From Cordylochernes scorpioides (Eukaryota; Arthropoda; Arachnida; Pseudoscorpiones; Chernetidae): a DNA stretch of 64,000 nucleotides. The stretch is taken from the NCBI GenBank assembly GCA_030710605.1, contig CP092864.1, forward strand, positions 138,075,255 to 138,139,254. Direction: 5' to 3'. The notes under the pieces are model-generated. The model was given only the letters and a program-made list of their open reading frames with translations, searched no databases and was not told the DNA's origin. A program made the position numbers and the translations under genes. Below, one piece after another: positions 1 to 64,000 of this stretch (within the stretch, counting starts at the first letter, position 1; every line of letters begins with the position of its first letter).

Positions 1-137
1 AAAGTGTCCTTTAGGGAGAGATGTCCTCTTACCGAAGAGTTACTAAATAGTAAAAATGGTAATTTTGGCAATGAAAACTGTCCTTTATAGAGAGGTGTCC
101 TCTAACATGAGTGTCCTCTCATGGAGGTTCTACTGTA
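1..137. mobile_element. Fragment of a pogo/Tigger-like MITE
   Basis: The stretch is made of short GTCCTTT..AGAGAGGTGTCC phrases and ends in TGGAGGTTCTACTGTA, the reverse of the CAGTAGAACCTCC-type terminal repeat. The same element is seen more completely at 20859-21046 and 26735-27020. The CAGT(A)GAACCTC terminus is typical of pogo/Tigger elements. Only the right end is inside the window. No coding capacity remains. Confidence 0.55.
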
Positions 138-312
138 TCTAGTTTTTTTTTCTCAAATCTATAATATTCATAGCATGTTCTTTTTATATATATTAAGAAT
201 TATAATATATGTTTACGCTTTTTCTTTTTTAAATTTGCAAATATCTTTATATATTTTCGTCTATTTTTTTATTGTGTTAGATGCTACACTTTTTGAAAAA
301 GAATTTATATTA

Positions 313-568
313 TAAGAGTGAATTCATCACTTTTAAAAATGAAATTTGTGACAAAAACTTCACACTGCTTCTTAGCAGACTAACACATGTTTCTGCGGAT
401 GTGTGCCCTCTTGCATTATCCATATAGAAACATTAAATCCATATCGCGTTGCTACAATTTCATCAAGCTCATGTAAAAATTCAACGAAAATTGTGCTATT
501 ACAACCACCAACATGTGTTTGACGATGAACGACAAACTCATTTTTTAAAAGTGATGAATTCACTCTTA
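313..568. mobile_element. 256 bp TIR element with transposase-like fragment
   Basis: A terminal inverted repeat of about 30 bp (starting TAAGAGTGAATTCATCAC at 313, mirrored up to 568) bounds this segment, with TA at each end as for Tc1/mariner-type insertions. On the minus strand between about 372 and 530 a short open frame contains hydrophobic strands ending in SIWIM and a histidine, which vaguely resembles the second catalytic region of DDE transposases. That assignment is weak. The element is non-autonomous. Confidence 0.5.
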
Positions 569-789
569 AAATGCTTTTAAAAGAATTTTAAAAATACAAG
601 GAGAAAATAGTTGTGCCATTAGAAAAATATTGTTAATAATAAATGTATAAAAATATATCCTTTCTCAGATTGAGAAAAAGCCAAAGATTTTTTTTCCACT
701 TCTCTATGCAATGAGATGTGAAATGAGCCCTAATTTTCCTATACAAAGAAAAAATATTAAAGAAAAATGTGAAAACAATATCTAATATA

Positions 790-1815
790 TACTCTTTCAT
801 CGAATTCATCAAATCATTTTCAAATTCTGAAATTTTTCTTCAGAACTATTTAAAATTCATATCTTGATATCTTTATAAAAATCCATTCTAAATTACTCTT
901 CTTCTTTCTTTCTTATCTCCACTCAATCATATTAGGTATTCATCAAATCATTTTCAAATCCTGAAAGTTATCTTCTGAACTATTCAAAATTCATATCTTG
1001 ATAAAAATCCATTCTGAATTACTCTTCTTCTTAAGGTAATAAGACCAAATCCAAATAAATAATTAGTGTATGACATTTCGGTTACCATCTTCAGACAAAA
1101 GTACTGGAGAATAACTTCTTAGGTCCATTGAAATCTATAAAAATGATAAGGTACAATTTGGATTATAGATTATAAACACAAGGTAATAAGACCTAATCCA
1201 AATAAATAATTAATGTGTGCAGTACTTTGTCTGAAGATGGTAACAATGCTAAAACGTCACACACTATTTATTTAGATTTGGTCTTATTACTTTGTATTTA
1301 TAATCTATAATCCAAATTGTGCCTTATCATTACTCTTCTTTCATATCTCTTCAATCATATTAGGTATTCATCAAATCATTTTCAAATCCTAAAAGTTTGC
1401 CTTCTGAACTATTCAAAATTCACATCTTATATCTTCTTGAAAAAAAAAAAAATCATTCTGAATTACTCTTCTTTCTTATCTCCACTCAATCATATTAGGT
1501 ATTCATCAATCTCATGGAATGGGGTGTAGGGGTGCAGCTTTTGTTGATCATGGCACCATCATCCAGCCACACTTTGGTGAAAGTCTGACTTTGCCTGTAG
1601 TTTGAGGCTGTTCCTAACATGGAAGCCTTTGCTGCCGACTCTAACATGAGTACAGACACAGCTCCTCAGTATCCCTGGAGAGGGATCAAATCATTTTCAA
1701 ATCCTAAAAGTTTATCTTCTGAACTATTCAAAATTCATATCTTGATATCTTGTAACAAAATCCTTCTGAATTACTCTTCTTCTTTCTTTCATATCTCCAC
1801 TCAATCATATTATGG
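790..1815. repeat. Degenerate tandem repeat, unit about 150 bp
   Basis: A phrase beginning TTCATCAAATCATTTTCAAA and ending in CTCCACTCAATCATATTAGG recurs at about 803, 937, 1365 and 1686, with insertions between copies, including the MITE at 1144-1329. Copies differ by many substitutions, so the array is old. No coding signal is seen in any frame. The flanking 569-790 stretch is plain AT-rich DNA with nothing recognisable. Confidence 0.6.
1144..1329. mobile_element. Foldback MITE carrying a hammerhead-like centre
   Basis: Near-perfect inverted arms of about 70 bp (1144-1222 and 1258-1329, starting TGATAAGG and ending CCTTATCA) surround a centre at about 1221-1260 that reads CTGAAGATGG then AACGTC. 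Relatives lie at 1036-1105, 2148-2352, 3630-3692, 4215-4340 and 4437-4490. This copy has lost the second half of the central stem. Confidence 0.65.
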
Positions 1816-2147
1816 TGGTGTCTTGTCCATGGAACAGATCAGATCGGTCCATGCACCCTGATAACAATACCGGCCAACAAAGTATGGTGGGGACTTCGTG
1901 AGCCCCGAGCCGCTACAGTAACTGTGAACAGGGAACTCTGAAATGTGGCTGACCTGACTAACGGGGCAATGGCAATCTTCCTTTCCGTGGAGCAACAAAA
2001 TCATATTAGTGTATCAAGAATGTAGAGCTTAAGACTTTTGAAGGTGTCTTCACCATTCTGAATTTACTAAAAACTCATACCTAAAGAAGTTTAATTGATT
2101 TATTAAGATATCTTTGTTAAAAACCTTTTGAAATACTGATTATTATT

Positions 2148-2352
2148 TAATGATAGGTACAATTTGGATTATAGATTAGAAATATAAGATAATAATACCA
2201 AATCCATATAAATAAATATTGAGTGACATTTTGGTAACAACATTGTATCATGTTCATTAGATTCAGTACTTTTGTTTGATGATGGTAACAACGCTGTAAC
2301 CGAAACATCACACACTATTTATTTATTTAAATTTGGTTTTATTACCTTGTGT
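2148..2352. mobile_element. Second copy of the hammerhead-like MITE
   Basis: The same outer arms as 1144-1329 (ACAATTTGGATTATAGATTA and the reverse of GGTTTTATTACC) enclose two central modules. The module at 2275-2325 reads TTGATGATGG, a stem, then CCGAAACATC. Arms are about 85% alike by eye. Confidence 0.55.
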
Positions 2353-3600
2353 TTCTTTTGAAATACTGAAAAGTCATCCTGACATACTGTGTATATTAAT
2401 ACTATGCTGAAATATACTGAAAAAGTCATTCTAAAATCCTGAAAAGTGATGCTAAAATACGGAAGTTAACTTTATATTCTGTGAAGGTCTTTCTGAAATA
2501 TTGAAAAGTCATTATGAAATGCTGAAAATTCATCCTTTATTTACTGAAAGTTCACCCTGATACCCTTAAGCGTCATTCTGTAATACTGAAAAAGTCATTT
2601 TGAAATACGAAAGTGTCATCTTCTTCTTCTTCTTTCTTATCTCCACACTGGGTGAAGTAGAATGTGTCTGCCTTTGTCATTAAGACTAGGAGCACTACTC
2701 AGTGGCAGGCCGATTTAGCTCCAAAATAAATGGCCGCCTCTGACATGAGGAACAGACGCCATGTGCAGCCGCTCCTAACATGGAGTACAAACGCTGCTCA
2801 TCCTGTATTCCTGGATTAGGAGCCCTTACAGGGTACTATCAGCCGGGCCAGCTGAGCCCAGGTTTTTTAGTGAGCTTGTTACTGCTCCTCCTCCTCCTAT
2901 TTCATCCGGGCTTGGGACCGGCAAGGGCGAAAGTGTCATAAAGTTCTGAAATCTTTAAAAGTCCTTGGGAAATTCTGAAAAAATAAACCATCCTAAATTT
3001 ACTGAAAGTCATTCTGATATCCTCAAGGGATGCTGAAGTCTCTCTGAACTTCAGAAAAAGTCATACCGAAATACGTAAGTCATCTTTATATCCTGAAAAT
3101 ATCCTACTGAAATCTTGAAAAGTCCTTGGGAAATGCTGAAAATTCATCCTAAATTTACTGAAAGTTAATTCTTATATTCTCAAGAGTCATTCTGTAATAC
3201 TGAAAAGATTTTATGAAATCCTGAAAAGTCATGCTGAAATACGTAAGAGTCATATTTATATCCTGAAAAAGTCCTTCTGAAATCTTGAAAAGTCCTTGGG
3301 AAATGCTAAAAAATCATCCTAAATTTACTGAAAGTCATTCTGTTATCCTCAAGAGTCATTCTGTAATACTGAAAAGTCTTTCTAAAATTCTAAAAGGTCA
3401 TCCTAAAATAAGTAAGAGTCATCTTTATATCCTGAAAAAATCCTTCTGAAATCTTGAATAGTCATTGTAAAATGCTGGAAAAAGGTCATCTAATATTGTG
3501 AAATTTACTGAAAAGTCATCATGTTCTTCTTTAGAAATCATTCTGATATCTTTAAAATTCATTCTGAAATACTGAAGTATTTGAAAAAGTGAACTATATC
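2350..3600. repeat. Degenerate short tandem repeat, unit about 30-40 bp
   Basis: Dozens of loosely conserved units built on GTCATTCTGAAATACTGAAA run from 2350 to 2640 and again from 2935 to 3600. They are split by a GC-richer stretch (2640-2935) in which I see nothing recognisable. The units drift in length and sequence, as in an old minisatellite. No gene is supported here. Confidence 0.6.
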
Positions 3601-3814
3601 TCCAGAAACCTGTTGCAATATTTAATTATACTATTTATTTGGATTTGATCCTGTTACCTTATGTTTCTAATCTATAATCCAAATTGTATCTTATCTGTAT
3701 CTAGCCCTGTTACTTTCTGTAGACATGGTTTTCAATTTTATGAAGTAATATTTGTTTAATTTTAATCAAAAGAAGTCACTATGAAACTTGTGCTAATACA
3801 CATTGTATAATAAT

Positions 3815-4175
3815 TCAGAACTATTATAGACGCGTATGATTCTTTTTAAAAATTAAACAATTTTCTACTGCCCCTACTGCAATGATAAATTAATGGGAGT
3901 GCCTGGCTCATCAGTAGTCTTCTTCTTCTTCTTTCTTATCTCCACTCAATCATATTAGGGTGTCAGGCTTGTAAAGTTTGAGATTTGACAACCATCATGA
4001 TTGGGTGAAGTAGAATGCGTCTGCCTTTTCATCAGTAGTGAATCCTCCTAGTGGTTTTACCAGTTTAAGTATAATGCAGTAAGGGTAGTAGAAAATTGTT
4101 TAATTTTAAAAAGAATCATATGCGTCTATAATAGTTTTGAATTATAACAGATGGCATGCTAATGTATCATATTGA
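3815..4175. mobile_element. MITE with long inverted ends (ACTATTATAGACGCG family)
   Basis: Left arm 3815-3895 (ACTATTATAGACGCGTATGA, then an A/T run and CTACTGCCC) is mirrored at about 4070-4165, followed by AACAGATGGCATGCTAATG. The same family is at 55206-55358, 63388-63605, and as single ends at 21650-21790 and 26030-26130. The centre is unrelated filler with no transposase. Confidence 0.65.
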
Positions 4176-4214
4176 ATAATATAAAGTATCAAGACCAAAT
4201 CCAAATTTAATATA

Positions 4215-4490
4215 TTGTATGCATTGATAAGGCACAATTTGGATTATAGATTATAAACGCAAGGTAATAAGACCAAATCCAAATAAAAAAATAGTGTGTG
4301 ACGTTTCGATAACAGCATTGTTACCATCTTCATGTTACCAACTGTTTATCAGATAAATATCTTCTTATCTATTATCTTGTTTACACACTTGATACCAGGA
4401 ACTATTTAAAAGCATGCTGTGGTAAAATTCTCTCATTCAGTACTTTTGTCTGAAGATGGTAACAACGCTGTTACCGAAACGTCAAACACT
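4215..4490. mobile_element. Two adjacent hammerhead-like MITE segments
   Basis: 4215-4340 is a minus-oriented copy of the 1144 family (TGATAAGGCACAATTTGG, then the reverse of the CGAAACGTC module). 4444-4486 is the best plus-strand module. It has CTGAAGA, then an extra T, then a perfect seven-pair stem GGTAACA/TGTTACC around the loop ACGC, then GAAACGTC. See the finding on this module. Confidence 0.55.
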
Positions 4491-4529
4491 ATTTTTTTTT
4501 GTAGAAATTAAACTCTTAAAATCACGATC

Positions 4530-4629
4530 NNNNNNNNNNNNNNNNNNNNNNNNNNNNNNNNNNNNNNNNNNNNNNNNNNNNNNNNNNNNNNNNNNNNNNN
4601 NNNNNNNNNNNNNNNNNNNNNNNNNNNNN
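4530..4629. other. Assembly gap, 100 N
   Basis: Exactly 100 N. It cuts receptor exon 3: the left-arm exon begins in frame at the first base after the gap. The intact counterpart on the right arm continues past this point at 54574, while the sequence left of the gap does not match it. The join is therefore between unrelated contig ends. Confidence 0.99.
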
Positions 4630-5697
4630 CTTGGAGCTAGGATTATGGACTTCTGTGGACGTAAACAGTTAGCTTTGGAACGCCTCTTTACTCTATACCA
4701 GAATTCGGATCCTAAGTCCATTATAGCATCTTTGAGTTTCGATATGTCAGCTGCTCGTGAGCTGGGACCCGTCCTCCAATCCTTACAAGTCCCTCAAATC
4801 ACTGTAGCTTCACCTTCAGAACCATTCGCTCTTGCTCCACCAGCAACAGACCAACTTCAACCGCTCGCGCTCTTTCTGAAGGCATTCTCTTGGGATTACG
4901 TCTATGTCATCCATAGTAATGATGATTATGGCTCCAAAACAACAAAGGAATTCCTCAAAGTGGCAAATGCTAACGGTATCTGCCTTGCTGACTACTTCAC
5001 ACTCCCCAACGAAGCAACATCTGAAGTCATCATCGAATCCTTCCTCGGTCATCTTGTGGATAGTCAGGCTAGAGTCATTGTCGTCATAGCAGACGATGCC
5101 CTGAAGGCACGGAGAATTCTACAGGCTGCCAAGGTTGCTAAGGTCCTAAGCAAATACGTATGGGTCCTCAATGAAGTCTGGGACAACGACAAGTATATCC
5201 TTAATACCATTAAAGATGCGCCTCTTGATATCTTCAGCGTTAAAACTCAAGGTCTTGTCAACAAAGAATTCAAAGAATCCTTCTCAAAACTTAACCTCGA
5301 TAATCCCGGATCGATTCCGAAGGAATGGTTGGAAGAATTCTGGCAGCATAACTTCCATTGCCAACTTCCAAGTAGCAGAATCGTTCAGAAACAATATTCC
5401 GATATCTGTAGCCGAACAGAAAAACTAGACGTTGAGAGTATGGTACAGAACAGGCTGGTGTTCCAGACCATCAAGTCTGTTGAAGCCGTAGGAGAAGGTC
5501 TGAACAGATTCCTGAAGAGACATTGCTCGCTAACTGTAAAGAACATTGAAGAATGTGGAGCTAACGCCAGAACAGAACTCGCTGAAGAGATCAAATCAGC
5601 ACTGGAGTGTCAGGACTGTAAGAATTCAGCTGGCGGACAGCAGATATTCCAATGGAAGATGGCAAAGGATTTCCATTCTTCCTACGTCCTTAGTGAG
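4630..5697 (+). CDS. Class C GPCR, exon 3 (second Venus-flytrap module), truncated copy
   Basis: The open frame from 4630 encodes 356 residues of a type I periplasmic-binding-protein fold, the extracellular ligand-binding module of class C receptors. It starts in LGARIMDFCGRK, which matches the LGARILD..C region near the start of metabotropic glutamate receptor modules, and runs to LSE. The donor GAG|GTAGGT at 5697 is in phase 0. The first 59 codons of the exon are missing because of the N gap; the complete version is 53506-54750 on the minus strand. Two residues differ from that copy (Ile/Val in SSR.VQ, Glu/Lys in ELA.EIK). It is most likely the other allele of the same gene, not a second gene. 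Confidence 0.88.
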
Positions 5698-5721
5698 GTA
5701 GGTTGACATTTATAAAACTTT

Positions 5722-5876
5722 ATAAAAGTTGCTGATGGCTTGCGCCATCTGTCGGAATAAATATCAACTATTCGTTGTTTTTAATTATTCCAGAATTGGC
5801 CAAATACCCATTCTTGATGAATCAATGAATAATTAATATTTAATCCGATAGATGGCGCAAGCCATCAGCAACTTTG
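5722..5876. mobile_element. Intronic foldback MITE (GTTGCTGATGGCTTGCGCC ends)
   Basis: Inverted ends of about 50 bp (AGTTGCTGATGGCTTGCGCC at 5726, mirrored up to 5875) lie within the 292 bp intron between exons 3 and 4. The same ends occur at 15301, 23040-23080, 43615 and 63182 next to ribozyme motifs. This copy looks like a ribozyme repeat whose centre has been deleted. The right-arm copy is 53325-53485. Confidence 0.7.
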
Positions 5877-5989
5877 AGTTTGCGCGATAAAGAGATGCCT
5901 TTTTCTTTTTTAATTTATGCACCTTATCCCAGTACAATATCACATTTGTACTATTTTTCACAGTATTTGCACATGTTGTGTACGTGCAG

Positions 5990-6926
5990 ATCGGTCTATG
6001 GAACAGCGGCCAATGGACGTATCTGAAGAATGCCACCAGTTTGAACTACGTTCTGGGCAAGTTACCAGCGTCCACGTGTACCACTGAGGAATGCGGCAAA
6101 TGCACCAATTTGATAGCCACCCAGGAAGCTCTGATGGTCGCAGGCCGTGATGGAGTCTTATCACGTCTGAAGACAGCCTGGGGTGTTACCATCACTTCTC
6201 TTTCTGTCTTAGGTATTTTCTTCGTGTTGGTCTGCACGCTCTACTTCCTGATGTCCTTCCCCGTCTCTGTGGGCACTACCATCCTTGGTTATATGATTCT
6301 CATGGGTGTTATGGCTCTGTATGGCGTCAACTTCGCATTCCTACTTGCCCCACCGAGTGAAGCCCTATTTGCATTAGGTCTTGCTTATTCTGTCGTCTTC
6401 TCAGGCATGGTTATCAAGGTCTTCAATACGTGGAGACGTCAGCGTAAGAACTGTGAAGGAATGAGTCCCATGGGATTACTTCTGCAGGCTGTTCTGTTGG
6501 CATCAGTGCAGGGAGGTATTATTGCTCTATGGCTGACTTTGGGTGGAGGTACCCGTAGTGATGTTCAGGAGTTTGCTGTCGCTTTGACGTATCCAGGCTT
6601 CCTGGCGTGTATCGCCGCACTACTGGCTGGTGTGACATGGTGGGATCGAGAGTCCAGATGGATGCTTGCATGTTGTGGACTCACAGCTGCTGTGTGGTCC
6701 TCCTGGGGTCTGGCTGTGTGGGGATTGGGACATGTAGCTCGCCCAGCTGTAGCGGCCAACTTGGTGTGTGCTACCGGCGTTATGCTCTGTCTCTATCTAC
6801 GGAAGGTCTACCTATACTCCAAGCTGTCACGTGACCGCGAGATGAAAATGCGACTACAGCCTTCATCACCTAACCCTGCTTCCCTCTACGGCACGCTCCA
6901 CGACAACCTCTCTCCTGTCCTCTTCG
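5990..6926 (+). CDS. Class C GPCR, exon 4 (seven-helix bundle)
   Basis: The acceptor GTGCAG|ATC at 5990 continues phase 0 from exon 3, and the donor TTCG|GTAAGT follows 6926. The 312 codons open with IGLWNSGQW and a short linker with three cysteines (residues 30-38). Seven hydrophobic helices follow at about 64-88, 94-118, 124-146, 161-184, 196-216, 222-246 and 251-274, then a basic juxtamembrane stretch. The LAYSVVFSGMVIKVFNTWR segment matches the TM3/loop 2 region, and CLYLRKVYLYS the TM7 end, of class C receptors. No nine-cysteine NCD3G domain precedes the helices. The translation is identical to the right-arm copy at 52277-53213. Confidence 0.9.
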
Positions 6927-7789
6927 GTAAGTCCACTCTATACCAAACTTACTGTAGATGCTCAGAACCCTTTAGGTACCGTGAAATAACTTCACATATA
7001 CTGCCCGGAGACTGAGAAATATTTGAAAAAATCTCAATTTGAAGTATTAATGAAATACGCTCATGAACAAAACTTATGAAAGTGGAATGACATCGGTTGT
7101 CTGTTGTTGTTGTTTGAAGGAAACAAAGACAATTTCGTTTACACTTGGTTATCTCGTATGTCTTCAAAAAAGGTCACTGTAATATCGTTCGGAGTTATTG
7201 TCTGAATACCTATATACATGCTTAAAGGTACAACTTCCATAAGTTCTTTTCTACGAAGTGTATTTTGAATGTGTATAGGATGTGACTTCAGGGGCATGGA
7301 ACACCAATGACTTTGCAGAATTACGTCGGCAGCATTAGAGAAAATTTATATTCGTAAAAGAAAAGAGGTACGCGTCAGAAGCACTAGCAGCTTGTATCTT
7401 GCTGAGCGGAAAATTGATGTTGGTAGAACTAAGAGAATTAATCTTCCCATTCACAATCCACCAGGAGAGCCGAACTGGATCATCAGAAATTTTTAGAATA
7501 ACCATTGATAGGTACTGTCTCTTCTTATCTTAGTTTTGTCCATGAGTTTATATAGATAGCACGTTATTTCCTTATGTTTACAAGGGTGGTTCCAAAAGTT
7601 CGTAAACACTTGCAAAAAATTGAAATAGCAATATTATTCCCCATAATATTATTCGCCGTTATGTCTTTGTATTATGTATAAAATAATTGTATTATTTGTT
7701 CGCCGTAATAATATTATTAACCAAGTAATAAGAAAACACGAACTTTTGGGACAACCTTATAATAGAGTTTGAATAGCTTTTTGTCTAGC

Positions 7790-8866
7790 AAATGGAGACA
7801 GTGCTTCACCGAAATATTTTTGAATAGAATTGAAGATGGTTGAGATGTGTTCTGATCTTTCATTTCTACAAAATCATCAACATATACTTCGCCGAATTAT
7901 TTTTGAATAGAATTGAAGATGGTTAAGATGTGTTTTGATCTTTCATTTCTACAAAATCATCAACATATACTTCGCCGAAGTATTTGTGAATAGAATTGAA
8001 GATGGTCTTCCATTTCTACAAAATCATCAACATATACTTCGCCGAAGTATTTTTGAATAGAATTGAAAATTGTTGAGATGTGTTTTGATCTTCCATTTCT
8101 ACAAAATCATCAACATATACTTCGCCGAAGTATTTTTGAAGAGAATTGAAGATGGTTAAGATGTGTTTTGATCTTCCATTTCTACAATTCCATCAACATA
8201 TACTTCGCCGAAGTATTTTTGAATAGAATTGAAGATGGTTAAGATGTGTTTTGATCTTTCATTTCTACAATTCCATCAACATATACTTCGCCGAAGTATT
8301 TTTGAATAGAATTGAAGATGGTTAAGATGTGTTTTGATCTTCCATTTCTACAAAATCATCAACATATACTTCGCCGAAGTATTTGTGGATAGAATTGAAG
8401 ATGGTTGAGATGTGTTTTGATCTTTCATTTCTACAATACCATCAACATATACTTCGCCGAAGTATTTGTGAATAAAATTGAAGATGTTTTATGTGTTTTG
8501 ATCTTCCATTTCTACAAAATCATCAACATATACTTCGCCGAAGTATTTTTGAATAGAATTGAAGATGGTTAAGATGTGTTTTGATCTTCCATTTCTACAA
8601 AATCATCAACATATACTTCGCCGAAGTATTTGTGAATTGAATTGAAAATAGTTGAGATGTGTTTTGATCTTCCATTTCTACAAAATCATCAACATATACT
8701 TCGCCGAAGTATTTTTGAATAGAATTGAAGATGGTTAAGATGTGTTTTGATCTTCCATTTCTACAAAATCATCAACATATACTTCGCCGAAGTATTTGTG
8801 AATAGAATTGAAGATGGTTGAGATGTGTTTTGATCTTCCATTTCTACAAAATTATCAACATATAGT
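7790..8866. repeat. Minisatellite, about 81 bp x 13
   Basis: Units containing ACTTCGCCGAAGTATTTTTG and GAATTGAAGATGGTTAAGAT repeat about 13 times in the intron after exon 4. The corresponding right-arm array (50595-51415) has about ten units. The rest of 6927-7790 is intronic; 7030-7260 shows decayed relatives of the 76 bp minisatellite of 12403. 8867-9360 shows nothing recognisable. Confidence 0.9.
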
Positions 8867-9360
8867 AATGATTCGGTTTATAAATGACCCATTAGGATAT
8901 GGCAGAGTGTTTTTATTATCCCATTGTATAATTACAAAATGTCATGGAGTCTTAAAGTCCATAAGTCCCCATGATGGAGAGCTGCTGTCGTTGGTTGGCT
9001 ATCCAAGGGGACACCGCATGGAGGTGACAGCCAGATTTTGCCATCCTGGGAGAGTGTAAAATTCTCCAATGTTCCATCACAGAGCGTGCACGCACCGATG
9101 GAATGATGGAAGAATGGAAAGCCAACCAACCATCTATCACCCAAGTTCATTTATCTTTCGCCGGGAAGTCTCCCATTTAAACCTTCTTTCACCACTCAGT
9201 CTATGGCACACTGGATAGAGATAGTATCCTAGATTTACACTTCAATCAGAGTTTGGCTTTATTTTTCAATCAAAATCATTTTCTAATCATACTACAATTC
9301 ATTGACTACAACTACTAATGAACCTAACCTATCCATTCTTCTTCAGATTAAATTAACTAT

Positions 9361-9745
9361 TGTCAAACAAATGCTACAGGTTTCTGAGGGTGAGTTTATT
9401 TACCTTTATTAAACGTATTCTAGAGATTTCGGGCATCTCTGCCCTTTTACAGGAGTACATAGAAACAAATAAATGCTTTTATATGTATAAATTGTCCCAA
9501 TTGTACGTATATAAAGACAATGTATTTATCAAACAAATGCCTGGAGATGAGTATTTCTCACCTTTATTCAACGTATTCTAGAGATTTCTGGCACCTCTGC
9601 TATTCTACAGGAGTACAAAGAAACATATAAACGTCGTTCTATATTCTCCTGTAGAAGGACAGAGATGCCTGAAAGCTCGAGATTACATTTAATAAAGATC
9701 AAATAAACATATTTCCAGAAACCTGTAGCATTTATTTGATTAATA
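9361..9745. mobile_element. MITE with CAAATGCTACAGGTTTCTG ends
   Basis: TCAAACAAATGCTACAGG at 9363 is mirrored by the reverse sequence ending near 9745, and the interior repeats an ATTCTAGAGATTTC..GGCATCTCTG segment in both orientations. Relatives ending in AACAGGTTTCTGGAGAT lie near 13240-13450, 13900, 45360 and 45900. The right-arm copy is 49706-50081. Confidence 0.6.
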
Positions 9746-9830
9746 TCCAGGAGATTTAAATCATTTAGCCATTGAACCAATTCAACTGGTATGGATGGAA
9801 ATATAGATAAAGAATTCTTCCTGGATTGAA

Positions 9831-9946
9831 TTTAGACGATAAAAAACATGGCGAAGGAAGACGAGTTTCTTTTATTGGTGCATTAGAGCTCTATTGCACC
9901 AATAAAACAAACTCGTCTTCCTTCGCCATGTTTTTTATCGTCTAAA
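9831..9946. repeat. 116 bp near-perfect snapback hairpin
   Basis: TTTAGACGATAAAAAACATG starts an arm of about 55 bp that is mirrored up to 9946 with only two mismatches, closed by TAGAGCTCTA. The copy at 49498-49613 has the loop in the opposite orientation. No terminal direct repeat is evident. It could be a MITE or a hairpin RNA source; nothing in the sequence decides between them. Confidence 0.85.
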
Positions 9947-10497
9947 TCGATGAAAATCTTGCTCAAAATAATTCTTTATATCAAATATGCAAATAGGGAT
10001 TCTATTCAATAGAGTGAATAAATATAATATTAATATAGGAAATCACGAATGTTCCTTTTATACATAAAAAAAAAAAACATCTACTATCCTTACTTAGGTG
10101 AAAAATATTGCTAATATTTGGCTCATCAGAAGTTAACTCTTCCAGTGTCCCGTCAATTTAAACTATCAAACAGCTTTTTAGAGCTCTAATACTGTATAGG
10201 ACGATCATGCTTATCTATGCTACACTGAAGGGTGGAATCTTATAAATTGTATTCAAGTAAACTATGGACATAAGCTTTTAGGACAGTAGTGGTGGTTTCT
10301 TGTCCACTCCATGGAACGGAGGGGTGCCATTACCCCCGTTAGTCAGCCACATTTCAGAGTTCCCTGTTCACGGTTACCGTAGCGGCTCTGGCCTCAAAAC
10401 ACAGTATTTCACCCTACAGGGCAGTCCCTTACTTGTGCTGCTTCACCCGCACGCCACGTAGAGGAAGACTTCTGGGCGGGATTTAGAACATTAGAAT

Positions 10498-10895
10498 TCT
10501 ATATACAGTTACGAGCGTCATGCGTTATTAATAATTCTTCATCTCTGTCACCGTTTGCTTTTTTTTTTGGAATGGCGCTCTCCTATTGGTTGGCTACGAT
10601 CACGCCACCTTTGCCCCCCCCCACTCGCTTTTTGGTTTTTGTAACTATTGTGTTGGAGCGGTCGCTCCTTAAATAAATGCATATATTAGTTAATAACTAA
10701 ATGGAATCCCCTCTTTCTTTTTCCCAGTAAGAGTACGGAAGCCAACAGTACATAGACAGATAAAGCACATAGGCTATAGTTATTAACTAATATATGCATT
10801 TATTTAAGGCGCCAATTTATAATTGTAACAAATAGTATTTTAATAAAAACATTCAATCGGGTAAAACACGGGCGTTGCCCGGGTCATTCGGCTAG
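10498..10895 (+). mobile_element. Non-autonomous Helitron-like insertion, left arm only
   Basis: The right arm (near 48945-48955) has the empty site, so the ends are known within one base. The insert begins TCTATATACAG and ends ATTCGGCTAG, placed between two T residues. TC at the 5' end, CTAG at the 3' end, a GGGC-GTT-GCCC hairpin just upstream (10870-10880), and no target duplication are Helitron/Helentron features. An internal inverted repeat pair (about 10672-10700 and 10778-10806) adds structure. No replication-helicase protein is encoded. Related 3' ends lie at 23263 and 60566. Confidence 0.8.
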
Positions 10896-11507
10896 TTACA
10901 TATAAATAGCGAGCAATGTCTTCCGTAAACAATAAAAACAAGGCAGTTAGGCATAAATTAATATAAAATGTTAGCGCGCAATCTATATAGGAGAAATGAA
11001 AGCACGAATGATTTTTCTATTGTACCTATTACAATGATAAATATATTGAGATGGATAATCATTGGTAAATCTTTTCAACATATTCATCAGTTTAATCTAT
11101 CAGACCGCTTTACTATTTTATATGACCGGTTGTGAATAGTTAGCTGTTATTGTTTGTATTTATCGAGTATACGTGGTCCAGGTCACGTTAATCTCAGTGG
11201 TTAGTTAGGAATTGTCCTTTTACTGTAAGTACACCTCTTCACACGCAAAAAGTAGGTTACTTGAACTACTGGTAGGTTGGGTGTGAACGAATTAGAGAAC
11301 TTTGAAGCAAAAGGTTCTCAATGTGGGATTCGTTCCCAGATTATGATATTCGAATATCGAAAATTTTCATAAGCGTATAAAGATATATATTAAATTTATT
11401 AAAAATAGGGATTATATAGTTATATATATTTCAATTCTATCAATAATAAATTTAATGTTTCAATACAAAAAGGCTAAATAAAATATTTGATCAAATATAC
11501 GAAATGA

Positions 11508-11560
11508 TCTACGCATGCGCAGATATAACATCACGTGACGTATAAAAATGTATTCTTCTG
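11508..11560 (+). promoter_or_regulatory. Promoter-like cluster inside the intron
   Basis: Within 55 bp there is an NRF1-like palindrome (CGCATGCGCA), a CACGTGACGT E-box/CRE-like motif and a TATAAAAATG box. CCAAT or ATTGG boxes follow at about 11571, 11590, 11695 and 11728. The cluster is preserved in the right arm at 48244-48296. No open frame or known RNA follows. It may be a relic transposon promoter or a real alternative start. Confidence 0.35.
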
Positions 11561-12402
11561 AGTTCAATTCCGATTGGATAAAATATCTGACCAATGGAAT
11601 GTATTAAAGAGATCTATAAAGGAGATTAACACAATGCTACTTAACTCTCTCACTACCAGCTTGTCTACATTTCAGAGTTCTCCCATCCAATCAGCAAATG
11701 GCAATGAGGGACCAATCAGAATCCGAGTCATTTACAAGACAATTTGGCTTCTACCTCAAGGGAGCACTCTAGAATTAAGATCCAACACCCTAGAGTGCAG
11801 TTTCATCTGAAATTGTTTCTTTTTCATTGGGTTTTATTCCGTTTCCATTACAATGGGAGATGTTTTCAACTTGCCGATTCATTTTGGATGAAAAATATTT
11901 CTTTTTTTACGTTCTAAATTGACATTGTAATTAATTCGTCTGCTACAAGCTCAACGATATGCATTGAAAGCAACAATAAACATTGGAATCAATATACCCA
12001 TTAACATAAAGCAATATCGCACCATCTAGATATATAAAATGAAAGGATTTAAACACGAATGTTTATTGTATACACAAAACAAACTTCTACCCATTGTCTT
12101 ATGAGATATTAGCTAGTTTTTTTTTTAATTAGCAAAAAAGCCAAAAAAAATCGTTATATTTCTAATCATTGTTTAAAAACTATTATATATACTGAATTCA
12201 AAAGCCATCTATCAATAACATTTGTAACAATGTTTTTTTTTTTAGTAATGTGTTTTTTTTTATTATAATATCTCTACAGATCTTACCACAATGATTAAAG
12301 TTATGATAACCTTCTCTCTTTCAAAATACCTTTTATCATTTCATTAAGTTCTACAGAAAGAAATTTATCATATAAAATATTGTCTAAAAATAATTATATA
12401 CA

Positions 12403-12862
12403 TTCATGTACAAAACTTAAGGAAGTTGTACCTTTTAGCATATATATCGGGATTCAGACAATAACTCTGAAAGATACACTCATGGACAAAACATAAGGAA
12501 GTTGTACCTTTTAGCATGTATATCGGGATTCAGACAATAACTCTGAAAGATACACTCATGGACAAAACTTAAGGAAGTTGTACCTTTTAGCATATATATC
12601 GGGATTCTGACAATAACTCTGAAAGATACACTCATGGCCAAAACATAAGGAAGTTGTACCTTTTAGCATGTATATCGGGATTCAGACAATAACTCTGAAA
12701 GATACACTCATGGATAAAACATAAGGAAGTTGTACCTTTTAGCATGTATACCGGGATTCAGACAATAACTCTGTAAGATACACTCATGGACAAAACTTAA
12801 GGAAGTTGTACCTTTTAGCATGTATATCGGGATTCTGCAATAACTCTGAAAGATATTACAGT
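12403..12862. repeat. Minisatellite, about 76 bp x 6
   Basis: Units contain ACTCATGGACAAAACTTAAG and CAGACAATAACTCTGAAAGA. Six are counted here against eleven in the equivalent right-arm array at 46463-47318. Shorter relatives are at 14352-14655. The stretch 11820-12400 is AT-rich with nothing recognisable. Confidence 0.9.
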
Positions 12863-13493
12863 GACCTTTATTGAAGACACACGAGATGTGTCCTAAATAC
12901 CATAACCAAGATTTCCCCATACAGTGCCTTTAATTTGAACATAATCGCCCAATACAATATTAGGCTTTGAAAAAGCGGGCTGTTAGATAAACTGGCGAAA
13001 CCGCTGGGAGTGTCCACCACTGATGAGCCAAGCTTACTCAATATATTATCAATCAAATAAGAACAGTCGGAATTCTTGTATTTAATTTGTAAAAGAAAAT
13101 TTCGTGTGATTTATAGTTACAATTATTACATAAACGTCATAAATAGATAGAAGACACTTCGGCCACACAGGAAAGGTTTTAAAAAATATACAATTCTTCT
13201 AGCTGAAAAATATCTCTTATTTTGATAAATATAAATTTTAAAATGTAACAGGTATCGGGAGATGAGTTTCTTTTCATTTTTAATTGTATTCTCAAGCTTT
13301 TGGGCTCTATATATGAGTGATATAATGCAAATGTTTTCTGGAGATGTGAGTTCAATTTCATTTTATTAACGTTCTCAAGCTTTTTCGAGAGAATGCAATA
13401 AAAAATGAAAGTAATCTCATATCTCCAGAAACCTGTTGCACTAATCAATTAACTTATAAAGGGCCCGTAAAGCTTAAGAATGCAATAAAATAT

Positions 13494-13856
13494 TGTTGCA
13501 CCAAGTTGAAGCTTTGCAGGGTCGTCGACCTTGGTTTCTTCCTTCTTGGTGTTATACACGTTTCCCGAGCGGGTTTCCATATTAAAAGTAAATAAATAAA
13601 ATTAAATAAAAATAAATTACCTTTCAAAGTAATTGTGTTTATTTATTCTTGTCTTCCTCGTAGGTTGCGATCCGCAGTCTTCGTCTAGGTCCTCCCTCGC
13701 TCCAATAAGCAATAAAGATATATATACAATAAATATTACAAAAGGAGTGACACTATAAAAAGGAATGATGATAGTCTAAATATTCTGTTTTAAATAAATA
13801 TTAAATATCATAGAATATTTTAAATAAATGTAAGGGGCATTAAAATTGATGTAACA
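13494..13856 (-). mobile_element. Solo LTR of a second Ty3/gypsy family
   Basis: Read on the minus strand, it starts TGTTACATCA and ends TTGGTGCAACA, 363 bp, and parallels the 340 bp LTR at 55370. It shares the TATTCTATGATATTTA segment, a TTTAAAACAGA..TATCATCATT stretch, and a 3' part that opens a frame starting METRSG and ending GAT, matching METRSG..GVT of the complete element's gag. No internal region remains on either side. The right-arm copy is 45431-45793. Confidence 0.8.
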
Positions 13857-14351
13857 CTATACAGGGCCCGAAAGTTTGAGAATCCAATAAAAATGAAAAG
13901 AAACCCATCTCCAGATACCTGTTGCATTAATCAATTGACATATACAAGAGAGATTCACATATATAGTGAGAAATAGGAAGGCCAGAAAGACAAACGTTTA
14001 TCTTCAAGATTAATAGATGTTACTAAGGAGAATACGGGGACGTTAAAAAAGCTTCCTGCTTCCATTTAGTCCATATTTATCTCATGGGAACATCTACAAG
14101 GAAATCCCTTAGTATTCTTAGGGTGTCGTGGCCGCCTCACTTGAACCCTAGACTTTATAGATTTTCTTTGTTTTTATATATAGTACTCCAATAAAAGTGT
14201 GGAAACCCGCATTACACGAACCTTATTCTTTAACAACTTGTCCATCGATATTTTGTGGTACTTGAGGAAGTGGGAGGTTTTTGATGTCGCCGGTCGTCTA
14301 TTTTTTTTTTTTTTAAGGAGACGAGGGAAATAAAGGTCTTCAATAAAGGTC

Positions 14352-14655
14352 ACTGTAATATCTTTCAGAGTTATTGTCTGAATCCTAATATACATGCTGA
14401 ACGGTACAACTTCCTTAAGTTTTGACCATGAGTGTATCTTTCAGAGTTATTGTCTGAATCCCGATATATATGCTAAAGGTACAACTTCCTTAAGTTTTGT
14501 CCATGAGTGTATCTTTCAGAGTTATTGTCTGAATCCCGATATACATGCTGAAAGTACAACTTCCTTTTGTCCCTGAGTGTATCTTTCAGAGTTATTGTCT
14601 GAATCCCGATATACATGCTGAAAGTACAACTTCCTTTTGTCCCTGAGTGTAATAA
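14352..14655. repeat. Minisatellite, about 70-76 bp x 4
   Basis: Four units of the 76 bp family, in the reverse orientation relative to 12403. The last two carry the shorter CTTTTGTCCCTGAGTGTA variant. The right arm has nine units at 44291-44945. The array stops about 90 bp before receptor exon 5. Confidence 0.88.
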
Positions 14656-14746
14656 AAATAAAGTTTTTAGAGAATAGTATAAATACAATATTACACTATA
14701 TGCTACATATGTTTCCATTACTGTACCCCCACCATACCGAGTGTAG

Positions 14747-14987
14747 GACAAAGTATGACACGATATGACAACGTATCTGTGACAGGTTCCCAAGCCACCC
14801 TGAACAACAACTCAACCAAGAAGATCTTCGGTTCCCGCTCAAAAGTCCGCGAGGATGACGCTCGCAGTGACAGCTCGGGGTCCGTACAAGTCCAGGGCAC
14901 CGATCTTTACCCGCTGGACATGTACGACGGGGGTTCACAGTTCCAGCCGTATAGACATCGGGACACGGACACCCTGCCCTTCGCCAG
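14747..14987 (+). CDS. Class C GPCR, exon 5 (cytoplasmic tail)
   Basis: The acceptor GTGTAG|GA at 14747 completes the glycine codon split after exon 4 (phase 1). The 241 nt exon encodes a polar tail: GQSMTRYDNVSVTG, a Ser/Asn/Lys-rich stretch, an acidic serine cluster around DDARSDSSGS, then a proline/tyrosine segment, to DTLPFA. It ends at GCCAG|GTCAGT in phase 2. No membrane segment or domain is recognised; the role is presumably intracellular coupling or anchoring. Reading through the donor would add 25 residues to a stop at 15061, but the donor is good. The right-arm copy (43952-44192) is identical in translation. Confidence 0.82.
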
Positions 14988-15406
14988 GTCAGTGAGACAT
15001 CCATGTCACCACGTATTGTCTCTCTCTGTTGAGTCTCACATTCTCTATGTGGGCAAACCCTAGTGGGACGTACATATCGACCCCGCCTCGTTCCTCCTTT
15101 ATACAAGTACTTGTATCCTTAGCATTATCATCATTTTTATATTTCAATATTATTGTCTATTAGTTCCTCAATGTATGAAGTATTAGCTTAAAATCTCTAC
15201 AATAATTGAATTTGTGAAAAAATAGTACACAAAAGTCAAATTGTACTGAGATAAGAAGGATAAATTAAGAAAAATCAATCGCCTTATCGTACAAATGAAA
15301 GTTGCTGATGGCTTGCGCCATCTGTCGGAATAAATATCCAGCCTTAAATGTTCATTTCTCAGGAAGCCTCAAGGATCAGCTTTTTGGTCGTAGAGGTACA
15401 GTCCGC

Positions 15407-15447
15407 ACCACGCTGAGAGGGCCAACATCCCGAAAGGCCTACGTGGC
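15407..15447 (+). ncRNA. Hammerhead ribozyme motif, copy a (damaged core)
   Basis: Stem I is CCACG/CGTGG. The core reads CTGAGAG (one base short of CTGANGA), followed by stem II with loop CAACA and then GAAA. Stem III is the palindrome AGGCCT, followed by A at the predicted cleavage site. The core deletion should inactivate it. It sits in a repeat spanning about 15301-15592 whose left end is AGTTGCTGATGGCTTGCGCC. Confidence 0.65.
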
Positions 15448-15624
15448 TAGCTTTTCTTGATTTATCAGGAAATTGAGTTGGCAAATATCACGGAACCTAA
15501 ATAAACGTTTAGTTGAATATTGTTCCACCAGATGGCGCTCTACCATCTAAAATGCTCATTTGAGTGGTCAGGATATTTCTATTTTAATATATATATGGTT
15601 ATACATATATATATATATATATAT

Positions 15625-16392
15625 GAAATAAGGTTGAAGTCCTGGTAGCTCTTGTTGTACTGTGTTGACCGAGAGGAACAGTCAGGATGTAGAGTTTTCC
15701 AGTACCTCTCTGCACCTTGGAAGACCTTTAAAAGTTCTCACAAAATACAGGCAGTCGTGGTCGAGGCAGAGTGGAAAGCTGGGGATATCCACACAAAAAA
15801 CGAAGACACAGTTGCACTAAGAAAGTTCCGTTAACAGATAAAAGCTGAGATAGAAGCGCAAGATGGAGATAGACGAGTTCTTCCTAACTACATGTTGGAT
15901 GAGATCGACATAACATACGACCGACGCGGCTTGCACTAAGGGTGAACTAAACTAAACTGAACTGAACTGACTGAACTGTCAAGAGACTGAAAGGTGATGA
16001 TTTATAGGTTAAAGACGGGGCGACCTTATGTGACAGGGGCGTTTGAGAAAGGGCGCCTTTACCTGTCCAGGTGTGAGAGGGGTCTCTGCATTCCACCACA
16101 TGTGACAGTGTGGGTGGCCTGTCGTGGGAACTGTGAATCTACCTGATTTATGACTTCCATCTTTAGACTCTGTTGTTTTGGCAATACTATATGTTCGATC
16201 TCTGCCCTAGCTCAACTTTTAAATCTATTACAGATTTTATTTATTTATCCACTTTGTACAAATAACATTACATAGGTGATGCAATGACACAGATTAATCA
16301 TGCGCATAATTATTTATAGATGTGTTTCTATATACAACATGGCAATCTTATTACAAGTTATATAGACAGTATGGGGTTGTTGGTTTAAATTA

Positions 16393-16396
<4 letters not shown>
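15625..16396. repeat. Interspersed repeat A, bounded by TA microsatellites
   Basis: About 770 bp, paralogous to 17395-18200. Both start just after a (TA)n run and end before another. The 5' third holds an open frame of about 60 codons (VDREEQSG..VFQYLSAPWKTFKSS) shared at protein level with the second copy, but stops and shifts follow it. The family is not recognised. In the right arm this unit is split by the LINE insertion (31315-31493 and 42146-42770). Confidence 0.5.
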
Positions 16397-16427
<31 letters not shown>

Positions 16428-16831
16428 ATATTGAAATATTTTATTTAAAAATGTTATATGTTAAAATGTTATTTTATTTAAAGTTATAATTTCATAGATA
16501 TAAATACTCTGTTTTAATCGACCGCCAGAGGTCACGCCTTCTCTATAAATAATCATTGTTGTTGTTCTTCCCCGCTGGTCGACCCAAAACTTTGTAATTA
16601 TGTAAATAATATTTTGTTTTATTTATTCTTACGCCTTAAGCCAGGCAGTACTTGTACAAAATTATGTTATTCATATATATTACTCAGCTCAATTAAAGCA
16701 ATTTCTAATCTTCAGTATTTTTATTATTTTCAAGATTCTAGCCACGACTGCACCACCATTACCATAATCCTCAACATGATCAAAATTGAAACAGAAAATC
16801 ATCTTTTTTTATATTATAAGATATATATATA

Positions 16832-17383
16832 TAGGGTGATCCAAAGGTCTTTCACAACTTTAAAAATAATAAATCCGCGAATATTTGCGCTAGAGCAATG
16901 CGGTAAACACCATTGTGTTCAGGATATTAAAAAAAAATTACCAATAGTGCTTTATCCTGTAGGGACGGCATTCCAGAGTAAAATAAATGATCAGAGATAG
17001 ATAAATATTTTTCAAATGAATTAAAATTGCATTTTAAAAATCGTCATCCAATTCTTCTACTTTTGGCGAAGTGGTGTTTTATTAATTTATCATTCGATAT
17101 TATCAGGGTTCTTTTCTGGTATTAAAAAAGGAAATTTACGTGTCGAGAAGTTATATTTTTCAATTCATCAAAATATTTGGCCGCTGAATCTCTGTTTCTG
17201 GTAGAGCGCCATCTAGCGAATAAAATTGTAACTAAAATCAATTTCGAATTTTTCATTATTAGCCCTAAAAATCCCAATGTATCCTGAACACAATGGTGCT
17301 TACCGCATTGCTCTAGCGCAAATATTCGTGGAGCTATTATTTTTTTAAAATGTGTAAGACTTTTGGATCACCCTGTATATACA
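16832..17383. mobile_element. Mariner-type MITE with 100 bp TIRs
   Basis: Ends read TATAGGGTGATCCAAAGG.. and, on the other strand, ATACAGGGTGATCCAAAAG. Inverted arms cover 16832-16930 and 17277-17383 and include GCGCTAGAGCAATGCGGTAA. The 340 bp centre has no transposase. CAGGGTGATCC ends flanked by TA fit Tc1/mariner-derived MITEs. The right-arm copy is 30358-30912. Confidence 0.78.
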
Positions 17384-17394
17384 TGAAAAAACGA

Positions 17395-18200
17395 AAGAAA
17401 AAAAAAGAGTTCTGGTAGCCTCTTGTAGAGTCCTGTCGACTAAATCTGTGATGAGGTATCCAGTCGACTTAAACTGTGGCGTGAGTCCCTGTCAACTCTC
17501 ACTATACTGTGTTGACCGAGAGGAACAGTCAGGATGGGGAGTTTTCCAGTACCTCTCTGCACCTTGGAAGACCTTTAAAAGTTCTCGCAGAGTACAGGCA
17601 GTCGTGGTCGAGGCAGAGTGGAAAGCTTGGGAATGTCCACACAAAAAACGAAGACACAGTTGCACTAAGAAAGTCCGTGAACAGATAAAAGTTGAGCTAG
17701 GAGCGAAAGATGGAAATAGAAGAGTTCTTACTGGGCTACATGGTCGATGAGGCGTACCTGGGGTACAACCGACGAGGGATCACACAGATGGTGAACTGAC
17801 TGTCAAGTGACTGTATTTTTGGCTAAAAACGGGGGCCTTTTATATATTTTCCGAGAAAGGGAGTGTTGCATTTCAACAGATGCGACAGGGGCGTGGATCG
17901 TCTGGTGAAATTCTACTGGCGCCGTCCTGAAAGTTTCCAATCTATCTTTAGATGTTGTTTTGTGACTTCCATCTATCTCGAATTTAGACGTTTTTGACTT
18001 CTATCTCTTTAGCTCAACTCTTAATCTATTACAGAGTTTTATTTATTTATCCTCAGTTTGTACAAAGTACATTACATATGGTGATGTAATGACACATGTC
18101 AATCATGCGTATAATCATTTACAGATGTGTTTCTATTTTACAACATGAAAATCTTGTTATAAGTTATATACAATATGGTTGTTGGTTTAAATTACCATAT
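17395..18200. repeat. Interspersed repeat B, paralogue of 15625-16396
   Basis: A plus-strand open frame (17448-17750) shares VDREEQSGWGVFQYLSAPWK with repeat A and continues into a Lys/Arg-rich CPHKKRRHSCTKK segment. It ends at a stop, and a further short homologous stretch continues out of frame. The 3' part is AT-rich and ends in ACCATATATATATA. The protein family is not recognised; it could be a degraded transposon frame. The right-arm copy is 29525-30350. Confidence 0.45.
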
Positions 18201-18210
18201 ATATATATAT

Positions 18211-18698
18211 TAAAAATAAAGAAGGCATCTCCTGACCACGAGCACATGTGCTTTTTAGATGGCAGAGCGCCATCTAGTGGAGCAAAAATAAACTAAACGT
18301 TTATTTAGCTTGCTCCGTGATATTTGGCCAACCCAATTTCTTGATAAATCAAGAAAAGCCATCCACGAACGCGTTTCGCGCTGTTGGCGCTCGTTAGCGT
18401 GGAGAAGGCTGTAACCACTGCGACCAAAAATATTTTTTTGGTCCCAATGGCTTCCCTAAAAATCAAGAAATGGGTATTTAAGGCCAAATTTGCGTAAAGA
18501 CGCTTAACACATGAAAAAACAATAGAAAAAAATAAAAGATAAGTGGATGGCTTTTCTTGATTTATCAAGAAATTGGGTTGGCTAAATATCACGGAGCAAG
18601 CTAAATAAACGTTTAGTTTATTTTTGCTCCACTAGATGGCGCTCTGCCATCTAAAAAGCACATGTGCTCGTGGTCAGGAGATGCCTTCTTTATTTTTA
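18211..18698. mobile_element. Ribozyme-bearing repeat with 150 bp inverted ends
   Basis: AAAAATAAAGAAGGCATCTC at 18213 is mirrored at 18698. The arms contain CATGTGCTTTTTAGATGGC, a TAAACGTTTATTTAG palindrome and TTCTTGATAAATCAAGAAA. The hammerhead motif lies at the inner end of the left arm. The centre ends in the AATAGAAAAAAATAAAAGAT phrase seen elsewhere in this family. No protein is encoded. The right-arm copy is about 29035-29528. Confidence 0.7.
18362..18403 (-). ncRNA. Hammerhead ribozyme motif, copy b (stem II covariant)
   Basis: On the minus strand: stem I TCCACG/CGTGGA (six pairs), core CTAACGA, stem II GCGC with loop CAACA and GCGC, then GAAA, stem III palindrome ACGCGT, and T at the predicted cleavage position. 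Both strands of stem II changed together relative to GGGC/GCCC in copies d and f. The core G5 is replaced by A, so activity is doubtful. Confidence 0.75.
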
Positions 18699-18699
18699 A

Positions 18700-19336
18700 T
18701 ATCAACACCTGACCCACTTATCTTTTATTTTTTCTATTGTTTTTTCATATATATATATATATATACTTGGCGATGGCTTGATGGCGCTCTGCCATCAAAA
18801 TGTTCATGTGAACGTGGTCAGGATATACCATTTTGGATTTAAATAACAAACTACTAACCTTTGCTATTTTTAAAAAATTATTTTTCATATATATATTGCA
18901 TATGTAATGGATGCTTCTAAGATAATATTTACTTTATAGGGATGATTATATGAATTTATAATTCAGAAACATATATCTAAATGAAAGGTATTACATATTA
19001 AACATAACATAGTATACACACATACCCTATTTACACGTTAGCGCCCTGGATAGAAATAATACGTAAGGTGTCCCCTCAATCAGTTTTGGCGAGTCCGTAA
19101 CGTAACCACGGCGCATTAATAAACAAACCCAACCAACGTTAATTAACTTAGCAAGTTGATAAACTAATTAAGAAGTGTGTGTACCACAGAGTTAATTAGA
19201 TACGAGCCACAAATGTGATCTGGCGAACCCGACAACACTGCTCTCTCTATATATATATATTCGGTATCTCGTGGTTTAACCCGGAAGGACAGTGTTGATT
19301 AGCACATATATATTTTTCTATAATTTTTAACGTGTT
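18700..19336. other. Intron without recognised gene
   Basis: Contains a (TA)n run near 18750, a fragment of the ribozyme-repeat arm (18770-18830, GATGGCGCTCTGCCATC), and otherwise AT-rich sequence. The 19030-19260 part is GC-richer and conserved in the right arm (28490-28720), but shows no open frame or RNA fold that I recognise. Confidence 0.6.
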
Positions 19337-19429
19337 AAGCGTATTTACGCAAGTTTGGCCTTAAATACCCATTTCTTGATTTCTCAGGAAGCCTCTCGAA
19401 CCAAATTGGTCGTAGAAGTACAGTCTGCA

Positions 19430-19469
19430 CCATGTTGACGAGGGCCAACAGCCCGAAACGCGTTCGTGG
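19430..19469 (+). ncRNA. Hammerhead ribozyme motif, copy c
   Basis: Stem I CCATG/CGTGG with one wobble pair, core TTGACGA (first C replaced by T), stem II GGGC with loop CAACA and GCCC, GAAA, stem III palindrome ACGCGT, T at the cleavage site. The carrier repeat is about 19337-19577. The mirror copy is g at 28269-28308. Confidence 0.75.
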
Positions 19470-19783
19470 ATGACTTTTCTTGATTTTTTAATTGATTTCT
19501 GTTCCACTAGATGGCGCTCTGCCATCTGAAAAGCACATGTACTTCTGGTCAAGATATGCCTTTTTATTTTTAATATGTATATATTGCTGTGCTCTGTGCT
19601 GTTATTCTTTTTTAGATTCTATTTTGGTATGATTCAAATAAAAATTGAGAAAAAATAGAAAATGTAAGGTGTTGCTATTAAAAATAACAAATATAGGAAT
19701 ATTCTGACCTCTAATAAGAGCAATTCATCATATGAGCAAATCAACTTAACCTTGATCTAACTTGGATAAATCAAGAAAAGCCA

Positions 19784-19825
19784 ACCACATACATGTTTCG
19801 GGCTGTTGGCCCTCGTCAGCGTGGT
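19784..19825 (-). ncRNA. Hammerhead ribozyme motif, copy d (intact core)
   Basis: On the minus strand: stem I ACCACG/TGTGGT, consensus core CTGACGA, stem II GGGC, loop CAACA, GCCC, then GAAA, stem III palindrome ACATGT, and A at the predicted cleavage site. All catalytic core positions match the hammerhead consensus. The carrier repeat is about 19670-19918. Confidence 0.85.
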
Positions 19826-19959
19826 ACAGACTGTACCTCTATGACCAAAAATTGTTCCTAGGGGTTTCCTGAGAAATCAAGAAGTGAGTATTTAAGGGCA
19901 AGTTTTGCGTTCATGTGTGAAAAAATATTTTATTTTTAAATTATTTTTCAATCACAAAA

Positions 19960-20850
19960 TCAAATATGCAAACGACATTCGCAGCAATGTTTGGACCAAT
20001 TCAAGAGGGATCCGACTGATTTTATGCGGTGATTTGTCACCATGGATAAGACATGGGTCCACCATTACATGCCAGAAACCTAACAGCAGTCGAAGCAGTG
20101 AGTGGAAGCCGTTGGTTTAGCGCCAAAGAAAGCGAAGTCGATCCCATCTGCCAGAAAGGACCTGGCCAGTGTGTTTTGGGATGTCAAAGGATCCTGTTAA
20201 TTAATTACCTTGAATTAGAACTATCACAGGTGAATATTACTGTAACCTTCTTGACCAGCTGGGTGTCAAAATTCGCAGGAAGAGGCCTGGCTTAAAGAAG
20301 AAGCATCTTTCCACCAGGACAATGTTCCTGCTCAAAAAGTGTATTGGCAATGGCAAAACTGCAAGATTTGAGTTACGATTTGCTCGGCCATTCCCCCTAT
20401 TCTCCTGATTTGGCACACTCAGACTTTCATCTCTTCGCAAACATGAAGCAATTTGATTCTGGAAAGCGCCCCGCGTCCAATGAAGAAGTTGAGAGAACTG
20501 TAGATGAATATTTTAGCAGCCTTCCAGACTATCATTTCCGGGAAGGAAGACTGATATTGGAGAAACGCTTGACCAAGTGTGTTGAAGTTAAAGGAGATTA
20601 TGTAGAATTTTTTTCTTTTAAACTGAAAATTTATTTTTCAATCAAAATCAAATATGCAAACGACATTCGCAGCAATGTTTGGACCAATTCAAGAGGGATC
20701 CGACTGATTTTATGCGGTGATTTGCCACCATGGATGAGACATGGGTCCACCCATTACACGCCAGAAACCTAACACAGCAGTCGAAGCAGTGGGTGGAAGC
20801 CGTTGGTTCAGCGCCAAAGAAAATGAAGTCGATCCCATCTGCCATGAAAA
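19960..20850 (+). pseudogene. Mariner transposase pseudogene with partial second copy
   Basis: Frames from 19960 to 20620 give mariner-family protein in pieces: MDKTWVHHYMPET (first catalytic Asp), LLINYLE, FHQDN (second Asp), YSPDLAHSDFHLF (third Asp), then EEVERTVDEYFSSLPD and KCVEVKGDYV. A stop lies just before the first block and several shifts break the frame. From 20636 a second, shorter copy restarts at the same point (ANDIRSN..) and stops near 20850. It replaces the 3' inverted repeat that the right-arm copy still has. The N-terminal DNA-binding half is absent. Not functional. Confidence 0.88.
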
Positions 20851-20858
20851 ATACATGT

Positions 20859-21046
20859 ACAGTAGAACTAGAACCTCCCTGTAAAGGACAACACCTAATT
20901 GCAGAGCCAAAGTATCCTTTAGGTAGAAGTGTCATCTTACCGGATAGTTGTTAAATTGTAAAAACGGTAATTTTGCAAAAGAAAACTGTCCTTTGTAGAG
21001 AGGTGTTCGCTAGAGAGGTGTCTGATAAAGGGAGGTTTTACTATAT
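20859..21046. mobile_element. Pogo/Tigger-like MITE
   Basis: Starts ACAGTAGAACTAGAACCTCC and ends with the reverse of TATAGTAAAACCTCCC, about 190 bp, with no coding capacity. The right-arm version (26735-27020) is longer because one internal block is duplicated. The region 21050-21640 that follows has no recognised gene; its 60-codon frames are unremarkable. Confidence 0.65.
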
Positions 21047-21649
21047 ATGTGAATATGAGAAGTTTGGGAAGGATTCAATCATCACATGGAGTATGTAATT
21101 TAAAGTTTGGCCACCAGATGGAGCCACTAATTGACCCAATCCATCACCAGCTGATTGAACATGGTCAATTGGCGCCTTATTAATTACCCGTCGTCTGCCT
21201 GCCCTTATCACCTCCTGATTAACAATTGGTCTGCTGCACCGCTTGGATCCATGGGAATTCTCAAGTATTGCACATGTCTCATAGGTGGTGGCTGGTTCTG
21301 TCTTATGTCTATGGATGTGTTTGGCCAGTTTCCATAGTCTATGGTTATATTCTTCTCTGTCAGTTTATATCGTCTGTGACTGTCTCAGCCTGGTGAAATT
21401 CTCTATTTGCTAGGGTATGATTAGGATGGGTTCAAATACTCTATGGATTTGATATTTTGTTATGATAGTGGTTAAATAAAGACTTCTGTTTTTCGCTATA
21501 TGTTTTGTATCTTAATACCAACTCCCCCTTTGTCAAAATAAGTGATAACTGCATATATGTTGGGTCAGGAGATCATTCCATCCTTGTCAAGAAGAGTGCT
21601 AAGAAAAATCTTGGATATTAGGAAAGTGTGTAGCTCAAGCACGCTTACA

Positions 21650-21790
21650 ATTATAATATGATACATTAGCACCCCATCTGTTATGGTAATTATAAACTAT
21701 TATAGACGCGTATAATTCTTTTAAAAGTTAAACAATTATGTACTGCCCTGTAGATGCCCTGAAAATGCTTGTAGAATAGGGAGCACTTGA
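21650..21790. mobile_element. Single end of the ACTATTATAGACGCG MITE family
   Basis: CATCTGTTATGGTAATTATA, ACTATTATAGACGCGTATAA and a poly(A/T) block ending CTACTGCCC-like sequence match one arm of 3815-4175. The second arm is missing; the gag-like fragment follows directly. The right-arm counterpart is 26030-26130. Confidence 0.55.
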
Positions 21791-21814
21791 TGCCGTATGT
21801 CACGTAGACGTGAG

Positions 21815-22074
21815 CGACTACTCATTTGGATTTGACATCCAGCCCTGCAGGGATCTGAGAGATCTTTACTCCGTCTCTCAGAGTAATAAAGGTCTCCCGT
21901 CGAGCATCAGCCCAGCAGGAGTCTTCAAGCTGCATCATCTTCTGGATGATGGATGTGACCTGCCCATAGGGCCGCAGCAACGAGGTCGGCGTCCTCCACG
22001 AAGAAGAGCACATTTCCGATCACGATTCGCTCGGCCCTTTTTCTCAGAAGAAAGGCCCGCAAAGTGGCATCCAT
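21815..22074 (-). pseudogene. Fragment of a gag/ORF1-like protein with RRM-like fold
   Basis: On the minus strand from an ATG at 22074 the translation runs MDATLRAFLLRKRAERIVIG, then NVLFFVEDADLVAA. It then shifts frame into LRPYGQVTSIIQKMM and a segment ending LDVKSK at a stop. The alternation around IVIGNVLFFV..DADL..YGQV resembles an RNA-recognition motif, as found in some non-LTR retrotransposon ORF1 proteins. That is inference; no zinc knuckle is present. The frame is broken in both arms (right arm 25705-26000). The open frame upstream of the ATG could be noncoding. Confidence 0.45.
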
Positions 22075-22200
22075 GCAAAGTTCGGTATAAAAACTTCGCA
22101 GTGATGTTTCGTTGTAGGCTGTTGCAAGGATTTTAGACAGACTACAAAATAGCAGAAATGAAAGAGGGTAGAAAATCTTCTTTAAACTAACTTTGTTTAA

Positions 22201-22855
22201 ATATATTGCCACGTGGAAAATTAGGGAAGACCAACTTCGGGATGAGACAACAATTTATTTCAGGCAAGAACAAACTATGAATGGTAAACAAAAGATAAGC
22301 CACGAGGGAAATTTACAGAGTAGCAAAATATAAACATAAAAATGACCACTCTGTAAATAAAAATAATAAAATTAATAAATACTTTGTTACAATATTAAAA
22401 GGACAAAGGAAAAGCCAACAGGTCAGCAGACCACGCTACGCGCTAATGACCGCCGGGGGAAGCCGCGGGCGGAAGGCGGCTAAGATTGATTATTGTTCCC
22501 CAGTACGTCATCCGGCCGTCCCGAAGTGGATCTCTATTATTCCACAAGTTATGAAATCGGTCAAATTTTACAAAAAAAAAAAAGGATAGATGCCTCTTTT
22601 GATACATAAATACAATCCTTTAACAACTTTATATTGCATTCTGGCCTAAAATGCAGTCAGCCACTTTACCTGTTTAAACATCCTTTTGGAAAATTCGATC
22701 GATTTCACTCTTGTAGGGTTAATTCAGAGCCTACCCTGTACTGAATGAAGGCTATAGCCTGAAACAATGATACTTTTGGAATTATCTCGAATTTGCCATA
22801 GCAGGTGTTGTAATTTATTCTTTAAGTTGAAAATAACAGGCCTTTATGGATAATA
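22201..22855. other. Unassigned, end of the duplicated region
   Basis: 22201-22600 contains ATTGCCACGTGGAAAATTAG, a GC-rich patch (CGCCGGGGGAAGCCGCGGGC) and no convincing frame. It is present in both arms up to 22606 and could be part of an LTR, but no partner repeat is in the window. 22607-22855 is found only here because the other contig ends. Confidence 0.5.
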
Positions 22856-22919
22856 TAATGATTTTTCAGGATGCCTGAATGACCAGTTTGTTGGTCGTTG
22901 AGGTACAACTTGTACGAGT

Positions 22920-22961
22920 ACCACGCTGAAGAAGGCCAACAGCCCGAAACACGTACGTGGT
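22920..22961 (+). ncRNA. Hammerhead ribozyme motif, copy e
   Basis: Stem I ACCACG/CGTGGT is perfect, core CTGAAGA fits CTGANGA, stem II is AGGC/GCCC with loop CAACA (outermost pair A.C mismatched), then GAAA, then ACACGT as stem III, which is not fully palindromic, with A at the cleavage site. The carrier repeat spans about 22855-23150 and ends with the AAGCCATCAGCAACTTTC arm. Confidence 0.72.
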
Positions 22962-23262
22962 ACGCGTACGCTTTTCTTAATTATTCAAAAATGGGTATTT
23001 GGCCAATTCTGGAATAATTAAAAATCAACGAATAGTTGATATTTATTCCGACAGATGGGCAAGCAAGCCATCAGCAACTTTCAGATTCACGATAAAGAGA
23101 TGCCTTTTTCTTAATTATACCACCTTATCCCAGTACAATTTCACATTTGTACTATTTTTTCATACACTCTAGGGATACGTTTTTTTTAATTTTAAGAAAC
23201 TTATTACTAAAGACCTGGTGTTTTTAACTTAATATTGACACAAGAGATTATTTTATTAAATA

Positions 23263-24054
23263 CTAGCCGAATTACCCGATTAAATATTTTTATTCAAATA
23301 CTATTTGTTACAATTATAAATTGGCGCCGTGGATGTCACTCTTGTGAAACGTCCCGCTCCAAACTTGTGTGTGTTTTAAAATATAAAATAAAAATGTAAA
23401 TTTTCAACAACGATATTTGAAAATTATATTATTTTGATTTTTAAATAATATTCGATATAATTATAAATTAGCGCCGTGGATGTCACTCTTGTGAAACGTC
23501 TTGCTCCAAACTTTGTATTTAAGAAGCGATATTTTTATAGAGAGATGATCTGGCTTTGTGTCTTCTGCTCGAATGAATGTTTTTCTGTTAGAATTTTGTT
23601 CCTGCATATTAAAAATTAACTGGCTTTACACGTGGTCTCTGCTTTTTGGAATTTTTCCCAATATAATTTTTTAACTGATAATCAAACATGATGCAGTAAT
23701 ATTGTCATGATGCTTTTCGGACTAAAAAACAACTATTTTTGCCCAGAACCTGTCAATTTAAATTTTTCTTGGCCAAAAATCCGATAAATATCTCTTCCAG
23801 ATTTTTCTCTATGTCCTGTTAAAACACGTTTCACATGTCCATTAGGTCAACTGATATTACCATCCAACTTCACCGCTAGAGGCGCTGCTTGCGAACGAAA
23901 GGGAAAATTTGCAAATAACTCGAAGAATATTTTCACTATAAGTATTTCCAGATTCTACTCAGATTCTACTTCAGTCAGATTAGTTACGTATTGTGGACGT
24001 GTATAGCCGACAAACATACATATATACATACACTGACTTTTATATATAATGGGA
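23263..24054 (-). mobile_element. Non-autonomous Helitron-like element
   Basis: Read on the minus strand it begins TCCCATTATATATAAAAG (24054) and ends GGGTAATTCGGCTAG (23263), followed by T. Its last 70 bp (GGCGCCAATTTATAATTG..) match the 3' part of 10498-10895. A block around GGCGCCGTGGATGTCACTCT is duplicated inside the element (23330 and 23470). No helicase or Rep domain is present. Confidence 0.65.
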
Positions 24055-24090
24055 TGAAAATTGTTATAACGTGATTTATTTGTGTTTCAG

Positions 24091-24132
24091 GTAGATGAAT
24101 TCTTCGCAGAATATAACCCTAATACTCGATGA
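24091..24132 (+). CDS. Possible terminal exon of the GPCR gene
   Basis: A strong acceptor (TTATTTGTGTTTCAG) at 24090 is followed by 13 codons VDEFFAEYNPNTR and a TGA, read in phase 0. AT-rich sequence with several AATAAA-type signals follows. Orientation and position suit the last coding exon of the receptor on this contig. Exon 5 ends in phase 2, so direct joining would give a stop at once (AG+G, TAG). At least one undetected intermediate exon would be needed for this frame. Only a transcript could settle it. Confidence 0.4.
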   Translation, partial: VDEFFAEYNPNTR

Positions 24133-25080
24133 CTCATGAAAACAGCATCTTCTGCAAACCACCATCCCTTCCACCCAAATGAACTTTCAAATTTTTATAG
24201 TTAAAACAATAATTTCATGCTTTTTTTTAGCTCTATTTGCTTACATTTATAAGCATATATTTTTTCTCGTATTAAAATAGAATATTATTTTATACAATTA
24301 ATTTATCTTTGAAATTTCGCACAAAAGAAACAATAATTTTCCCCTTTTATCAAAACCAAATGACAAATTTGGCTTTCATTTATATGCCTAAACGAACAAA
24401 TATTAAACATTTTAGACACGAAAATATGATTGAACTTAAATTAATATTTTAAGGATAGTTATCTATTTATAAAAATCGATTAATTATATAATGTTTTTAA
24501 AATGTATATTAATTTTTTCTAGTTTATTTTTTAATAATTGTAATGTTTATATACGAATTTTTTAGACTCCTTTTTTACAATTTTTAGAAATTTTGAATAA
24601 TATTTTTTTTTGTATTATTTTTTTTTGTATATAATTAAATAATAAAAAATAATTCTCTTGATATTATAGATACCAAACACAATATAAAGCTATTATATAA
24701 TCATATACGTTATTTTATCATAATGTTTTTTTTTATATATATAAAAGAGGTCAGTTATTTTAATAATTCAGACGAATATTCAAATATAAACATCTCCAAA
24801 GCCAATAATTGAAAAAAAAACGTTCTTTTTCATAAACATTCATTATGAAAGCAAACAATACTTGTAAATAGGTTAACCATGCTTTTAAATTTTACTCTAA
24901 GGTCATATTTTTCCCATGTACATACCGTTTTTAAAAATAAACGCTTCATCTTGTGTAAGTTTCTTTTGCCAAATATTTATAGATAAAATTCGGATCGAAA
25001 AGGGAATATTTAGTTAGCATATTTACCATAAACTCTATCACTTTTTTAATATTACCTTAAAACATTTCCCCTTTATTTTT
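24133..25080. other. AT-rich tail, possible 3' UTR
   Basis: Very AT-rich sequence with several potential polyadenylation signals (for example AATAAA near 24650 and 24935) and no open frame worth noting. It runs into the central N gap. Confidence 0.4.
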
Positions 25081-25180
25081 NNNNNNNNNNNNNNNNNNNN
25101 NNNNNNNNNNNNNNNNNNNNNNNNNNNNNNNNNNNNNNNNNNNNNNNNNNNNNNNNNNNNNNNNNNNNNNNNNNNNNNNN
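25081..25180. other. Assembly gap, 100 N, at the symmetry centre
   Basis: Exactly 100 N. The inverted copy starts at the first base after it (25181 pairs with about 22606). The 2.5 kb on its left has no partner. Confidence 0.99.
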
Positions 25181-25704
25181 ACCAAAAGAGGCATATTTCC
25201 TTTTTTTTTTTAATTTGTAAAATTTGACCGATTTCATAACTTGTGGAATAATAGAGATCCACTTCAGGACGGCCGGATGACGTACTGGGGAACAGTAATC
25301 AATCTTAGCCGCCTTCTGCCCGCGGCTTCCCCCGGCGGTCATTACCGCCTAGCGTGGTCTGCTGACCTGTTGTCTTTTCCTTTGTCCTTTTAATATTGTG
25401 ACAAATTATTTATTATTTTTATTAACAGAGTGGTCATCTTTATGTTTATATTTTGCTACTCTGTAAATTTCCCTCGTGGCTTATCTTTTGTTTACCATTC
25501 CTAGTTTGTTCTTGCCTGAAATAAATTGTTGTCTCATCCCGAAGTTGGTCTTCCCTAATTTTCCACGTGGCAATATGTTTAAACAAAGTTAGTTTAAAGA
25601 ATATTTTCTACCCTCTTTCATTTCTGCTATTTAGTAGTCTGTATAAAATCCTTGCAACAGCCTACAACTAAACATCACTGCGAAGTTTTTATACCGAACT
25701 TTTC

Positions 25705-26000
25705 ATGGATGCCATTTTGCGGGCCTTTCTTCTGAGAAAAAGGGCCGAGCGAATCGTGATCGGAAATGTGCTCTTCTTCGTGGAGGACGCCGACCTCGTT
25801 GCTGCGGCCCTATGGGCAGGTCACATCCATCATACAGAAGATGATGCAGCTTGAAGACTCCTGCTGGGCTGATGCTCGACAGGAGGCCTTCATTACTCTG
25901 AGAGACGGAATAAAGCTCTCAGATCCCTGCAGGGCTGGATGTCAAATCCAAGGTAGTAGTCACCCACGTCTACGTGACATACGGCATCAAGTGCTCCCTA
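25705..26000 (+). pseudogene. Gag/ORF1-like fragment, right-arm copy
   Basis: Counterpart of 21815-22074: MDAILRAFLLRKRAERIVIG, then the same frameshift before LRPYGQVTSIIQKMM, then a second divergence after LRDGIKLS. A last phrase TYGIKCSLFYKH follows in another frame; it may be the start of a decayed zinc-knuckle region. Not functional. Confidence 0.45.
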
Positions 26001-26734
26001 TTCTACAAGCATTTTCAGGGCATCTACAGGGCAGTACATAATTGTTTAACTTTTAAAAGAATCATACGCGTCTATAATAGTTTATAATTACCATAACAGA
26101 TGGCGCGCTAATGTATCATATTATAATTGTAAGCGTGCTTGAGCTACATACTTTCCTAATATCCAAGATTTTTCTTAGCACTCTTCTTGACAAGGATGGA
26201 ATGGTCTTCTGACCCAACATATATACAGTTATCACTTATTTTGACAAAGGGGGGGTTGGTATTAAGATACAAAACATATAGCGAAAAACAGAAGTCTTTA
26301 TTTAACCACTATCATAACAAAATATCAAATCCATAGAGTATTTGAACCTATCCTAATCATACCCTAGCAAATAGAGAATTTCACCAGGCTGAGACAGTCA
26401 CAGACGATATAAACTAACAGAGAAGAATATAGCCATAGACTATGGAAACTGGCCAAACACATCCATAGACATAAGACAGAACCAGCCACCACCTATGAGA
26501 CATGTGCAATACTTGAGAATTCCCATGGATCCAAGCGGTGCAGCAGACCAATTGTTAATCAGGAGGTGATAAGGGCAGGCAGACGACGGGTAATTAATAA
26601 GGCGCCAATTGACCATGTTCAATCAGCTGGTGATGGATTGGGTCAATTAGTGGCTCCATCTGGTGGCCAAACTTTAAATTACATACTCCATGTGATGATT
26701 GAATCCTTCCCAAACTTCTCATATTCACATATAC

Positions 26735-27020
26735 AGTAAAACCTCCCTTTATCAGACACCTCTCTAGCGGACACCTCTCTACAAAGGACAGTTTTTTTTT
26801 TTTTTGCAAAATTACCGTTTTTACAATTTAACAACTCTCCGGTAAGATGACACTTCTACCTAAAGGACACTTTGGCTCTGCAATTAGGTGTCCTTTACAG
26901 GGAGGTTCTACTGTATTTATCAACTCTCCGGTAAGAGGACACCTCTCCCTAAAGGACACTTTGGCTCTGAAATTAGGTGTTGTCCTTTACAGGGAGGTTG
27001 TAGTTCTACTGTACATGTAT
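26735..27020. mobile_element. Pogo/Tigger-like MITE with internal duplication
   Basis: Begins ACAGTAAAACCTCCC and ends GGGAGGTTGTAGTTCTACTGT. The block AACTCTCCGGTAAGA..TAAAGGACACTTTGGCTCTG is present twice (26830 and 26925), unlike the left-arm copy at 20859-21046, which has it once. Noncoding. The segment 26130-26735 between the fragments has no recognised gene. Confidence 0.65.
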
Positions 27021-27061
27021 TTTCCATATTTTCTTATATTTTTTCTCTGCATTTAGAATAT

Positions 27062-27800
27062 ACGAGGGTAAAGTGGAAAGTTCTCGGATTGATAATTAAA
27101 GACTGATTTTCAGTTTAAAAGAAAAAAATACTACATAATCTCCTTTAACTTCAACACACTTGGTCAAGCGTTTCTCCAATATCAGTCTTCCTTCCCGGAA
27201 ATGATCGTCTGGAAGGCTGTTAAAATATTCATCTACAGTTCTCTCAACTTCTTCATTGGACGCGGGGCGCTTTCCAGAATCAAATTGCTTCATGTTTGCG
27301 AAGAGATGAAAGTCTGAGTGTGCCAAATCACGAGAATAGGGGGAATGGCCGAGAAAATCGTAACTCAAATCTTGCAGTTTTGCTATTGCCAATACACCTT
27401 TTGAGCAGGAATATTGTCCTGGTGAAAGATGCTTCTTCTTTAAGCCAGGCCTCTTCCTGCGAATTTTGACATCCAGCTGGTCAAGAAGGTTACAGTAATA
27501 TTCACCTGTAATAGTTTTGTCAAATTCAAGGTAATTAATTAACAGGATCCTTTGACATCCCAAAACACACTAGCCAGGTCCTTTCTGGCAGATGGGATCG
27601 ACTTCGCTTTCTTTGGCGCTGAACCAACGGCTTCCACTCACTGCTTCGACTGCTGTTAGGTTTCTGGCGTATAATGGTGGACCCATGTCTCATCCATGGT
27701 GACAAATCACCGCATAAAATCAGTCGGATCCCTCTTGAATTAGTCCAAACATTGCTGCGAATGCCATTTGCATATTTGATTTTGATTGAAAAATAATTTT
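27062..27800 (-). pseudogene. Mariner transposase pseudogene, right-arm copy
   Basis: Minus-strand frames give LLINYLE..TITGEYYCNLLDQLD, GHSPYSRDLAHSDFHLF, KRPASNEEVERTVDEY and TKCVEVKGDYV, the mariner C-terminal half, with stops and shifts. Unlike the left arm it retains the 3' terminal repeat (TACGAGGGTAAAGTGGAAAG at 27060). It lacks the second truncated copy. In SPDLA the Pro is Arg here; the catalytic third Asp remains. The N-terminal half is absent. Confidence 0.88.
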
Positions 27801-27912
27801 CAAATAAAATATTTTTTTCACACATGAACGCAAAACTTGCCCTTAAATACCCACTTCTTGATTTCTCAAGAAACCCCAAGGAACAAATTTTGGTCATAGA
27901 GGTACAGTCTGT

Positions 27913-27954
27913 ACCACGCTGATGAGGGCCAACAGCCCGAAACATGTATGTGGT
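27913..27954 (+). ncRNA. Hammerhead ribozyme motif, copy f (best consensus)
   Basis: Stem I ACCACG/TGTGGT, core CTGATGA exactly as in the consensus, stem II GGGC, loop CAACA, GCCC, then GAAA, the self-complementary ACATGT as stem III, and A before the predicted cleavage. It differs from its mirror copy d only by T for C at the variable core position, which is tolerated. Stem III is too short to be stable alone, so a dimer is expected. The carrier repeat is about 27828-28070. Confidence 0.87.
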
Positions 27955-28268
27955 TGGCTTTTCTTGATTTATCCAAGTGAGATCAAGGTTAAGTTGATTT
28001 GCTCATATGATGAAATGCTCTTATTAGAGGTCAGGATATTCCTATATTTGTTATTTTTAATAGCAACACCTAACATTTTCTATTTTTTCTCAATTTTTAT
28101 TTGAATCATACCAAAATAGAATCTAAAAAAAGAATAACAGCACAGAGCACAGCAATATATACATATTAAAAATAAAAAGGCATATCTTGACCAGAAGTGC
28201 ATGTGCTTTTCAGATGGCAGAGCGCCATTTAGTGGAACAGAAATCAACTAAAAATCAAGAAAAGTCAT

Positions 28269-28308
28269 CCACGAACGCGTTTCGGGCTGTTGGCCCTCGT
28301 CAACATGG
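28269..28308 (-). ncRNA. Hammerhead ribozyme motif, copy g
   Basis: Mirror of copy c: stem I CCATG/CGTGG, core TTGACGA, stem II GGGC/GCCC with loop CAACA, GAAA, palindrome ACGCGT, T at the cleavage site. The carrier repeat is about 28150-28410. Confidence 0.75.
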
Positions 28309-29333
28309 TGCAGACTGTACTTCTACGACCAATTTGGTTCGAGAGGCTTCCTGAGAAATCAAGAAATGGGTATTTAAGGCCAAACTTGCGTAAATACGCT
28401 TAACACGTTAAAAAATAATAGAAAAATATATATATGTGCTAATCAACACTGTCCTTCCGGGTTAAACCACGAGATACCGAATATATATATAGAGAGAGAG
28501 CAGTGTTGTCGGGTTCGCCAGATCACATTTGTGGCTCGTATCTAATTAACTCTGTGGTACACACACTTCTTAATTAGTTTATCAACTTGCTAAGTTAATT
28601 AACGTTGGTTAGGTTTGTTTATTAATGCGCCGTGGTTACGTTACGGACTCGCCAAAACTGATTGAGGGGACACCTTACGTATTATTTCTATCCAGGGCGC
28701 TAACGTGTAAATAGGGTATGTGTGTATACTATGTTATGTTTAATATGTAATATCTTTCATTTAGATATATGTTTCTGAATTATAAATTCATATAATCATC
28801 CCTATAAAGTAAATATTATCTTAGAAGCATCCATTAACATATGCAATATATATATGAAAAATAATTTTAAAAAAATAGCAAAGGTTAGTAGTTTGTTATT
28901 TAAATCCAAAATGGTATATCCTGACCACGTTCACATGAACATTTTGATGGCAGAGCGCCATCAAGCCATCGCCAAGTATATATATATATGAAAAAACAAT
29001 AGAAAAAAATAAAAGATAAGTGGGTCAGGTGTTGATATTAAAAATAAAGAAGGCATCTCCTGACCACGAGCACATGTGCTTTTTAGATGGCAGAGAGCCA
29101 TCTAGTGGAGCAAAAATAAACTAAACGTTTATTTAGCTTGCTCCGTGATATTTGGCCAACCCAATTTCTTGATAAATCAAGAAAAGCCATCCACTTATTT
29201 TTTATTTTTTTCTATTGTTTTTTCATGTGTTAAGCGTCTTTACGCAAATTTGGCCTTAAATACCCATTTCTTGATTTTTCGGGAAGCCATTGGGACCAAA
29301 AAAATATTTTTGGTCGCAGTGGTTACAGCCTTC

Positions 29334-29375
29334 TCCACGCTAACGAGCGCCAACAGCGCGAAACGCGTTCGTGGA
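29334..29375 (+). ncRNA. Hammerhead ribozyme motif, copy h (stem II covariant)
   Basis: Mirror of copy b: stem I TCCACG/CGTGGA, core CTAACGA, stem II GCGC/GCGC with loop CAACA, GAAA, ACGCGT, T. The carrier is the long-TIR repeat 29035-29528. The paired change in stem II is the clearest covariation in the set. Confidence 0.75.
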
Positions 29376-29524
29376 TGGCTTTTCTTGATTTATCAAGAAA
29401 TTGGGTTGGCCAAATATCACGGAGCAAGCTAAATAAACGTTTAGTTTATTTTTGCTCCACTAGATGGCGCTCTGCCATCTAAAAAGCACATGTGCTCGTG
29501 GTCAGGAGATGCCTTCTTTATTTT

Positions 29525-30350
29525 TAATATATATATATATGGTAATTTAAACCAACAACCATATTGTATATAACTTATAACAAGATTTTCATGTTGTATA
29601 ATAGAAACACATCTGTAAATGATTATACGCATAATTGACATGTGTCATTACATCACCATATGTAATGTACTTTGTACAAACTGATAATAAATAAATAAAA
29701 CTCTGTAATAGATTAAGAGTTGAGCTAAAGAGATAGAAGTCAAAAACGTCTAAATTCGAGATAGATGGAAGTCACAAAACAACATCTAAAGATAGATTGG
29801 AAACTTTCAGGACGGCGCCAGTAGAATTTCACCAAACGATCCACGCCCCTGTCGCATCTGTTGAAATGCAACACTCCCTTTCTCGGAAAATATATAAAAG
29901 GCCCCCGTTTTTAGCCAAAAATACAGTCACTTGACAGTCAGTTCACCATCTGTGTGAGCCCTCGTCGGTTGTACCCCAGGTACGCCTCATCGACCATGTA
30001 GCCCAGTAAGAACTCTTCTATTTCCATCTTTCGCTCCTAGCTCAACTTTTATCTGTTCACGGACTTTCTTAGTGCAACTGTGTCTTCGTTTTTTGTGTGG
30101 ACATTCCCAAGCTTTCCACTCTGCCTCGACCACGACTGCCTGTACTCTGCGAGAACTTTTAAAGGTCTTCCAAGGTGCAGAGAGGTACTGGAAAACTCCC
30201 CATCCTGACTGTTCCTCTCGGTCAACACAGTATAGTGAGAGTTGACAGGGACTCACGCCTCAGTTTAAGTCGACTGGATACCTCATCACAGATTTAGTCG
30301 ACAGGACTCTACAAGAGGCTACCAGAACACTTTTTTTTTTCTTTCGTTTT
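29525..30350. repeat. Interspersed repeat B, right-arm copy
   Basis: Reverse complement of 17395-18200. The minus-strand open frame 29987-30256 again encodes CVDREEQSGWGVFQYLSAPW.. without further identity. Confidence 0.45.
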
Positions 30351-30357
30351 TTCATGT

Positions 30358-30912
30358 ATATACAGGGTGATCCAAAAGTCTTACACATTTTAAAAAAATA
30401 ATAGCTCCACGAATATTTGCGCTAGAGCAATGCGGTAAGCACCATTGTGTTCAGGATACATTGGGATTTTTAGGGCTAATAATGAAAAATTCGAAATTGA
30501 TTTTAGTTACAATTTTATTCGCTAGATGGCGCTCTACCAGAAACAGAGATTCAGCGGCCAAATATTTTGATGAATTGAAAAATATAACTTCTCGACACGT
30601 AAATTTCCTTTTTTAATACCAGAAAAGAACCCTGATAATATCGAATGATAAATTAATAAAACACCACTTCGCCAAAAGTAGAAGAATTGGATGACGATTT
30701 TTAAAATGCAATTTTAATTCATTTGAAAAATATTTATCTATCTCTGATCATTTATTTTACTCTGGAATGCCGTCCCTACAGGATAAAGCACTCTTGGTAA
30801 TTTTTTTTTTAATATCCTGAACACAATGGTGTTTACCGCATTGCTCTAGCGCAAATATTCGCGGATTTATTATTTTTAAAGTTGTGAAAGACCTTTGGAT
30901 CACCCTATATAT
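30358..30912. mobile_element. Mariner-type MITE, right-arm copy
   Basis: Starts ATACAGGGTGATCCAAAAG and ends GGATCACCCTATATATA; same arms and centre as 16832-17383. Confidence 0.78.
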
Positions 30913-31511
30913 ATATATCTTATAATATAAAAAAAGATGATTTTCTGTTTCAATTTTGATCATGTTGAGGATTATGGTAATGGTGGTGCAGTCGTGGCTA
31001 GAATCTTGAAAATAATAAAAATACTGAAGATTAGAAATTGCTTTAATTGAGCTGAGTAATATATATGAATAACATAATTTTGTACAAGTACTGCCTGGCT
31101 TAAGGCGTAAGAATAAATAAAACAAAATATTATTTACATAATTACAAAGTTTTGGGTCGACCAGCGGGGAAGAACAACAACAATGATTATTTATAGAGAA
31201 GGCGTGACCTCTGGCGGTCGATTAAAACAGAGTATTTATATCTATGAAATTATAACTTTAAATAAAATAACATTTTAACATATAACATTTTTAAATAAAA
31301 TATTTCAATATAACATATATATATATATATATATATGGTAATTTAAACCAACAACCCCATACTGTCTATATAACTTGTAATAAGATTGCCATGTTGTATA
31401 TAGAAACACATCTATAAATAATTATGCGCATGATTAATCTGTGTCATTGCATCACCTATGTAATGTTATTTGTACAAAGTGGATAAATAAATATATTAAA
31501 AAGTAAATATA

Positions 31512-32393
31512 TGTCATAATTTGTATATAATTAAATGCAACCCCGACCCACTATGTATGTACCATGTATGATTTTCAAAGACTTAATAAAGAACAAGGTA
31601 ACTGGAGGGAAGCAAGTAGCATTAAGATATAGGAAGTAGACCTAAGGCTGGCACGACTATTCTGGGCACCCCTGTGTCAATATTGCAGGGGCAGAGACCG
31701 GACGTCTCTAGTGACCAGAAGTTATAAATGTTAAAGCTAACACCCAATATTTCCGGCAAAGACAGGACGTATCCAATATCCACAGAAGTTATATTAGTAT
31801 AGAGACACCCCATACTTCCGACCCAAGATAGGACGTATTTGATAACACGGAAGTAAATAAAGTCAAAATAGCACTCGACACTTCCTATCAAGCAGACCAC
31901 AGCTTTCATCAAGGAAAGCCGCGGGCCAATCAAAAGATAGCATCTAAATAGGTCAACCAATAGGGAAAAAGCATGTGATCATCTCTCGACCAATCATAGA
32001 GAAACGGAGTCTTGGTGTTAAATCGAAAGGCAAGGATGGTCAGTTAGGTTTTCGCTCTCATAGGAACAACACCTGCAGTAGCGACTTGGCTCCCACCGAG
32101 TTCGGATCAGCCTTCGACTTGCTCCCACCAAGGTAACATCTGTTCTAGAGATCTCTCTCTCAGCTCAGCTCATAGCTATGTCAATCACCGCCATGTGATC
32201 AGATAAGGAACAATCAAACCCGCTCCTTCTCAAACCTTCTTCCCTCCAATCCAGTTGCCTTTTATTTTCAAAACAATCACGTGTCCTGATTATTCCTAAC
32301 TGTATGCTGCAACTTCCACTCAAACGACTGCGTTTCAATCAATCCTCACCATTCAAATCAAACAACAAGAAACCCCGCAACGATATTGCCACA
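31512..32393 (+). repeat. 5' LTR of the nested element
   Basis: 882 bp, TGTCATAATTTG..GATATTGCCACA. Contains a CTTAATAAAG polyadenylation-type signal and several CCAAT boxes (around 31925, 31967 and 31990). Same length as the 3' LTR. Confidence 0.92.
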
Positions 32394-32471
32394 GAACGGT
32401 TAAGTCGACAGGATAAAGATTATGGAACTTAATCAGGATAAAGATTATAGAGCTTAATCAGGATAAAGATT

Positions 32472-32948
32472 ATGGAAATTAGCCCAGGCACCAGCAAAAC
32501 AAAAGGCAATGACAAACCAAGAAAGAACAAACTGGCAACGAGCGGAAAGAAACTGACAACGAACGAAGCGACAAGACACACCCTGGCGACGGTAATTTTA
32601 GAACTGACCGCCGCGCTACAAGGGCCAAGATCCACGCAACTGGAAGCGGTCTTCCGGAGCGCCACCCTCGGGACAGCCGCCGCCCGCACCGCCGGTACGT
32701 GTCCGAACAACCTGACGTCCACCGAGGAGTCGCCATCCGCCATGCCGTACCCGTGCACCCGGAAGCAAGCCACGCGACACGGGCCCAGTGTACCGACAAC
32801 GCGGTCCACTCGAATGGAAGCAGTACAAATGACTAAATTTCCCTTTCAATTGCGAGGACAGTGCAAAAGGTCCCGACCCGGTCCAACAGATATTCCAAGC
32901 CTGCCACCCCAAGCCGAAGACGCCACAGTGGAGACTTTTCGAGACTAA
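32472..32948 (+). CDS. Short ORF of the nested LTR element, gag position
   Basis: 158 codons, basic and Thr/Ala/Pro-rich (SGKKLTTNEATRH, later FPFQLRGQCKRSRPG). It lies where gag would be but shows neither a capsid pattern nor a zinc knuckle. It overlaps the upstream open part of the next frame, which is in the +1 register. It could be a gag remnant or chance; I do not recognise it. Confidence 0.35.
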   Translation: MEISPGTSKTKGNDKPRKNKLATSGKKLTTNEATRHTLATVILELTAALQGPRSTQLEAVFRSATLGTAAARTAGTCPNNLTSTEESPSAMPYPCTRKQATRHGPSVPTTRSTRMEAVQMTKFPFQLRGQCKRSRPGPTDIPSLPPQAEDATVETFRD

Positions 32949-32949
32949 G

Positions 32950-35316
32950 GTAGGCAATCCACCCAATGACACCATCAAATTGACTTTGGACTTGTATCTG
33001 ACCCAGGACCTACCATGTACCTTTCTAATTGAACCAGACGCAGGTTCGAACATATTGCCGTATCATTTATACAATAGATTAAAAGCACAACTTCCCAACT
33101 TAAGTATTAAAAAACCTTCCCTTGATCTATCCACCCTAAATAGTTTTACGAAAATAATAGGACATTTAACTTTCCCTCTGACAATAGGCCAAATAACCCG
33201 TAGAGAGAACTTCCACGTGGTAAATGCATCCTTGCCATTTGGAGTTCTTACCTTAAAAACCCTTTATCAGTATAAATTAAAACTAAATTATAATCGCGGC
33301 ACTATTTTCCAACTTGGCGTCCCATTGTCTAATCTTATCTACCACTTTAAACATGTGTCAAATGAATGCAAGCACGGGCTAGGCCAAAACCTGTCCCAAA
33401 GGACTCGCACAGCACCCAAAGCTTTCACACATGGAAACCCTTGCCTGCATTCATTGCACAAACCTCCAATATTTACATGCCACCATTCTAATCTCACACC
33501 ACGCAACTTTTCACTCAACCCAATTGCCAATACTTTATGCCCACCACATATAAAGCCACCACGACTCCAACCTACAATTCCAATAATGCCCAAAAAAGTG
33601 TCCGTACACCGACACAGTTCACCCACTTACCACACAAAATCCACACATGACCATACTTCGCAACACCATAAACACGCAAATGTACCTCACAACATACACG
33701 CACCCATACGCCACCACGCAACAAACACGCACAACCCGCCCAACAAGTGCGACACTCACGCCAACAGACGACAACGACAAACAAGAGCATGCACAACCGT
33801 TAAGAATAATACAATCACCCCGTCTACACAAAACATAGAAAAAATTCACGCCACCAAACAACCACACAATCGAAAAACATTACGATCTTTCCTAAAAGCT
33901 GTGAACGCCTATAAAGAGTTCATTCCAGACCACGCCCGCTTGCGGACGCCACTTATCAACCTTCTAAAAAAGGATATCATGTGGGTCTGGGATGACGAAT
34001 GCCAGAAAGCGTTCACTAACCTGAAAGAAAACCTTACCACACACCCCACATTACACCTTTACCAGGAAGGTCTACCATGCCAGGTGTACTGTAACACCTC
34101 AACATTCAGCATTACAGGCGTTCTTAAACAAGTCTACCCTGATGGGAAGACATACACCGTTCAACATTTCAGCCGATCTCTACGTAGTCACGAGCGAAAT
34201 TATTCAGACTTGGAACTACAATGCCTAGCCATTGTGGAAAGTGTGGATAATTTCCGCACCTGTCTAAATGGCAGAAAGTTTACAATATTTTCTGACCATC
34301 CCGCATTGCAGTGGTTGAAAGAGATCAAAGCTCCATCAGGCAGATTGTTTCGATGGAGGTTAAGATTGTCAAGATACGAATATGAGGTCCGTAGCATAAA
34401 TGGAGTACAACAATATGAAACGGGCGTTGGAACTCGTATCCCATTTTGTGGCTTTCTAGATGCACCACTCATACAGAGCCAACAGTCTTTTCCACCGGGA
34501 AAATCTCGCGTGACTATAGATCACAATAAACTGCGCACCGTCTCCCGAAAAGGAGTACTTAAAACTATAGTCCCAAGTTCACTTACAACCAGACTTCTTA
34601 AATCCGTACACACTCAACACCACCACCCAAACATCTCCAAGATGACGAGACTCATCTCATCACAATATTATTGGCAGGACATGACACAAGACATCGCAAA
34701 ACAGGTAAAAACCTGCCCCACCTGCCGATTCGCTAGAAGAATCGATGAATACAAACAACCTGCACGTAAAAATACCGACACAGGTACCCAAACAAAACAA
34801 AATTCGTACATAAAGCACAGCGTACACACAACACAAATAATGCCAAAATTACCACATCCACGTCAGAGAAAAGATCACACATCTCAACCTAAACCAATTA
34901 CCGCCGACATATCTCTAATAAAACCATTGACGATCAAACAGGAGAACTATAAACCGGACAAACAGTTCAATCATACCACATCACTCCCTAAAGATATCAA
35001 ACAAGAGAACTGCGAACCTACCAATCATTCAATTTCTACAATTAATAAGGATCAAACAAATATTTCAAAATCCCCATTTACAAAAATACGAGAGAACATG
35101 GGGCAATACCCTATTTTTCATCTGATTTTCATCCTTTGTTTGTTACTTCTGCCATACAACTGTATTCCAATTTTATTCATCAATTACTTGTTTATATATA
35201 CCATGCCCGCTCAGAAAATCTTCGAACTACAAGAGGCAGTTTTTAATTTTGGACAAACATTAGGAAACATCTTTGCAGAAAATCTAAATAAACTCCGAAA
35301 AGATAGCAGTAACTGA
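32950..35316 (+). CDS. Pol-derived ORF lacking RT and integrase cores
   Basis: A single open frame of about 780 codons. Residues roughly 15-30 (TFLIEPDAGSNILP) resemble a retropepsin site, but with DAG in place of DTG/DSG. A long His/Pro/Asn-rich linker (about 150-300) replaces the reverse transcriptase fingers and palm. The frame resumes in the post-RT segment (YKEFIPDHARLRTPLINLLK) and a full RNase H-like domain. There the first catalytic Asp reads Asn (YCNTSTFSITGVL), while FSDHPALQWL keeps its Asp. An integrase HHCC zinc module (H..H..CPTC) follows, but no D,D-35-E core. The C-terminal 75 residues include a strong hydrophobic segment (FHLIFILCLLLLPY), possibly an envelope remnant. The first in-frame ATG is well inside; the start is not defined. 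Confidence 0.75.
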   Translation, partial: VGNPPNDTIKLTLDLYLTQDLPCTFLIEPDAGSNILPYHLYNRLKAQLPNLSIKKPSLDLSTLNSFTKIIGHLTFPLTIGQITRRENFHVVNASLPFGVLTLKTLYQYKLKLNYNRGTIFQLGVPLSNLIYHFKHVSNECKHGLGQNLSQRTRTAPKAFTHGNPCLHSLHKPPIFTCHHSNLTPRNFSLNPIANTLCPPHIKPPRLQPTIPIMPKKVSVHRHSSPTYHTKSTHDHTSQHHKHANVPHNIHAPIRHHATNTHNPPNKCDTHANRRQRQTRACTTVKNNTITPSTQNIEKIHATKQPHNRKTLRSFLKAVNAYKEFIPDHARLRTPLINLLKKDIMWVWDDECQKAFTNLKENLTTHPTLHLYQEGLPCQVYCNTSTFSITGVLKQVYPDGKTYTVQHFSRSLRSHERNYSDLELQCLAIVESVDNFRTCLNGRKFTIFSDHPALQWLKEIKAPSGRLFRWRLRLSRYEYEVRSINGVQQYETGVGTRIPFCGFLDAPLIQSQQSFPPGKSRVTIDHNKLRTVSRKGVLKTIVPSSLTTRLLKSVHTQHHHPNISKMTRLISSQYYWQDMTQDIAKQVKTCPTCRFARRIDEYKQPARKNTDTGTQTKQNSYIKHSVHTTQIMPKLPHPRQRKDHTSQPKPITADISLIKPLTIKQENYKPDKQFNHTTSLPKDIKQENCEPTNHSISTINKDQTNISKSPFTKIRENMGQYPIFHLIFILCLLLLPYNCIPILFINYLFIYTMPAQKIFELQEAVFNFGQTLGNIFAENLNKLRKDSSN

Positions 35317-37229
35317 AAGATAACCAACCGATGTCGGAGAAGCCGTACTCCAAAAACAAGCCCCGAGCCGCACCAAAAATAAATAGACGGCAGGAAACGA
35401 GAATTTGAGACACCACGACGGAGGTGTAGTCCGCAGCGATAAATTCGGCCTCTGTAAACAAAGCGAAGCGCCCTCGTCCGATCTCCAATTTCATTCCCTC
35501 TCGTTTGCCCGACACACCCCACTTCCGTATCTCTAATTACAATGAGAAGATCCCCTATTGAGGTCAACTGGGAACCTCGCTATGCCACCGATTTTGATTC
35601 CAGTTCGAGTCTACATATCGATTTTTACCAACCAACTCCACATCCACGAGACAACACATAGAACTAGCTCACACATTTCTTACACAATAGACTTCTAACA
35701 TTTTTTCACAACACACACACAAAGACAAAAAATTACACCTAAAGGTTATATAGATTTCCATGTCTCCTGTACACACAGCATAAACGCACTTGAGGGCTAG
35801 AATCACGTTTTTCACCTAAGTGTCGCTACAGATGAGACAAAAAATTTATAGGGCATAATTGAGCAAGTAAAACATTTATAGGGCAAAATGGAGCAACCAA
35901 TACATGTAGATCAGGGCATGTAGATACCAAAGGGTTCCAACCAATACACCTTAATTTTCATATCAATCATTTTCATTATTTTCTCGCAATTAAAAATGTA
36001 AATATTTAATCAATTTATCAATTTATTCAACTTATTACCACTTTTAATCATTAATTATCATTTTTTTTTTCCAATTAGTTTATATTATCATTTTTATTTA
36101 TCAATTATCATTCTATTTACCACTTAGCTTATATTGCCACAACTCAATTATCAACGAAAACCCACTGGTTTTCGATTAAACTAAAAACATTAAATCACCC
36201 TTTGTTGTTGAAACCTTTTTATTTTTCATTTTTCTTTTTTCAAACACTCAACTTTGATTTCGCTCAAAAAAACTTTTATTTTATTTTTATTTTTGATTTC
36301 TCAAAAGACCTAATAGAATTCCTTCGATTTCATTCCCAATCTCGAATAGAATATGGTTAGGCATTTTTCCTTTTTTTTTCACCATTCAACCAAGCACTCA
36401 ACTTTGATTTCGCTCAAAAAACTTTTATTTTATTTTTATTTTTGATTTCTCAAAAGACCTAATAGAATTCCTTCGATTTCATTCCCAATCTCGAATAGAA
36501 TATGGTTAGGCATTTTTCCTTTTTTTTTTTCACCATTCAACCAAGCACTCAACTTTGATTTCGCTCAAAAAACTTTTATTTTATTTTTATTTTTGATTTC
36601 TCAAAAGACCTAATAGAATTCCTTCGATTTCATTCCCAATTTCGAGCTAGAATATGGTTAGGCATTTTTCTTTTTTTTTTTCTCACCATTCAACCAAACA
36701 CATTCAATTTTGTTTTCATTCAACTACTCTTATTTTATTTTGTTTTGATTTCAAAGCACCTTATGAAATTTCCTCGATTCCTTTTTCTCAGAATTCGAGC
36801 AAAAAAGTAACTAAGCAGTTGTCTTTGTCACCATGCAACAAAATATTTTTCTTTTTCAACCAAACACATTCAATTTTGATTTCATTCAACTATTTTTATA
36901 TTATTTTTATTTGATTTCAAAAGCCTTAATAGAACTCCCTCGATATCATTTCTTATCTCGAGTAGAATTCGTTTAGGCGCATTTTTTTTGTTTTACCCAC
37001 TATGTACCATAACATTCATTGAATTCTTACAATTAAAAAATTTTTTGATTTCTATTAATTATACTCAACCTATATCATCAACACCATTCTATCTTACTTT
37101 TATGTCACCAGCAATGCTTGTATATAGACTCAATACCCACAACTAATTTTCCCACAAAATTATTTTTCACTTTACAGAATTCTCTCAGGCTAACCCCTTC
37201 TTGAATTCTTCACATGTAGGGGGCGCATC
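35317..37229. repeat. 3' interior with about 150 bp tandem repeat x 5
   Basis: After the ORF, 36230-36975 holds about five units of 150-166 bp built on CACTCAACTTTGATTTCGCT and GACCTAATAGAATTCC. The first three are nearly identical and the last two diverged. The remainder is AT-rich, with no frame that I can assign. Confidence 0.8.
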
Positions 37230-38111
37230 TGTCATAATTTGTATATAATTAAATGCAACCCCGACCCACTATGTATGTACCATGTATGATTTTCAAAGAC
37301 TTAATAAAGAACAAGGTAACTGGAGGGAAGCAAGTAGCATTAAGATATAGGAAGTAGACCTAAGGCTGGCACGACTATTCTGGGCACCCCTGTGTCAATA
37401 TTGCAGGGGCAGAGACCGGACGTCTCTAGTGACCAGAAGTTATAAATGTTAAAGCTAACACCCAATATTTCCGGCAAAGACAGGACGTATCCAATATCCA
37501 CAGAAGTTATATTAGTATAGAGACACCCCATACTTCCGACCCAAGATAGGACGTATTTGATAACACGGAAGTAAATAAAGTCAAAATAGCACTCGACACT
37601 TCCTATCAAGCAGACCACAGCTTTCATCAAGGAAAGCCGCGGGCCAATCAAAAGATAGCATCTAAATAGGTCAACCAATAGGGAAAAAGCATGTGATCAT
37701 CTCTCGACCAATCATAGAGAAACGGAGTCTTGGTGTTAAATCGAAAGGCAAGGATGGTCAGTTAGGTTTTCGCTCTCATAGGAACAACACCTGCAGTAGC
37801 GACTTGGCTCCCACCGAGTTCGGATCAGCCTTCGACTTGCTCCCACCAAGGTAACATCTGTTCTAGAGATCTCTCTCTCAGCTCAGCTCATAGCTATGTC
37901 AATCACCGCCATGTGATCAGATAAGGAACAATCAAACCCGCTCCTTCTCAAACCTTCTTCCCTCCAATCCAGTTGCCTTTTATTTTCAAAACAATCACGT
38001 GTCCTGATTATTCCTAACTGTATGCTGCAACTTCCACTCAAACGACTGCGTTTCAATCAATCCTCACCATTCAAATCAAACAACAAGAAACCCCGCAACG
38101 ATATTGCCACA
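37230..38111 (+). repeat. 3' LTR of the nested element
   Basis: 882 bp, matching 31512-32393 throughout by eye, preceded by AGGGGGCGCATC and followed by the TATA target copy. Confidence 0.92.
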
Positions 38112-38137
38112 TATATTAAAAAGTAAATATATTAAAA

Positions 38138-39364
38138 ATGTCTGATGATAACAGGAAATTATTATGGGCGGAAGAAATAGAGCAATCAGAAGTCCCGACT
38201 CCAATTTATATAAAAACAAAAAAAGGCCTGAATGGAGAAAAATTATGCACAATTGATGCCACGCTTTTAAAACAAATTTTAGATCGTTGTCAAATCCCAT
38301 ATGTTTTTGAAGATGAGGCAGTTACTGCACGAAAACGACAACGACAATCAAAAGAACATTGCATTTCATCCTCTGATGATGAAGAAAATCCAAAGAATCC
38401 TAGAATTCAATTAGACAACCAGAGCCGTAATAATATAAATGATTTGGACGAATTGGCGGAGGGTCACGATGAGGAAGGACCTTGGTGTGATGTCCCAAAA
38501 AGTAGAAAAATCAGAATTCCTCCTGTTATTGTTGAAAATGTGAACGATTGGAAATTGCTTTGTAAAGAACTAAACAACTTAGCTGATGAACCATTCCAAG
38601 CCACCATATCAGGACCTAAGCATATTATCAAAGCTAAGAATATAGGAGACTTCAAAAAGATCCGTGAATATGTTCGTTTAAATAACGGCGGCTACTCCTA
38701 TAAATTACAAGAAGAAAAACCTTTAAAGGTAGTCATAAAAGGCGTTTCAACCAGTTTTAAAATTGAAGACATTGCAGTTGAATTATCCCACTTAGGCTTT
38801 AAAGAGGCTTCAGTAAAAAGGCTTCACCGCCAATCGTCAAAGCAGGCAATGAACATAGTTCTTGTTGAACTTCCAAAATATGATTCCAACAAGAATATTT
38901 ATAATCTGACTGACCTGCTGTACCAGAAAGTGGTCGTTGAATCCTTCAGATCTCCCAAAAAGGTCACCCAATGTTTCAATTGTCAAGGGTTTGGCCATGG
39001 GCAATTGAATTGCTTTCTAAAACCTAAATGTGTCAAATGCGCCGAAGCTCATCATACCAAAGATTGCCCGAAAAAATCGAAGCAATATTCACCCAAGTGT
39101 GTAAACTGCGGGCAAGCTCACACGGCCAATTATCGTGGCTGCCCTGCGTTCCCAAAAATTCCCAACCAGTCTCTTAACCAACGACCACAAATTCCCAAGG
39201 TTTCTTCATATATTCATAGCAATGTTACCAAAGACAACAGCGCAGTGCAGGAAAGTACCTTTAAGCCTAGTTATGCAAGTGTATCGAAACAAAACTTTGC
39301 GAATCAAAATATTAAAACTCTTTGCGAAAAGCTATTAAGCATTATTGGCGAAGTTCTAAAATGA
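38138..39364 (+). CDS. LINE ORF1, nucleic-acid-binding protein
   Basis: 408 residues from an ATG 26 bp after the LTR insertion point. The N-terminal third is acidic/polar. Residues about 205-285 (LKVVIKGVSTSFKIEDIAVE..HLGF..VKRLHR) match the PRE_C2HC region of Jockey-clade ORF1 proteins. Three zinc knuckles follow from about residue 278: CFNCQGFGHGQLNC, CVKCAEAHHTKDC, CVNCGQAHTANYRGC. The protein would bind LINE RNA and assist target-primed reverse transcription. Its stop overlaps the next start as ATGA, the termination-reinitiation arrangement known for some LINEs. The frame is fully open. Confidence 0.9.
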   Translation: MSDDNRKLLWAEEIEQSEVPTPIYIKTKKGLNGEKLCTIDATLLKQILDRCQIPYVFEDEAVTARKRQRQSKEHCISSSDDEENPKNPRIQLDNQSRNNINDLDELAEGHDEEGPWCDVPKSRKIRIPPVIVENVNDWKLLCKELNNLADEPFQATISGPKHIIKAKNIGDFKKIREYVRLNNGGYSYKLQEEKPLKVVIKGVSTSFKIEDIAVELSHLGFKEASVKRLHRQSSKQAMNIVLVELPKYDSNKNIYNLTDLLYQKVVVESFRSPKKVTQCFNCQGFGHGQLNCFLKPKCVKCAEAHHTKDCPKKSKQYSPKCVNCGQAHTANYRGCPAFPKIPNQSLNQRPQIPKVSSYIHSNVTKDNSAVQESTFKPSYASVSKQNFANQNIKTLCEKLLSIIGEVLK

Positions 39365-42009
39365 ATACAAATATGATTTTAAAATTAGTAATCTGGAATG
39401 CCAATGGAATTTTAACTAAAAAAGATGAACTACTCTATTTTTTGGAATATAATGAAATCGATATAGCACTAATCTCAGAAACTCATTTGAAAAATTCTAA
39501 AACTCTTATTCTTAGAAATTACGACGTTATTAGGATGGACCGTCTTATTGGGAGAGGAGGAGGAACGGCTATTATCCTCAGAAATTTCTTCAAGTATAGA
39601 AAGATTATTGTTAAGACTGATTATTTGGAAAATACTACTATAGTATTTAAACCTGATGGAAAAACCAGCCTGCAAATTTCTTCTGTTTATCGCAAACCAG
39701 ATCAACTATTGAAATGTGAGGATTTGAGTAAATTATTTCAAAATAATCTTGTCATCGCTGCAGGAGACTGGAACTCCAAACATCCATTATGGGGCTCTAG
39801 TAAAAGTAATCCGAGTGGAATGGTTCTCCATGAGTTTTCGGAATCTGCAGGGTTGGACATAATAGCTCCTTCCTTGGCTACTCACTACAGTCATATTGGT
39901 CATCCTGACTTCTTGGACTTTGCGGTTTTCAAAAATGTGCCGTGGAATTTTTAAATTACCACAGTAGATGCATTATCTTCTGATCACTTACCTGTGGTTT
40001 TAAGGCTGGCATGTCCTAAATATGATTTTTCTATGAAAGTAAATAAGAACACAAACTGGATTTATTTTCAGCAAGATTTAATCAATAATCCACCTCCCAG
40101 ATCCCCTTTAAATTCTACTATAAATATTGATCTTGAAATTGGAACCCTCAACAAAACCATTCTTAATACTTATTCTAAAAATACAATAGTTTCTCCCATA
40201 GTTAAACCGCATGTGCCTATTTTTATTAAAAACATTATCAGAGAAAAGAATAAAGCTAGAAAGAAATGGCAGTCAACATGGGACCCCAGACACAGAGAAA
40301 TTTATCTACATTTTCAAAAGAAAGTGAATATTATATTAAAAAAGTACAATCAGCAAAGCCAAAATGATCTTATCAACAGCGCGATAAATACTCCAAATAC
40401 CTTCTGGAGACTAGTGAAGTCAACTCGAAAAAAATCGGAAATTAAAAATATTAATGTAGATGGTGATATTCTACATTCAGATGAAGAAATTGGCAAGGCT
40501 TTGGCATTTAATTTCTCAAAACACTTTTCCATAGTTTCAAAAGAAGTCCTAACAAATCATCCAACCTTAAATGAAACTCGAATGACTCTTGATAACAACG
40601 AAAATATTTTGAAACTTACATCACCACAAGAAGTAAAACAAGAAATAACAAAACTTTCTGCAAACAAGGCGCCTGGTCACGATGAAATAACTACCAAATT
40701 AATCAAAAACCTACCTATAAAATGGGTTGTATTTTTAACTAGCATCTTCAATGCATCTATTAATCTTTGCTACTTTCCAAAGATATGGAAGCATGCTATA
40801 GTTATTCCCATACCAAAAAAGCAACTATCTAAATCCCTGGATGATTTTAGGCCAATTAGTCTCTTGCCAATATTTGGAAAAATATTTGAGCGGATCATCC
40901 TTAAAAGACTCCAGACCTATATAGATACAAGAAATGTTCTAATTCCTCAGCAATTTGGGTTTGGAGCAAATCATTCAACAACTCACCAATTGATTACAGT
41001 TATTGATTTCATACAAACTCGCAAATCCCTTAACGAAGCTGTTGGAGTAGTGCTTTTAGACTTAAAAAAAGCTTTCGATATGGTTTGGCACAGAGGCCTC
41101 ATCATTAAATTAACTTCTTATAACTTTCCTCAGAAATTCATCAAGTTCCTTGAGAATTATCTTCAGGATAGAACGTTCTCCGTAAAATTTGGAACATATA
41201 TATCAAGTCCTCGGCAAATAGAATCTGGTGTTCCTCAAGGCTCAATATTGAGTCCTATACTTTTCAATTTATACATCAATGATATTCCACATATCCCACA
41301 ATGCCGACTAGCTCTTTTCGCTGATGATACTGCCCTGTTATCCAGCTCGCGTTCCCCAGATATTTTAATTTCCCGCCTACAAAACTATCTTGAAATCATT
41401 TGCAATTGGTGTGATAAATGGAAACTCATTCTGAATCCAAAGAAATCTCAAGCAATTATCTTTCCTCCACAAAATAGCTTCAAGTTCACACCCAGGACAA
41501 ATCTTATAATTTACTCATCTCCCATAAATTGGACCCAGCAGGTCAAATATTTGGGAGTCACTTTCGATTCTAAACTGAAATTCACCAGCCACGTGAAGGA
41601 TATATTAAGAAAATCTAAAATAGCCAAAGCCTCATTATCCAACATGTTCAGTTCAAAAAGTGGTTTATCTGTTAACCAAAAATTTACTTTATACAGAAGC
41701 TGTATTCTCCCTATAGTAACATACGCATTGCCTGTATGGTTTAAATACATAACCTTGACTGATAGGAAAAGAATAGATGCATTCATGAGAATTTGTTTAA
41801 GAAGTACTGTAAATGCCCCATTTAATCTATCAAATGCAATTTTAAAGCAGGACTTAAACCAGCCTAATATAGAAGAAATATACATATCCTCGACCCAGAA
41901 ATTATATCTAAAACTCTCTACTTCCCAAAATCCAGTTATAAAAGAATTGTTCCAATTTGATGGAGACCTCAATCCAAGACATAAAAGACCTGGACTTCAC
42001 TCTACCTGA
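39361..42009 (+). pseudogene. LINE ORF2, endonuclease-reverse transcriptase with one stop
   Basis: Starts at the ATG overlapping the ORF1 stop. Codons 1-197 give an APE-type endonuclease (LVIWNANGI, ALISETHL, GRGGGTAII, AAGDWNSKHPLWG). A single in-frame TAA at 39952-39954 falls just before the conserved SSDHLPV motif, still in the same frame. The reverse transcriptase follows (KAPGHDEITTKLI, LLDLKKAFDMVWH, GVPQGSILSPILF, FADDTALL at about codon 652), ending after 882 codons, a normal length for the clade. Apart from that codon no lesion is seen, so this copy died recently or the stop is an error. Confidence 0.92.
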
Positions 42010-42145
42010 ACTGTGACCTTCCAGTCAGTTCTGAAGGCCATTTTTTAGAAATTCTTGATGCCTAACATCCACGACAAAGTGACTCGTGAGCTTTATGCTC
42101 GAATGGTACACTGTAAATTTGAGAGGAAATAAATAAATAAATAAA

Positions 42146-42770
42146 TAAAATCTGTAATAGATTTAAAAGTTGAGCTAGGGCAGAGATCGAACATATAGTA
42201 TTGCCAAAACAACAGAGTCTAAAGATGGAAGTCATAAATCAGGTAGATTCACAGTTCCCACGACAGGCCACCCACACTGTCACATGTGGTGGAATGCAGA
42301 GACCCCTCTCACACCTGGACAGGTAAAGGCGCCCTTTCTCAAACGCCCCTGTCACATAAGGTCGCCCCGTCTTTAACCTATAAATCATCACCTTTCAGTC
42401 TCTTGACAGTTCAGTCAGTTCAGTTCAGTTTAGTTTAGTTCACCCTTAGTGCAAGCCGCGTCGGTCGTATGTTATGTCGATCTCATCCAACATGTAGTTA
42501 GGAAGAACTCGTCTATCTCCATCTTGCGCTTCTAGCTCAGCTTTTATCTGTTAACGGAACTTTCTTAGTGCAACTGTGTCTTCGTTTTTTGTGTGGATAT
42601 CCCCAGCTTTCCACTCTGCCTCGACCACGACTGCCTGTATTTTGTGAGAACTTTTAAAGGTCTTCCAAGGTGCAGAGAGGTACTGGAAAACTCTACATCC
42701 TGACTGTTCCTCTCGGTCAACACAGTACAACAAGAGCTACCAGGACTTCAACCTTATTTCATATATATAT
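42146..42770. repeat. Repeat A, right-arm copy (second part)
   Basis: Reverse complement of 15625-16240; the first part is at 31315-31493, before the LINE. The join confirms the LINE insertion site. Confidence 0.6.
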
Positions 42771-42809
42771 ATATATATATATTGTTAAATATAGAGCAAT
42801 CCATTTATG

Positions 42810-43320
42810 ATATTTAAAATAGAAGCATATTTTGGATCAGTAAATTTATTAAAATTCAATATTTCGACGAGGCTGTTCGTTACTTGTAGACCATGCAGTT
42901 AAGAAAGGACATATGCCAGATTTTGATAATGCAATAATTTTATACAACAATGTACAGGATAAACACTCAAGATTATTTTTGGAGAGCTGGGCATCTTACG
43001 ATGATAAAAATAGCATCAATAGGAAAATAGAAATACCACAATCATACCTACAGTTAAAACAAAAATAGTCAAAGATATATATATATATATTTAGCATTTT
43101 ATTACTAAAAAAAAAAAAAAAAGTTACAATAATTCAAATTAAAATGGTCTGGTCACACCAACATATGCTATAGAAAACAACACTTCTCGTGCATGCATCA
43201 CGCGGATAACAAGCTTAGAAGGTTTTGAATTTTTCCAAGAAGAAGATAGGCGAACAGCCTCGTCGAAATATTGAATTTTAATAAATTTACTGATCCAAAA
43301 TATGCTTCTATTTTAAATAT
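42810..43320. mobile_element. Penelope-like element fragment with inverted terminal repeats
   Basis: Arms of about 70 bp (ATTTAAAATAGAAGCATATT.. to CGACGAGGCTGTTCG at 42812-42880, mirrored at about 43250-43317) enclose a coding fragment and a (TA)n/poly(A) stretch. It is absent from the left arm at the equivalent place (15570-15620), so it is a right-arm insertion. Flanking inverted partial terminal repeats are common in Penelope-like elements. Confidence 0.65.
42883..43068 (+). pseudogene. C-terminal GIY-YIG endonuclease fragment of a Penelope-like protein
   Basis: 61 open codons to a TAG, with no start: LVDHAVKKGHMPDFDNA, then HSRLFLESWASYDD, SINRKIEIPQSYLQL. The order H..DF(D/E)N, R..LES, INR, Y..L is characteristic of the C-terminal end of Penelope-like endonuclease domains. 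The GIY-YIG start and the whole reverse transcriptase are missing, so this is a severely 5'-truncated copy. The identification rests on the motif pattern only. Confidence 0.6.
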
Positions 43321-43492
43321 ATATATATATATATGTATAACCATATATATATTAAAATAGAAATATCCTGACCACTCAAATGAGCATTTTAGATGGTAGA
43401 GCGCCATCTGGTGGAACAATATTCAACTAAACGTTTATTTAGGTTCCGTGATATTTGCCAACTCAATTTCCTGATAAATCAAGAAAAGCTAG

Positions 43493-43531
43493 CCACGTAG
43501 GCCTTTCGGGATGTTGGCCCTCTCAGCGTGG
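43493..43531 (-). ncRNA. Hammerhead ribozyme motif, copy i
   Basis: Mirror of copy a: stem I CCACG/CGTGG, one-base-deleted core CTGAGAG, loop CAACA, GAAA, stem III palindrome AGGCCT, then A. The carrier is about 43350-43645; it lies about 170 bp from the Penelope-like fragment. Confidence 0.65.
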
Positions 43532-43951
43532 TGCGGACTGTACCTCTACGACCAAAAAGCTGATCCTTGAGGCTTCCTGAGAAATGAACATTTAAGGCTG
43601 GATATTTATTCCGACAGATGGCGCAAGCCATCAGCAACTTTCATTTGTACGATAAGGCGATTGATTTTTCTTAATTTATCCTTCTTATCTCAGTACAATT
43701 TGACTTTTGTGTACTATTTTTTCACAAATTCAATTATTGTAGAGATTTTAAGCTAATACTTCATACATTGAGGAACTAATAGACAATAATATTGAAATAT
43801 AAAAATGATGATAATGCTAAGGATACAAGTACTTGTATAAAGGAGGAACGAGGCGGGGTCGATATGTACGTCCCACTAGGGTTTGCCCACATAGAGAATG
43901 TGAGACTCAACAGAGAGAGACAATACGTGGTGACAAGGATGTCTCACTGAC

Positions 43952-44192
43952 CTGGCGAAGGGCAGGGTGTCCGTGTCCCGATGTCTATACGGCTGGAACT
44001 GTGAACCCCCGTCGTACATGTCCAGCGGGTAGAGATCGGTGCCCTGGACTTGTACGGACCCCGAGCTGTCACTGCGAGCGTCATCCTCGCGGACTTTTGA
44101 GCGGGAACCGAAGATCTTCTTGGTTGAGTTGTTGTTCAGGGTGGCTTGGGAACCTGTCACAGATACGTTGTCATATCGTGTCATACTTTGTC
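43952..44192 (-). CDS. Class C GPCR, exon 5 (cytoplasmic tail)
   Basis: Complete exon with acceptor GTGTAG (44193-44198) and donor GCCAG|GTCAGT; encodes the same 80-residue polar tail as 14747-14987. It completes the split Gly codon of exon 4 and leaves two bases for the next exon, which I could not find in this arm. The minisatellite 100 bp upstream has nine units here against four in the left arm. Confidence 0.83.
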
Positions 44193-44290
44193 CTACACTC
44201 AGTATGGTGGGGGTACAGTAATGGAAACATATGTAGCATATAGTGTAATATTGTATTTATACTATTCACTAAAATCTTTATTATTATTAC

Positions 44291-44945
44291 ACTCAGGGAC
44301 AAAAGGAAGTTGTACTTTTAGCATATATATCGGGATTCAGACAATAACTCTGAAAGATACACTCAGGGACAAAAGGAAGTTGTACTTTCAGCATGTATAT
44401 CGGGATTCAGACAATAACTCTGAAAGATACACTCAGGGACAAAAGGAAGTTGTACTTTCAGCATGTATATCGGGATTCAGACAATAACTCTGAAAGATAC
44501 ACTCAGGGACAAAAGGAAGTTGTACTTTCAGCATGTATATCGGGATTCAGACAATAACTCTGAAAGATACACTCAGGGACAAAAGGAAGTTGCACTTTCA
44601 GCATGTATATCGGGATTCAGACAATAACTCTGAAAGATACACTCAGGGACAAAAGGAAGTTGTACTTTCAGCATGTATATCGGGATTCAGACAATAACTC
44701 TGAAAGATACACTCAGGGACAAAAGGAAGCTGTACTTTTAGCATGCATATCGGGATTCAGACAATAACTCTGAAAGATACACTCATGGACAAAACTTAAG
44801 GAAGTTGTACCTTTAGCATATATATCGGGATTCAGACAATAACTCTGAAAGATACACTCATGGTCAAAACTTAAGGATGTTGTACCGTTCAGCATGTATA
44901 TTAGGATTCAGACAATAACTCTGAAAGATATTACAGTGACCTTTA
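44291..44945. repeat. Minisatellite, about 70-76 bp x 9
   Basis: Nine units of ACTCAGGGACAAAAGGAAG..CAGACAATAACTCTGAAAG; seven are the short form, two the long form with ACTTAAGGAAG. Confidence 0.9.
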
Positions 44946-45430
44946 TTGAAGACCTTTATTTCCCTCGTCTCCTTAAAAAAAAAAAATAGACGACCGGCGA
45001 CATCAAAAACCTTCCACTTCCTCAAGTACCACAAAATATCGATGGACTAGTTGTTAAAGAATAAGGTTCGTGTAATGCGGGTTTCCACACTTTTATTGGA
45101 GTACTATATATAAAAACAAAGAAAATCTATAAAGTCTAGGGTTCAAGTGAGGCGGCCACGACACCCTAAGAATACTAAGGGATTTCCTTGTAGATGTTCC
45201 CATGAGATAAATATGGACTAAATGGAAGCAGGAAGCTTTTTTAACGTCCCCGTATTCTCCTTAGTAACATCTATTAATCTTGAAGATAAACGTTTGTCTT
45301 TCTGGCCTTCCTATTTCTCACTATATATGTGAATCTCTCTTGTATATGTCAATTGATTAATACAACAGGTATCTGGAGATGGGTTTCTTTTCATTTTTAT
45401 TGGATTCTCAAACTTTCGGGCCCTGTATAG

Positions 45431-45793
45431 TGTTACATCAATTTTAATGCCCCTTACATTTATTTAAAATATTCTATGATATTTAATATTTATTTAAAAC
45501 AGAATATTTAGACTATCATCATTCCTTTTTATAGTGTCACTCCTTTTGTAATATTTATTGTATATATATCTTTATTGCTTATTGGAGCGAGGGAGGACCT
45601 AGACGAAGACTGCGGATCGCAACCTACGAGGAAGACAAGAATAAATAAACACAATAACTTTGAAAGGTAATTTATGTTTATTTAATTTTATTTATTTACT
45701 TTTAATATGGAAACCCGCTCGGGAAACGTGTATAACACCAAGAAGGAAGAAACCAAGGTCGACGACCCTGCAAAGCTTCAACTTGGTGCAACA
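45431..45793 (+). mobile_element. Solo LTR of the second Ty3/gypsy family, right-arm copy
   Basis: 363 bp, TGTTACATCA to GGTGCAACA, with METRSG as the start of an open frame in its last 85 bp. The flanks ATAG/ATAT are compatible with a mutated 4 bp target duplication. Confidence 0.8.
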
Positions 45794-46462
45794 ATATGAG
45801 TTAATAGTGCAACAGGTTTCTGGGGCTGTAAGATTCTTTTAAATTTTTATTACATTCTTAAGCTTTACGGGCCCTTTATAAGTTAATTGATTAGTGCAAC
45901 AGGTTTCTGGAGATATGAGATTACTTTCATTTTTTATTGCATTCTCTCGAAAAAGCTTGAGAACGTTAATAAAATGAACTCACATCTCCAGAAAACATTT
46001 GCATTATATCACTCATATATAGAACCCAAAAGCTTGAGAATACAATAAAAAATGAAATGAAACTCACATCCCGATACCTGTTGCATTTTAAAATTTATAT
46101 TTATCAAAATAAGAGATATTTTTCAGCTAGAAGAATTATATTTTTTTAAAAACCTTTTCTGTGTGGCCGAAGTGTCTTCTATCTATTTATGACGTTTATG
46201 TAATAATTGTAACTATAAATCACACGAAATTTTCTTTCACAAATTAAATACAAGAATTCCGACTGTTCTTATTTGATTGATAATATATTGAATAAGCTTG
46301 GCTCATCAGTGGTGGACACTCCCAGCGGTTTCGCCAGTTTATCTAACATCCCGCTTTTTCAAAACCTAATATTGTATTGGGCGATTATGTTCAAATTAAA
46401 GGCACTGTATGGGGAAATCTTGGTTATGGTATTTAGGACACATCTCGTGTGTCTTCAAAAAA

Positions 46463-47318
46463 AGGTCACTGTAATATCTTTCAGAGTTATTGTCTGAATC
46501 CCGATATACATGCTAAAAGGTACAACTTCCTTAAGTTTTGTCCATGAGTGTATCTTTCAGAGTTATTGTCTGAATCCCGATATACATGCTAAAAGGTACA
46601 ACTTCCTTAAGTTTTGTCCATGAGTGTATCTTTCAGAGTTATTGTCTGACTCCCGATATACATGATAAAAGGTACAACTTCCTTAAGTTTTGTCCATGAG
46701 TGTATCTTTCAGAGTTATTGTCAGAATTCCGATATACATGCTAAAAGGTACAACTTCCTTAAGTTTTGTCCATGAGTGTATCTTTCAGAGTTATTGTCTG
46801 AATCCCGATATACATGCTAAAAGGTACAACTTCCTTAAGTTTTGTCCATGAGTGTATCTTTCAGAGTAATTGTCTGAATCCCAATATACATGCTAAAAGG
46901 TACAACTTCCTTAAGTTTTGTCCATGAGTGTATCTTTCAGAGTTATTGTCTGAATCCCGATATACATGCTAAAAGGTACAACTTTCTTAAGTTTTGTACA
47001 TGAGTGTATCTTTCAGAGTTATTGTCTGAATCCCGATATACATGCTAAAAGGTACAACTTCCTTATGTTTTGTCCATGAGTGTATATTTCAGAATTATTG
47101 TCAGAATCCCGATATACATGCTAAAAGGTACAACTTCCTTATGTTTTGTCCATGAGTGTATCTTTCAGAGTTATTGTCTGAATCCCGATATACATGCTAA
47201 AGGGTACAACTTCCTTATGTTTTGTCCATGAGTGTATCTTTCAGAGTTATTGTCTGAATCCCGATATACATGCTGAAAGGTACAGCTTCCTTAAGTTTTG
47301 TACATGAATGTATATAAT
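46463..47318. repeat. Minisatellite, about 76 bp x 11
   Basis: Eleven units of TTATTGTCTGAATCCCGATA..CAACTTCCTTAAGTTTTG. The left-arm allele has six. The following 400 bp to the gap are AT-rich intron. Confidence 0.9.
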
Positions 47319-47745
47319 TATTTTTAGACAATATTTTATATGATAAATTTCTTTCTGTAGACCTTAATGAAATGATAAAAGGTATTGAAAGAGAAGGTTA
47401 CCATAACTTTAATCATTGTGGTAAGGTCTGTAGAGATATTATAATAATAAAAAACACATTACTAAAAAAATAACATTTTTACAAATGTTATTGATAGATG
47501 GCTTTTGAATTCAGTATATATAATAGTTTTTAAACAATGATTAGAAATATAACGATTTTTTTTGGCTTTTTTGGTAATTAAAAAAAAAACTAGCTAATAT
47601 CTCATAAGACAATGGGTAGAAGTTTGTTTTGTGTATAAAATAAACATTCGTGTTTTAAATCCTTTCATTTTCCATATATAGATGGTGCGATATTGCTTTA
47701 TGTTAATGGATAGATTGATTCCAATGTTTATTGTTGCTTTCAATG

Positions 47746-47845
47746 NNNNNNNNNNNNNNNNNNNNNNNNNNNNNNNNNNNNNNNNNNNNNNNNNNNNNNN
47801 NNNNNNNNNNNNNNNNNNNNNNNNNNNNNNNNNNNNNNNNNNNNN
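47746..47845. other. Assembly gap, 100 N, with no missing sequence
   Basis: Exactly 100 N between CTTTCAATG and CATATCGG. In the left arm these are directly adjacent (near 11958-11965), so the gap is a placeholder of zero true length. Confidence 0.98.
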
Positions 47846-48243
47846 CATATCGGTGAGCTTGTAGCAGACGAATTAATTACAATGTCAATTAGAAGGTAAA
47901 AAAAGAAAGATTTTTCATCCAAAATGAATCGGCAAGTTGAAAACATCTCCCATTGTAATGGAAACGGAATAAAACCCAATGAAAAAGAAACAATTTCAGA
48001 TGAAACTGCACTCTAGGGTGTTGGATCTTAATTCTAGAGTGCTCCCTTGAGGTAGAAGCCAAATTGTCTTGTAAATGACTCGGATTCTGATTGGTCCCTC
48101 ATTGCCATTTGCTGATTGGATGGGAGAACTCTGAAATGTAGACAAGCTGGTAGTGAGAGAGTTAAGTAGCATTGTGTTAATCTCCTTTATAGATCTCTTT
48201 AATACATTCCATTGGTCAGATATTTTATCCAATCGGAATTGAA

Positions 48244-48296
48244 CTCAGAAGAAGACATTTTTATACGTCACGTGATGTTATATCTGCGCATGCGTA
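48244..48296 (-). promoter_or_regulatory. Promoter-like cluster, right-arm copy
   Basis: The NRF1-like, CACGTGACG and TATA motifs of 11508-11560 are retained in order on the minus strand; only flanking bases differ. Confidence 0.35.
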
Positions 48297-49497
48297 GATC
48301 ATTTCGTATATTTGATCAAAAATTTTATTTAGCCTTTTTGTATTGAAACATTAAATTTATTATTGATAGAATTGAAATATATATAACTATATAATCCCTA
48401 TTTTTAATAAATTTAATATATATCTTTATACGCTTATGAAAATTTTCGATATTCGAATATCATAATCTGGGAACGAATCCCACATTGAGAACCTTTTGCT
48501 TCAAAGTTCTCTAATTCGTTCACACCCAACCTACCAGTAGTTCAAGTAACCTAACGGACCTCTGGCACCTTGTAGATGTTAAAGCCTAACTACTTTTTGC
48601 ATGTGAAGAGGTGTACTTACAGTAAAAGGACAATTCCTAACTAACCACTGAGATTAACGTGACCTGTACCACGTATACTCGATAAATACAAACAATAACA
48701 GCTAACTATTCACCACCGGTCATATAAAATAGTAAAGCAGTCTGAAAGATTAAACTGATGAATATGTTGAGAAGATTTACCAATGATTAGCCATCTCAAT
48801 ATATTTATCATTGTAATAGGTACAATAGAAAAATCATTCGTGCTTTCATTTCTTATATATGGATTGCGCGCTATCATTTTATATTAATTTATGCCCAACT
48901 GTCTTGTTTTTATTGTTTACGGAAGACATTGCTCGCTATTTATGTGTAATTCTAATGTTCTAAATCCCGCCCAGAAGTCTTCCTCTATGTGGCATGCGGG
49001 AGAAGCAGCATAAGTAAGGGATTGCCCTGTAGGGCGAAGTACTGTGTTTTGAGCCCAGAGCCGCTACGGTAACCGTGAACAGGGAACTCTGAAATGTGGC
49101 TGACTAACGGGGGCAATGGCACCCCTCCGTTCCATGGAGTGGACAAGAAACCCCCACTACTGTCCTAAAAACTTATGTCCATAGTTTACTTGAATACAAT
49201 TTCTAAGATTCCACCCTTCAGTGTAGCATATATAAGCATGATCGTCAATACAGTATTAGAGCTCTAAAAAGCTGTTTGATAGTTTAAATTGATGGGACAC
49301 TGGAAGAGTTAACTTCTGATGAGCCAAATATTACCAATATTTTTTCACCTCAGTAAGGATAGTAGAAGTTTTTTATATATATATAAAAGGAACATTCGTG
49401 ATTTCCTATATTAATATTATATTTATTCACTCTATTGAATAGAATCCCTATTTGCATATTTGATATAAAGAATTATTTTGAACAAGATTTTCATCGA

Positions 49498-49613
49498 TTT
49501 AGACGATAAAAAACATGGCGAAGGAAGACGAGTTTCTTTTATTGGTGCAATAGAGCTCTAATGCACCAATAAAAGAAACTCGTCTTCCTTCGCCATGTTT
49601 TTTATCGTCTAAA
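49498..49613. repeat. 116 bp snapback hairpin, right-arm copy
   Basis: Same arms as 9831-9946; here TCTTTTATTGGTGC and its reverse match perfectly. The MITE of 9361-9745 lies beside it at 49706-50081. Confidence 0.85.
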
Positions 49614-50594
49614 TTTAATCCAGGAAGAATTCTTTATCTATATTTTCATCCATACCAGTTGAATTGGTTCAATGGCTAAATGATTTAAATCTCCTGGATA
49701 TTAATCAAATAAATGCTACAGGTTTCTGGAAATATGTTTATTTGATCTTTATTAAATGTAATCTTGAGCTTTCAGGCATCTCTGTCCTTCTACAGGAGTA
49801 TATAGAACGACGTTTATATGTTTCTTTGTACTCCTGTAGAATAGCAGAGGTGCCCGAAAGCTCGAGAATACGTTGAATAAAGGTGAGAAATACTCATCTC
49901 CAGGCATTTGTTTGATAAATACATTGTCTTTATATACGTACAATTGGGACAATTTATACATATAAAAGCATTTATTTGTTTCTGTGTACTGTAAAAGGGC
50001 AGAGATGCCCAAAATCTCTAGAATACGTTTAATAAAGATAAATAAACTCACCCCCAGAAACCTGTAGCATATGTTTGACAATAGTTAATTTAATCTGAAG
50101 AAGAATGGATAGGTTAGGTTCATCAGAAGTTATAGTCAATGACACGTTATTGTAGTATGATTAGAAATGATTTTGATTGAAAAATAACGCCAAACTCTGA
50201 TTGAAGTGTAAATCTAGGTAACTATCTTTATCCAGTGTGCCATAGACTGAGTGGTGAAAGAAGGTTTAAATGGGAGACTTCCCGGCGAAAGATAAATGAA
50301 CTTGGGTGATAGATGGTTGGTTGGCTTTCCATTCTTCCATCATTCCATCGGTGCGTGCAAGCTCTGTGATGGAACATTGGAGAATTTTACACTCTCCCAG
50401 GATGGCAAAATCTGGCTGTCACCTCCATGCGGTGTCCCCTTGGATAGCCAACCAACGACAGCAGCTCTCCATCATGGGGACTTGTGGACTTTAAGACTCC
50501 ATGACATTTTGTAATTATACAATAGGATAATTATAAACACTCTACTCTATCCTAATGGATCATTTAGAAACTGAATCATTACTGTATGCTTATT

Positions 50595-51415
50595 GAATTG
50601 TAGAAATTAGAGATCAAAAGATATCAACCATTTTCAATTCTATTCACAAATACTTCGGCGAAGTATATGTTGATGATTTTGTAGAAATGGAAGATCAAAA
50701 CACATCTTAGCCATCTTCAATTTTATTCATGAATATTTCGGTGAAGTATATGTCGATGATTTTGTAGAAATGGAAGATCAAAACACATCTCAACTATTTT
50801 CAATTCTATTCACAAATACTTCGGCGAAGTATATGTTGATGATTTTGTAGAAATGGAAGATCAAAACACATCTCAACCATCTTCAATTTTATTCACAAAT
50901 ACTTCGGCGAAGTATATGTTGATAATTTTGTAGAAATGGAAGATCAAAACACATCTTAACCATCTTCAATTCTATTCAAAAATACTTCGGCGAAGTATAT
51001 GTTGATGGAATTGTAGAAATGAAAGATCAAAACACATCTTAACCATCTTCAATTCTATTCACAAATACTTCGGCGAAGTAAATGTTGATGGAATTGTAGA
51101 AATTAAAGATCAAAACACATAAAACATCTTCAATTATATTCACAAATATTTCGGCGAAGTATATGTTGATGATTTTGTAGAAATGAAAGATCAAAACACA
51201 TCTCAACTATTTTCAATTCTATTCAAAAATACTTCGGCGAAGTATATGTTGATGATTTTGTAGAAATGGAAGATCAAAACACATCTCAACCATCTTCAAT
51301 TTTATTCAAAAATACTTCGGCGAAGTATATGTTGATGATTTTGTAGAAATGGAAGATCAAAACACATCTTAACCATCTTCAATTCTATCCACAAATACTT
51401 CGGTGAAGCACTGTC
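50595..51415. repeat. Minisatellite, about 81 bp x 10
   Basis: Ten units containing ACTTCGGCGAAGTATATGTT; 13 in the left-arm copy. The rest of 51416-52276 is intron with decayed minisatellite relatives. Confidence 0.9.
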
Positions 51416-52276
51416 TCCATTTGCTAGGTAAAAAGCTATTCAAAATCCTATTATAAGGTTATCCCAAAAGTTCGTGTTTTTCTTGTTACTTGGTTAATAA
51501 TATTATTACGGCGAATACATAATAATACAATACTTTATACATAAATACAAAGACATTATACATAACGGCGAATAATATTATGGGGAATAATATATATTGG
51601 TATTTCAATTTTTTGCAAGTGTTTACGAACTTTTGGAACCACCCTTGTAAACATAAGGAAATAACGTGTTATCTATATATACTCATGGACAAAACTAAGA
51701 TAAGAAGAGACAGTACCTATCAATGGTTATTCTAAAAATTCCTTATGATCCAGTTCGGCTCTCCTGGTGGATTGTGAATGGGAAGATGAATCCTTTCAGT
51801 TCTACCAACATCAATTTTCCGCTCGGCAAGAGAGGAAATGCTAGTGCTTCTGACGCGTACCTCTTTTCTTTTTCGAATATAAATTTTCTCTAATGCTGCC
51901 GACGTAATTCTGCAAAGTCATTGGTGTTCCATGCCCCTGAAGTCACTTCCTATACACATTAAAAATACACTTCGTAGAAAAAACTCATGGAAGTTGTACC
52001 GTTAATAACTCTGAACGATATTACAGTGACCTTTTTTGAAGACATACGAGATAACCAAGTGTAAACGAAATTGTCTTTGTTTCCTTCAAACAACAACAAC
52101 ATACAACCGATGACATTCCACTTTCTTAAGTTTTGTTCATGAGCGTATTTCATTAATACTTCAAATTGAGATTTTTTCAAATATTTCTCAGTCTCCGGGC
52201 AGTATATGTGAAGTTATTTCACGGTACCTAAAGGGTTCTGAGCATCTACAGTAAGTTTGTTATAGAGTGGACTTAC

Positions 52277-53213
52277 CGAAGAGGACAGGAGAGAGGTTGT
52301 CGTGGAGCGTGCCGTAGAGGGAAGCAGGGTTAGGTGATGAAGGCTGTAGTCGCATTTTCATCTCGCGGTCACGTGACAGCTTGGAGTATAGGTAGACCTT
52401 CCGTAGATAGAGACAGAGCATAACGCCGGTAGCACACACCAAGTTGGCCGCTACAGCTGGGCGAGCTACATGTCCCAATCCCCACACAGCCAGACCCCAG
52501 GAGGACCACACAGCAGCTGTGAGTCCACAACATGCAAGCATCCATCTGGACTCTCGATCCCACCATGTCACACCAGCCAGTAGTGCGGCGATACACGCCA
52601 GGAAGCCTGGATACGTCAAAGCGACAGCAAACTCCTGAACATCACTACGGGTACCTCCACCCAAAGTCAGCCATAGCGCAATAATACCTCCCTGCACTGA
52701 TGCCAACAGAACAGCCTGCAGAAGTAATCCCATGGGACTCATTCCTTCACAGTTCTTACGCTGACGTCTCCACGTATTGAAGACCTTGATAACCATGCCT
52801 GAGAAGACGACAGAATAAGCAAGACCTAATGCAAATAGGGCTTCACTCGGTGGGGCAAGTAGGAATGCAAAGTTGACACCATACAGAGCCATAACACCCA
52901 TGAGAATCATATAACCAAGGATGGTAGTGCCCACAGAGACGGGGAAGGACATCAGGAAGTAGAGCGTGCAGACCAACACGAAGAAAATGCCTAAGACAGA
53001 AAGAGAAGTGATGGTAACACCCCAGGCTGTCTTCAGACGTGATAAGACTCCATCACGGCCTGCGACCATCAGAGCTTCCTGGGTGGCTATCAAATTGGTG
53101 CATTTGCCGCATTCCTCAGTGGTACACGTGGACGCTGGTAACTTGCCCAGAACGTAGTTCAAACTGGTGGCATTCTTCAGATACGTCCATTGGCCGCTGT
53201 TCCATAGACCGAT
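52277..53213 (-). CDS. Class C GPCR, exon 4 (seven-helix bundle)
   Basis: Acceptor GTGCAG|ATC at 53213 and donor TTCG|GTAAGT after 52277; 312 codons plus one base. The translation is identical to the left-arm exon: cysteine-poor linker, seven helices, then a basic membrane-proximal tail (KLSRDREMKMRLQ). The preceding intron (53214-53505) holds only a MITE. Class C receptors usually signal as dimers at the plasma membrane; the ligand here is unknown. An arthropod orphan class C receptor is the best guess. Confidence 0.92.
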
Positions 53214-53324
53214 CTGCACGTACACAACATATGCAAATACTGTGAAAAATAGTACAAATGTGATATTGTACTGGGATAAGGTGCATAAATTAAAAAAGAA
53301 AAAGGCATCTCTTTATCGCGCAAA

Positions 53325-53485
53325 CTCAAAGTTGCTGATGGCTTGCGCCATCTATCGGAATAAATATTAACTATTCATTGATTCATCAAGAATGGGTATT
53401 TGGCCAATTCTGGAATAATTAAAAACAACGAATAGTTGATATTTATTCCGATAGATGGCGCAAGCCATCAGCAACTTTTATAAAG
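53325..53485. mobile_element. Intronic foldback MITE, right-arm copy
   Basis: Same GTTGCTGATGGCTTGCGCC inverted ends as 5722-5876. Confidence 0.7.
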
Positions 53486-53505
53486 TTTTATAAATGTCAA
53501 CCTAC

Positions 53506-54750
53506 CTCACTAAGGACGTAGGAAGAATGGAAATCCTTTGCCATCTTCCATTGGAATATCTGCTGTCCGCCAGCTGAATTCTTACAGTCCTGACACTCCA
53601 GTGCTGATTTAATCTCTTTAGCGAGTTCTGTTCTGGCGTTAGCTCCACATTCTTCAATGTTCTTTACAGTTAACGAGCAATGTCTCTTCAGGAATCTGTT
53701 CAGACCTTCTCCTACGGCTTCAACAGACTTGATGGTCTGGAACACCAGCCTATTCTGTACCATACTCTCAACGTCTAGTTTTTCTGTTCGGCTACAGATA
53801 TCGGAATATTGTTTCTGAACGACTCTGCTACTTGGAAGTTGGCAATGGAAGTTATGCTGCCAGAATTCTTCCAACCATTCCTTCGGAATCGATCCGGGAT
53901 TATCGAGATTAAGTTTTGAGAAGGATTCTTTGAATTCTTTGTTGACAAGACCTTGAGTTTTAACGCTGAAGATATCAAGAGGCGCATCTTTAATGGTATT
54001 AAGGATATACTTGTCGTTGTCCCAGACTTCATTGAGGACCCATACGTATTTGCTTAGGACCTTAGCAACCTTGGCAGCCTGTAGAATTCTCCGTGCCTTC
54101 AGGGCATCGTCTGCTATGACGACAATGACTCTAGCCTGACTATCCACAAGATGACCGAGGAAGGATTCGATGATGACTTCAGATGTCGCTTCGTTGGGGA
54201 GTGTGAAGTAGTCAGCAAGGCAGATACCGTTAGCATTTGCCACTTTGAGGAATTCTTTTGTCGTTTTGGAGCCATAATCATCATTACTGTGGATGACATA
54301 AACGTAATCCCAAGAGAATGCCTTCAGGAAGAGCGCGAGAGGCTGAAGTTGGTCAGTTGCTGGTGGAGCAAGAGCGAATGGTTCCGATGGTGAAGCTACA
54401 GTGATTTGAGGGACTTGTAAGGATTGCAGGACGGGTCCCAGCTCACGAGCAGCTGACATATCGAAACTCAAAGATGCTATGATGGACTTAGGGTCAGAGT
54501 TTTGGTATAGTGTAAAGAGGCGTTCCAAAGCTAACTGTTTACGTCCACAGAAGTCCATAATCCTAGCTCCAAGCTGGACTCCATTCCTAGGACCTCGACT
54601 GAGCGCCAGGATCACGGCTGCAAGACTCTGTAGAGCCGCAGGACTGCTGAAATTACCGCAGCGGAAGAATCCAGAATCAGATGCCTCGTGTACTGACAGG
54701 AATGTAGCGAGGACAAAGCCGGACTTTGGGTTGACCTGGACACACGAATA
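53506..54750 (-). CDS. Class C GPCR, exon 3 (second Venus-flytrap module), complete
   Basis: Acceptor CTCATGCAG|TAT at 54750, donor GAG|GTAGGT after 53506, 415 codons, phase 0 at both ends. It opens SCVQVNPKSGFVLATFLSVH, the first strand of a new ligand-binding module, followed by FFRCGNFSS, LGARIMDFC and IASLSFDMSA. The hinge and lobe II strands come next (WDYVYVIHSNDDYG, RVIVVIADD, KYVWVLNEVWD), then a C-terminal helical part with several cysteines. This order fits a full type I periplasmic-binding fold, distinct from the module encoded by exons 1-2. It ends directly before the helix-linker exon, with no cysteine-rich domain. Confidence 0.92.
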
Positions 54751-54869
54751 CTGCATGAGAGAACAGTAACTACGTACATAGCACTTTGTTGCATTCAACC
54801 AGACCTTTCATATAAGTGACTACTTAAGATTTTAGATTCGTAAAATAATTTCAAAGGTTTAAAAACAAT

Positions 54870-54970
54870 ATATCAATCAGGATATTTGCAAAAGGTTTCT
54901 TTATTAAGATAAAAATGGCAAGTTTTCAAGCTTTAGCTCATCAGGCCAATTGTTTCGTAGGAATTTACAT
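54870..54970. repeat. Inverted repeat partner of 60733-60835
   Basis: GGCAAGTTTTCAAGCTTTA and CTCATCAGGCC..TTGTTTCG recur in reverse at 60733-60835, flanking the gypsy element. The pair probably belongs to an older MITE-like element into which later insertions fell. Confidence 0.5.
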
Positions 54971-55205
54971 GTAAAATTATGTACCTTTCAGCACGTATAT
55001 CGGGATTTAGACAATAACTCTGAAATATATTACAGTGACCTTTATTGAAGACACACGAGATAATCAAGTTTGTACAATATTACCTCTGTCTCCTTCAAAA
55101 CGACATCAAATAATTTTGTTCTTGAGAGAGTGGACACTATTTACATGTAAATTTATGTAGATTCCTTCTACATCTCTATATATGATGCATTAGCGCGCCA
55201 TCTGT

Positions 55206-55358
55206 TATCAAAATTCGAAACTATTTTAAAGGCGTAAGATTCTTTTTGAAATTAAACAATTTCTACTGCCCTTACTGCAATGGAAAAATTAAGGGCAGTA
55301 GAAATTGTTTAAATTCAAAAAGAATCTTACGCCTTTAAAATAGTTTCGAATTTTGATA
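55206..55358. mobile_element. Foldback MITE (TTCGAAACTATTTTAAAGGCG arms)
   Basis: Arms of about 68 bp, almost perfect, around the loop CTGCAATGGAAAAAT; ends GCGCGCCATCTGTTAT. Same family as 3815-4175 and 63388-63605. The gypsy LTR starts 12 bp beyond it. Confidence 0.8.
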
Positions 55359-55369
55359 TCTCTATATAT

Positions 55370-55709
55370 TGTTACATCATGATTAATGGCGTATTTCTTA
55401 TATTAGTTTTAATATATTTGAAATTTAAATTATATATTTATTTATTTTTATATAAAATATTCTATGATATTTATTTAAAACAGATTATTAATTTATCATC
55501 ATTTGTATTTAGGTACACTGTGACTTCACTGCTCTCTTTGATGTGAGAAAATAAATAAAGGATTCTGGTGGCTACTTAAAGAAGACTTATCTCGTTATTC
55601 CCTTTTATAAATTTGTAGGATGGTTGAAACACGCTCTGGTAAGATGCAAGACCCAGCACAGGAGAGAATCCAGGCTGAAGAGTCTGCCAAGCCGCAACCT
55701 GGTGTAACA
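55370..55709 (+). repeat. 5' LTR with the gag start inside
   Basis: 340 bp. The last 90 bp are the first 30 codons of gag (ATG at 55620). The 3' LTR carries the same codons, which run on into flanking DNA there (60466-60753). Confidence 0.93.
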
Positions 55710-56768
55710 ATTGGTAGAGATGCTAGTTCCGACCCAGTTGTCCTGAATCCCAACATCGACATCCCCAAGTATGATGGAACGGAAGACCCTCGCCCATGGA
55801 TTGAATCTCTTGAAGAAATTGGCTTCTTGTACCATTGGGCAGACTACATTATCTCTCGTTATGCCGCCATGAACATGACGGGAAGCGCTAAAACCTGGTT
55901 GAATTTACACAAAGCTAGTTTCACGAGCTGGGAAAATATTAAAATCCGCCTCATTCAGGATTTTTCTTTGGACGCGAATAAAGAAGAACTTAGAATGAAG
56001 CTCAACAGAATGCAACACTGGAATGAACCAGCAATCAGGTTCGCGGAAGACATTCTAGTGTTGTGCAACAAGGTTGACCCCGCAATGGAAGAAGAAACAA
56101 AAATTGAACATGTTATTGGAGGACTGAAAAAAGAGTACTCATTCGCGCTCTACCTGAACCCTCCTAAAACGACCGATGACCTTCTTGTCGTGTGCAAGAA
56201 AATGGATTCTTTTGAAAAGAAGTATCGGGAACGTGTGGAGAAATCCAGAAACCTATATAACGGTCCACGCTATTCTAGACCCCAACAACAATCGAGGTAC
56301 GTGCCGCCGACTGCCGCACGAAACTACCAGACCACTTCCAGGCCCCAAGCCCCTGTTTCCAATAATTACAAGAACGACTCCCATCCTACCCCCAGACAGT
56401 ATCGAAACAACTTTCCCCAGCCCTCTACCCCTAGACGTCCTTATAATCCTAACTTTGTGCCGAAACCAAACCTTCAGAGAAACACTTACAATAAAAGCCA
56501 AGAATTGAGCAAAAATAGGACGGAAGATGGAAGACCAATCTGCTTTAAATGTAACAAGCCAGGGCACGTGGCCCGTTATTGTAGGGTCAAGTTTATAAGA
56601 ATCCTAGAAGAGGATCCAGCAGATACCCAAGAGAAGGTCGAAGAAAAATGCCAAATGAATGAAATATCAGAGAAATCAGGACCTCGGCTTTATGCTGATG
56701 TATGTCATAGCACACAGACAAATATTCCTACCCGGAATAGATATTCCGTGTTGGAAGATTTAAACTAA
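55620..56768 (+). CDS. Gypsy gag polyprotein
   Basis: 382 residues. It starts in the LTR (METRSG-like N-terminus) and reads through the primer-binding region. The capsid-like part holds WADYIISRYAAMNMTGSAKT, LNLHKASFTSWENIKIRLI and FAEDILVLCNKVDP, the pattern of Ty3/gypsy gag. An Arg/Pro/Asn-rich stretch follows, then one zinc knuckle CFKCNKPGHVARYC near residue 306. It would assemble the particle and package RNA. The last sense codons TTA AAC lie in the slippery heptamer, immediately followed by TAA. Confidence 0.93.
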   Translation: MVETRSGKMQDPAQERIQAEESAKPQPGVTIGRDASSDPVVLNPNIDIPKYDGTEDPRPWIESLEEIGFLYHWADYIISRYAAMNMTGSAKTWLNLHKASFTSWENIKIRLIQDFSLDANKEELRMKLNRMQHWNEPAIRFAEDILVLCNKVDPAMEEETKIEHVIGGLKKEYSFALYLNPPKTTDDLLVVCKKMDSFEKKYRERVEKSRNLYNGPRYSRPQQQSRYVPPTAARNYQTTSRPQAPVSNNYKNDSHPTPRQYRNNFPQPSTPRRPYNPNFVPKPNLQRNTYNKSQELSKNRTEDGRPICFKCNKPGHVARYCRVKFIRILEEDPADTQEKVEEKCQMNEISEKSGPRLYADVCHSTQTNIPTRNRYSVLEDLN

Positions 56769-59700
56769 GCGTCGCGCCTGAATCTGTCAATCAAAGCAAG
56801 TCGACCATAAACGGAATCAAGAAGTTGGACCCTAAATACAAATTAAAAATTAATGTGGACAAGATAGGGACTTTTGAAGCTTTGGTTGATACAGGTGCTG
56901 ACCTCTCAGTGGTCGACCTCAGAACGGCCCTCGATACAGGCCATGGTATAAGTAAACTCGCAAAAATTTGTGCAGGACCCGATGGAAAAAAATTGGACAT
57001 GGTAGGAAGTATATTTTTAAATATAAAAATTGATGACGAAACATTATCACACAACTTTGTGATATTGAAAACGCATTTACGGACATTAATTCTTGGGAGA
57101 GATTTCCTTAAGAAAATGAACGCAAAAATAGATTGTAAGCAAGAAACTATAAAATATGATTTGACGAATAATCATGACGAAATCAATTTTGAAATGTTGA
57201 AAATAAAGAGTGCCAAGGATTCCATTGTACCGGAATGTTCCATGAAATTGATCAAGGCATTGGTAGAAACAGAGGATGGAGAATATATTATCGAGGAGAG
57301 CAGCAAAATGTTTCAAACAAATGGACTTCGTCTAGCAAGAAGCTTGATCAATGTTATAAATAGGGAAACACACATCTGGATAACTAATCCGTATCCTCGA
57401 CCGTTAAAAATAATGAAAAACCAAACATTGGCTTTTGGAAGTAGTCCAGCGAAAATAAATGTGAGTCGAGAAAGAGAGGTAGAAAAGAACGAAGAACCTA
57501 GATTCCAAATAAACGAAAATCTTTCACCAAAGGAACAGAAGGAGTTAAAACAAGTTTTAGAAAGGTATGGAGATCTTTTTTCATCGAGATTAGGGAGAAC
57601 CAATTTGGCAAAACATCGGATAGACACAGAAGACGCGAAGCCAATTAAACACAAGCCTTACCGGGTAAGTGCTAAAGAACGAGATATTATAAAAGAGCAA
57701 ATTGACGAGATGCTTACAGAAGGCATAATTAGGCCATCTTCTAGCCCCTGGTCTTTTCCAGTAATATTGGTCAAGAAGCGAGATGGTAAATACAGATTTT
57801 GTGTGGACTACAGAAAACTGAATAATGTGACAGTAAAAGATGTCTATCCGATCCCTAGAATAGACGAAGTTATGGATACTCTCCAAGGATCTACACACTT
57901 CTCAGCAATAGACCTCAGATCTGGATATTGGCAAGTTGAAGTCGAAGAAAGAGACAAAGAGAAAACAGCTTTCACTACAGCGCATGGATTATATGAATTC
58001 AACGTGATGCCTTTTGGACTTTGTAACGCGCCTGCTACCTTTGAGAGAAATATGGAGAATATGCTTGGAAATCTGAGATGGCAAATTTGTTTGTGTTATC
58101 TGGATGATGTTATCATATATAGCCCGGATTTTCCAACGCACCTCAAAAGACTTGAAGCTGTTTTTAGATGTTTTCGTGAATCTAATTTAAGGTTAAACGA
58201 CAAAAAATGCCGATTTGCTTTTGAAGAATTGGAGATTCTCGGCTATATAACGAGCAAACATGGTATAAAACCCGCGGAACATAACATCAAAGCTGTCAGA
58301 AATTTTCCTCGACCCAAAAAGGTCAAAGAAGTACAATCCTTTTTGGGAATGTGTTCATATTATAGAAAATTTATCAAAGACTTTTCAAAAATTGCTGACC
58401 CTTTGACCAACCTTATAAAAAAAAGTGTATCATTTACCTGGACAGAAAGACAAGAGGAAGCGTTTCAAACCCTAAAAACAGCACTATTAAGTCCACCAAT
58501 TTTAGGTCACTTCAATCCAAATGCACCTACTTATGTTCATACTGATGCGTCCAACATCGGCATAGGTGCAACACTTGTCCAAGACATCGGTGGTGAAGAG
58601 AAGGTGATCTCATATTTGAGTCGTACCCTAAGTAAAGCGGAGCAAAATTATTCAACCACTGAAAAAGAATGTCTGGCCGTTGTCTGGTCAATGTCAAAAT
58701 TACGACCCTACCTTTATGGAAGACACTTTAAAATAGTAACAGACCATCACGCCTTATGCTGGCTCAAAAACTTGAAGGATCCAACAGGTCGATTGGCAAG
58801 ATGGGCATTGAAAATTCAAGAATATGACTTCGATATAATACATAAATCGGGAAAGAAGCATCTGGACGCCGATGGCTTATCTAGGGGGCCCTTACCAGAA
58901 ACTGATTGGGATGAGGATTTTGAAAGGCTATTTTTAAATCAAATAACAGACGAAGAGGATAAATTTATCGAAAGTGTTAAGAAAAACCTTAATGGAAGCA
59001 GGCGATCAATTGCGCAAAACTTTAAAGAAGAAGATGGATGCCTCTTTAAGAAAAACCCGAACCCTGAAGGCAGGGCGTGGTTGCTTGTGGTTCCAGAGAA
59101 TAAAAAGAGAGAAATTATGAAAGAATATCACAATCATATGTCGAATGGCCATCTGGGCGTCGCCAGAACCATGTACCGAATAAAGAGTAAATACTTTTGG
59201 CCATCCATGCTAAAGGATGTCTCAGAATTCGTTAGGACGTGTCACCTTTGCCAAAGTAGGAAAGGCTCAAACCAATTACCTTCTGGACTACTACAGCCCA
59301 TCCCCCCAGCCAACTTTCCTTTCGAAAGAATTGGAATTGACTTTGTTGGTCCACTACCATCTACGAAAAACAGGAAAAAATGGATAATCGTGCTGTCGGA
59401 CTACTACACTAGATATGCAGAAACAAGAGCAGTCTCGGAAGCAACAGTGAAAGAAGTTTCTAAATTTCTAGTAGAGGATATTTTTCTTCGGCACGGAGCC
59501 CCACAATATCTTATTAGTGACAGAGGCTCTCAATTTACCAGTAATTTAATGAAAGAGGTGATGAAAACGTGCAAGATTAAACATTGCTTCACAACGAGCT
59601 ATCATCCCCAGACTAATGGATTGACAGAGCGGTTAAATAGAACATTGATCAATATGCTCAGTATGTATGTGAACACTGATCAGAAAAATTGGGACGAAAT

Positions 59701-60232
59701 ACTCCCATTCATCACTCACGCTTACAATACTACAATTCAGGAAACCACAGGATATTCTCCCTTTTTCCTGATGTTTGGAAGAGAACCCACGTCTCTTTTG
59801 GACGACAGGAATATCTCGGTGGACATTGACAAAGATGATTATGATGAATACATAAAACATCACTTAGACAAAATAAACAGAACAAGAAAATTAGTTATTA
59901 ACAACACAATAAAGACTCAAGAAAGAATGAAAAAGAACTATGACAAGAAACACATGGAAAGAAGCTACGAACCAGGAGAATTAGTAGCAGTTTGGACACC
60001 AATTAGGAAAATAGGAAAGTGTGAGAAACTACTGAGAAAATATTTTGGCCCATATAGAATATTAAAGAAGCTGTCCAACGTAAATTACTTAATTGAACCA
60101 AAAGATAATCCTGGCCAAGACCCATTGATTGTCCATGTCTCAAGAATCAAACCCTATTTTGAAAGAATTGATGAGGTCAATCACGAGGACGTGACGACCT
60201 CTGGAGAGGGGGAAGTGTTACATCATGATTAA
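56741..60232 (+). CDS. Gypsy pol polyprotein (PR-RT-RNaseH-IN)
   Basis: Open without interruption; expressed through the upstream frameshift. Numbering from 56825: protease LVDTGADLSVV near residue 20; reverse transcriptase from about 265, with FSAIDLRSGYWQ and YLDDVIIY near 424; RNase H YVHTDASNIGIG near 569 and TDHHALCWL; integrase zinc module HLGVARTMY..CHLCQ near 770-800. The integrase catalytic residues lie in IGIDFVGP (about 835), ISDRGSQF (about 896) and LTERLNR (about 932), and a GPY/F module (YFGPYRILKK, about 1072) follows. All catalytic residues are present and no env frame follows. This is a competent-looking element. Confidence 0.95.
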   Translation: MFRVGRFKLSVAPESVNQSKSTINGIKKLDPKYKLKINVDKIGTFEALVDTGADLSVVDLRTALDTGHGISKLAKICAGPDGKKLDMVGSIFLNIKIDDETLSHNFVILKTHLRTLILGRDFLKKMNAKIDCKQETIKYDLTNNHDEINFEMLKIKSAKDSIVPECSMKLIKALVETEDGEYIIEESSKMFQTNGLRLARSLINVINRETHIWITNPYPRPLKIMKNQTLAFGSSPAKINVSREREVEKNEEPRFQINENLSPKEQKELKQVLERYGDLFSSRLGRTNLAKHRIDTEDAKPIKHKPYRVSAKERDIIKEQIDEMLTEGIIRPSSSPWSFPVILVKKRDGKYRFCVDYRKLNNVTVKDVYPIPRIDEVMDTLQGSTHFSAIDLRSGYWQVEVEERDKEKTAFTTAHGLYEFNVMPFGLCNAPATFERNMENMLGNLRWQICLCYLDDVIIYSPDFPTHLKRLEAVFRCFRESNLRLNDKKCRFAFEELEILGYITSKHGIKPAEHNIKAVRNFPRPKKVKEVQSFLGMCSYYRKFIKDFSKIADPLTNLIKKSVSFTWTERQEEAFQTLKTALLSPPILGHFNPNAPTYVHTDASNIGIGATLVQDIGGEEKVISYLSRTLSKAEQNYSTTEKECLAVVWSMSKLRPYLYGRHFKIVTDHHALCWLKNLKDPTGRLARWALKIQEYDFDIIHKSGKKHLDADGLSRGPLPETDWDEDFERLFLNQITDEEDKFIESVKKNLNGSRRSIAQNFKEEDGCLFKKNPNPEGRAWLLVVPENKKREIMKEYHNHMSNGHLGVARTMYRIKSKYFWPSMLKDVSEFVRTCHLCQSRKGSNQLPSGLLQPIPPANFPFERIGIDFVGPLPSTKNRKKWIIVLSDYYTRYAETRAVSEATVKEVSKFLVEDIFLRHGAPQYLISDRGSQFTSNLMKEVMKTCKIKHCFTTSYHPQTNGLTERLNRTLINMLSMYVNTDQKNWDEILPFITHAYNTTIQETTGYSPFFLMFGREPTSLLDDRNISVDIDKDDYDEYIKHHLDKINRTRKLVINNTIKTQERMKKNYDKKHMERSYEPGELVAVWTPIRKIGKCEKLLRKYFGPYRILKKLSNVNYLIEPKDNPGQDPLIVHVSRIKPYFERIDEVNHEDVTTSGEGEVLHHD
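56759..56765 (+). promoter_or_regulatory. -1 ribosomal frameshift site T TTA AAC
   Basis: The heptamer TTTAAAC lies in the correct register (gag codons TTA AAC), directly before the gag stop TAA (56766-56768). Pol is in the -1 frame and has been open since 56741, so slippage here fuses gag to pol. A downstream stimulatory fold was not worked out. Confidence 0.85.
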
Positions 60233-60555
60233 TGGCGTATTTCTTATATTAGTTTTAATATATTTGAAATTTAAATTATATATTTATTTATTTTTATATA
60301 AAATATTCTATGATATTTATTTAAAACAGATTATTAATTTATCATCATTTGTATTTAGGTACACTGTGACTTCACTGCTCTCTTTGATGTGAGAAAATAA
60401 ATAAAGGATTCTGGTGGCTACTTAAAGAAGACTTATCTCGTTATTCCCTTTTATAAATTTGTAGGATGGTTGAAACACGCTCTGGTAAGATGCAAGACCC
60501 AGCACAGGAGAGAATCCAGGCTGAAGAGTCTGCCAAGCCGCAACCTGGTGTAACA
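60216..60555 (+). repeat. 3' LTR of the gypsy element
   Basis: 340 bp, preceded by the polypurine tract and followed by ATAT. Same sequence as the 5' LTR by eye, so insertion is recent. Confidence 0.93.
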
Positions 60556-60565
60556 ATATATTATA

Positions 60566-60728
60566 CTAGCCGAATGACCCGGACGTTGCAGGCGAGCATT
60601 CTACCACTGAACCACCGATGGTTACGAGAAATAGCCATATTTGGGTATTTATTCCATTCACAAAAGCAAACGGTGACAGAATTGATTAAGAAAGAATTGA
60701 ATATGACGCTGATAACTGTATATAAAGA
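60566..60728 (-). mobile_element. Short Helitron-like element with tRNA-Gly-like segment
   Basis: Minus strand: starts TCTTTATATACAGTTA (60728) and ends CATTCGGCTAG (60566), then T; the first 70 bp match the 5' end of 10498-10895 (ACAGTTA..AGCGTCAT, CTGTCACCGTTTGC). Just before the 3' end lies GGTGGTTCAGTGGTAGAATG and CTCGCCTGCAACG, the 5' half of a tRNA-Gly-type sequence. The T-arm is incomplete, so it is not a tRNA gene. Confidence 0.65.
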
Positions 60729-60994
60729 TGTATTTACGAAACAAGTGGCCTGATGATGAGATAAAGCTTGAAAACTTGCCATTTTTAACTTAATAAAGGA
60801 ACCTTTTGCATTTATGCTGATTGCTATATCCTACTTAAGATTTTCAAAATGCGAAATTGTCATTTTAAATTGTGTTTTTGTTGGAAAACTTTCAGTGTAA
60901 TTGGTTACTAGTTATCAAAGGAAAGTGAATACTTTCGGGATGGTGATTGCCTCATAGAAGGGCTCATCAAGGAGGGCATTAAAGGGAGGTTTAC

Positions 60995-61640
60995 CTGTAG
61001 AGCATCGGGCGGACCCCGTACAGGACTACAGTCCAAACAGAAAGTCCTGACGGACTCCAAGGCGATATCCCGGCCAGTATTGGGATCGTAACCTCTCAGC
61101 ACGGATACGTTGAGTGCTAGCTGTCCCGCGTGGAAGGATCCGACAGGGAGGAAGGCAGTTTGTCCCGGTCCCACTCGAACATAGTTTGCAACAACTACTT
61201 CATACTGTGTGACGGCCCGTAATGGAGGCAGCAAGACGCCAGGCAGTTTCTCTCTTAGCTGGGGACATACAACAGGGCCAGTAGGAGGACATAACGCTCT
61301 ACGTAGCTCTTCTAGAGTCCTGGCAACTGCAAATACACCCTGAGCTGTTGCTAGGGGCAAAGGACCTGTACGTAGTTGACAGGGAGGGCCGTTAGGACAT
61401 GCTTCATGTAGCCAGGGGTTGATCCAGGTGGCGTTTCCGAGACGTAAATGCCGCTCAAGCCCGGGAAGGTTTGGGGATCCAGGACGAAGAACCAAAGCTC
61501 CAAGAGCAGCCTCAGGATGTCGAAGCAGGGGCGACAGATCGTCTCCAAGGGCCGCGTGTAAGAGCACAGTCCCTCTTGGACTTCCCATCGCTTCCAAGTA
61601 CAGGTCCAGGTCTTTAGAGGTCAGGAACGATACAACCACT
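60995..61640 (-). CDS. Class C GPCR, exon 2 (first Venus-flytrap module, C-terminal part)
   Basis: Acceptor GTGTTCAG|A at 61640 completes the Arg codon split after exon 1; donor CTACAG|GTAAAC follows 60995; one base plus 215 codons, ending in phase 0. It begins VVVSFLTSKDLDLYLEAMGS and includes LVLRPGSPNLPGLERHLR, NATWINPWLHEAC and GVFAVARTLEELRRALCP. The last matches the lobe II helix (A.Y..A.AL....ALC) of metabotropic glutamate-type receptors. It ends LDCSPVRGPPDALQ, before the second module starts in exon 3. Confidence 0.9.
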
Positions 61641-62014
61641 CTGAACACACCACTATGGTCAAATCTCACAGAAAAGCAATCTCCATCAACACAAGAAGTG
61701 GGTGTACAAGTGGTTAAAACCCTCGATTCCCGAAAGTCATGAACCGTCCATAGAATCCCGCATTGTACACTTTTTTTTCTGTGAAGAACCTGTTAATATT
61801 TCTAATGTATATAACATAAGGTAGGTTTCTCTTTTTGAGTGGTACCTAGTAAAGTTATTTTGGAACAAGGAACAGGCCATCAACACAATATAAGAAAGTA
61901 CAACTCGGCTTTTTCTTATTACGTCTATTTGGTTAACATACGTTATAATATCTTATAAAGCCTAACTGTTAAATCTTGCTGAAAATTACCGTTTTATTAT
62001 TATTATTATTATCT

Positions 62015-63003
62015 CTAATACACTTGTTACAGGCCATGATAATCATGGTGGGTAGAAATAGGCAACTGTTTTTACTGTAAGTGCACCACATGTCCACACA
62101 TTATTATTATTATCCCTAATACACGTGGTACAGGCCATGATAATCATGGTGGGTAGAAATAGGCAACTGTTTTTACTGTAAGTGCACCACATGTCCACAC
62201 ATTATTATTATTATCCCTATTACACGTGGTAAAGGCCATGATAACCATGGTGGGTAGAAATAGGCAACTGTTTTTACTGTAAGTGCACCACATGTCCACA
62301 CATTATTATTATTATCCCTAGTACACGTGGTACAGGCCATGATAATCATGGTGGATAGAAATAGGCGACTGCTTTTACTGTAAGTGCACCACATGTCCAC
62401 ACATTATTATTATTATCCCTAGTACACGTGGTACAGGCCATGATAATCATGGTGGGTAGAAATAGGCAACTGTTTTTACTGTAAGTGCACCACATGTCCA
62501 CACATTATTATTATTATCCCTATTATACGTGGTACAGGCCATGATAATCATGGTGGGTAGAGATAGGCAACTGTTTTTACTGTAAGTGCACCACATGTCC
62601 ACACATTATTATTATTATCCCTAGTACACGTGGTACAGGCCATGATAATCATGGTGGGTAGAAATAGGCAACTGTTTTTACTGTAAGTGCACCACATGTC
62701 CACACATTATTATTATTATCCCTATTATACGTGGTACAGGCCATGATAATCATGGTGGGTAGAAATAGGCAACTGTTTTTACTGTAAGTGCACCACATGT
62801 CCACACATTATTATTATTATCCCTAGTACACGTGGTACAGGCCATGATAATCATGGTGGGTAGAAATAGGCAACTGTTTTTACTGTAAGTGCACCACATG
62901 TCCACACATTATTATTATTATCCCTAGTACACGTGGTACAGGCCATGATAATCATGGTGAGTAGAAATAGGCGACTGTTTTTACTGTAAGTGCACCACAT
63001 GTC
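62015..63003. repeat. Minisatellite, about 101 bp x 10
   Basis: Ten very similar units of CCATGATAATCATGGTGGGT, AGGCAACTGTTTTTACTGTA and (ATT)n. They lie in the intron between exons 1 and 2. Only a few substitutions separate units, so the array is young. 61641-62015 is plain intron. Confidence 0.95.
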
Positions 63004-63291
63004 TTAAAAATTACCGTTATTTTAGTAAGTTGAACTAAATAGTTCTGAAGACCGTTTGTTGGTTATAAGATAATTCGGAGAAAAACACAGCTGCCACATC
63101 AATCAATAATTTAACTCCAGACGTTTTAGTGACTCGCTGTCACTCATTCCGCTGAGGAGATCTGCATCTACTGATCTAAAGGTTGCTGATGGTTAGTGCC
63201 AAGTGTCGGAATAAATATCAATTAATCGTTGATTTTTATTTATTCCATAATTGGCCTAAAATACCCTTTCTTGATTAATCAAGAGAAGCTA

Positions 63292-63334
63292 AACACATAC
63301 GCGTTTCAGGCCGTTGGCACTCGTCATAGTTGTA
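63292..63334 (-). ncRNA. Hammerhead ribozyme relic, copy j
   Basis: Minus strand: ATGACGA, then GTGC with loop CAACG and GCCT, then GAAA and the palindrome ACGCGT. Stems I and II are mismatched, so it is a decayed member. The carrier (about 63180-63370) has the TGTCGGAATAAATATCAA arm of the family. Confidence 0.5.
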
Positions 63335-63387
63335 CGATTAACATATGTCTTTCTCTTGATTAATCAACCTGAGTAAAATTTGACTTT

Positions 63388-63605
63388 TCGAAACTATTAT
63401 AGACGGGTATGATTCTTTTGAAAATTAAACAATTTCTGCTGCCCTTACTGCAATGGAAAAATCAAAGGGAGGGCCTGACTCATCAGTGGTGAATTTAATC
63501 TTTCCATTGCAGTAAGTAGAGTAGAAATTATTTAATTTTCAAAAGAATCATATGCGTCTATTATAGTTTCGAATTTTCATAACAGATGGCGCGCTGACGT
63601 ATCAT
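63388..63605. mobile_element. MITE with long inverted ends (ACTATTATAGACG family)
   Basis: Arms ACTATTATAGACGGGTATGA.. and its reverse, interior GCCTGACTCATCAGTGGTGA, right flank AACAGATGGCGCGCTGACG. Noncoding. 63606-63837 is intron with nothing further. Confidence 0.75.
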
Positions 63606-63837
63606 AATACAATTTGACTTTTTTTACTAATTCTTTTGCCATAATTGGAAGAATGACGTTCAGCAACAACCTATTGTATCTATTGTTATAAATACTGGGT
63701 GGTCATTTCTCTTGCAATGGTGTCTATTATTGGTGTTTCTTCGATAGCTGAGAATTTTGGCTTAAAAGAAAAGCATTTGAAACTGTATAACATGTATAGG
63801 GTTGAAATTTGTGTGTGTGAGATTGAAGCTAACTAAC

Positions 63838-64000
63838 CTAGCTCCACGTCTTTGTTTGTCCTCCACTCTGGCGACCAAAGCAGACATGTCGTATGCTCCA
63901 GTAGGTATTGTCTCCATGAGAGCCAAATGTATACCAGCTTGATCAGCCACGGTACTGAAATGCTGGGCAAGGTCCTGACGTGCTGCCGATGTCAGTAGAG
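63838..64000 (-). CDS. Class C GPCR, exon 1 in window (first Venus-flytrap module), partial
   Basis: The frame is open from the window edge: TSAARQDLAQHFSTVADQAG, then LALMETIPTGAYDMSALVAR and VEDKQRRGAR. It ends GCTAG|GTTAGT in phase 2, which joins exactly to exon 2. The pattern (TSAARQDLAQHF, then a split before VVVSF) matches the lobe II opening of class C ligand-binding modules. The start codon, signal peptide and lobe I of this module lie outside the window. Confidence 0.85.

Follow-up and report, generated by a model that had tools for sequence, protein, structure and literature searches.

The window, the whole 64-kb stretch of Cordylochernes scorpioides DNA that was analysed, contains ten short motifs resembling hammerhead ribozymes. 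Their presence raises the question of how such motifs could cleave, what carries and copies them, and whether cleavage leaves any mark on the copies. Taken as a whole, the evidence makes it likely that these are dimer hammerheads residing in non-autonomous units copied by Penelope-like element (PLE) machinery, with the cDNA sometimes ending at the cut.

Hammerhead motifs in the window and the genome

The motifs are laid out as stem I, CUGANGA, a stem II hairpin, GAA, stem III, H17 and the second strand of stem I, the last helix consisting of five pairs with no evident internal loop. Stem III is a hexamer followed directly by H17, with no loop, and can therefore pair only with the identical hexamer of another strand, never within its own strand. 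All ten motifs of the first-pass annotation were recovered, displaced by at most one base, although they represent six independent motifs (a, b, c, d, e and j), because the window is a large inverted duplication that pairs b with h, c with g, d with f and a with i. The motifs, with the parts of f, are:

27914..27953, plus strand: hammerhead f, all CUGANGA and GAA core bases kept
27914-27918, plus strand: f stem I, CCACG (3' partner strand TGTGG)
27919-27925, plus strand: f core, CTGATGA
27926-27938, plus strand: f stem II, followed by GAA at 27939-27941
27942-27947, plus strand: f stem III, ACATGT, followed by H17, an A at 27948
27948/27949, plus strand: predicted cut of f
19785..19824, minus strand: hammerhead d, inverted duplicate of f; core CTGACGA at 19813-19819
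29335..29374, plus strand: hammerhead h, family B; stem III ACGCGT; core G>A (CTAACGA)
18363..18402, minus strand: hammerhead b, inverted duplicate of h
19430..19469, plus strand: hammerhead c; stem III ACGCGT; core C>T (TTGACGA)
28269..28308, minus strand: hammerhead g, inverted duplicate of c
15408..15446, plus strand: hammerhead a; stem III AGGCCT; one core base missing
43493..43531, minus strand: hammerhead i, inverted duplicate of a
22921..22960, plus strand: hammerhead e, closest to family A; core CTGAAGA; stem III ACACGT, non-palindromic; one stem II mismatch
63293..63332, minus strand: hammerhead j, degenerate; core ATGACGA

The core CTGAYGA, initially described as common to all ten, is exact only in d and f; these two do keep every core base (CUGANGA and GAA), as had been claimed, and are one copy, duplicated. 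The full CUGANGA core is present in d, f and e only, the CTGAAGA of e fitting this consensus, and the remaining motifs depart from it by the changes listed above. The features of a type I hammerhead (CUGANGA...GAA, A15.1-U16.1 and an H17 other than G) are likewise found in d, f and e within the window. A palindromic stem III hexamer is present in nine of the ten motifs (five of the six independent ones), the exception being e.

By itself, the core word shows no clear excess in the window (19 occurrences against 13.2 expected, with 7 of 100 shuffles reaching 19). A structural scan, which allowed at most one change in the core and GAA in all and required at least three pairs in stem II, a palindromic stem III and at least four pairs in stem I, returned 33 alternatives, several per motif, from the window and 41 loci, compared with a mean of 0 in five single-base shuffles, and six of the ten window motifs satisfy it; with the genome-wide counts below, this speaks against a chance origin of the motifs. 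In a covariance-model check of the window, no Rfam family reached its gathering score; the best-scoring hammerhead model, Hammerhead_HH9 (RF02275), gave 25.1 bits in the window and at best 26.5 bits, in L042 and L043, against a cut-off of 52. Thermodynamic folding of monomers and dimers predicted folds other than hammerheads, and in the control a non-palindromic hexamer scored about equal to the natural one; the energies are not used as support.

Across the 2.62-Gb genome (24 contigs), the whole-motif pattern has 29,226 exact matches and its reversal 0, and the pattern with stems II and III left free has 46,756, compared with 25 for its reversal. Among the 100 matches listed, stem III is palindromic in 77 (76 ACGCGT and one ACATGT) and non-palindromic in 23, of which 17 can be derived from ACGCGT through CpG transitions. 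Two such transitions also separate ACATGT from ACGCGT, and AGGCCT sits in a copy with a broken core. The first-pass annotation had proposed that selection holds the palindrome and not the sequence. This proposal is only partly supported: the listed hexamers are usually palindromic, so that the outcome named as refuting it did not arise, but all but one of the palindromes are a single sequence. Palindrome selection is therefore not carried by the main family, in which palindromes are nearly all ACGCGT.

In the same 100 listed matches, which were selected by their core, H17 is U in 40, C in 36, A in 23 and G in 1. The two main types of stem II, GGGC/GCCC (37 matches) and GCGC/GCGC (23 matches), differ in the second pair on both sides; of the half-changed forms, GCGC/GCCC occurs once and GGGC/GCGC not at all, and the other 39 are mostly single departures from the two main types. 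Comparison of the copies thus shows a hammerhead maintained as a structure, the palindrome of the main family being mostly one sequence.

A second hammerhead family was encountered in L058 (1938-1981, minus strand), with stem I CCTAGA/TCTAGG and loop CATTA. Its stem III is an eight-base palindrome, ACCATGGT, seen in one locus only, and the flank of this hammerhead has relatives in L045 and L053. The ACCATGGT family is better support for a palindrome rule than the main family, though its stem III comes from one locus.

The inverted duplication sets about 4.6-22.6 kb of the window (4630-22601) against 25.2-54.6 kb (25183-54573), with main pieces 94.6-98.1% identical by self-BLAST, and is either a true palindrome or two haplotypes joined by assembly. 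Gaps of 100 bases are present at 4530, 25081 and 47746. The right arm is interrupted by an LTR element and a LINE. The LTR element (31509-38111) has 885-bp repeats that are 99.9% identical and a frame with RNase H and integrase zinc-binding domains, and beside it the LINE-type element (38120-42009) has an RVT_1 frame and, by eye, a zinc-knuckle frame. A second LTR element (55370-60557) has 342-bp repeats that are 100% identical, a long pol frame and, by eye, a gag-like frame. Receptor coding exons with an ANF_receptor ligand-binding domain (Pfam) are present in both arms (52260-54807 and 4426-7015), followed by a multi-pass membrane segment recognised by eye, without a Pfam match. Two U6atac-like matches, at 26175-26242 (29.8 bits) and 21534-21602 (23.5 bits), do not reach the cut-off of 33. 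Perfect or near-perfect foldback palindromes lie at 5711-5885, 9844-9933, 49511-49600 and 55214-55350, and a foldback at 5725-5962 is a head-to-head pair of family A unit pieces. MicroRNA matches (E up to 5) were rejected, being below their cut-offs and on long near-perfect foldback palindromes.

Carrier units and the enzyme that may copy them

The hammerheads are carried by units of about 340-350 bp that hold no ORF and occur singly, in tandem or head-to-head. The reference units are 338 bp for family A (L042) and 349 bp for family B (L045), and positions within a unit, u, are counted from the cut, with u=1 assigned to the base that follows H17. In the tandem arrays, units 338, 349 and 350 bp long match at 98-99%, with 5.7 copies of the 338-bp unit in L042 and 2.4 copies of the 349-bp unit in L045; the period of the L044 array is 114 bp, not a full unit. 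Units and arms in the window are:

29191..29530, plus strand: family B unit carrying h; 3' end u=161
28988..29194, minus strand: head-to-head partner arm of the h unit; 5' end u=2, beside the cut, and tailed 3' end u=208
18207..18546, minus strand: duplicate family B unit carrying b; 3' end u=161
18543..18748, plus strand: duplicate partner arm of the b unit; 5' end u=2, 3' end u=208
15213..15338, minus strand: family A partner arm with tail end u=202, head-to-head with the a-carrying unit at 15351-15590

Most 3' ends fall at two sites about 47 nt apart, and the stretch between them is here called the tail. Among pieces of more than 80% identity, 24 of 46 family A ends lie at u 145-157 and 13 at u 198-206, and 17 of 31 family B ends lie at u 156-164 and 11 at u 204-208; in a second family B sample, 36 of 60 lie at u 147-164 and 17 at u 202-208. 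Abutting arms are head-to-head in 18 cases and tail-to-tail in one. The tail is on one end only in 13 of 15 scorable head-to-head pairs, with one pair tailed at both ends, one at neither and three not scorable; this table excludes L047 and L048 (repeats of L046), L001-L008, L055, L067 and L074 (overlaps), and the duplicate arms of the window. Exact target duplications of at least 7 bases flank 12 of 105 copies, some of them low-complexity, in a count made without a chance control, and L086 has a target duplication of 11 or 12 bases.

This pattern of two 3' ends, one-sided tail and head-to-head insertion is of PLE type and argues that a PLE enzyme copies the units. The earlier description of dimer-type minimal type I hammerheads in PLE-linked interspersed repeats, which had leaned on the weak stem III, is supported, with insertion structure and not stem III as the basis of the link to PLEs. 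The genome is rich in GIY-YIG domains, with at least 146 matches, all of those listed lying above the family cut-off, from 150 scored out of 17,015 first-look candidates. L041 combines a reverse transcriptase (RT) with a C-terminal GIY-YIG domain (Pfam), and in L040 a frame of 828 aa begins with GIY-YIG, its putative RT part being recognised by reading the sequence, Pfam having found none. The PLE frames of L041 (784 and 695 aa) are arranged head-to-head and overlap, with about 200 bp in common at the junction, as in the small hammerhead units.

An ORF with RT plus GIY-YIG joined to the units was not found in the units and their fetched flanks, and the units are therefore classed as non-autonomous and PLE-mobilised rather than as autonomous PLEs. 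Candidate partners were sought by comparing ORFs of at least 120 aa from L009-L041 with the hammerhead loci and the window, and PLE fragments were located near a unit in two places. Both were rejected: in L057 the unit is inserted into the ORF of another PLE, and the fragment at 42865-43047 of the window is a separate insertion of a different PLE. A truncated PLE at 42815-43315, with inverted arms and a GIY-YIG C-terminal fragment, is present in the right arm of the duplication only and adjoins hammerhead i. Of 30 GIY-YIG loci with 1.5-kb flanks, two have this hammerhead in the flank, but neither is placed as a pseudo-LTR (pLTR), and these neighbours were likewise rejected as the autonomous partner; three longer loci, L039-L041, are without this hammerhead.

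In the proposed mechanism the motifs, compact type I hammerheads with a stem III that is mostly ACGCGU and pairs between two strands only, would cut as dimers formed either by two RNAs or by neighbouring units of one tandem transcript. The non-autonomous element of about 340-350 nt would be copied in trans by a Penelope-type reverse transcriptase and endonuclease, which would have two internal start points on the RNA, about 47 nt apart, and use one or the other. If AT-rich target DNA is broken and both of its ends are extended in this way, the insertion becomes head-to-head, with a tail at one end and none at the other, and in part of the events the RNA would already be cut by the ribozyme, the DNA copy then running out at the cut.

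5' ends at the predicted cut site

If the template is cut as predicted, cDNAs should run out at u=1. Copies were fetched by an anchor starting at u=10, with no hammerhead required, and 126 anchor occurrences (52 of family A and 74 of family B) gave 110 mapped 5' ends, the other 16 lying beyond the fetched stretch. This sample is not random, since it was drawn from among the first 100 places listed for each family, every one of them on contig C1, and it includes segmental duplicates such as L081/L083/L135 and L112-L115. The highest three-base window among the 110 ends is [-1,1], at the cut, with 14 ends, compared with 8 in the next separate window; its limits were set after seeing the data, its position having been predicted beforehand. 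Where 5' ends adjoin another unit piece, 11 of 35 within [-42,9] fall at the cut (P 2.7e-6 against a uniform spread), of which four belong to family A and seven to family B, and ten are inverted and one direct. Under a stricter junction rule, 7 of the 14 cut-site ends are inverted junctions (two A, five B). Host-flanked ends alone show no significant pile-up (3 of 21 at the cut, P 0.12), a count that omits L086, L078 and L088, in which a duplicated target puts the element start within 2 bases of the cut. In sampled family A alone, 4 of 46 ends lie near the cut, against 1.5 expected (P 0.07).

Ends were also counted genome-wide as exact patterns with one flank each, which give relative numbers; exact copies of the anchor number 15,169 for family A and 20,445 for family B. 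Family B has 269 exact ATATT junctions at u=1, compared with 17 at the control position u=15, which also follows a T run; the two patterns differ in their letters, the counts are raw as to copy number and duplicates, and some of the 269 ends may in fact lie at u=-1 or u=0, as family B has TT just before u=1. For family A at u=1 there are 2 after ATATT and 12 after ATATC. With these counts, the proposal that insertions into host DNA end at the cut in both families was withdrawn, and the genome-wide cut-site signal is confined to family B. After ATATA, family B gives 27, mostly ambiguous and partly AT repeats, and the low number relative to ATATT suggests that a TT common to element and target favours joining to host DNA.

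The same counts bear on an explanation without cleavage: reverse transcriptase would stall at the folded dimer, whose stem III lies immediately upstream, and TT microhomology with ATT targets would then set the junction. This explanation fits the excess of ATATT junctions in family B, with TT before the cut, over family A, with TC, and the small number after ATATA. Against it stand the low count at u=15, where a TTTT run precedes, and the junctions between unit pieces, in which the target is irrelevant and which include ends at the cut in both families under either rule; in addition, reverse transcriptase halted by stem I should stop short of the cut, at about u=6. Stalling at the folded ribozyme with microhomology joining could give part of the pattern, but as the explanation of the pile-up it appears somewhat doubtful. 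Cleavage is preferred, since junction ends peak in both families without a role for the target, and it is reasonable to favour it, with moderate confidence, as the cause of the 5'-end pile-up.

The pile-up at the predicted cut in the sampled copies therefore hints that the RNA is cut in living cells. There is a slight balance of probability that the insertions keep a footprint of in-cell cleavage, some PLE-type cDNAs stopping at the cut, which would define the 5' ends of some templates. That cleavage shapes the template is likely but not proven. If true, self-cleavage of a minimal dimer hammerhead would define the 5' end of some retrotransposition templates. With tens of thousands of insertions available, the question of cleavage becomes addressable by counting ends at base resolution. 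The role of cleavage in retrotransposition was still described as a mystery in a passage of a 2020 review (PMC7761336).

Origin of the units and relation to known systems

The units could alternatively behave as circular RNA retrozymes, tandem units giving rise to circles by double cleavage and ligation, and the circles then being copied. Short tandem units with type I hammerheads are the animal non-LTR retrozymes of coral, mussel and axolotl, in the relevant passages of PMC7229834, and the unit length and tandem organisation seen here are as in those elements; moreover, two-unit arms flank both sides of a junction in L043. However, cut-site ends would be expected from linear and not circular templates, and published invertebrate retrozyme hammerheads mostly cleave efficiently without dimers, as far as the same portion of PMC7229834 describes them. 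A retrozyme route can be entertained only tentatively as the origin of the units, and is compatible with PLE copying of dimer hammerheads as a side route.

It is unlikely that the units are solo pLTRs of a still-present autonomous PLE. The pLTRs of PLEs do carry hammerheads near the ORF start, and in PAc, a Poseidon PLE from Anolis carolinensis, the ORF begins at stem II and is followed by the cut 26 nt later (PMC11167929); family A has an ATG slightly further 5', within the core, from whose A the cut is 27 nt away, and in copy f this ATG opens a frame of 60 codons (window 27922-28104). In the family A unit of L042, however, the ATG meets a stop after 11 codons, the clean tandem arrays consist of ORF-less units of about 340 bp, and the two PLE fragments near units proved to be a nested insertion and a separate PLE. 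Least probable by far is that the units are dead repeats, old satellite or transposon debris with a hammerhead resemblance of no present role: the core is kept only by d, f and e among the ten window motifs, but the genome holds tens of thousands of intact-core copies, arrays at 99% match and two-sided stem II changes.

Minimal PLE hammerheads that cleave as dimers were reportedly described by Luense et al. in 2017 and by Cervera and de la Pena in 2014. Dimer-type minimal hammerheads of PLEs are thus not new, and are cited as such in parts of PMC6466107 and PMC7761336. Those considered here resemble them in being of type I, in their diminished stem III, in their thousands of copies, in their association with PLEs and in their presumed cleavage as dimers; they differ in that their carriers are ORF-less units of about 340 bp without RT, and dimer cleavage is here a prediction.

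The insertion structure resembles that described for PAc, in which RT starts at two internal sites, the tail is the stretch between them and ATT targets are preferred (PMC11167929). A hammerhead near the template start, a tail from two start sites and ATT targets are common to both, and the cut follows the start codon at nearly the same distance; PAc, in contrast, is autonomous and has its start codon after G8, whereas the ATG of family A overlaps G8. Results on PAc also speak against the cleavage reading: in vitro, RNA with a dead ribozyme inserted no less well than intact RNA, and none of the RNA reads stopped at the cut. The PAc ribozyme, moreover, needed protein in vitro (PMC11167929). Penelope elements of Adineta vaga have head-to-head inverted pLTRs with a 31-bp tail on one and target site duplications of 8-10 bp, according to a section of PMC3846280. 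Both they and the present units are head-to-head with one tailed end, but the former contain ORFs and the latter are ORF-less with a tail of about 47 nt. The one-sided tail is thus a published PLE signature, and the new observation is the 5'-end peak at the predicted cut site; the literature searched listed no previous description of PLE copies that stop at the cut, although most subscription papers lay outside the search and absence is unproven.

Animal retrozymes share with the present units a tandem organisation, a unit length within 150-450 bp and a type I hammerhead. Their hammerheads are canonical, with loop-loop contacts, and their circular RNAs are proven, whereas the units described here have a loopless hexamer and PLE-type tails. 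Amex1 of axolotl, whose helix III is a single pair with a palindromic tetraloop, is more active in dimeric form, as summarised in part of PMC7229834. The present units tie ORF-less, retrozyme-like hammerhead units to a Penelope insertion signature, which suggests which enzyme moves them. They stand between the dimer hammerheads of PLEs and the retrozymes, with an unusually clear PLE insertion structure.
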